32,042 nt of DNA, taken from Actinomycetes bacterium. GTDB lineage: Bacteria; Actinomycetota; Acidimicrobiia; Acidimicrobiales; Palsa-688. Shown piece by piece: positions 1-32,042 of this stretch (the first letter of the stretch is position 1; each line of letters starts with the position of its first letter). The DNA lies in assembly GCA_021808785.1 (NCBI GenBank), contig JAKBAX010000014.1, positions 1-32,042 of the forward strand. Direction: 5' to 3'. The position numbers and the translations under genes were made by a program. The notes below the pieces were generated by a model. The model worked only from the letters and a program-made list of their open reading frames with translations. It was not told the origin of the DNA and made no database searches.

Positions 1-887
1 GCCACGGCTACTGGCTCGTCGCCGCCGACGGCGGCATCTTCGCCTACGGCGACGCCAACTTCTACGGCTCCACCGGCGGCACCCACCTCGACCAACCCAT
101 CGTCGGCATGGCCACCACTGCCCCGACCACCGCCTCGGCGCCGGCAGGTCCTTCGGGCGGCACGGGCGGTCGGTGCACCTACCCGTCGTATACGACGAGC
201 GACCCGCATGGCACGGTCAACGAGGACCCCAACAGTGGGGAGTACTGGTGGGTGGACAACGACGCGTGGTCGGGGGCGCCGGGGCCTCAGACGCTGTTTG
301 TCTGTAACCAGTCGAGTTGGTACGCAGTGTCCAACCAGCCGGACGTCGGTGGGCAGGTCGAGACCTACCCCAACACGGAATACGACGTAGGTGGCCGAGC
401 CAACGGCACAGGTGTGGCCACGGCACCTCTTAGCGCGTACCACTCCATCACCTCGACCTTCTCCGAGGCTTTTCCGGCCACGGGCGGCTGGGATGCCGGC
501 TACGACCTGTGGACCAACGACTGGACCAACGAGACCATGATCTGGAACCAGTGGGCCGGCTCCCAGTCGTACTGGCCGGGTGTAGCCGACACGTCCGGCA
601 CGGCACTCACCCTGGATGGAGTGCGCTACCACTTCCTCTGCAACGGGAGCGTCTCGGACTGCAGTCCGTCGGGGAACCACGCCAACGCAGAGATGATGTT
701 CTTCCGGGACAGCCAGGTCAGCTCCGGATCGGTCGACCTGCTCGCTGCCTTCCAGTGGGAGGTCGCACACGGCTACGCGCGGGCCGGCGACGTACCCACA
801 CAGATCGAGTACGGAGTGGAGATTTGCTACACCAATGGTGCGGCCGAGACCTTCCCTCTCACCGGGCTGACGATCGGTGTGACTTGA
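1..887 (+). CDS. Secreted GH12-like glycoside hydrolase, 5' end missing
   Basis: The gene is open from the left edge (frame from base 3) to TGA at 885-887; its start and signal peptide lie outside. The first ~35 residues are one unit of the repeat [17 protein letters not shown]...FYGSTG...PIVGMA. A Thr/Ala/Pro/Gly linker follows, then a domain of ~230 residues that reads like a clan-C (GH12) glucanase: VDNDAWSG (compare the family's NNxWG), YDLWTN, the nucleophile motif NETMIW (Glu codon 531-533), and near the C-terminus IEYGVEIC, whose last Glu (codon 819-821) fits the acid/base. GH12 enzymes cleave beta-1,4-glucan or xyloglucan by a retaining mechanism. The substrate here is unknown and the usual Trp of the FEPW motif is replaced (VEIC). 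It probably acts outside the cell on a polysaccharide. The fold call is fairly firm; the activity is inference. Confidence 0.75.
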
Positions 888-912
888 CCCAGGGGCGCGC
901 CTGATCTCGTAT

Positions 913-954
913 CACACAGCCCGGGCTCGGGCTCTCCTGTGTGCAGCCCCTTTT
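913..954 (+). terminator. Rho-independent-like terminator after the GH12-like gene
   Basis: CACAC (913-917) plus AGCCCG (918-923) pair with CGGGCT (928-933) and GTGTG (939-943), leaving a four-base loop and a short bulge on the 3' arm. A TTTT run follows at 951-954. It starts 26 bases after the stop codon. It also argues against a GTG start at 941 for the next gene, because that codon lies inside the 3' arm. Confidence 0.5.
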
Positions 955-982
955 GATACCGAGCCGAAGGCGAGCCAAGACG

Positions 983-1639
983 ATGATCGAGCTCCTGCTT
1001 GACCATGCCGGGGGACGACCCTTGAGAGTCGTGCTACTCGGCGCTCATCCCGATGACATCGAGATCGGCGCCGGCGGGACCCTCCTCACTCTGGCCGAGA
1101 CCCGGCCCGGCCTTGTGGTGCACTACCAGGTGATGACCGGAACGGCTGGACGCCACGAAGAGGCTCGGGCCGCCGCGACGGCGTTTCTGCCAGGCGCCCG
1201 GGTGACGCTCCGGCTACTCGATCTACCCGACGGCCGTTTGCCGGCCGCGTGGTCGAGCGTAAAGGACTCCCTGGAGGAAGTGGCCGCAACGATGACTCCG
1301 GACCTGGTCATCGCCCCGTCCCCGATGGACGCCCATCAAGACCACCGCACTGTGGGGGAACTGGTAGCGACCGTCTTCCGGAACTCTCTGTGCCTGGCCT
1401 ATGAGATACCGAAGTGGGACGGTGATCTGGGTGCGGTTCGGCCATCCCTGTATCTTCCAATGTCGAGCGAGGTGGCTCGGCGCAAGGTGGAGCTTCTCAG
1501 CGCCTGCTTTCCCTCTCAGAAGTCGCGCGATTGGTGGGACGATGAGGTCTTCCTCGGCCTGGCTCGGCTGCGAGGAATGGAGTCCCGTACCCGATATGCC
1601 GAGGCCTTCACCTGCACCAAAGCCGTACTCCGGTGCTGA
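983..1639 (+). CDS. PIG-L (LmbE) family deacetylase
   Basis: A 218-residue protein of the PIG-L/LmbE zinc-dependent N-acetyl-sugar deacetylase family. The metal-binding motif AHPDD is at residues 21-25 and the second motif HQDH at 118-121, both placed as in the family. Members remove acetyl from GlcNAc-type groups (GlcNAc-PI, mycothiol precursors, antibiotic sugars). With an exopolysaccharide locus next door, a nucleotide sugar, lipid-linked sugar or polymer residue is a plausible substrate, but that is inference. ATG 983 is preferred over an upstream GTG at 941, which sits in a terminator hairpin; a weak GAAGG lies upstream. No signal peptide is visible, so it is probably cytoplasmic. It converges on the glycosylphosphotransferase gene with 22 bases between stops. 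Confidence 0.85.
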   Translation: MIELLLDHAGGRPLRVVLLGAHPDDIEIGAGGTLLTLAETRPGLVVHYQVMTGTAGRHEEARAAATAFLPGARVTLRLLDLPDGRLPAAWSSVKDSLEEVAATMTPDLVIAPSPMDAHQDHRTVGELVATVFRNSLCLAYEIPKWDGDLGAVRPSLYLPMSSEVARRKVELLSACFPSQKSRDWWDDEVFLGLARLRGMESRTRYAEAFTCTKAVLRC

Positions 1640-1661
1640 GTGGTGGCGGCCGCCGGGATGC

Positions 1662-3287
1662 CTACGAACCCCCGACCACCTGAGGTTCCTCGATCGGTTG
1701 GCGGTGGGGCGGTCCCGGCGGGGGGGAGAATCCACCTCCCCGAAGCTCGACCAACTCCGCACCTGCGGACCGTCGGGCACCAGTGATCACGAGGTCGACC
1801 AGACGTTGCAGGACCAAGCCTACCGTCGCCCCCAGTATCATCATGTCCATCCCGACCGACCAGTTGTCCACGTAGTGCAGATCGAGTCGGCGGTAGGCGT
1901 GGAATGACGGGCTCTCACTCGCCTCGACCTGCCAGAGCCCGGTCACACCAGGAGCCACTACCAACCGCTCGCGAAGTTCCTGGTCGAAATCCTCCACTTC
2001 GGAGGGCAGGGCCGGTCGGGGACCTACCAGGCTCATCTCCCCTCTCAGGACGTTGAAGAGCTGCGGCAGCTCGTCGATACAGGACTTCCGCAGGATACGC
2101 CCGACTCTCGTCACCCGCGGATCGGTGGCCATCTTGAAAAGTGGACCCTGCCGTTCGTTGTGGGCCCGGAGACCGTTCAGCCTCTCGCCGGCGTCCACGC
2201 TCATCGTCCTCAGCTTCAGCACTCGAAAGACATGGCCGTGACGTCCGATCCGGTCCTGGCGATAGAGGACGGGACCACCGTCCTCCATCTTGATGACGAC
2301 GCCGGCGAGCGCCATGACAGGAAGCGCGACCGACAGGGCCACGGTGGTGAAGATCACGTCTATAGCCCTCTTCACCACCAGCTGCCATCGCGAGATGGTG
2401 CGCCTCTCCACGTAGAACAGCACTTGATGAGACAGTGGTGCGACCCGCATCCGGTGATAACCGATTCTGGGCAGGCCGCTCGACACCTGGACGTGAATTC
2501 CCGCCGCGACCAGGCCTCGCACGGCTTGGTCGAGAGCCCGGCCAGGTAACGCGCCCGGGGCGACGATCACACCGGTTGCTCCTGTCGATCGGACCGTTTC
2601 AGCCAGGTCGGCTCCGGCGTCGACCACGGGTATTTCGACCGGGTAGGTCGTGCCCTCCTCCATCGCGTAGCCGATGACCGCAACTGCCCGGTACCCCAGG
2701 CCCGGCTGCCCCGAGAGGAGCTCGAGCAGTGCTTCGCTCTCGGCGTCGCTGGCGAGGATGCAGACCGGGCGGCAGAACCGGCCCCGGGACCGACACCTAC
2801 GAAGCCAGATTCGGTACGACCCCCGGAATACCAGCAAGGCGGCGATCAGGCCGGCTGCGCCTACCGCCGCCCTCGACAGCGAGATGTGGACCGGCCACAC
2901 GCGGCTCGAACCGACAGCGGCAAGCGCAGAAACGACCGCCGCCCGTCCCAGGCGGACTATTTCGATTGATCGCACAGAGCACACCCGAGCCAGGTACAGC
3001 TTCTGTACCGCCAGGACGACGACCACCACTGCGGCCAGGCCGGCGGAGAGGGCCACCGCCGCTGCGACGTCTGACCAGGACCGACGATCGTAGCCCGGCA
3101 GAACCAGCATCCACGTCAGGAAGCCGGCCGCGAAGTCGCTCGCCAGCAGCCGGGCCCGGAGGTGCCCGGCGCCCGATCCATCGCCCGCGGCGACCGGAGC
3201 GGATCGCCGCCCGGGGGGTCGTCCGACCAGCGGAGTCAGCGAATCGGCTCCGGCCATCCTCGACAATGTTCCCGATCCTTCGTCCAT
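1662..3287 (-). CDS. Polyprenyl-phosphate sugar-1-phosphate transferase (initiating glycosylphosphotransferase)
   Basis: A 541-residue membrane enzyme of the WbaP/CpsE bacterial sugar transferase family, which moves hexose-1-phosphate from a nucleotide sugar to undecaprenyl phosphate to start a repeat unit. The N-terminal half has about four hydrophobic segments (roughly 48-65, 75-98, 113-128, 140-157) and a nucleotide-binding-like region (~173-280). The catalytic domain starts at KRAID (306-310), with one hydrophobic segment, then KLRTM (358-362), DELPQL (405-410), VGPRP (421-425) and GLWQV (450-454), all hallmarks of the family. After the domain ends (~500) there is a Pro/Gly-rich tail of about 40 residues. 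ATG at 3287 has GAAGGG six bases upstream. It is transcribed divergently from the Tat-secreted protein genes. The sugar it transfers cannot be read from the sequence. Confidence 0.93.
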
Positions 3288-3300
3288 GGTGGGCCCTTCG

Positions 3301-3440
3301 AGGAACCAGAGACCCGTGCGCCGTTCCTTGATACCGGTCGCGGGCGCGACAGCCGGTCGCGACCTCGAAGGCAGCCTTCGACCCCGGCCCCCGGTAGTCG
3401 GATGTATCTCAGCCCGGACTGGCGGCTCCGTAGTTCGAAC
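3301..3440. promoter_or_regulatory. Stacked palindromes in the divergent control region
   Basis: The 169-base gap between two divergent genes holds several inverted repeats. AGGAAC (3301-3306) pairs with GTTCCT (3323-3328). GTCGCG-GG-CGCGAC occupies 3337-3350, GGTCGCGACC 3355-3364 (perfect), TCGAAGGC-A-GCCTTCGA 3365-3381 (8-base arms, one central base), and GTTCGAAC 3433-3440, eight bases before the Shine-Dalgarno of the next gene. GTCGCG occurs in both of the adjacent palindromes, which suggests a paired operator. They could instead fold as RNA hairpins in a 5' leader. I see no convincing -35/-10 pair, so promoter positions are not called. Confidence 0.45.
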
Positions 3441-3456
3441 GACTCATGGAGGGCCA

Positions 3457-4005
3457 ATGTCAGGGAACGGTCGAGCCCGGCTCCCAGTAGTCAGAGATGG
3501 CGGCGAGGACGATCGGGGTGCGCCCGCGGACCCCCGGGTCGCCCGCCGCGGGCTCGATCGGAGGAGCGTTCTCGGCCGCATGGCGGGCATGGCGGTGCTC
3601 GGCGCCTCCGGCGGCGGGGCCATCCTGACGAGAGGCCTTCCGGCAGCCGGAGCGGCGACCATGATCGAGTCAGGCGCGATAGCACCGGCGGTGGTGCAGC
3701 TGATCGACGCACCGACGATCGCCGTGGATGCATCTCTCGGCAACGATTTCCGGCTCACGCTGGGCGGCGACCGCACGATGGGCGGTCCGACCAACGGATC
3801 GGACGGTCAGCAGATAATCCTCCAGATCACCCAGGGGGCCGGGGGGCCTTTCACCGTCACATGGTCCCCGGAGTACGAGTTCTCGACCGGGCTCGCCGAA
3901 CCGGTGCTCAGCACGGGCGCCGGGCAGACCGACCTGGTTGGCCTCATGTACAGCGCGATCGCGGCCAAGTGGCTGCTCGTCGCCTACCTGGGCGGCTTCT
4001 CCTGA
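3457..4005 (+). CDS. Tat-targeted small beta-domain surface protein (split-gene N-terminal partner)
   Basis: A 182-residue protein. The N-terminus has a twin-arginine signal (DRRSVLGRMAG, Arg 35-36) followed by a hydrophobic Ala/Gly stretch and AAGAA, where cleavage is likely. The mature part (~70-182) is one Gly/Thr-rich, probably beta-stranded domain with the motifs GAIAPAVV, DAPTIAVDASLGNDF, DGQ, ITQG, TVTW and KWLLVA. The same domain makes up residues ~79-189 of the protein encoded at 5249-6946. I do not know a function; similar short domains occur in phage-tail-like and secreted proteins. ATG 3457 is chosen because GGAGG lies four bases upstream and the Tat signal follows; the frame is open further upstream but that stretch looks non-coding. 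Its stop overlaps the next start as TGATG. Confidence 0.75.
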   Translation: MSGNGRARLPVVRDGGEDDRGAPADPRVARRGLDRRSVLGRMAGMAVLGASGGGAILTRGLPAAGAATMIESGAIAPAVVQLIDAPTIAVDASLGNDFRLTLGGDRTMGGPTNGSDGQQIILQITQGAGGPFTVTWSPEYEFSTGLAEPVLSTGAGQTDLVGLMYSAIAAKWLLVAYLGGFS

Positions 4006-4007
4006 TG
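4003..4007 (+). promoter_or_regulatory. TGATG stop-start overlap, probable translational coupling
   Basis: The stop TGA (4003-4005) of the Tat-signal gene shares one base with the ATG (4005-4007) of the next gene. No Shine-Dalgarno stands at a normal distance before this ATG. The arrangement is typical of termination-reinitiation, which would tie production of the second protein to the first. Confidence 0.6.
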
Positions 4008-5234
4008 GCTGACTACCGGTTGTTCGCTGGCAGCACCGGTCCGGCGAGTGCGATCAGCTACAGCGGGCCTTTCCTGGCCGGCGTGGCATTCGAGGTCACT
4101 CAGGCCGACTGCTGGTTCGAAGGCTACTGGTGGTGGGTCGCACCCACCGGTGGACTCACGGCCCCGCAGACCTTCGCCGTCTGGCTCATCACCGGTCCCG
4201 GCACCGGAATATTGATCCCTTCCGCGACGGTCACGTCGGGCCAGTTGGCTCCCGGCTGGAACTGGGTGCCTCTGGCCGATCCGATCCAACTGCCCATAGG
4301 AGGAAGCGTCGGGACCGGCGGGGCCAACTTCATAGCCGCTACAGGTGTCAACGGGAGCTTCCCCGACACCAACGGGCAGTTCGCAGCCGGGGCCGTCTAC
4401 GCCAGCGGGGTGACGGTCGGACCGCTCACCGCCTTCTCCGATCAAGCGGCGTCCAATCCGGGCCCCTTCAGCATAGGACAGGGCCTCTTCTCCACGCTGG
4501 GAACCGATCCGACGACGGTCATGCCGTTGCAGACCTACGATTCCGCCAATTTCTGGATAGACGTCCAGGTAGGCGACACCCCCCCTGCGGCCTACGCGGG
4601 CTCCTACCGGCTGTGGCCGAACTTCCCGAACGTCACGAACGGTATCGCGCCGTCCATCGACACCGGCACTCAGACCACCGGCACGTTGTTCTCCCTGTCG
4701 GCGCCGTGCCGCCTCGCCAATATCTGGTTGTACAGCCCGGCGGGCGTGAATGCCATGCCGGCCCGGACCCAGGTCTGGGACGCCGCGACCCAGAGTCTCG
4801 TGGTCGGATCGGATCTCCCGGCCGCCTGGTCCGGGCCCGTGGGGAGCGGTTGGGTGGCAAATGCCTACTCGAAGGCGGGCATCGTGCTACCTGCGGGGAA
4901 CTACATCGTCAGCGTATTCAACGACTCCGGTCAGACCTTCTACCAGGAGACCAGGGGTTACTTCGGCGCATTCAACGGCGTAGCCGGCCCAGGACAGAAC
5001 GGTCTCGTCAGCGGACCCCTGTCATCGCCCGCCAACGCCAACTCCATCGCACCACCGGGCGGCAACTCGTGCTTCTACAGCGGGGGCACGGGACCGACCT
5101 ACCCCAACGCGTGGGACCAGCACGACGGCGGCGAGAACCGGTGGGTCGACGTCGAAGTAATTCCAGTCGGCGGGGCCGGCGGCGTGGGCGGGCCACCCGT
5201 CAACTCCGCCGCCTTCATGGCCTTCTTCCCCTGA
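4005..5234 (+). CDS. Protein with two DUF4082-like domains, no signal peptide (split-gene C-terminal partner)
   Basis: A 409-residue protein made of two related halves. Domain 1 spans about residues 4-190 and ends NFWIDVQV (182-189). Domain 2 starts YRLWPNF at 201 and ends RWVDVEV near the C-terminus. Each half contains FLAGVAFEV- or CRLANIWLY-like entry strands, a VWLI or QVWD strand, and a closing [NR][FY]W[IV]DV[QE]V strand. That resembles DUF4082, a beta-sandwich domain of secreted carbohydrate-associated proteins. Unlike its fused paralogue at 5249-6946 it begins directly with the domain (MADYRLF) and has no export signal. The frame runs open for a long way upstream, but the homology begins at this ATG, which overlaps the upstream stop. 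Function unknown; a surface or polysaccharide-binding role is inference. Confidence 0.72.
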   Translation: MADYRLFAGSTGPASAISYSGPFLAGVAFEVTQADCWFEGYWWWVAPTGGLTAPQTFAVWLITGPGTGILIPSATVTSGQLAPGWNWVPLADPIQLPIGGSVGTGGANFIAATGVNGSFPDTNGQFAAGAVYASGVTVGPLTAFSDQAASNPGPFSIGQGLFSTLGTDPTTVMPLQTYDSANFWIDVQVGDTPPAAYAGSYRLWPNFPNVTNGIAPSIDTGTQTTGTLFSLSAPCRLANIWLYSPAGVNAMPARTQVWDAATQSLVVGSDLPAAWSGPVGSGWVANAYSKAGIVLPAGNYIVSVFNDSGQTFYQETRGYFGAFNGVAGPGQNGLVSGPLSSPANANSIAPPGGNSCFYSGGTGPTYPNAWDQHDGGENRWVDVEVIPVGGAGGVGGPPVNSAAFMAFFP

Positions 5235-6940
5235 GGGCGGAGGCAGCAATGCACGAGGAACGGTCGAGCACCGGAGGGAAGATGCGATTTCACGCCAGGA
5301 AGGCCCGGCTAGGACTGGGCCCCGAGACCCACGACCGATCCGGGCCGACCGGCTCTCTACCGGCCGACCTGGGCCGCAGGAGCGCGCTCAAAAAGGCGCT
5401 CGGGCTGGCCGCCGCGGGGGCAGTGGGCGGGTCCGCCCTCGCCGAGACATTCGCCTCGCCGGCGTCGGCGGCCACCACCACCGAGACCGGGGCCATCGCT
5501 CCGGCCGTGGTCAATCTGACAGATGCCCCGACCATCGCCGTGGACGCCTCACTGGGCAACGACTTTCGCGTCACCATCGCGGCCAGTCGGGCCATGGGCA
5601 ACCCGGTCAACGCAGTCGATGGGCAGAAGATACTCATGCAGATCACCCAGGGACCGGCTGGATCGTCGACCGTGACCTGGGGCAGCAGCTATGAATTCTG
5701 TGCCGCACTCCCTCAGCCGGCCTCGAGCACCACAGCCGGCCAGACCGACCTGCTGGCCTTCGTGTACAACGGGACCAAATCCAAGTGGCTCCTGGTCGCC
5801 GTCGTCAATGGGTTCAACCCTGTCACGGTAACGCAGCCGAGCGGTACCTTCAGGCTCTTTCCCACCACCATCGGACCGTCCACACCGGCGTCGTACACAG
5901 GACCGTTCCTGGCGGGCGTACAGTTCGAGGTCACCTCGGGAGGGACCTGGCTGGGGGGCTACTGGTGGTGGGTCTGCCCGGAAGGTCAGACCTCGGGCCC
6001 CCAGAAATTTGCGCTGTGGCAGGTATACACCACCAGGGTCGGAACCCTCGTGGCCAGTGCTACGGTCACGTCCGGCACGCTCATTCCCGGTCAGTGGAAC
6101 TACGTCCCGCTGGCTGCGCCGATCCCGCTCAGTCCCGGAGCGACGTATGTGGCCGCCACCGGGTTCAGTGACGGGTTCCCGACGACCAACAATCAGTTCG
6201 GTGCCGGCCAACCGTACGCGGCGGGAATCGTCACCGGCCCCTTGTCGGCCTACTCCGACTCGGCAGGGTCGCTCCCCGCGCCCTTCGGTATGGGTCAGGG
6301 TCTGTTCGGCACCGCAGGTACGGACCCGACCATCTCCATGCCCAACGACTCGTGGGAATCGGCCAACTTCTGGATGGATCTCCAGATTACGACCACACCA
6401 CCGGCTGGCACCACCTACCGCCTCTGGCCCAACCTCCCGACCGTGCCCGGCGCTCTGCTCGCGGACAGCCTGGCCTACACGCTTGCGACCGAATACACGC
6501 TCTCCGCTACCTGCCAGCTCGACCGAATCTGGTTCTACTCTCCGAGCGGCGCGGCAGCCCTCCCCTCCAGATGTGCCATCTGGAGCGCATCCAGTCAGAC
6601 CGAGGTGACCGGGACCGACAATCCGGCGCCGGCCTGGTCCGGGCCGGCCGGTTCGGGATGGGTCTCCTGCTCCTACTCGGGTGTCACGCTCCCACCCGGG
6701 GACTACAAGGTAGCGGTGTACTACGGGGGCGGATCCAACTGGCTGCAGGCAACGACGAGCTACTGGGCCGGAGGGGGACCCGGAACCGACGGCATCACGG
6801 CCGGTCCTCTGAGCGCGCCCGGGGCGGCCTCGGCTAGTGGGGCCGGGCAGAGCACCTACAACCAGGGCGCGTGGGCCTACCCGACGACGTACGCCTCCGG
6901 AACGGGCGAGAACTACTGGGTGGACGTCGAAGTCACCCCG
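4014..6940 (+). repeat. Four DUF4082-like repeat units across two genes
   Basis: At protein level the same ~180-200 residue unit occurs four times: about 4014-4571, 4605-5225, 5849-6388 and 6416-6940. First units share SYSGPFLAGV/SYTGPFLAGV, GYWWWV, GPL.A.SD and GQGLF. Second units share YRLWPN, AWSGP.GSGWV and WVDVEV. So unit 1 of gene two matches unit 1 of gene three, and the same holds for unit 2. This indicates that a two-unit gene already existed before the gene was duplicated. Confidence 0.7.
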
Positions 6941-6946
6941 ACCTGA
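5249..6946 (+). CDS. Tat-secreted surface protein with beta domain and two DUF4082-like domains (fused form)
   Basis: A 565-residue protein. Residues ~41-75 form a twin-arginine signal (LGRRSALKKALG, Arg 43-44, then an Ala/Gly hydrophobic core and ASPASAA). Residues ~79-189 are the beta domain also found alone in the product of 3457-4005. A linker (PVTVTQPSGT) leads to two DUF4082-like domains, ~200-380 (ending NFWMDLQI) and ~390-565 (ending YWVDVEV). It is therefore the fused counterpart of the two preceding genes. ATG 5249 has GGAGG five bases upstream. ATG 5282, also preceded by GGAGG, would give a protein 11 residues shorter with the same signal. It follows the previous gene by 14 bases and is probably in the same transcript. 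Function unknown; likely exported folded to the cell surface. Confidence 0.75.
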   Translation: MHEERSSTGGKMRFHARKARLGLGPETHDRSGPTGSLPADLGRRSALKKALGLAAAGAVGGSALAETFASPASAATTTETGAIAPAVVNLTDAPTIAVDASLGNDFRVTIAASRAMGNPVNAVDGQKILMQITQGPAGSSTVTWGSSYEFCAALPQPASSTTAGQTDLLAFVYNGTKSKWLLVAVVNGFNPVTVTQPSGTFRLFPTTIGPSTPASYTGPFLAGVQFEVTSGGTWLGGYWWWVCPEGQTSGPQKFALWQVYTTRVGTLVASATVTSGTLIPGQWNYVPLAAPIPLSPGATYVAATGFSDGFPTTNNQFGAGQPYAAGIVTGPLSAYSDSAGSLPAPFGMGQGLFGTAGTDPTISMPNDSWESANFWMDLQITTTPPAGTTYRLWPNLPTVPGALLADSLAYTLATEYTLSATCQLDRIWFYSPSGAAALPSRCAIWSASSQTEVTGTDNPAPAWSGPAGSGWVSCSYSGVTLPPGDYKVAVYYGGGSNWLQATTSYWAGGGPGTDGITAGPLSAPGAASASGAGQSTYNQGAWAYPTTYASGTGENYWVDVEVTPT

Positions 6947-7020
6947 TCGCATCGGCGTATCAAGAGGCCCCGAAGCCCCCTCTGATCATGTAGTCCAGAC
7001 ATCACGCCGCTCGGAGGATC

Positions 7021-8250
7021 ATGGCCGCCTGCAAGTGCCGCTTATGTGGAGCGGAGCTGACCCACACCTTTGTCGACCTCGGCATGTCCCCGCTGTGCGA
7101 GAGCTACGTACCCGCGGACCGACTCGACGAGTCGGAGACCTTCTACCCGCTGCATGTGCGTCAGTGCCCGTCCTGTCTGCTGGTACAGCTCCCGGCCTAC
7201 GTGCGCGGCGAGGACATCTTCTCGGACTACGCCTACTTCTCCTCCTACTCGGACTCGTGGGTCGCACATGCCAGGCGCTACGCGCACGCCATGATCGACG
7301 AGCTCCGGCTCGGCCCGGGCAGTCTGGTGACGGAGGTCGCGAGCAACGACGGCTACCTCCTCCAGCACTTCCTGGCCCGGGGCGTTCCGGTGCTCGGGGT
7401 CGAGCCGGCCGGCAACGTCGCCGAGGCCGCCCGGTCCAAGGGTGTGCCGACGGTGGTCGAGTTCCTCGGCAGGGAGACAGGTAAGGCCATAGCGGCCCGC
7501 TACGGACAGGCCGACCTGGTCGCAGCCAACAACGTCTTCGCCCATGTCCCAGATATTGTCGACTTCGCCGAGGGGCTCGAGTGCCTGGTGAAGCCTGGCG
7601 GTCTGGTCACGCTCGAGTTCCCCCACCTGCTCCAGCTGATAGCGCAGACCCAGTACGACACGATCTACCACGAGCACTACTCCTATCTGTCCCTGCTCAC
7701 TGCGGCGAGAGCGCTGCAGGCGGGAGGTCTGATGGTGGTCGACGTCGACGAACTGACCACCCACGGGGGATCCCTGAGGGTCCACGCCCGGCCGGAGGAG
7801 GAGGCCGGCGAGCCGAGCACCGCGGTCAAGGCGCTCCTCGACCGTGAAGAGGCAGCAGGGCTGCACACCCTGCACGGCCACGCCGGCTTCGCCTCGGAGG
7901 TCCTCCGGGTGAAGAGCGATCTGCTCCGCTTCCTGATAGAGGCCGCCGGTCATGGTCGCACGGTCGCGGCCTACGGCGCCCCCGGGAAGGGCAACACCCT
8001 CCTCAACCACTGCGGCATCAGGTCCGATCTCGTCTCCTACACCGTCGACCGCAGCCCGGTGAAGCAGGGCAAGTACCTCCCGGGAACCCACATCCCGATC
8101 TACGGGCCGGAGAAGCTGGCCGAGACCGAGCCCGACTACGTCTTGGTGCTGCCATGGAACCTCCGGGAAGAGATCAGTACCCAGCTGGATTATGTGCGTT
8201 CCTGGGGGGCCAGGCTGGTCTTCCCCATACCGTCCCTGGACATCGTCTGA
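7021..8250 (+). CDS. NDP-sugar C-methyltransferase (class I SAM-dependent, zinc-binding N-terminus)
   Basis: A 409-residue three-part enzyme of the TcaB9/TylC3/NovU type. The N-terminal zinc-binding domain has CKCRLC (Cys 4, 6, 9) and CPSC. The SAM-binding domain carries EVASNDGYLL and GVEPAGN. The catalytic segment YHEHYSY is at 216-222, where the Tyr/His/Glu residues used for C-methylation in TcaB9 are found. The C-terminal domain has AYGAPGKGNTLLN and the ending VLPWNLREE. The family adds a methyl to C-3 (or C-5) of 4-keto-6-deoxy nucleotide sugars to make branched sugars. GGAGG lies three bases before ATG 7021. The cytidylyltransferase-like gene follows after 14 bases, so the two probably serve one nucleotide-sugar pathway. 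Which carbon is methylated cannot be told. Confidence 0.9.
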   Translation: MAACKCRLCGAELTHTFVDLGMSPLCESYVPADRLDESETFYPLHVRQCPSCLLVQLPAYVRGEDIFSDYAYFSSYSDSWVAHARRYAHAMIDELRLGPGSLVTEVASNDGYLLQHFLARGVPVLGVEPAGNVAEAARSKGVPTVVEFLGRETGKAIAARYGQADLVAANNVFAHVPDIVDFAEGLECLVKPGGLVTLEFPHLLQLIAQTQYDTIYHEHYSYLSLLTAARALQAGGLMVVDVDELTTHGGSLRVHARPEEEAGEPSTAVKALLDREEAAGLHTLHGHAGFASEVLRVKSDLLRFLIEAAGHGRTVAAYGAPGKGNTLLNHCGIRSDLVSYTVDRSPVKQGKYLPGTHIPIYGPEKLAETEPDYVLVLPWNLREEISTQLDYVRSWGARLVFPIPSLDIV

Positions 8251-8264
8251 AAGGAGTACGAGCA

Positions 8265-9074
8265 ATGAAGGTGGTCCTCTTCTGCGGTGGCCTCGGGATG
8301 CGAATGCGCGATGGGGTGACCACCGGGCCCAAGCCGATGGCCCTGGTCGGAGAACGTCCTCTCTTGTGGCACGTGATGCGCTACTACGCCTATTACGGGC
8401 ACACGGATTTCGTCCTCTGCCTCGGATACGGGGCGTCCGCCGTGAAGGACTTCTTTCTCAACTACGACGAGACCCGCTCCAACGATTTCGTGCTCCAGAA
8501 CGGAGCCCGGGATCTCGAGCTGTTCAACACCGACATCTCGGACTGGACGATCACCTTCGTGGACACCGGTCTCAACTCACCGATTGGCGAGAGACTGCGC
8601 CGGGTGCGCCGTTTCGTCGAGAACGAGCCCGTGTTCATGGCCAACTACGCCGACGTCCTGACCGATGCCCCGCTCCCGGACATGATCGAGCACTTCGAAT
8701 CGAGCGGCGCCATCGCCAGCCTCCTGGCCGTCCCTCCGCAGTCGTCGCACCATGCTGTCGACATCGCCGACGACGGCGTGATCACCAGGGTGACGCCGAT
8801 GCGGGACCTGCGCCACTGGGAGAACGGTGGCTATTTCATTCTGCGCCCTGACATATTCCAAGAGCTCCGTCCCGACGAGGACCTGGTGGAGGACGCCCTG
8901 GTCCGCCTCGTCCGTAGAGGTGAGGTCCTCGCCTACCCGTACAAGGGATACTGGTCGCCGGCGGACACGGTCAAGGAGAGGGCCCAGCTCGACGAGGCCT
9001 ACCATCGCGCCAGCTGCCCGTGGATGATCTGGGACCCGGAACGTTCCGGCAACGCCTCCCAGCAAAGCGGATGA
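8265..9074 (+). CDS. rfbF: Glucose-1-phosphate cytidylyltransferase-like nucleotidyltransferase
   Basis: A 269-residue sugar-nucleotide pyrophosphorylase closest in pattern to RfbF, which makes CDP-glucose from CTP and glucose-1-phosphate, the entry to CDP-dideoxy and CDP-branched sugars. It has the N-terminal GGLGMRM...PKPM signature, WHVMRYY, FVLCLGYGA, ITFVDTGLNSPIGERLRRV (the TLVDTG..S.TGGRLKRV segment of RfbF), NGGYFIL, and GYWSPADT near the C-terminus. In the family's GGxGTR loop the Thr is Met here, and YADVLTD stands where RfbF has YGDGVAD, so base or sugar specificity may differ. The start has AAGGAG eight bases upstream. It lies between the C-methyltransferase gene and the dioxygenase gene, which it overlaps by four bases (ATGA). 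No CDP-glucose 4,6-dehydratase is in the window. Confidence 0.85.
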   Translation: MKVVLFCGGLGMRMRDGVTTGPKPMALVGERPLLWHVMRYYAYYGHTDFVLCLGYGASAVKDFFLNYDETRSNDFVLQNGARDLELFNTDISDWTITFVDTGLNSPIGERLRRVRRFVENEPVFMANYADVLTDAPLPDMIEHFESSGAIASLLAVPPQSSHHAVDIADDGVITRVTPMRDLRHWENGGYFILRPDIFQELRPDEDLVEDALVRLVRRGEVLAYPYKGYWSPADTVKERAQLDEAYHRASCPWMIWDPERSGNASQQSG

Positions 9075-10054
9075 CCATCCTCGTCGACCCCGATGTGGCG
9101 CCCGAGGACCTGCTCGCAACACTCTACGCAGGCAACCTCGTCGTCTTGACCCGGCTGCCCGGGGTCTGGCGACTGGTCGAGTACTCCCGGCAGAAGATAT
9201 CCAGGCTGTTCCACCCGCTCGAGCCCGAGACCGCCCATGAACAGGTCGACAAGTCCGCCATGGCGGCGATGCTCGCGGCATGGAAGCCCGGATTCATACA
9301 CTCCCCCGACTCCCACCGATTCGTGCGCGACATAATACGGCAGGCCGGCTTCGCGGCCGAGGGCACCCACTACGATTCTCCAAGGCCCCGCACCTCCTTC
9401 CCGCTGACCCACCTGACCACCGGCATCGCCTACGCCTTCCCGTGGCATCGCGACACCTGGTACAGCGCTCCCGCTCAGCAGATCAACTGGTGGCTGCCGA
9501 TCTATCCGATTCGAGCAGACAACAGCATGGGATTCCATCCTTCGGCATTTGATCAGGCGGTCCGCAACAACTCGGACCGCTTCGACTACTACGAGAACAA
9601 CCGGGCCCGGCTCACCACCGCCCTGCAGGTAGACCAAGAGCACCAGGTCCGCCCGGCAGCCACAGAGTTGGGGCCGGTGCCCGAGTTGGCCGTGTTGCCG
9701 AGTCCAGGATCGATCCTGCTCTTCTCCGGGGCCCAGTTGCACCGGTCCATCCCCAACACGTCGGGCCGGGCCCGCTTCAGCGTCGACTTCCGGACTGTCG
9801 ACGTGGCCGATGTCAAGGGGGGTCGCGGCGCGCCGCTATTGGACGTGGCGTGTACCGGCACGTCTATCCGCGACTTCCTGCGGGTCGCCGATGGAGAACC
9901 CTTCGACGAGCAGACGGTGGTGGATCTGTTCGGTCGGCCGCCCGACGGCTCCAGCCTGGTGTTCCGGCCCCCACCTATGGACGGGAGTCAACTTCCGGTT
10001 ACCGCCGGCTGCGGAGTCCACCTCGGTGTCGAGAAGAGGACCGTCGAGAGGTAG
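9071..10054 (+). CDS. PhyH-like Fe(II)/2-oxoglutarate dioxygenase
   Basis: A 327-residue protein of the phytanoyl-CoA dioxygenase-like superfamily. The metal ligands are readable: HRD at 126-128 (His and Asp of the HxD motif in AFPWHRDTWY) and a distal His at 224 (SGAQLHRSIPN), followed by Arg 233/235 (GRARFSVDFR) for 2-oxoglutarate. Such enzymes hydroxylate or otherwise oxidise small molecules, lipids or sugars. The four-base ATGA overlap with the cytidylyltransferase gene points to the same modified-sugar pathway, but the substrate is unknown. Its 3' end runs 67 bases into the convergent pyruvyl transferase gene. The tail after ~280 (VDLFGRPPDGSS onwards) looks less conserved. Confidence 0.8.
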   Translation: MTILVDPDVAPEDLLATLYAGNLVVLTRLPGVWRLVEYSRQKISRLFHPLEPETAHEQVDKSAMAAMLAAWKPGFIHSPDSHRFVRDIIRQAGFAAEGTHYDSPRPRTSFPLTHLTTGIAYAFPWHRDTWYSAPAQQINWWLPIYPIRADNSMGFHPSAFDQAVRNNSDRFDYYENNRARLTTALQVDQEHQVRPAATELGPVPELAVLPSPGSILLFSGAQLHRSIPNTSGRARFSVDFRTVDVADVKGGRGAPLLDVACTGTSIRDFLRVADGEPFDEQTVVDLFGRPPDGSSLVFRPPPMDGSQLPVTAGCGVHLGVEKRTVER

Positions 10055-11262
10055 TCGAACTGCTGGTCGAGCCGAGCTCCGATGACCAGGTTGCGCCGGG
10101 CCAGGTCGCTGGCTATCTCGTCCCGCTGCTGCACCAACTCGTCGAACTGTGAGGTCAAGAGCCCGAAGTCCACCGAGCATGCCGATTGCGTGAACCTACC
10201 CAGGCCCATCTCGTCCATGAGCACGGAGAACTTGTCGGAGTAGCCGATGGATATGGTCGGCTTCGAGGACCGGAGCGCCGATACCACGTTGTGGTAGCGG
10301 GTCCCGACGAAGAGGCCCACCTCCGCCAGCCCCGCCATCAGATCGGCGGGACTGGTCAGCGGATCGGCCACGAGCAGGCCCGGATCGAGGCCCGGTCGGG
10401 CCCGCCGGACATCATTGACCAGGCGGGTCACGACCGGGACATCGATGCTCTCGTCGCTGTCGCCCCAGAAGATTCGCACCGGATGACCGGTATCGAGGAG
10501 CCATATGACGAAGCTCGTCATGGTATCGACGTAATGGGCGTGCAGGGCGCTGGCCCGCCGCCGGTCGTCGTTACCACCGAAGTAGGCCATCAGCCCCACT
10601 CCGACTCTCTCCGGCTGAGCGGTGTCTCGAGCCCGGACCGGCTGACCGAAGACCAGATCCGGGTAGACCGGATCCTCCGACACGTCGACGCCTCTGGCCC
10701 GCATGGCCTCCCACGACTGGAGATCCCGGTACGAGCGGTACGCCGCTCGGCGAGCCCCGGCGTTTTGAACCCAGCGGGTTAGGCGCTGCTTCATCGAGTT
10801 CGCCCCGACGCTGACGAGGGCCACCTTCGTCCCGGACACCCGTCCGGCCAGGCACAGCGCGCAGATGGCGAGTGGGTAGCCGGACGCCCGCATGGGAAGG
10901 GTCGACTCGAGAGCTCCGGCCCCGGGGACCACGACGATCTCGTGCCGGCGGACCCATGCCGCGATGCGGACCAGGGCCACCGCTTTGCCGAGCACCTTCA
11001 ATCCGGCCGCGGCCGGGAGCGGGACCCGGCCCTCGTACTTCTTGTACCACAGCATCGCTTGAGCGGGAATCCGGTAGACGTCCTCGACGCGCTCCGGTCC
11101 CATGCACATGGCATCGACGACCGCGTCCGGATGCGACCGCCGTAAGTAGTCGAGGACCACCTCGAAAGCCGCGTCATTACCCAGATTGCCTGAACCGACG
11201 AAGCCGAACAGACCGACGCGCGGCCTGACCCGATTGACCGACAAGCTCGCAGAGGTCGTCAT
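9988..11262 (-). CDS. Polysaccharide pyruvyl transferase family protein
   Basis: A 424-residue protein of the CsaB/WcaK/EpsO-like pyruvyl transferase family, which puts a ketal-linked pyruvate from phosphoenolpyruvate on a sugar and gives the polymer negative charge. The N-terminal nucleotide-binding-like motif is VGLFGFVGSGNLGNDA. The C-terminal half has GLFVGTRYHNVVSALRSSKP and ISIGYSDKFSVLMDEMGL, the usual (R)xHxxxxA and Y.xK signature. ATG 11262 is preferred because GGGGAG lies just upstream; the frame stays open for 50 more codons but those look non-coding. It is the only minus-strand gene inside the exopolysaccharide locus, divergent from the GDP-mannose dehydrogenase gene and convergent with the dioxygenase gene. 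Confidence 0.85.
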   Translation of the reverse strand: MTTSASLSVNRVRPRVGLFGFVGSGNLGNDAAFEVVLDYLRRSHPDAVVDAMCMGPERVEDVYRIPAQAMLWYKKYEGRVPLPAAAGLKVLGKAVALVRIAAWVRRHEIVVVPGAGALESTLPMRASGYPLAICALCLAGRVSGTKVALVSVGANSMKQRLTRWVQNAGARRAAYRSYRDLQSWEAMRARGVDVSEDPVYPDLVFGQPVRARDTAQPERVGVGLMAYFGGNDDRRRASALHAHYVDTMTSFVIWLLDTGHPVRIFWGDSDESIDVPVVTRLVNDVRRARPGLDPGLLVADPLTSPADLMAGLAEVGLFVGTRYHNVVSALRSSKPTISIGYSDKFSVLMDEMGLGRFTQSACSVDFGLLTSQFDELVQQRDEIASDLARRNLVIGARLDQQFDYLSTVLFSTPRWTPQPAVTGS

Positions 11263-11453
11263 ATCTCCCCGGGGTCTCTCCAGACACCGACGTGCACCGG
11301 ATTTTCCGCCATCTTGAGAGACCGCTCCCGTCGACCTGATACCGCACGGCGGGTGGTCGTTCCAGAGCCCGACCGGATACCGACGTATCTGATGGAGGGT
11401 CGACGTACTCAACCTTGTGTGCCGGTACAGGTCTACTGGAGGTGAACGGACAG

Positions 11454-12773
11454 ATGCGGGTAGCGGTCTTCGGACTCGGCTACGTGGGCGCCGTGACAGC
11501 AGCCTGTCTGGCCGACAATGGTCACCAGGTCTGGGGTGTCGACGTCGACCCCGGAAAGGTGGGCACCATCCGGTCCGGGCGGAGCCCCGTCGCCGAACCG
11601 GGCCTCCATGAGTTGATCGAGCAGGTCGTCTCGGCCGGGAACCTCAGGGCTACGACAGACCCGGCAGAGGCATTGATGGGGGCGGACGCGTCGATCCTCT
11701 GCGTCGGCACCCCCTCGACGATCGAGGGCGGTACGGACCTGACGAGCATCCACAGCGTCATCTCGGACCTGGCCCGAGGTCTGGAAGTGGTCGCCCCGGC
11801 CGCCGGCTGCTTCCATGCGGTGGTGATCCGCTCGACTGTGCCTCCGGGCACCGTGGAGGAGTGTGGCCGCGGCCTCGACGGGCGGCTCCTCGAGCAGGGA
11901 ATCAGGACCGGTGTGGCCATGTGCCCAGAGTTCCTTCGGGAGGGCACCGGTATCGCCGACTTCTACCATCCTCCCTACACCGTGATCGGCTCGACCGACG
12001 CCGACACTCTTCGGAGCGTGCGGGAGCTCTTCTGCTTCATCGACGCACCCGTGAAGGAGGTCGAACCCCGCACTGCGGAGGCGCTCAAATACGCATGCAA
12101 CGCCTACCACGCCACCAAGGTGTCCTTCGCCAATGAAGTAGGTCGTATCTTCAGGCGACTGGGTGTCGATACTCGTGAAGTAATGAACCTTTTCTGCGAG
12201 GACACCCAGCTCAACATCTCGGCTCGCTATCTCCGCCCCGGCTTCTCCTTCGGCGGATCGTGCCTTCCCAAGGACCTCCGGTCCCTCTTGCACCTGGCGC
12301 GTATGGAGAGCGTGGACCTGCCACAGCTCTCGGGCACCCTGACCACGAACCGGCTGACCACCACTGACGTGGTCGAGCGGGTGCTGCGGGCTCCGGGACG
12401 GACCGTTGCGCTGATCGGGCTGAGCTTCAAGTCCGACAGTGACGACCTTCGCGAGAGCCCCTATGTCGACCTGGCCGAGACCCTCCTCGGGAAGGGGTAC
12501 GAGGTGAGGATCTTCGATCCGATCGTGAATCCGGCCACCCTCATCGGAGCCAACCGGACCTACGTCGAATCGAGGCTCCCGCACCTTCGGGCCCTGTTCA
12601 AGAAGACCCTGTCCGACGCGCTCGAAGACAGTGACGTGGTCATCATCAGCTACGCGTCGGACGACATCGAACACGCCCTCCTCGGCGCGCCGCCCAGACG
12701 GATCATCGACCTCGACGGCCGGCTGGGCTCGGAGGTCGAGGCGCTGAGCGGATACGAGGGGGTCTCGTGGTGA
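11454..12773 (+). CDS. algD: GDP-mannose 6-dehydrogenase-like (AlgD type) nucleotide-sugar dehydrogenase
   Basis: A 439-residue NAD-dependent dehydrogenase of the UDP-glucose/GDP-mannose family. It follows Pseudomonas AlgD more closely than UDP-glucose dehydrogenases: start MRVAVFGLGYVGAV, SPVAEPGL, CVGTPS, CPEFLREGT, KVSFANEVGRI, YLRPGFSFGGSCLPKD (catalytic Cys 270), LIGLSFKSDSDDLRESP, and an end in GVSW where AlgD ends GICW. AlgD oxidises GDP-mannose to GDP-mannuronate in two NAD-dependent steps in the cytoplasm. The Leu in SCLPKD (usually Phe in UDP-glucose dehydrogenases) supports the GDP-mannose assignment, but UDP-glucose is not excluded. ATG 11454 has GGAGGTG nine bases upstream. The next gene overlaps by a GTGA. 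Confidence 0.87.
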   Translation: MRVAVFGLGYVGAVTAACLADNGHQVWGVDVDPGKVGTIRSGRSPVAEPGLHELIEQVVSAGNLRATTDPAEALMGADASILCVGTPSTIEGGTDLTSIHSVISDLARGLEVVAPAAGCFHAVVIRSTVPPGTVEECGRGLDGRLLEQGIRTGVAMCPEFLREGTGIADFYHPPYTVIGSTDADTLRSVRELFCFIDAPVKEVEPRTAEALKYACNAYHATKVSFANEVGRIFRRLGVDTREVMNLFCEDTQLNISARYLRPGFSFGGSCLPKDLRSLLHLARMESVDLPQLSGTLTTNRLTTTDVVERVLRAPGRTVALIGLSFKSDSDDLRESPYVDLAETLLGKGYEVRIFDPIVNPATLIGANRTYVESRLPHLRALFKKTLSDALEDSDVVIISYASDDIEHALLGAPPRRIIDLDGRLGSEVEALSGYEGVSW

Positions 12774-14011
12774 AGCAGGTGCGGAGAGCATCTCGACCCC
12801 GCGTCTTGATCCTTGTCCAGAACCTCCCGGTGCCGTTCGATCGGCGCGTCTGGCTCGAGTGCCAGAGCCTCCGGAAGGCCGGATTCGACGTGGCCGTGGT
12901 ATGCCCCAAGGGCAAGGGTGATCCGTCCTTTGCGAGTCTCGACGGAGTCGATCTGTACAAGTACCGCCCCTTCGTCGCCAAGCAGAGCAAAGCCGCCTTC
13001 GTCGCCGAGTATCTGTACTCCTTCATCGCCACGTTCTGGCTGGCTGCCAGAGCGTCCCGCCATGGCCGCTTCGCGGTGATCCAGAGCTGCAATCCGCCCG
13101 ACATCCTCTGGCCCATCGGCTGGATATTCGGTCGAATCCACGGAGCCCGCTTCGTCTTCGACCACCACGATCTCTGCCCGGAGCTGTACGAGTCGCGCTT
13201 CCCGGAAGGCTCCGCCTGGCTGCATCGGGCGCTGGTCCTCTTCGAGCGGTGCACCGTGCAGACGGCCGACCGGGTGATATCCACCAACGCCACCTATCGA
13301 TCCATCGTCATCGCCCGCCATGGAATCGACCCGGAGCGGGTCACCGTCGTACGTACAGGTCCGGATCCCGACCGCTTGCGAGCGATCGACCCGGACCCCT
13401 CGTTGAAGGCCCGATTCCGCTACCTGGTGGCCTATATCGGTGTCATGGGGCCACAGGACGGGGTGGACCTGGTGTTGCGCGTCGCCCAGGTGGTCACCCA
13501 GCAGCTGGGCCGTGACGACGTCAAGTTCGTCCTCATGGGTTCGGGCGACTGCTTCGAGGAGCTGATCAGGCTCCGAGCGTCGCTCGGCGTGGAGGGCTGT
13601 GTCGAGATGCTGGGCCGGGTACCCGACAGCACGGTAGCGGCGGTCCTGTCCACTGCCGATGTGGGCATCTCACCCGATCCGAAGAACCCGCTCAATGACG
13701 CCTCGACGATGAACAAGACCATGGAGTACATGGCCTATGGCCTGCCTGTGGTGGCTTTCGATCTCCGAGAGACCAGGGTCTCGGCCGGTTCTGCGGCCGT
13801 GTATGCCACTCCGAACGACATCGGCGAACTGGCCCGGCTCCTCGTCGATCTCCTCGACGACGAGCCTCGGCGCCGGGAAATGGGAGCGACTGGACGGGCC
13901 AGGGTGGTCAGTCTCCTGGCCTGGAGCCACCAGGCTCCTCACTACGTCGAGGTGTACCGGTCACTGGTCCCGGGCTCCGCCGGCCGGGAGACCGAGCCGG
14001 TCCCCGCCTGA
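12770..14011 (+). CDS. GT4 family glycosyltransferase
   Basis: A 413-residue GT-B retaining glycosyltransferase of family 4. The acceptor-side domain begins with PRVLILVQNLPVPFDRRVW and has FDHHDLCPELYE at mid-length. The donor-side domain has YIGVMGPQDGVD, FVLMGSGDC, LGRVPDS and DPKNPLNDASTMNKTMEYMAYGLPVVA, which contains the conserved Lys-Glu region that binds the nucleotide diphosphate. It would add one sugar to the lipid-linked repeat unit on the inner face of the membrane. GTG 12770 forms a four-base GTGA overlap with the dehydrogenase gene and has AGGGGG seven bases upstream; GTG 12767 in the same frame is an alternative. The next gene begins one base after its stop. Confidence 0.88.
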   Translation: MKQVRRASRPRVLILVQNLPVPFDRRVWLECQSLRKAGFDVAVVCPKGKGDPSFASLDGVDLYKYRPFVAKQSKAAFVAEYLYSFIATFWLAARASRHGRFAVIQSCNPPDILWPIGWIFGRIHGARFVFDHHDLCPELYESRFPEGSAWLHRALVLFERCTVQTADRVISTNATYRSIVIARHGIDPERVTVVRTGPDPDRLRAIDPDPSLKARFRYLVAYIGVMGPQDGVDLVLRVAQVVTQQLGRDDVKFVLMGSGDCFEELIRLRASLGVEGCVEMLGRVPDSTVAAVLSTADVGISPDPKNPLNDASTMNKTMEYMAYGLPVVAFDLRETRVSAGSAAVYATPNDIGELARLLVDLLDDEPRRREMGATGRARVVSLLAWSHQAPHYVEVYRSLVPGSAGRETEPVPA

Positions 14012-14012
14012 C

Positions 14013-15917
14013 ATGTGTGGTGTAGCAGGCTCTTACCAGGTGGCTGACGGCGAAGAGGCGGTGCGGCGCATGAGTGCCGCCCTCGAGCACCGCGGCCCTG
14101 ACGACTCGGGTGTCTACTCGCTCGTGAACGACCACCTTGCGGTCCATCTCGGACACCGCCGACTGTCGATAATCGATGTGGATCACGGTCACCAGCCGTA
14201 CGTCAAGCACGGTCTGGCTCTCTCTTACAACGGGGAGCTCTACAACTACCGCGAGCTCCGGGCGGAGCTGGCCGGGCGGGGCGCGACCTTTATTACGGGG
14301 TCCGACACCGAGGTGGTGCTCGAGGCGTGGCGGGCGTGGGGCCCTGCCGGACTGTCCCGCTTTCGCGGCATGTTCGCGTTTGCCATCTTCGATGATGCCT
14401 CCGGCCGCCTCCACCTGGTGAGGGACCCGCTGGGCATCAAGCCTCTGCACTTCATGCGCCGCCACGGCGGCGTCGTGTTCGCGTCCGAGCTGAAAGCCCT
14501 GCTCGAGGTCTATGGCCATGAGCTCGAGATGGATGCCGGCGCCATGGTCGCCTCACTTCTCTACTACTGGGTCCCGGACAATCGCTGCTCCATCCTCGGG
14601 GTGGAGAAGCTCCAACCGGGCACCTGGTTGGAGCTTCGCCCGGACGGGACCGAGCGAAACACGCGGTACTGGGATCCGACCCGGGTGGCGGCCGACGCCG
14701 CCATGGGACCGCCGGCCGACCTCCGAGAAGTCATCGCCGAGTCGGTCGAGGCGCACCTGGTCGCCGACGTGCCGATCTCGAGCTTCCTCTCGGGTGGCTT
14801 GGACTCGAGCATCATTACCGTGCTGGCCAAGAAGGCGATGGGCCGTCTCGATGCCTATACCATCCGCTTCCGGCCCGAGGACAATCGGCTGGAGGCCATG
14901 CCCGACGACGCGCTCTATGCGGCCAAAGTCGCCCGAGGCTTCGGGATCGACCTCCACGAGATCGAGATCACGCCGGACATCGTTTCGCTCCTGCCCAGGA
15001 TGATCGCCATACTCGATGAGCCCATTGGCGATGCCGCCGCGATCAACACGCTGCTGATGTGCGAGGCCGCCCGGGATGCCGGTATCAAGGTCATCCTCTC
15101 CGGAATGGGCGCGGACGAGCTCTTCGGGGGTTACCGCAAACACATAGCCTGCGGGCTGGCAGCCAGGTACCAGCGCATCCCGGCACCGGGACGGCGCGCC
15201 GTTCGGGCGACGGTGGGTCGCCTACCCGTCGCCGCCGCCGGCCGAGGCCTCCGCTACTCGAGATGGGCCAAGCGGTTCCTCACGATGGCCGATCTGCCCG
15301 AGGAGGCGGCCTTTCGTCGCAGCTACAGCCTCTACGACCGGGACCAGCTGGCGGCGCTGGTCGGCCCCGATATGGAACGCCACGTCGACCAGCTGGTGGA
15401 CGAGCACGCCGCCCTGTACTGGGGATCGAAGGTCGACGACCCGGTCCACCGGATGTGCCTGACCGACTCCCGGTACTTCCTGCCGGGGCTGAACCTGACC
15501 TACACCGACCGGGCCAGCATGGCCGCGTCCACCGAGGTGCGGGTACCCTTCGTGGACCCCCGGGTATTCGAGGCTGCGTTCTCGCTCCCCGGCGGCGCCA
15601 AGGTCACGGCCCGGCAGGGAAAGGTCGCCCTCAAGGAGGCAGCCCGGGCGTGGCTTCCCGACGAGATCGTGTCGCGCCCCAAGGCCTCGTTCTCGGCCCC
15701 ATTACGAGCCTGGATAGACCGGGACCTGCGCGAGCTGGTCGATGACGTCCTCGTGCACGGCGAACTGATCTCCTGCGGCTTTCTCGACGGAAATCAGGTA
15801 CTGGCCCTCATAGACGACGAACGCCAGGGCCGCCAGGATCGTTCGAAGCAGATCTGGCAGTTGCTCACTCTCGAGATGTGGTACCGCCGGTGCCGCTCGG
15901 CCGGCGTGGCCCTCTGA
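14013..15917 (+). CDS. asnB: AsnB-type glutamine-dependent amidotransferase
   Basis: A 634-residue protein with both asparagine-synthetase domains. The class II glutaminase begins MCGVAG, so Cys 2 is the nucleophile after Met removal, and has HRGPDDSG, HRRLSIID and YNGELYN. The synthetase domain has the ATP loop SGGLDSS (260-266), GMGADELFGGY, and TYTDRASMAASTEVRVPF near the C-terminus. Homologues inside polysaccharide loci (for example WbpS of Pseudomonas O-antigen clusters) are thought to amidate uronic acids rather than make asparagine. With the AlgD-like dehydrogenase two genes upstream, a uronamide product is the leading idea, but plain asparagine synthesis remains possible. The start has no clear Shine-Dalgarno and lies one base after the previous stop, so coupling is likely. 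Confidence 0.9.
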   Translation: MCGVAGSYQVADGEEAVRRMSAALEHRGPDDSGVYSLVNDHLAVHLGHRRLSIIDVDHGHQPYVKHGLALSYNGELYNYRELRAELAGRGATFITGSDTEVVLEAWRAWGPAGLSRFRGMFAFAIFDDASGRLHLVRDPLGIKPLHFMRRHGGVVFASELKALLEVYGHELEMDAGAMVASLLYYWVPDNRCSILGVEKLQPGTWLELRPDGTERNTRYWDPTRVAADAAMGPPADLREVIAESVEAHLVADVPISSFLSGGLDSSIITVLAKKAMGRLDAYTIRFRPEDNRLEAMPDDALYAAKVARGFGIDLHEIEITPDIVSLLPRMIAILDEPIGDAAAINTLLMCEAARDAGIKVILSGMGADELFGGYRKHIACGLAARYQRIPAPGRRAVRATVGRLPVAAAGRGLRYSRWAKRFLTMADLPEEAAFRRSYSLYDRDQLAALVGPDMERHVDQLVDEHAALYWGSKVDDPVHRMCLTDSRYFLPGLNLTYTDRASMAASTEVRVPFVDPRVFEAAFSLPGGAKVTARQGKVALKEAARAWLPDEIVSRPKASFSAPLRAWIDRDLRELVDDVLVHGELISCGFLDGNQVLALIDDERQGRQDRSKQIWQLLTLEMWYRRCRSAGVAL

Positions 15918-15936
15918 TCACCGACGGGAAGGAAGA

Positions 15937-18117
15937 ATGCAGCAAGTCGCGCAGAACTACAGGTCAGGCCAGCTGGCGGTCCTCGACGTGCCCCTGCCCA
16001 GCTGCCGGGCGGGCGGTCTGCTGGTCAGAACCCTCTACTCGCTGATCTCCACCGGCACCGAGCTGATGAAGGTCAACGAGTCGAAGATGTCCCTGCTCGG
16101 CAAGGCTCGCTCGCGCCCCGAACAGGTCGCCAAGGTCCTCGAAACGGCAGCCCAGCAGGGCCCGGTGAGCGCCTACCGGAAGGCCATCAACCGCCTGGAT
16201 TCCTACACACCACTCGGCTATTCACTGGCGGGTGTCGTGATCGAGGTGGGGCGGGGTGCCGAGGAGTTCTCGGTCGGGCAGGTAGTTGCCTGTGCCGGCA
16301 ACGAATTCGCCCTCCACGCCGAGGTCAACTGGGTGCCTCGGAATCTGTGCGTGCCCGTGCCCGACGGCGTGCCGGCGACTGCGGCCGCCTTCTCGACGGT
16401 CGGAGCCATCGCCATGCAGGGCCTCCGGCAGGCGGGGCCCCAGCTGGGCGACACGGCCTGTGTCATCGGCCTGGGTCTGGTCGGTCAACTGCTCGTCCAG
16501 CTCCTCGTAGCGGCAGGCATCCGAGTCGTCGGGCTGGACGTGGTACCGGAACGCTGCTCACTGGCCGAGGCCGCCGGCGCACTGGTCGCCGCCGCGCCCG
16601 ACAGTGAGGGGCTGCGGCAGGTGGAGGGGCGACTGGCGGGCATCTCGGCCGGTCGGGGAGCCGATCAGGTCTTTCTCGTCGCTGGAGGCTCAGACTCCTC
16701 ACCCGTGCAACTCGCGGCCCACCTGGCCCGCGACCGGGCCACCATCGTCGACATCGGCAAGTGCAAGCTCGATCTGCCCTGGAACGCCTACTACGAGAAG
16801 GAGCTCGACCTTCGGTTCTCGCGCTCGTACGGCCCCGGCCGCTACGACCCGACCTACGAGATGGACGGGGTCGACTACCCGGCGGGCTATGTCCGCTGGA
16901 CCGAGCGACGCAACATTCACTGCGTCCTCGACCTGATATCGGCCGGGGCGGTCGATCCTGGCCCCCTCGTCTCCGGAGTGTTCCCCATCGGTGAGGCCGA
17001 ATCGGTATATGACCGATTGAGTACCGGATCGCTCCCAGGGGTGGGATTCCTATTCGAATACCCGGCGACAGAGGCGCTGCCCCAGACGCCGCCGCCCGGC
17101 GCGATCCCCCGACGGTCGGCCGAGCCGCGCCCCGGTGCCCAGGTCGCCCGCCACCCCGGTGCGGTCCGGGTGGGATTCATCGGGGCCGGCAACTACGCGT
17201 CATCGATGCTCCTGCCGCACCTGGCACGGATGGAGGGTGTACAGCTGGCGAGAGTGGCGACCAGCCGGTCGCTGTCAGCGGTCAATGCTCAGAGGAAGTT
17301 CGGATTCGAATCGACGAGCACCGACCCCGATGCCGTGATCGGCGACACGGATATCACCGCGGTGTTCGTGGTGACCCGTCACAGCTCACATGCCGATCTG
17401 GTGTGCCGGGCTCTCGAGGCCGGCAAGGAGGTGTTCGTAGAGAAGCCACTGGCCCTGTTCGTGGAAGAGCTGGACCGGATCCTGGCCACGGTGGCGGCCA
17501 CAGGAAACGACCGCCTCATGGTCGGGTTCAACCGCCGCTTTGCTCCGCTCCTCACGACGCTCGCGGCGCAGTTCGGACCGGTACGAGAACCCGGCCTGCT
17601 CCGGTACCTGGTCAGCGCCGGACCCCTCTCCCCGGACTCCTGGTATGCCGACGAGGAGGGCGAGGGCTCGAGATTCGTCGGGGAGGGCGGTCACTTCATA
17701 GATACCGCCAGCTCGATACTGTCATCCGAGCCGGTGGAGGTGTCGGCCGTCGGCACCGGCCACGCCCAAGATGTGCAGGTCGTGGTGCGCTACGCCAACC
17801 AGTCGCTGGCGACCATCTCGTACACCACCGACGGCCATCCGAGGTTCCCCAAGGAGACCCTGGACCTCTCCGTCGGCCGCCGATCGGCCCAGTTGGAGAA
17901 CTTCAGACGGGTCTCGGTGTGGACGGGCCGCCGTCGTCGGGTCAGCCGGGTCTTCACGGCACCGGACAAGGGGCAGAGGGCCGAGCTGCAGGCATTTCTC
18001 CAAGCCGTTCGCACCGGGGAGCCGATGCCGATCAGCCTCGCCAGCCTGGCTTCGACGACACGGGCCACGCTGGCGGTGCCCGCCAGTCTGGCGTCGGGCC
18101 AGCCGGAGAAGGTGTGA
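15937..18117 (+). CDS. Two-domain oxidoreductase: MDR dehydrogenase fused to Gfo/Idh/MocA domain
   Basis: A 726-residue fusion. Residues 1-~375 are a medium-chain dehydrogenase (LISTGTEL, LGYSLAGVVIEVG, CAGNEFALHAE, then the nucleotide-binding stretch CVIGLGLVGQLLVQLL). After a Pro-rich linker (~380-405), residues ~408-726 are a Gfo/Idh/MocA oxidoreductase with VRVGFIGAGNYA (from 410), the EKP motif at 502-504, MVGFNRRFAP and EGGHFIDT. Such two-domain proteins are found in exopolysaccharide and O-antigen loci, commonly next to heparinase II/III-family genes. A role in oxidising or epimerising a nucleotide or lipid-linked sugar is inference. GGAAGG lies upstream of ATG 15937. It overlaps the heparinase gene by four bases (GTGA). 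Confidence 0.9.
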   Translation: MQQVAQNYRSGQLAVLDVPLPSCRAGGLLVRTLYSLISTGTELMKVNESKMSLLGKARSRPEQVAKVLETAAQQGPVSAYRKAINRLDSYTPLGYSLAGVVIEVGRGAEEFSVGQVVACAGNEFALHAEVNWVPRNLCVPVPDGVPATAAAFSTVGAIAMQGLRQAGPQLGDTACVIGLGLVGQLLVQLLVAAGIRVVGLDVVPERCSLAEAAGALVAAAPDSEGLRQVEGRLAGISAGRGADQVFLVAGGSDSSPVQLAAHLARDRATIVDIGKCKLDLPWNAYYEKELDLRFSRSYGPGRYDPTYEMDGVDYPAGYVRWTERRNIHCVLDLISAGAVDPGPLVSGVFPIGEAESVYDRLSTGSLPGVGFLFEYPATEALPQTPPPGAIPRRSAEPRPGAQVARHPGAVRVGFIGAGNYASSMLLPHLARMEGVQLARVATSRSLSAVNAQRKFGFESTSTDPDAVIGDTDITAVFVVTRHSSHADLVCRALEAGKEVFVEKPLALFVEELDRILATVAATGNDRLMVGFNRRFAPLLTTLAAQFGPVREPGLLRYLVSAGPLSPDSWYADEEGEGSRFVGEGGHFIDTASSILSSEPVEVSAVGTGHAQDVQVVVRYANQSLATISYTTDGHPRFPKETLDLSVGRRSAQLENFRRVSVWTGRRRRVSRVFTAPDKGQRAELQAFLQAVRTGEPMPISLASLASTTRATLAVPASLASGQPEKV

Positions 18118-20105
18118 CGCTCCAGGCGTGGGACTGGTACGCCCGCCGGCTGGGCCAGATGTCGGCCGCGGAAGTCGGCCATCGAGTCGAGGACCGCGTC
18201 CGTCAGTGCCTGTGGCGCGGGTATCGGGCTCGGATCGGGCAGAACCTGTCCATCCCCCCGGTTCGATCCCCATCCTTCTGCGCCGCTCTCCCTGCTCCAG
18301 CCGCGGAGATCGTGCCCGGCGAGGCAGTGGCTCCGGTACTCGAAGCGGCGGATGCCCTTCTGCAGGGCAGATGGCAAATCCTGGGGTTAGCGCGCAAGGA
18401 TCTCGAGGACCCGGACTGGTTCTTCGACCCTGTCACCGGGAGGCGGGCCCCCGAGCATCAGTACTGCTTCTCGGTCAACCACCGTTCGGAAGAGGTGACC
18501 GGCAACGTCAAACAGATCTGGGAGCTCTCGCGCGGACAGCATGTCACTGTCTTGGCGCTCGCCTACTCCCTGTCGGGTTCGGACGACTACGCCGAGGCCG
18601 CCGCCGGTCAACTCCGGTCTTGGTGGGTGAACAATCCCTTCCTTTCAGGTATCAACTGGACCAGCGGCATCGAGATGGGCATCAGGTTGATCTCCTGGGC
18701 CTGGTGCCGGCGCCTGCTCGACGGGTGGACCGGCGCGACGTCGCTGTTCGAGGGCAACGACCTGGCCCGGGCCCAGATCGGTTGGCACCAACGATACCTG
18801 GCCGCATTCCGGAGTCGAGGGTCCTCGGCCAACAACCACGTCGTCGCCGAATCGGCCGGTCAACTCATCGGCTGCCTGGCCTTCCCCTGGTTCGACCAGA
18901 GCCCGGCGTGGGAGCAGGACGCCCGTCGTCTGCTCGAACGGGAGCTGGCTGCCAATACCTTTCGGGACGGCCTCAACCGGGAGATGGCCTTCGAGTACCA
19001 CGGCTTCGTAGCCGAGCTGGCCCTGGCCGCGGCGGTGGAAGCGGACCGGGCCGGCCGGCCGTTGAGCGACGGCACCTGGACCATCCTGGCCTCCATCGCG
19101 GATGCCATCGCCTCAACCCTCGACGAGCGCTGCAGGGCGCCCCGCTACGGCGACGGCGACGACGGGTTGGGTTACCTGCTCGGTCCCCCCGGAACCAACC
19201 GGTGGGCGTCGCTCCTCGCCGCCTGCCGAGCGCTCGTCGGTGCACCGGAGTGGTGGCCAGCTGTCGCTCCCGACTCGAGCAGCTCCTTGATGGTCGCGCT
19301 GGGCCGGCCCCACCCAGTTCCCGAGCGCCCGGCAGCCCGTGCTGCGGAGCTTCCCGACGCCGGCGTGTCCATCCTGCGCACGCATCCGGACCAGGGACCG
19401 GAGATTTGGTGCCGGTGCGACGGCGGGCCGCACGGCTACCTGTCCATTGCCGCCCACGCCCATGCTGACGCGCTGTCGGTCGAGGTCCGCCACGGCGGTG
19501 TGGACATCCTGGCCGATCCCGGGACGTACTGCTATCACGGCGACCCGGATTGGCGTCACTATTTTCGCTCCACACTGGCCCACAACACCATAGAGATCGA
19601 CGGCCGCGACCAATCGGACCCGGGCGGGAGCTTCATGTGGACCCGCCATGCCACGACGCGGCGATGCGGTTTGGAGCCGGTCGGTCCCGGATCGACCGGA
19701 TGGGCCGCGGAGCACGACGGCTACCGGACGCGGGACCGTCCGGTCCGCCACCGCCGCCAGGTGGACCTGCACGAGGTCGGGCGGCGGTTACAGATCACCG
19801 ACGACCTGTGGTCGCACGGGTCGCACCTGGCTCGCGTCGCATTCCACCTCGGGCCGGAGGTGACCGCCCACCAGGACGGCACAGCCCTGCTTCTGACCTG
19901 GACCGGGCCCGACGGTTCCCCGGCGCAGGCTCTGCTCGATCTTCCCGTCGAAGCGGCCTGGTCGACCTACTGCGGGTCGAACGAGCCCATACTCGGATGG
20001 TATGCCCCCCGATTCGGTCAGAAGGTTCCGACCACGTCCCTGATCGGCGAATTGGCCTTCAGGGGTCATGTCGAGTTGACCACCACTATCCGGTTCGAAC
20101 CCTGA
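18114..20105 (+). CDS. Heparinase II/III family protein (polysaccharide-lyase fold)
   Basis: A 663-residue protein. The N-terminal part starts like the exopolysaccharide-locus subfamily (WYARRLGQMSAAEVGHRV). An alpha-toroid region follows with NHRSEE, SNNHVVAESAGQLIG and NREMAFEYHGFV, which carry the conserved Asn-His and Tyr of the lyase fold. The C-terminal beta-sandwich has HAHADALS (His 448 and 450), DPGTYCYHGD, YFRSTLAHNTIEIDG and DQSDPGG. The family includes heparinase II and alginate lyases that beta-eliminate uronic acids. No signal peptide is evident, so it may act in the cytoplasm or on nascent glycans, unlike classical secreted lyases. GTG 18114 overlaps the preceding stop (GTGA) with GGAGAAGG just upstream. 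A terminator hairpin starts at its stop codon. Confidence 0.9.
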   Translation: MTLQAWDWYARRLGQMSAAEVGHRVEDRVRQCLWRGYRARIGQNLSIPPVRSPSFCAALPAPAAEIVPGEAVAPVLEAADALLQGRWQILGLARKDLEDPDWFFDPVTGRRAPEHQYCFSVNHRSEEVTGNVKQIWELSRGQHVTVLALAYSLSGSDDYAEAAAGQLRSWWVNNPFLSGINWTSGIEMGIRLISWAWCRRLLDGWTGATSLFEGNDLARAQIGWHQRYLAAFRSRGSSANNHVVAESAGQLIGCLAFPWFDQSPAWEQDARRLLERELAANTFRDGLNREMAFEYHGFVAELALAAAVEADRAGRPLSDGTWTILASIADAIASTLDERCRAPRYGDGDDGLGYLLGPPGTNRWASLLAACRALVGAPEWWPAVAPDSSSSLMVALGRPHPVPERPAARAAELPDAGVSILRTHPDQGPEIWCRCDGGPHGYLSIAAHAHADALSVEVRHGGVDILADPGTYCYHGDPDWRHYFRSTLAHNTIEIDGRDQSDPGGSFMWTRHATTRRCGLEPVGPGSTGWAAEHDGYRTRDRPVRHRRQVDLHEVGRRLQITDDLWSHGSHLARVAFHLGPEVTAHQDGTALLLTWTGPDGSPAQALLDLPVEAAWSTYCGSNEPILGWYAPRFGQKVPTTSLIGELAFRGHVELTTTIRFEP

Positions 20106-20127
20106 CCGGAAGCATCCGGTGTATTTT
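20105..20127 (+). terminator. Short intrinsic-terminator-like hairpin
   Basis: ACCGGA (20105-20110) and TCCGGT (20115-20120) form a six-base stem with loop AGCA, followed at once by GTATTTT (T-rich 20122-20127). It overlaps the last base of the heparinase stop codon. It may end the 11454-20105 operon or weaken read-through into the flippase gene. Confidence 0.5.
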
Positions 20128-20154
20128 CGCCTCGGTCGGCCCCTCTGACCGCTG

Positions 20155-21582
20155 ATGGAAGAGCGACGGGCCAGCCTGCCCAACCGGGCGGTGGTGACCA
20201 TGGTGGACCAGTGCGTGGCGTCGGGCTCCAACTTCGCGGTGGCCGTGATCATCGCCCGCATCGCCGGGCCGGCCGGGCTCGGTGCGTACTCGCTCGCCTA
20301 CGCCTCCTGGCTGTTCGTCTCGTCCATCCACAGAGCAGTGATCACAGATCCCATGGCCATCCACGGCGACGCCCGAGATCCGGCTGGCGCCCGATCCAAC
20401 CTACGCCATGGATTTGCCGCGGAGGCCTCGCTGGGCATCTGTGCAGGAGCCGTCGTGGCGCTACTCGGTCTCGTGCTCATCGCGCTGCATCAACGAACCT
20501 TCGGCCTGAGCCAGGTCGCCGTGGCGGGATGGATCCCGTTCCTTCTGATACAGGACTACTGGCGCTGGGTGGGGTTCATGCGGGGCCAGCCGGGGAAAGC
20601 CCTGGCCAACGACCTGGTCTTCGACGCCGTCCAAGGTGTCGGCTTCGCCTTCGTGCTGGTCGCCCACATCCACTCCGCCAGCCTGGCCATCGCGGCATGG
20701 GGACTCGGAGCGCTGGCCGGGACGCTCTACGGGGCCTGGCAGTTCCGCGTCGTCCCCGCCCTCCTCGCCGATATGCGGTGGATCCGTCCCAAGTGGTCCA
20801 CAAGTAGGTGGTTGCTGGCGACTTGCATCTCCAGCTGGGGACTCACACAGCTCTACGCGGTGCTCACCGCCGCCATCCTCGGTCCTGTCGGTCTGGGCGG
20901 GCTGAAAGCGGCGCAGGGACTCGTGAGCGGACCGGCCTTCGTGCTGGTCCAGGCGGGGGGCAGTCTCGGATTGCCAGAAGCATCGAGGGCCTATGACGAG
21001 CGCGGGCCGGCCGGTCTGCACCGGGTGACCCGGTTGGTGACCGCAGCCGGTGTGGCCAGTGTGGGGGGAGTCCTGCTCATAGTCGTGTTCTTCGGCCGTC
21101 ACCTCCTTACGGTCCTGTATGGGGCCCGGTTCACCCGCTACGCCCCGGCCGCCGACGTGATCGCGTTGGCCTACCTGCTCACCTCGTTCTCCCTCGGAGC
21201 CATACTCGAGGTGAAGGCGACCAGGCGGGTCAAGCCCCTGTTCACCCTGTCGATACCGGCCGTGATTGCGTCCGTGGTCGCCGTCCTCCTGCTGGCACCG
21301 CCGTTCAGGGTCACCGGAGCTGCGGGCGCCTATGCGATAGGGACCGCCGTCTACGTGGCTGGACTGTTGATCGCGGTACGGCCCTCTCGAACGGCCGAGG
21401 TCGGCGCGGTCCGCTCTGGTGACGGTCCGGGAGATCGACAGCTCGGAGCGGCGCGGCTCCACGGGGGCGAATGGCCGGGGGAGTTGGCCAGGCGCCTGGA
21501 GGTGCTCGACGCGGAGATCCAGCGGGCCCGTTCGAGCCTGGCCATCCGGCTCGGCGAGCAACTCGATATGGCGCAGGAGTAG
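20155..21582 (+). CDS. Wzx-like polysaccharide flippase (MOP superfamily)
   Basis: A 475-residue multi-spanning membrane protein, largely Ala/Val/Leu/Gly-rich with about a dozen hydrophobic segments. The N-terminal segment (GSNFAVAVIIARIAGPAGLGAYSLAYASWLF, split by short loops) is typical of Wzx/polysaccharide transport proteins, as is QLYAVLTAAILGPVGLGGLKAAQGL at mid-length. It would move undecaprenyl-linked repeat units across the membrane. After the last hydrophobic segment (~410) comes a hydrophilic tail of about 65 residues ending in a charged helix (LARRLEVLDAEIQRARSSL) that could form a coiled coil, which is unusual for the family. The ATG has no strong Shine-Dalgarno and lies 49 bases after the heparinase gene, beyond a terminator-like hairpin. 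Confidence 0.82.
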   Translation: MEERRASLPNRAVVTMVDQCVASGSNFAVAVIIARIAGPAGLGAYSLAYASWLFVSSIHRAVITDPMAIHGDARDPAGARSNLRHGFAAEASLGICAGAVVALLGLVLIALHQRTFGLSQVAVAGWIPFLLIQDYWRWVGFMRGQPGKALANDLVFDAVQGVGFAFVLVAHIHSASLAIAAWGLGALAGTLYGAWQFRVVPALLADMRWIRPKWSTSRWLLATCISSWGLTQLYAVLTAAILGPVGLGGLKAAQGLVSGPAFVLVQAGGSLGLPEASRAYDERGPAGLHRVTRLVTAAGVASVGGVLLIVVFFGRHLLTVLYGARFTRYAPAADVIALAYLLTSFSLGAILEVKATRRVKPLFTLSIPAVIASVVAVLLLAPPFRVTGAAGAYAIGTAVYVAGLLIAVRPSRTAEVGAVRSGDGPGDRQLGAARLHGGEWPGELARRLEVLDAEIQRARSSLAIRLGEQLDMAQE

Positions 21583-21706
21583 CCCCCCGGCCGGGTCCAA
21601 CCACGCAGTGGAGAGAGCCATGCCGGCACGTGCCGCCGAAGCCGGGCCATGTATCAATCACCGCCCGAAAGGCTCTCAGAGGTATCACACAGGCGATGGA
21701 GACGGA

Positions 21707-21808
21707 ATGAGCTGCACGACTGAGAACCAGGCCCTGCAGTGGGGAGGGTTGGTGGCCGGCGGGGATGTGCGGGGTCGACCCAGCATCAATGAGATCGATC
21801 CGAGCTGA
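21707..21808 (+). CDS. Possible 33-residue leader peptide before the Wzz-like genes
   Basis: ATG 21707 has TGGAGA four bases upstream. The frame encodes MSCTTENQALQWGGLVAGGD followed by 13 more residues and stops with TGA at 21806-21808, three bases before the ATG of the next gene. By my count 26 of its 33 codons end in G or C, like the surrounding genes, whereas the 28 or so codons upstream in the same frame (back to an ATG at 21620, also with GGAGAG before it) are near half. So the short form is the better candidate. The next gene lacks a well-spaced Shine-Dalgarno of its own, so reinitiation after this peptide is plausible. I recognise no family. The rest of the gap, 21583-21706, shows only a short CCCGGCCGGG palindrome. 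Confidence 0.35.
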   Translation: MSCTTENQALQWGGLVAGGDVRGRPSINEIDPS

Positions 21809-21811
21809 GGA

Positions 21812-23347
21812 ATGCCCGATACGACCCCTGAGGTGCTCGAACCGCAGCTCGACCTGAGAAGTACGTGGTCCCTGATCTCCTTCCGAAGGCGATGGGTCGC
21901 CTTGCTCGCCACGGTGGGGCTGCTCTCGGCTCTGGGGTATGCCGCGCTCCGGCCGGCCCAGCCCACCGCCGAAGCCCTGGTCCTCCTGCCCCCGACCGCG
22001 TCGTCTACCACCAACCAGCCGACCAGATCCGTGGCCACCCAGGCCGCAATCGCCACGAGCACACCGGTGCTCGCCGCAGCCATAGCGCTGAAGCCGGTGA
22101 CTTCCCCGGTCACAGTCGATGACCTCCGGCGCTCGGTACATGCCAAGGCTCTCACCCAGGACCTTCTCGCGGTGCAGGTGACCGCACCAAGGGCAGCCGA
22201 CGCCGAGCGGCTCGCCAATGCCGTGGCCGCCGCCCTCGTCGCCTACCTCAACGAGCCGGAGTCCTCACCAGGCGGCCGGGCGGCCGCCCAGGTGGGGACC
22301 CAGGCTGCGTCGCTGGCCACGTTGGTGGCGCAGCTCCACAAGCTGGCCGCGGCGGCGGCGAGCAGCGGTGACACGGCCCTCCTCACCTCGATCCGGGACG
22401 AGCTCAGTCAGGTCTCCGGCGAGCTCGATGCTCTCGCCAACAGCATGACCACCCTCGTCACGAGCCCATCGGGAACGGCGTTGGTGCTCCAAAAGGCCAG
22501 AGACGTATCCCGCCCGTCCGACCTCCGAATTGTCGTCATCGCCTTGATCGGTCTGGCCGGCGGCCTGGTTGCAGGGGCGATGGTGGCGTTCGGTCTGAGC
22601 CGACGGGACCGGCGCCTGAGGTTCCGCCGGGACGTGGAATCCACGCTCGGGCTGCCGGTGCTGGCCTCGCTCACAGCCACCGCGTGCAGTTCGCCTACCG
22701 ACTGGGAAGCCGTGCTCACCGGCTCGAATCGTGACTCCATCGACTCATGGAACCTGCGCAACCTGCTGAGCCACGTCCGCCACTCCACCACCTCCCCCGC
22801 GTCCGTCCACGTGATCTCCTTCGTGGAGGATCGGCCGGCTGTCGCGGTCGGACCGGCCTTGGCCGCCTACTCCGCCTCCAGGGGTCTCTCGACATCTCTG
22901 CACACCGGGGGACGACCGGAGCTGGAGGACCTGCGGGCGGCCGCCTCCATGGCCGATCGCACGCGTACCGCCGACCCACGGCTGTCGGTCTCGGGCGGGG
23001 ACCCGGGCGGGGACCGGGAAATCGACGTGGCCGTCGGACTGGTCGGCTCCGATCGGGAAGGCGTGGACGAGGGACGACCGCCCCTCCGCTCCGTGATGGC
23101 GGTATCGAGCGGCTTCGCCACCGCCGACGACGTGGCCCGCATGGCCCTGACCATCGAGGATCGCGGTGGGACGGTACTGGGCCTGGTCATGGTCAACCCG
23201 GATCCGTCCGACCGCACCATGGCCACCCGGAACCGGTGGCGGGACCAGGCGGTGGCGGGTGCACCCCTCGGTCCTGACGCTGACTCCATCGAGCCCATGG
23301 GCCGCTATCAGACCGAGAGGCCGGTCGAATCGGAGAGAACCGCATGA
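21812..23347 (+). CDS. Wzz/Wzc-like chain-length protein with degenerate ATPase domain (copy 1)
   Basis: A 511-residue protein with the layout of a polysaccharide co-polymerase fused to a BY-kinase: first membrane helix ~28-47 (WVALLATVGLLSALGYAAL), an Ala/Thr-rich external helical region (~48-235), second helix ~239-262 (IVVIALIGLAGGLVAGAMV), then a cytoplasmic domain. The external part is shorter than in Wzc. Where the kinase Walker A should be (VHVISFVEDRPAVAVGPALA) there is no GK[ST], and the Asp-rich A' motif is replaced (SLHTGGR), so it should not hydrolyse ATP. The C-terminus lacks a Tyr cluster. It probably acts structurally with the following gene product, with which it overlaps by ATGA. 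Confidence 0.75.
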   Translation: MPDTTPEVLEPQLDLRSTWSLISFRRRWVALLATVGLLSALGYAALRPAQPTAEALVLLPPTASSTTNQPTRSVATQAAIATSTPVLAAAIALKPVTSPVTVDDLRRSVHAKALTQDLLAVQVTAPRAADAERLANAVAAALVAYLNEPESSPGGRAAAQVGTQAASLATLVAQLHKLAAAAASSGDTALLTSIRDELSQVSGELDALANSMTTLVTSPSGTALVLQKARDVSRPSDLRIVVIALIGLAGGLVAGAMVAFGLSRRDRRLRFRRDVESTLGLPVLASLTATACSSPTDWEAVLTGSNRDSIDSWNLRNLLSHVRHSTTSPASVHVISFVEDRPAVAVGPALAAYSASRGLSTSLHTGGRPELEDLRAAASMADRTRTADPRLSVSGGDPGGDREIDVAVGLVGSDREGVDEGRPPLRSVMAVSSGFATADDVARMALTIEDRGGTVLGLVMVNPDPSDRTMATRNRWRDQAVAGAPLGPDADSIEPMGRYQTERPVESERTA

Positions 23348-25050
23348 TGACCTCCGCCCGCTCCGTGCCGTCTGCCTCGTCTCGACCCGAGGACGACGAT
23401 TCCACCGTCAGCCTCCGGTCGCTGCAGGGGGCGCTGCGGAGGAGGCGGCGGTTCTGGCTCGGTTCGGCTGTGGCCGGGCTGATGTTGGGCGCCGCCGTCC
23501 ACCTCGTGATCCCCGCCAAGTACTCGGCGTTGGCAGAGGTGATCCTCATCGAGCCGACCGGGAGCGATCCGACCCAAGCGGTGGCCAACGACCAGAGCAT
23601 CCTGCAGTCCCTGGCCGTGGCCGGCAAGGCCGTCGAAGCGCTTCATCTCAACGAGAGCCCGGCCGTCTTTGCGAGCTCGTACCGGAGCACGGTGGTGAGC
23701 TCAGAGGTGCTCTCGATCTCACTGAGTGCGCGTTCGCCGGCCCAGGCCAAAGCTCAGTTGGCAGCCCTGGCTGGCGCGTTTTTGGAATTCCGAGCCCAGG
23801 AGTACAGCAGCCAGATAGGAGTCGAGCTGAGTGCGCTGAGCTCTCGGAGCATCTCTCTGCAGAACAGCATTACCAGCCTGACGGCCTCCATCGACTCGGC
23901 GTCGAGCCCCTCCGCCCCATCATCGTCGGCGGCGGAGCTGTCGAACCTGATCAGCGCACGAGCAGGAGATGAGACCACCCTCTCCTCGGTCCAGTCGCAG
24001 ATTCAGCAGGACCAGCTGGACGTGACTTCGGTGACCTCTGACAGCCGGGTGCTCGACCCCCCTTCCGTCACGGCCAAGTCAGCCACCAAGGTCGCATTGA
24101 CCGATGGAGCCTCGGGTCTGGTCGCGGGGCTCGGCGTGGGATTGATGACGGTCGTCCTCGGAGCCGCGCTCTCGCAGGGTGTGCGGCGCCGCCAGGCGCT
24201 GGCCGACGCCCTCGGAGCGCCGGTGGAGCTGAGTATCGTCCGGTGGAGAAAGCCCCGACTCCTACGAACGGTGCGCCTGAGCCGGCGGCTGCTCCATCCC
24301 GACGCCCAGCAACGCGCCGCCCGGGCACGGCTGCGCCAGCATCTGGATGCCTCCCCCGGTGGGGCGCTGGCCGCGGTCTCAGTAGGATCGGGCGACCTGG
24401 CCGCTCTGGCCGTGGCCGGGCTCGCCCTGGACCTGGCGTCGGAGGGACTGCGGGTGGCCGTGGTCGATCTGGACGCCGGGCACCCCCTGAGGCGTTTGCT
24501 GCCCCGCAATCAGCACTACGGGCGCACCATATCGGTACCCTTGAACGACCCGACCGCCGGGTTCGGGTCCCAACCGGACCCCAAGGAGGTGGGCCGGACC
24601 GAATCGTCGGAGGGCCGGCCGGCCAGCTGGTACCAGCGGGGTGGATATCAACTGCGGGCCCGGGCCGTACGTCGCGAACCTGGCCTCGGAGAGGTGAAGC
24701 TCATCTCGGGACCGGCCGATCCCCTCGATCCCCCTTCCGAGACGCCCGGGGACGTCGATGTGGTGCTCACCCTGGCCACCGTCGAGCCCGATCGGGGCGC
24801 CGACCACGTGGCCCGCTGGGCGACTGACGTGGTGGTGGTCGTCACCGCCGGGGCTGCCCCGCTCACGCGGATCCACGCGGTAGGGGAGATGCTCCGTCGA
24901 GCCAATCTGCGGGTCAAGGCGTCCATCCTCGTCAACCCGGACTCCGACGACGACAGCCTGGGCCAGGCCGACGACCGCTTGAAGGCGGACGTCGGAGACC
25001 CGGACCTGACCGCACCGGGCGCCTGGCTCGGAGCCGGGGGCCACCGGTGA
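23344..25050 (+). CDS. Wzz/Wzc-like chain-length protein with degenerate ATPase domain (copy 2)
   Basis: A 568-residue protein with the same plan as its neighbour. A basic stretch (LRRRRR) precedes helix 1 (~38-58), then come AKYSALAEVILIEPTGSDPT (the Wzz-type beta segment), a Ser/Ala-rich helical external region, helix 2 at ~256-277, and a cytoplasmic ATPase-like domain. The P-loop position reads VGSGDLAALAVAGLALDLAS, lacking the Lys-Thr pair. The A' segment VAVVDLDAGHPLRRLL keeps its Asp residues, and the strand DVDVVLTLATVEPD marks the Walker B region without the usual DxPP. It is therefore likely kinase-dead yet folded. It starts at ATG 23344 inside the previous stop (ATGA), which suggests equimolar partners. 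The exact role in chain length or export is inference. Confidence 0.78.
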   Translation: MMTSARSVPSASSRPEDDDSTVSLRSLQGALRRRRRFWLGSAVAGLMLGAAVHLVIPAKYSALAEVILIEPTGSDPTQAVANDQSILQSLAVAGKAVEALHLNESPAVFASSYRSTVVSSEVLSISLSARSPAQAKAQLAALAGAFLEFRAQEYSSQIGVELSALSSRSISLQNSITSLTASIDSASSPSAPSSSAAELSNLISARAGDETTLSSVQSQIQQDQLDVTSVTSDSRVLDPPSVTAKSATKVALTDGASGLVAGLGVGLMTVVLGAALSQGVRRRQALADALGAPVELSIVRWRKPRLLRTVRLSRRLLHPDAQQRAARARLRQHLDASPGGALAAVSVGSGDLAALAVAGLALDLASEGLRVAVVDLDAGHPLRRLLPRNQHYGRTISVPLNDPTAGFGSQPDPKEVGRTESSEGRPASWYQRGGYQLRARAVRREPGLGEVKLISGPADPLDPPSETPGDVDVVLTLATVEPDRGADHVARWATDVVVVVTAGAAPLTRIHAVGEMLRRANLRVKASILVNPDSDDDSLGQADDRLKADVGDPDLTAPGAWLGAGGHR

Positions 25051-25078
25051 GCCTGGCCCGTCCGGCACCGGCCGCCCC

Positions 25079-26275
25079 ATGAGGATCCTCATTGTTCACA
25101 ACCGGTACCGCTCCTCCGCCCCGAGCGGCGAGAACCACGTCGTCGACGTCGAGAGCGAGGCCCTGCGCGACGCGGGCCACGACGTGTCGAGCTTCGAGCG
25201 CCAGAGCGACGACATCGCAACCTGGTCGATAGCGCGCCGGGCGACCGTCCCGGTCTCAGTGGTGTCCAGCCGGCGCTCCCGGATCGGTCTGGCCGAGGTC
25301 ATCTCGCGATCACGGCCCGATGTGGTGCACGTGCACAACACCTTCCCTCTGCTGAGCCCTTCGATCCTCCATGCGGCTGCCGACGCGGCGGTACCGATCG
25401 TGGTGAGCATCCACAACTACCGGCTGGCCTGCCCGAGTGGCGACTTCTTCCGCCGGGAGGCCCTCTGCTACGACTGCGTCGGGACGTCCGGCCTGCGGGC
25501 CATCGCCCGGGGTTGCTACCGCGGGTCGGCTCCGCACACGGCTCCCATCGTGGCGAGCAACCGGCTCCACCGAGAGGCCTGGCAGACCCTCCCGTCTGCG
25601 TACATATTCGTATCGGAAGCCGAGCGGCGGGCTCTCATCTCGCTGTCTCTGCCCGAGGACCGAACATTCGTCAAGTGGAACCTGGTGCCATGGATGTCCG
25701 CACCTGCCGTCGAGGTGGTCGACCGGGTGACCTACGTCGGCCGTCTGGTCGAGAACAAGGGCATCCGGGTGCTCCTCGACGCATGGAGCAGGTACAGAGC
25801 GGTCACGGCCAACCCGAGACTCCGCTTGACCATCGTGGGTGGTGGCCCACTCGAACAAGAGGTCCGCAGCCGGGCCGGCGAGGACGACCGGATCGACTTC
25901 CGGGGATTCCTGGAACCGAGCACCTGCCGGAGCGTCGTGGCCGGCTCACTGGCCGTCGTCGTCCCGTCCGTGTGGCCGGAGACCTTCGGCCTGGTCGCCG
26001 TGGAGGCCATGAGTGCCGGTGTCGCGGTCGTCGCCTCCGCCATCGGCGCCCTCCCGGAGTTGGTTCGACCCGATGTGGAAGGCGCCCTCTTCGCGCCGGG
26101 TGACCCGGCCGGTCTGGCCCGGATACTGGAGGATATAGACGCCCGGCCCGAGCGTTGGCGGCGGCTGGGCCATTCGGGCCGCCGTTCCTACCAACGGCGC
26201 TTCGATCCGGCCGAGAACCTCGATCAGCTGGTTCGGATCTACGAATTCGCGGTGAAGAGTCCGCGGGTTAGGTGA
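25079..26275 (+). CDS. GT4 family glycosyltransferase
   Basis: A 398-residue GT-B enzyme. The N-terminal domain opens MRILIVHNRYRSSAPSGEN, a well-known subfamily start, and has VVHVHNTFPLLSPSI and SIHNYRLACPSG...CYDCVG, a Cys-containing segment common in this subgroup. The C-terminal donor domain has YVGRLVENKGIRVLLDAW, LTIVGGGPLE and the EX7E motif in PETFGLVAVEAMSAG, followed by ASAIGALPELV. It would transfer a sugar from a nucleotide donor to the lipid-linked glycan in the cytoplasm. There is no clear Shine-Dalgarno before ATG 25079, 28 bases after the previous stop. It is the last gene of the exopolysaccharide run and overlaps the convergent permease gene by eight bases. Confidence 0.9.
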   Translation: MRILIVHNRYRSSAPSGENHVVDVESEALRDAGHDVSSFERQSDDIATWSIARRATVPVSVVSSRRSRIGLAEVISRSRPDVVHVHNTFPLLSPSILHAAADAAVPIVVSIHNYRLACPSGDFFRREALCYDCVGTSGLRAIARGCYRGSAPHTAPIVASNRLHREAWQTLPSAYIFVSEAERRALISLSLPEDRTFVKWNLVPWMSAPAVEVVDRVTYVGRLVENKGIRVLLDAWSRYRAVTANPRLRLTIVGGGPLEQEVRSRAGEDDRIDFRGFLEPSTCRSVVAGSLAVVVPSVWPETFGLVAVEAMSAGVAVVASAIGALPELVRPDVEGALFAPGDPAGLARILEDIDARPERWRRLGHSGRRSYQRRFDPAENLDQLVRIYEFAVKSPRVR

Positions 26276-27053
26276 CCCAGAAGCTGATGGCGACGGCCAC
26301 GCCCGCGAACACGACCAAGGTACGCAGAACCTTTTCATTGATGCGAGACACCGTTCGGCTGCCTGCATAGCCCCCGCAGAGGCTTCCGAGCGCCATCACC
26401 GGGACGACCGGCCAGACCACCCGTCCGGAGAAGCAGAACAAGACTGCCGCGATGAGGTTGACGACGAGCGACAGGGCCTGTTTGAGGGCGTTCAGCCGTA
26501 CCAGGGGACCGTGCAGGAAGACGCCCAGGACAGCCAGGAGCATGATGCCCAACCCGGCCCCGAAGAAGCCGCCGTACATGGCCGCAACGAATACGGTGGC
26601 GTTGAGCATGCGACGGTGCGTGCCCTGCGACGGGCTGGTTCGCTCGCCGCCGGTGTGAGCAGGTGGCGTGCTCAACATCTGCCGCAGACGGTCCTGGGCG
26701 ACCATCAACGCGCAGGAGATCAGGATGAGGAAGGGAACGACGGCCCGGAAGACCTGCGCTGGGACCACCACGAGCAGCACCGAGCCGGATAGTCCCCCGA
26801 CCGCCGCTACCAGCGAGAGGGTCCTCGAGGCCTCGATCTGCGGGCGCAGGTCCTCACGCTGGCCCCATGTACCGGCCAGGTACCCCGGTAGCAGCGAAAC
26901 CGTGTTGGTGATGTTGGCCGGGACCGGCGCCACGCCGATCGCCACCAGCGACGGGAAGGAGATGAGGGTCCCACCGCCCGCCACGGCGTTGACCGCCCCC
27001 GAGGCGACGGCCGCCGCCGCCGCACCCAGATATCCGAGCTCCGATACGTGCAC
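26268..27053 (-). CDS. TauE/SafE family membrane permease
   Basis: A 261-residue integral membrane protein. The N-terminal segment reads GAVNAVAGGGTLISFPSLVAIGV and the next ANITNTVSLLPGYLAG, which are the repeat signatures of the TauE/SafE (sulfite exporter-like) family. The second half repeats the pattern (YGGFFGAGLGIMLLAVLG, then LNALKQALSLVVNLIAAVLF). About eight hydrophobic segments are seen, as usual. Family members move sulfite, sulfoacetate or other organic anions; the substrate here is unknown. It runs against the exopolysaccharide locus and may mark its right border. A link to polymer sulfation is not supported because no sulfotransferase is nearby. Confidence 0.87.
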   Translation of the reverse strand: MHVSELGYLGAAAAAVASGAVNAVAGGGTLISFPSLVAIGVAPVPANITNTVSLLPGYLAGTWGQREDLRPQIEASRTLSLVAAVGGLSGSVLLVVVPAQVFRAVVPFLILISCALMVAQDRLRQMLSTPPAHTGGERTSPSQGTHRRMLNATVFVAAMYGGFFGAGLGIMLLAVLGVFLHGPLVRLNALKQALSLVVNLIAAVLFCFSGRVVWPVVPVMALGSLCGGYAGSRTVSRINEKVLRTLVVFAGVAVAISFWVT

Positions 27054-27375
27054 CCCGGTTCAGCCCTGGCGATCAACGGATGGCTCGGACAGCCGAGAGG
27101 CCGGCCCGGGAGCCGATCGGTTGTATCTCCGGGCGCCGAAGTTGCTCAGATAGAACTTGAAGCTACCGGACCGGAGTGGTGAGTCCCCGGCTCGGGACGC
27201 GACCACCGATGAGCACCATCGAGGCATCCTTGAACACACTACGGTCCGACCTCGAACCGGCGCATACAGGTCCCGGGGGGAGCCTCCGGCCGGGTCGGTC
27301 GCGGCGCGCCGGGGCGTCGATGCCCGCTACCGCGGCGATCCGATTCTGGCACTACGGTCGAAAGCACCGAGCGTA
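27054..27375. other. 322-base gap upstream of the permease and small-protein genes
   Basis: This divergent gap must hold promoters for the permease (leftward) and perhaps the small protein (rightward), but I see no convincing -35/-10 pairs. Short inverted repeats are present: CTCGG-ACAG-CCGAG (27084-27097), TCCC-CGGCTC-GGGA (27184-27197) and CGATG-AGCAC-CATCG (27207-27221). The rightward frame of the small protein stays open from 27157, but residues there are Arg/Pro/Gly-rich without recognisable pattern, so I do not count them as coding. No tRNA or other RNA gene is evident. Confidence 0.4.
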
Positions 27376-27816
27376 GTGTCCGGCAACGAACGATCCGAGC
27401 CAATCCTGACTCCAGCACAGACGCCGAGCGGCGACGACAAATCGATACCCGAGGAAGTGGCCAGGGCCGCCAAGGAGGCCTTCTCGAAGCGATCCCGCGG
27501 GGAGGTGGCCCTCCTCGTATACGACTCCCTCGTGGACGCCGACGACCCTCCCGAGCACCACGAGCTCCGCTTCGAAGGCGATCGTCTCCGATTCCTCGTC
27601 CACGTATCGGTACGGCCGATCGATGTGGCGCTGGTGGGCCGGCTCGAGCCACCGGCGGCGGGCCGTTTCGAGTTGGTATTGGAGGACGCGGATCTGAGCT
27701 TCGTTCAAGACAGCTCGGACGGCACGTTCCACTTCGAGCCGATGGCCCACGGGCTGGTCCGGCTGGCGTTCAACGCCCCTGGCCGGCAGATCCAGACGGA
27801 CTGGTTCCGCGTCTGA
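27376..27816 (+). CDS. Small conserved-looking protein of unknown function
   Basis: A 146-residue protein if it starts at GTG 27376; an earlier start is possible because the frame is open further upstream. It begins with an acidic and polar segment, then a helix (SIPEEVARAAKEAFSKR), then beta-rich sequence (EVALLVYDSLVD, HELRFEGDRLRFLVHVSV, LVGRLEPPAAGRFELVLED, GLVRLAFNAPGRQIQTDWFRV). I recall similar small proteins beside sigma-70-type factor genes in actinobacteria, but no sigma factor is seen here, so this is only a lead. There is no signal peptide or membrane segment, so it is likely cytoplasmic. The last 47 bases overlap the convergent holA gene. Function unknown. Confidence 0.6.
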   Translation: MSGNERSEPILTPAQTPSGDDKSIPEEVARAAKEAFSKRSRGEVALLVYDSLVDADDPPEHHELRFEGDRLRFLVHVSVRPIDVALVGRLEPPAAGRFELVLEDADLSFVQDSSDGTFHFEPMAHGLVRLAFNAPGRQIQTDWFRV

Positions 27817-28795
27817 GCTCGGCAGGGCGGGGGCGGGCCAGCCGGCAGAGCCGGGCGACCAGCACCTCGAGTACCGCCTCGGCCGGCCAGGCGCTCTGCC
27901 CTTTCAGGTCCACTTCGGCGGCGGCGACCAGCCCCACCGCGTCCGCGATGTGATCGCTCCCCCACTGCTGCGCCGCCCGGAGGGCCTTCTTGGCCGGGTA
28001 GGTGCTGCGGCCCTTGGCCATCCCCATGGCCTGCGCCGCCTGTCCCTCGGTACGGATCGAGGGGCTGTCGACGCGCATCAGGGACTGCACGTGGCGGTGG
28101 ATGATGGCCAGCACCACCAGAGGATGGCGGGCGCCTCCCTCGAGCAGGCGGTGCAGGTGGCCCAGGGCCATGGCCACGTTGCCGGCATCGATGCTGTCGG
28201 TGAAGGCCCAGGGTGTGACCGATCCGGCCTGGCCCATGTACGGCTCCAGGTCCTCCCGGGTGACGCGTCCGCCCGGACCGAAGGCCGCTTGGAGCACCTC
28301 GAGGATGGGCAGCAGGCGGCTGGCGTCCTCCCCCAGGTGCTCGGTCAAGGCGTTGACGGCCGCCCGGTCCAACCCGAGGCCGGATTCGCGGACCTGTGCC
28401 TCGATCCAAGCCGCCGCCTGGCGCGAGTCCACCGCGGTGGAGACGACCCGCCCCTTGGCCTTGGCCGCGGCGGCCAGCTTGGGCGGCGTCTGGCCCCCGC
28501 CTGCCACCAGCACCAAGGCGGTGGTATCCAGCGGGTCGTCGAGATACGAGAGCAGGGGCGCCACCTCTTCGGTATTCCACCGACCCACGTCGCGGACGAC
28601 GACCACCCGGCGCCCGACCAGGAACGGCGGGGTGGCGCAGGCGTCGGCGACCGCAGCCAGATCCACGTCGTCACCGCCGTAGTCCTCGAGCGCCAGGGAG
28701 CGGTCCTCGTCCCCCAGCAGCTCGGCCACCGCCCGGCCCAGCGCCACCGCCACCAGGGTGGGGTCGCTGCCGTCGACCAGGGTCACGAGGGTCAC
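27770..28795 (-). CDS. holA: DNA polymerase III subunit delta
   Basis: A 341-residue HolA. The clamp-loader delta subunit binds the beta clamp and opens it. The N-terminal AAA+-like part has LVDGSDPTLVAVAL, FLVGRRVVVVRDVGRW and ALVLVAGGG...KLAAAAKAKG. The middle part contains LTEHLGEDASRLLPILEVLQ, the family's lid-domain signature. The C-terminal part has PWAFTDSIDAGNVAMALGHLHRLLEGGARHPLVVLAIIHRHVQ and YPAKKALRAAQQW in pieces typical of delta. As in other delta subunits no complete Walker A is present. It starts with GTG at 28795, overlapping the folP2-like gene by GTGA. A Ser/Gly/Arg-rich tail of about 20 residues overlaps the convergent small gene and is probably an extension of little importance. 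Confidence 0.93.
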   Translation of the reverse strand: MTLVTLVDGSDPTLVAVALGRAVAELLGDEDRSLALEDYGGDDVDLAAVADACATPPFLVGRRVVVVRDVGRWNTEEVAPLLSYLDDPLDTTALVLVAGGGQTPPKLAAAAKAKGRVVSTAVDSRQAAAWIEAQVRESGLGLDRAAVNALTEHLGEDASRLLPILEVLQAAFGPGGRVTREDLEPYMGQAGSVTPWAFTDSIDAGNVAMALGHLHRLLEGGARHPLVVLAIIHRHVQSLMRVDSPSIRTEGQAAQAMGMAKGRSTYPAKKALRAAQQWGSDHIADAVGLVAAAEVDLKGQSAWPAEAVLEVLVARLCRLARPRPAELRRGTSPSGSAGQGR

Positions 28796-29619
28796 GCCGC
28801 CTCCAGCACGGCGGCCAGAGCGTCGGCGGTGCGCCGGGCCCCCCGTACGTCGTGCGCCCTCAGGATGCGGCAGCCGAGGGCCAGACCCAGCGAGTGGGCC
28901 GCCATCGTGGCCTCCGCCCGCTCGCCGACCTCCAGGTCGAACATCTGGCCCAGAAAGGTCTTATTGGACGCGGACAGCAGGAGCGCGAAACCGAGGGCCG
29001 CCAGCCGGCCCGAGGCGCGCAGCAACTCCAGGGACTGCTCGGCCGTCTTGCCCAGGTCGAGGCCGGCGTCGAGCACGATACGGTCGGCGCCGATACCCGC
29101 GGCGCGGGCCCGGGCGGCCCGCTCCAGCAGGAACTCCGATACGGCCGACACCACGTCGTCGTAGTGCGGGTCGGGGTCGGCGATGCGCGGTCCCAGGCGG
29201 ATGTGGGTGGCCACCACGGTGGCTCCGGCCTGGGCCGCGGCCGGCAGATAGTCCGGGTCGGCGAAGCCGCTGATGTCGTTTCCGACCACCGCTCCGGCCC
29301 GGTAGGCCTCGCGAGCCACAGAGGCCCGCCACGTGTCCACCGAGAGGGGGGTGTCGAAGCGCGCGTGGAGGGCTTCGATGGCCGGAACCACCCGATCCAT
29401 CTCCTCCGGCTCGGTCACCTCGGGTCCCGGACCCGCTTTTACCCCGCCGATGTCGAGCAGGTCGGCCCCATCGGCGACGAGACGCTCGGCCAGGCGGAAG
29501 AACTGATCGAGGTCCCAGTACCTCCCACGGTCGTAGAACGAGTCGGGCGTCCGGTTGAGTATCCCCATCACCAGCGATCGGCTGGTGATGTCGTAGGTGC
29601 GCGCCCCCAGCCGCAGCAT
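28792..29619 (-). CDS. folP2: Dihydropteroate synthase homologue of FolP2 type
   Basis: A 275-residue TIM-barrel protein of the DHPS family. It has MGILNRTPDSFYDRG (18-32), LLDIGGVKAGPG (54-65), LSVDTWRASVA, an ASNKTFLG segment and CRILRAHDVRGARR near the end. The glycine-loop reads GGVKAGPG rather than the GGESTRPG of true dihydropteroate synthases. That and VNRTPDSFYDKG-like and SVDTWRA segments are the pattern of mycobacterial FolP2, which is reported not to complement DHPS loss. So dihydropteroate synthesis by this protein is doubtful and the substrate may differ. It lies eight bases after the thioredoxin gene and overlaps holA by four bases. The Shine-Dalgarno is weak, so translation is probably coupled. 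Confidence 0.83.
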   Translation of the reverse strand: MLRLGARTYDITSRSLVMGILNRTPDSFYDRGRYWDLDQFFRLAERLVADGADLLDIGGVKAGPGPEVTEPEEMDRVVPAIEALHARFDTPLSVDTWRASVAREAYRAGAVVGNDISGFADPDYLPAAAQAGATVVATHIRLGPRIADPDPHYDDVVSAVSEFLLERAARARAAGIGADRIVLDAGLDLGKTAEQSLELLRASGRLAALGFALLLSASNKTFLGQMFDLEVGERAEATMAAHSLGLALGCRILRAHDVRGARRTADALAAVLEAA

Positions 29620-29627
29620 GGCGACGG

Positions 29628-30359
29628 TCAGAAGAGCCGGGCCGTCAGCTGCTTGCGGTAGGCCGCGGTACGGGGATCGTCGGGGCCCAGCATCTCCAGC
29701 AGGTCCAGGAACTCCTGGCGGGCCGCCTCGTCACCGCGCACCCGCTCCAGCAGGGCGTCGAGCTTCTCCTCGATGCCGCCCGCCCCGCCGGTGGCCTCCT
29801 CGGCCTCGCCGCCCAGACGGGCCTGGGCCGCGATGTGACGGGTCTCGGCCGACTCGGGCACCTTGGCCAGGAGCCCCAGGGCCTCCTCGCGGCGGGCCTG
29901 GTCGGGGTGGTCCGATACCAGCAGGGTGGCCAGTCCGAGCAGGGCCCGCTGGTTGGCCGGCTCGAGGCTGATGGCCTGTCGCAGCGACTGCTCGTCGCCC
30001 TTGGCGATGAGAAGCTCGGCCTCGGTCGGGGGCGGGTTGAGCCCGGAGATCCACTGGCGGACAGCCGGCTCGGGCAGGGCTCCGATGAAGCTGTCCACCA
30101 CCTTACGGTCACGGATGGCGTACACAGCTGGAATGGACTGCACCTGGAAGGTGGCGGCCGAGCGGGGATTGGCGTCCACGTCGATCTTGGCCAGCTCCAC
30201 CCCCGGGGTCTCGTCGACCACCTTCTCCAGGATGGGCCCCAGGGTACGGCAGGGACCACACCACGAGGCCCACAGGTCGACGATGACCGTCGCCCCGGTC
30301 GAGCGGTCGAGGATGTCCGTCTCGAATGTGGCATCGGTGACGTCAGTAGCGACGGGCAT
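29628..30359 (-). CDS. Thioredoxin-TPR protein (YbbN/CnoX-like)
   Basis: A 243-residue protein. Residues 1-~108 form a thioredoxin domain with the active-site motif WCGPC (33-37; Cys 34 and 37), KIDVDANPRSAATF and SIPAVYAI (the cis-Pro). Residues ~115-243 are helical repeats (TEAELLIAKGDEQSL, PANQRALLGLATLL, AEETRHIAAQARL-like) as in YbbN/CnoX, a chaperone-redox protein that protects substrates for GroEL. Unlike E. coli YbbN it keeps both active-site cysteines, so it may be a working oxidoreductase. ATG 30359 starts at the domain border; AGGAAGGA lies about 12 bases upstream. It is the first gene of the three-gene minus-strand operon and is divergent from the phosphotransferase gene with only 35 bases between starts. 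Confidence 0.9.
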   Translation of the reverse strand: MPVATDVTDATFETDILDRSTGATVIVDLWASWCGPCRTLGPILEKVVDETPGVELAKIDVDANPRSAATFQVQSIPAVYAIRDRKVVDSFIGALPEPAVRQWISGLNPPPTEAELLIAKGDEQSLRQAISLEPANQRALLGLATLLVSDHPDQARREEALGLLAKVPESAETRHIAAQARLGGEAEEATGGAGGIEEKLDALLERVRGDEAARQEFLDLLEMLGPDDPRTAAYRKQLTARLF

Positions 30360-30394
30360 GGTGGTGCTCGATCCTTCCTGTAGCTTCGTGGGCC

Positions 30395-31465
30395 ATGGGC
30401 GACCCTCACAACCAGGGTACAGAGGCACCGAGGGGTATCGACGCGCCCCGCGTGACCAGGTGGTTCGAGGCACACGTCCCCGGTGCCGAGCCACCGCTGC
30501 ACTTCGACCTGGTCGCCGGCGGCCGGAGCAACCTCACCTTCGTGGTCACCGATGCGGCGGGCACCCGGTACGTGCTGCGCCGCCCGCCCACCGGCCACCT
30601 GCTGCCCACGGCCCACGACATGGGGCGCGAGCACCGCATCATCTCGGCCATGGGCCCGGCCGGTATACCCGTGCCCCCCGCCCTCGGCCTGTGCGAGGAC
30701 CCCGAGGTCAATGGTGCGCCCTTCTACGTCATGGGCTTCGTGGACGGGGTCATCGCCCGCAATGAAGCCGACGTCGAGGCGGCCTTCGACGAGCCGGCCA
30801 GGGGGCGGGCCGGCCTGGCCCTCGTCGACACCCTCGCGGCCATCCACCGGGCCGACCCCGACCGGATCGGGCTGGGGGACCTCGGCCGCAAGGAGGGGTA
30901 CATTCCCCGCCAGTTGAAGCGGTGGTCGGCCAACTACCAGGCCGCCAACCAGGCCCGCGGCGGCGAGCCGATGGCCGTGGTGGCCGAGGTTCGTGACCGG
31001 CTGGCCGCCGACGTCCCCGAGCAGGGACCGGCCTCGGTAGTCCACGGCGACTACCGCCTGGACAACTGCATCCTGGCTCCCGACGGGTCCCGGGTGGCGG
31101 CGGTGCTCGACTGGGAGCTGTGCACCCTCGGCGACCCTCTGGCCGATCTCGGGCAGCTTCTCGTGTACTGGCCGGAGCCGGGTGAGTTCTCCGCTCTCAA
31201 CCAGACAGCCACCACCATGCCCGGATTTGCCCGGCGGGCCGACCTGGTGGCCCGCTACGAGGAGCAGTCGGGACGCGACCTGCCCCGCCTCGGCTACTAC
31301 GTGGCCTTCGCCTACTGGAAGCTGGCCTGCATCCTGGAAGGGGTCTACGCCCGTTATGTCGGCGGCGCCATGGGTGACGACGGGCACGACACGGGCTACT
31401 ACCCCGACAGCATCGCCTGGCTGACCCAGCGGGCCGTCGAGGCCCTCGACGAGAAGACGACATGA
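30395..31465 (+). CDS. APH-like phosphotransferase family protein
   Basis: A 356-residue kinase-fold protein of the aminoglycoside phosphotransferase/choline-kinase superfamily, nearest in pattern to the group found with acyl-CoA dehydrogenases (ACAD10/11 N-terminal-like). The N-lobe has AGGRSNLTFVVTDAAG and YVLRRPPTGHLLPTAHDM, in which the ATP-binding Lys is replaced by Arg-Arg. The catalytic loop is HGDYRLDN at 217-224 (Asp 219), and the metal site DWE at 239-241 followed by LGDPLADLG. True substrates are unknown; homologues phosphorylate hydroxyacyl-CoA or small molecules. It is divergent from the thioredoxin gene and overlaps the PAC2 gene by ATGA, so these two are co-transcribed. Confidence 0.87.
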   Translation: MGDPHNQGTEAPRGIDAPRVTRWFEAHVPGAEPPLHFDLVAGGRSNLTFVVTDAAGTRYVLRRPPTGHLLPTAHDMGREHRIISAMGPAGIPVPPALGLCEDPEVNGAPFYVMGFVDGVIARNEADVEAAFDEPARGRAGLALVDTLAAIHRADPDRIGLGDLGRKEGYIPRQLKRWSANYQAANQARGGEPMAVVAEVRDRLAADVPEQGPASVVHGDYRLDNCILAPDGSRVAAVLDWELCTLGDPLADLGQLLVYWPEPGEFSALNQTATTMPGFARRADLVARYEEQSGRDLPRLGYYVAFAYWKLACILEGVYARYVGGAMGDDGHDTGYYPDSIAWLTQRAVEALDEKTT

Positions 31466-32042
31466 GCGACGCGGCGCGCTCCCTGGCCCACATCCACGCC
31501 TGGCCCACCGTGGAACGGCCGGTGCTGGTCATGTGCCTGGAGGGCTGGATCGACGCCGGGCTGGCCGCCTCGGCCGCCCTCAACCATCTGGCCAACGCCA
31601 TGCCGAGCGAGTTGGTCGCCACCTTCGACTCCGATGAGCTGATCGACTACCGGGCCCGCCGGCCGACACTGCGCATCGTCAGTGGCGTCGACGAGGAGCT
31701 GCGGTGGCCGCAGATCAAGCTCCAGGCCGCGACCAACCGGACCGGTCGCACCGTCCTCATCCTGTCGGGACCCGAGCCGGACATGCGCTGGCAGCAGTTC
31801 TGCGCCGAGGTGATCGGCCTGGCCAGTCGGCTGGAGGTACAGAAGGTGGTCGGTATCGGCGCGTTCCCCGCCCCGGTCCCCCACACCCGGCCGGTCCGCC
31901 TGGTCGGGACATCCACCAGCGCCGATCTGGCCGCCGCGGTCGGCTTCCTGCCGGCCGGCATCGAGGTACCCTCGGGCACCCAGGGTGCCCTGGAAGTGGC
32001 GTTCGGCCAGGCATCGATACCGGCCGTCGGACTGTGGGCCCG
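31462..32042 (+). CDS. PAC2 family protein, 3' end missing
   Basis: The first 193 codons of a gene that runs off the right edge. ATG 31462 lies inside the previous stop (ATGA). The protein opens MSDAARSLAHIHAWPTVERP and continues LVMCLEGWIDAGLAASAALN, DSDELIDYRARRPTLRI, ILSGPEPDMRWQQF and VVGIGAFPAPVPHTRPVRLV, which are the landmarks of PAC2 (proteasome assembly chaperone 2-like) proteins. In actinobacteria these are conserved proteins, some tied by proposal to the proteasome, with no settled function. No signal peptide is present. The phosphotransferase partner gives no further hint. Confidence 0.88.
   Translation, partial: MSDAARSLAHIHAWPTVERPVLVMCLEGWIDAGLAASAALNHLANAMPSELVATFDSDELIDYRARRPTLRIVSGVDEELRWPQIKLQAATNRTGRTVLILSGPEPDMRWQQFCAEVIGLASRLEVQKVVGIGAFPAPVPHTRPVRLVGTSTSADLAAAVGFLPAGIEVPSGTQGALEVAFGQASIPAVGLWA

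Follow-up and report, generated by a model that had tools for sequence, protein, structure and literature searches.

A conserved actinobacterial five-gene block with a probable role in making an unusual surface-polysaccharide sugar acid

Annotations treat heparinase-like genes in polysaccharide loci as lyases, and the one in Pseudomonas aeruginosa PA14 as a heparin-degrading virulence factor. One such gene closes a five-gene run at positions 11454-20105 of the stretch analyzed here (the window; 32,042 nucleotides of contig JAKBAX010000014.1 from an Actinomycetes bacterium), raising the question of whether its product cuts a polymer or takes part in making one. A first-pass annotation had read the run as one operon for an alginate-related, amidated polymer edited by a lyase.

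The five-gene block and its locus

The block begins with an AlgD-like nucleotide-sugar (GDP-mannose) 6-dehydrogenase (11454-12773; Pfam UDPG_MGDP_dh N-terminal, central and C-terminal domains), which is overlapped by 7 bp by a GT4 glycosyltransferase (12767-14011; Glyco_trans_1_4/4_4). After a 1-bp gap comes an AsnB-type class II glutamine amidotransferase, presumed to be uronate amidating (14013-15917; GATase_7 and Asn_synthase), and after a 19-bp gap a bi-domain oxidoreductase joining an MDR-type and a Gfo/Idh/MocA dehydrogenase (BiOx; 15937-18117; ADH_zinc_N and GFO_IDH_MocA). The heparinase II/III-fold protein (Hep; 18114-20105; Hepar_II_III_N and C, PF16889 and PF07940) has a GTG start that overlaps the BiOx stop as GTGA. 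All five genes read along the + strand, show high third-position GC and are separated by gaps or overlaps of at most 19 bp, consistent with the single operon proposed earlier.

Judged by its gene content, the block is part of a Wzx/Wzy-type exopolysaccharide locus. Downstream on the + strand are an oligosaccharide flippase-like protein (Wzx; 20155-21582; Polysacc_synt_3, weak and under cut-off), two Wzz-like chain-length determinants (21812-23347, Wzz match weak and under cut-off; 23344-25050, over cut-off) and a second GT4 glycosyltransferase (GT4b; 25079-26275; Glyco_trans_1_4) with a homologue in 57/80 loci. Upstream on the + strand are a PIG-L deacetylase (941-1639) and a C-methyltransferase (7021-8250; Methyltransf_13/14), both common to Streptomyces clusters, and a glucose-1-phosphate cytidylyltransferase-like nucleotidyltransferase (8265-9074; TIGR02623, 202 bits, under its cut-off). 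The − strand carries a WbaP/WcaJ-type polyprenyl-phosphate hexose-1-phosphate transferase for chain initiation (1662-3287; TIGR03025 over cut-off) and a polysaccharide pyruvyl transferase (9988-11412; PF04230). None of the alginate synthase and export set (Alg8, Alg44, AlgE, AlgG) was found among the window genes scanned; the initiating transferase, the flippase-like protein and the two Wzz proteins stand in its place. An alginate-related polymer is thus supported at most to the extent of a common GDP-mannuronate precursor. A search of this genome for GMP/PMI enzymes supplying GDP-mannose returned partial C-terminal matches only.

The earlier annotation had also suggested surveying how often the AsnB, oxidoreductase and heparinase genes are conserved as a trio. 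All five genes were present at 62 of 80 actinobacterial BiOx loci, with GT4 at 77, and the order dehydrogenase-GT4-AsnB-BiOx-Hep recurred at 61 of the 80, indicating that the arrangement is not due to chance. BiOx and Hep overlapped or touched in 51/76 actinobacterial loci. Nine genes (the five of the block, GT4b, the C-methyltransferase, the cytidylyltransferase and PIG-L) are shared by the window and most Streptomyces loci, in a different order. Together, the five genes probably produce an uncommon sugar acid that goes into a polysaccharide of the cell surface.

The dehydrogenase and the amidotransferase

The best PDB relative of the dehydrogenase was GDP-mannose 6-dehydrogenase (1mfz; 368.6 bits over the whole length), while the best UDP-glucose dehydrogenase scored 236.9 bits over residues 3-374 only. 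1mfz thus scores 130 bits above any UDP-glucose enzyme and alone aligns through the C-terminal domain, and the catalytic cysteine in GGSCLPKD is kept across 67 homologues. By sequence, AlgD-like is therefore the right assignment. It is unlikely, by our estimate, that the enzyme instead makes UDP-glucuronate and that the module converts glucuronate into an iduronate- or other gluco-derived uronamide without mannuronate. Such a reading can draw on NCBIfam, which assigns nothing more specific than 'nucleotide sugar dehydrogenase' above cut-off and ranks UDP-glucose types next, and on dermatan sulfate epimerase, a fold relative of Hep that acts on glucuronate; against it stand the lead and full-length alignment of AlgD and the ManNAcA genes that adjoin homologous pairs elsewhere.

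AsnB carries its catalytic cysteine in the N-terminal MCGVAG (C2, found in 77/78 sequences) and an S260-G-G-L-D-S motif that is invariant or nearly so, as befits an amidotransferase. It is plausible that it amidates a uronate. WbpS-type uronamide synthases, as in P. aeruginosa O6 and E. coli O121, are likewise AsnB-family amidotransferases encoded in uronic acid polysaccharide loci (cited in PMC3684757); their substrate is a different uronic acid. Should AsnB instead be an ordinary asparagine synthetase that landed in the operon by chance, the polymer would be acidic rather than amidated. We consider this improbable, even though the protein scores above the TIGR01536 asparagine synthase cut-off (423 vs 267 bits) and no other full-length member of the AsnB family was found in this genome. 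AsnB is encoded at 76 of the 80 BiOx loci and also beside 5-6 of 11 divergent actinobacterial BiOx genes. Moreover, M365, which aligns with Glu348 of E. coli AsnB (a residue for aspartate activation), is Met in 75/78 and Ile or Leu in the remaining 3/78 sequences. As these positions vary within the AsnB family, the residue differences by themselves are suggestive rather than decisive.

The oxidoreductase-heparinase pair

The whole length of Hep (AF2 model, pLDDT 89) matched PL12/PL17 lyases and dermatan sulfate epimerase 1 in a structure search. PL12 and PL17 structures gave Z scores of 24-27 (up to 26.8), and human dermatan sulfate epimerase 1 (6HZN) gave 21.7 over 522 residues at 15% identity. 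The search does not separate lyase from epimerase for Hep. The human enzyme resembles Hep in its toroid plus beta-sandwich fold and performs C5 chemistry with His/Tyr residues, but is eukaryotic and acts on chondroitin chains. Among 18 diverse homologues of Hep, N240, H241 and Y294 (numbers counted from codon 18117) were kept in all and H447 in 17. Compared without superposition, H241, Y294, H447 and Y473 are plausible counterparts of epimerase H205, Y261, H450 and Y473, most of which are also present in lyases. Fold and conserved residues are therefore equally compatible with a lyase and with a C5-epimerase.

Hydropathy showed neither a signal peptide nor a membrane segment in Hep, whose N-terminus lacks a hydrophobic segment, as in close homologues. 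The protein is accordingly predicted to be cytosolic and, as the first-pass annotation had noticed, seems to lack a signal peptide; it should thus not reach an exported polymer. This counts against a role as a genuine lyase for trimming, editing or clearing polymer, as AlgL has in alginate systems, with sugar synthesis left to BiOx and AsnB; we regard such a role as unlikely. In its favor, Hep matches PL12 heparinase III and PL17 alginate lyases best in both sequence and fold, with Z scores as high as or higher than that of the epimerase; all lyase residues are kept; and the PA14 homologue HepP, which was reported to degrade heparin when purified, gave heparin clearing in a plate assay (PMC5732420). 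However, the Hep gene shares an overlap with an oxidoreductase gene and has a GT4 gene close by. Furthermore, in-frame deletion of either VV0357 (a zinc-binding dehydrogenase) or VV0358 (heparinase III-like) in Vibrio vulnificus YJ016 left no capsule at all and was complemented (PMC6037467). Loss of VV0358 thus abolished the capsule rather than altering its length, indicating that this pair, which is likened by description to BiOx-Hep in its gene types, makes polymer and does not trim it. Lyase editing, as first proposed, is therefore disfavored, and Hep more likely flips the handedness of a sugar than cuts a chain.

A second pair, zbdP-hepP, forms an operon in P. aeruginosa PA14 (O10/O19 group) with the same two-gene order, domain make-up and lack of an export signal as in the window (PMC5732420), and is located in the O-antigen cluster (PMC1794565). 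That cluster also contains PA14_23370, a UDP-GlcNAc 2-epimerase, and PA14_23380, a UDP-ManNAcA dehydrogenase (PMC9611778); another study agrees on PA14_23380 but describes PA14_23370 as a UDP-GlcNAc 6-dehydrogenase (PMC12654532). The PA14 polymer contains L-GalNAcA, QuiNAc and Rha but no ManNAcA (PMC2997053). The comparison is again by description: PA14 combines its pair with UDP-ManNAcA genes and an L-GalNAcA polymer, whereas an AlgD-like enzyme and AsnB accompany the pair in the window. As loci of the window type use an AlgD-like dehydrogenase and not WecB/WecC, the transfer from PA14 is by analogy. One observation fits poorly: a zbdP transposon mutant did not show the biofilm and virulence defects of the hepP mutant (PMC5732420), a result that is hard to reconcile with a single sugar that requires both enzymes.

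Divergent BiOx and Hep genes adjoin UDP-ManNAc/ManNAcA genes in several phyla, those other than actinobacteria being sampled through plasmids only. Divergent BiOx-Hep pairs lie beside wecB/wecC in Sphingobium and Parabacteroides, and Hep without BiOx lies beside wecB on an E. coli plasmid, in Sulfitobacter and in haloarchaea; since BiOx was also found without a local Hep, the two genes are separable. WecB stood beside 6/11 divergent actinobacterial BiOx genes, as against about 10/160 sugar-transferase loci counted by hand among the matches listed (p ~9e-5). No WecB was found near BiOx/Hep in Halobellus and several actinobacterial loci, and a distant blastn search, on nucleotides only, gave no match to the Parabacteroides pair in E. 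coli genomes, though HepP-like proteins have been reported there. A biosynthetic role for the BiOx-Hep pair appears fairly well supported by the published mutants of homologous pairs. Its placement downstream of D-manno-uronates is our inference from gene neighbourhoods and one cluster with a solved polymer.

A candidate route to an amidated L-uronate

In BiOx, both NAD motifs, EKP and H586/D589 are invariant, and the C-terminal half leads to Gfo/Idh sugar dehydrogenases in a fold search. The model (pLDDT 75 overall, pTM 0.48) is weak in the N-terminal half, so we make no claim on that half or on the domain arrangement. Scanning viral contigs with a diverse alignment returned no BiOx relatives, and phages gave only partial Gfo/Idh matches.

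The best explanation, which we hold at a little short of even confidence, is a cytosolic uronate-tailoring module that turns a GDP-D-mannuronate-derived residue into an amidated L-uronate. The dehydrogenase would oxidize GDP-mannose, and the adjacent GT4 enzyme would transfer mannuronate from the resulting GDP-D-mannuronate to a growing lipid-linked repeat unit. BiOx may then invert C3, using its NAD-binding domains for oxidation and re-reduction, and Hep may invert C5 by proton abstraction and return at its Tyr/His site; the product would be an L-uronate (L-galacturonate if both enzymes act). AsnB would convert the carboxylate into an amide with ammonia from glutamine, after which the amidated unit would be flipped out and polymerized. 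Both inversions, the sequence in which the steps occur and the presence of an amide are all part of what we infer. A partly overlapping variant, in which the substrate of BiOx and Hep is the nucleotide sugar, ahead of its transfer, and not the lipid-linked residue, has a real but smaller chance of being correct: Gfo/Idh enzymes such as WlbA oxidize UDP-sugars at C3, but heparinase-fold enzymes act on glycosidically bound uronates and GT4 genes are constant neighbours.

Beyond this locus, it is conceivable, though we lean against it, that cytosolic heparinase-fold proteins, often with BiOx, are the missing L-uronic acid enzymes of bacterial and archaeal surface polysaccharides. Hep alone would invert C5 (D-ManNAcA to L-GulNAcA, as in the Vibrio cholerae VPS), Hep with BiOx would invert C5 and C3 (D-ManNAcA to L-GalNAcA in PA14; D-ManA to L-GalA here), and AsnB would add the amide. 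Going from D-manno to L-galacto is an inversion at C3 and C5, so that L-GalNAcA is D-ManNAcA inverted at both. For the VPS sugar L-GulNAcA, a C5 inversion has been proposed with no enzyme named (PMC3901696), and our literature search found no paper on both VpsJ and heparinase. If these proteins are biosynthetic epimerases, their lyase and virulence-factor annotations are wrong and the route to L-GalNAcA and L-GulNAcA could be tested with two purified enzymes; a handedness flip by Hep would help explain rare L-sugar acids in several bacteria.

The Streptomyces form of the block corresponds to the known S. coelicolor SCO0381-SCO0401 'deoxysugar/glycosyltransferase' cluster, which encodes a dehydrogenase, a glycosyltransferase, AsnB (SCO0386), the bi-domain oxidoreductase (SCO0387) and then a protein at the Hep position. 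This developmentally controlled cluster would gain a predicted chemistry, an L-uronamide, if the proposed route is true. Streptomyces relatives have the four accessory genes GT4b, C-methyltransferase, cytidylyltransferase and PIG-L in common with the window, but there the Wzz pair separates GT4 from AsnB and the accessory genes lie downstream, whereas the five genes of the window are contiguous. Unlike the Streptomyces cluster, the window also carries its pyruvyl transferase upstream on the other strand.

The five-gene block and its conservation

The window, an entire 32-kb contig, belongs to a 4.9-Mb actinobacterial draft genome with 68% GC. Five forward-strand genes, overlapping or separated by short gaps, encode an AlgD-like nucleotide-sugar 6-dehydrogenase (DH, 11454-12773), a glycosyltransferase (GT4, 12767-14011), a class II amidotransferase (AsnB, 14013-15917), a bi-domain oxidoreductase with MDR-type and Gfo/Idh/MocA halves (BiOx, 15937-18117) and a heparinase II/III-fold protein (Hep, 18114-20105), each with the expected Pfam domains. 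The co-directional block described in the first-pass annotation is confirmed at 11454-20105. A survey of conservation, proposed there for the AsnB, oxidoreductase and heparinase trio, showed the order DH-GT4-AsnB-BiOx-Hep in 61 of 62 loci with all five genes full-length, indicating that the block is conserved rather than accidental; 16 of the 61 have the contiguous arrangement of the window, while 45, mostly Streptomyces, carry a stretch with a Wzz pair inserted between GT4 and AsnB. The best 80 BiOx loci in GTDB genomes were all actinobacterial and were accompanied by Hep (78/80), GT4 (77/80), AsnB (76/80) and AlgD-like DH (66/80), with BiOx and Hep overlapping or touching in 51 of 76 loci. 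BiOx was found at E <= 1e-80 in 20 of 296 evenly sampled Actinomycetota genomes.

The published cluster that matches the Streptomyces form is S. coelicolor SCO0381-0401, described as a bldA-dependent 'deoxysugar' operon (PMC2000904) and induced at the multinucleate mycelium stage (PMC3610822); neither account names a product. PMC3610822 labels SCO0386 as an asparagine synthetase and SCO0387 as a bi-domain oxidoreductase, and lists SCO0388 as hypothetical; its place in the cluster, matching that of Hep in Streptomyces sp. KN37, would make SCO0388 Hep.

A biosynthetic reading of the BiOx-Hep pair

V. vulnificus YJ016 loses its capsule altogether when either VV0357 (zinc-binding dehydrogenase) or VV0358 (heparinase III-like) is cleanly deleted, and both deletions were complemented (PMC6037467). 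P. aeruginosa PA14 zbdP-hepP, which has the same two-gene order as BiOx-Hep, forms an operon without export signal (PMC5732420) within the O-antigen cluster (PMC1794565). Both pairs are likened to BiOx/Hep by published descriptions rather than by sequence. We consider a biosynthetic role of the BiOx-Hep pair probable, and replace the earlier alginate-editing interpretation with a biosynthetic uronate-tailoring module.

Relatives of the pair adjoin wecB/wecC in Sphingobium and Parabacteroides, a Streptomyces plasmid carries BiOx, wecB, wecC and asnB without Hep, and Hep without BiOx accompanies wecB in an E. coli plasmid, Sulfitobacter, Haladaptatus and Haloarcula (three of these four also having a nucleotide-sugar dehydrogenase), with Halobellus as an exception to the Hep-wecB association; loci sampled outside Actinobacteria were plasmid-borne only. 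Of the divergent actinobacterial BiOx loci, 11 were informative: six have WecB as a neighbour and one more has WecC, while Hep is found near seven and AsnB near five or six. By comparison, WecB was within 20 kb in ~10 of 160 sugar-transferase loci of the same phylum (hand count among the matches listed), giving an enrichment over those loci with Fisher p ~9e-5.

Conversion of D-manno to L-galacto is an inversion at C3 and C5; the family of BiOx's Gfo/Idh half has C3-oxidising members, and a C5-epimerase (DS-epimerase 1) is among members of the Hep fold. In the PA14 O-antigen cluster, PA14_23380 is a UDP-ManNAcA dehydrogenase (PMC12654532, PMC9611778) and PA14_23370 carries conflicting labels, UDP-GlcNAc 2-epimerase (wbpI; PMC9611778) and UDP-GlcNAc 6-dehydrogenase (PMC12654532); the O-antigen nevertheless contains L-GalNAcA and lacks ManNAcA (PMC2997053). 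V. cholerae VPS contains L-GulNAcA, and C5 inversion of D-ManNAcA by an unnamed enzyme has been proposed (PMC3901696).

We tentatively suggest that BiOx (C3) and Hep (C5) would epimerise a D-mannuronate-type residue to an L-uronate that AsnB would amidate, a full scheme that is possible and falls somewhat short of probable. On a terminal residue whose 4-OH is free, a lyase would find no leaving group, and this would favour epimerisation. HepP has been reported as heparin-degrading, a weak point for the epimerase reading, and a PA14 zbdP insertion lacks the hepP phenotypes (PMC5732420). The scheme is further weakened by the separability of BiOx and Hep, each being found without the other, and by the dehydrogenase and AsnB of the window module, in which it differs from the PA14 cluster.

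Two plasmid loci were also observed. Conjugative IncY plasmid pKFu021_1 of E. coli carries a wecB-wecC-polymerase-Hep-GT exopolysaccharide module (5162-14757) between IS26 copies; further plasmids of E. coli and Enterobacter carry Hep copies of equal match score, and Citrobacter has a similar one. On a Thalassospira marina plasmid, BiOx (13959-16109) sits amid mostly catabolic genes without Hep or AsnB nearby, a UDP-GlcNAc 2-epimerase-like gene being ~3 kb off.

Predicted chemistry of Hep, DH and AsnB

The AlphaFold model of Hep is confident (pLDDT 89) and matched heparinase III and PL17 alginate lyases with Z 24-27 and human dermatan sulfate epimerase 1 with Z 21.7 (522 residues, rmsd 4.0) in a structure search; the modelled fold fits lyase and epimerase alike and cannot separate them. 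With numbering from codon 18117, all of 18 diverse Hep proteins (Actinobacteria, Proteobacteria, Bacteroidetes, haloarchaea) have N240, H241, Y294, H295, Y473 and H489, and 17 have H447 and H449. The exception, Hep of Sphingobium pl3 (16234-17946), has no His at these two positions and keeps the other conserved residues, and may by its sequence be inactive or altered. Compared as residue lists, the conserved residues resemble the published DS-epimerase set H205, Y261, H450 and Y473 (PMC13308652). From its fold and residues, Hep appears to be an active member of the C5-proton-abstracting superfamily. By hydropathy, it has neither a signal peptide nor a membrane segment.

DH aligned over its full length with GDP-mannose dehydrogenase 1mfz (368.6 bits), as against <=236.9 bits and alignment only to ~residue 375 for UDP-glucose enzymes; the source genome has one further dehydrogenase of this family. 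No UDP-GlcNAc 2-epimerase was found in that genome at E <= 1e-30, a result consistent with a pathway through GDP-mannuronate and not UDP-ManNAcA. For the supply of GDP-mannose, a GMP/PMI search of the genome gave only partial matches to the C-terminal part.

AsnB has a conserved Cys2 and a conserved SGGLDS motif. At the position of Glu348 in E. coli AsnB, 75 of 78 sequences have Met and the other three Ile or Leu, and a conserved GDPAAIN stands in place of TTIRAST (the window's own version being GDAAAIN). Together with the constant neighbourhood, these replacements favour a substrate other than aspartate. Since the protein still exceeds the cut-off of the general asparagine synthase model, we only infer a role in uronate amidation.

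The surrounding exopolysaccharide locus

The block is surrounded by genes for a polyprenyl-phosphate sugar transferase, C-methyltransferase, cytidylyltransferase-like protein, PIG-L deacetylase, pyruvyl transferase, flippase-like protein, two Wzz-like proteins and a second GT4, which makes this an exopolysaccharide locus of the Wzx/Wzy type. Among the genes of the contig, none was recognised as encoding a polymerase. Just upstream of the block, on the opposite strand, the polysaccharide pyruvyl transferase gene (9988-11412, minus), preceded by a PhyH-like dioxygenase gene (to 10054), suggests a polymer with pyruvate ketals. An adjacent pair of secreted-looking proteins sharing similar segments, the second with DUF4082, lies mid-locus at 3286-6946. 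The locus edge is marked by 26268-31465, where a TauE/SafE transporter gene (minus) ends the polysaccharide locus and is followed by genes for DNA polymerase III delta (minus) and an APH-family kinase (plus).
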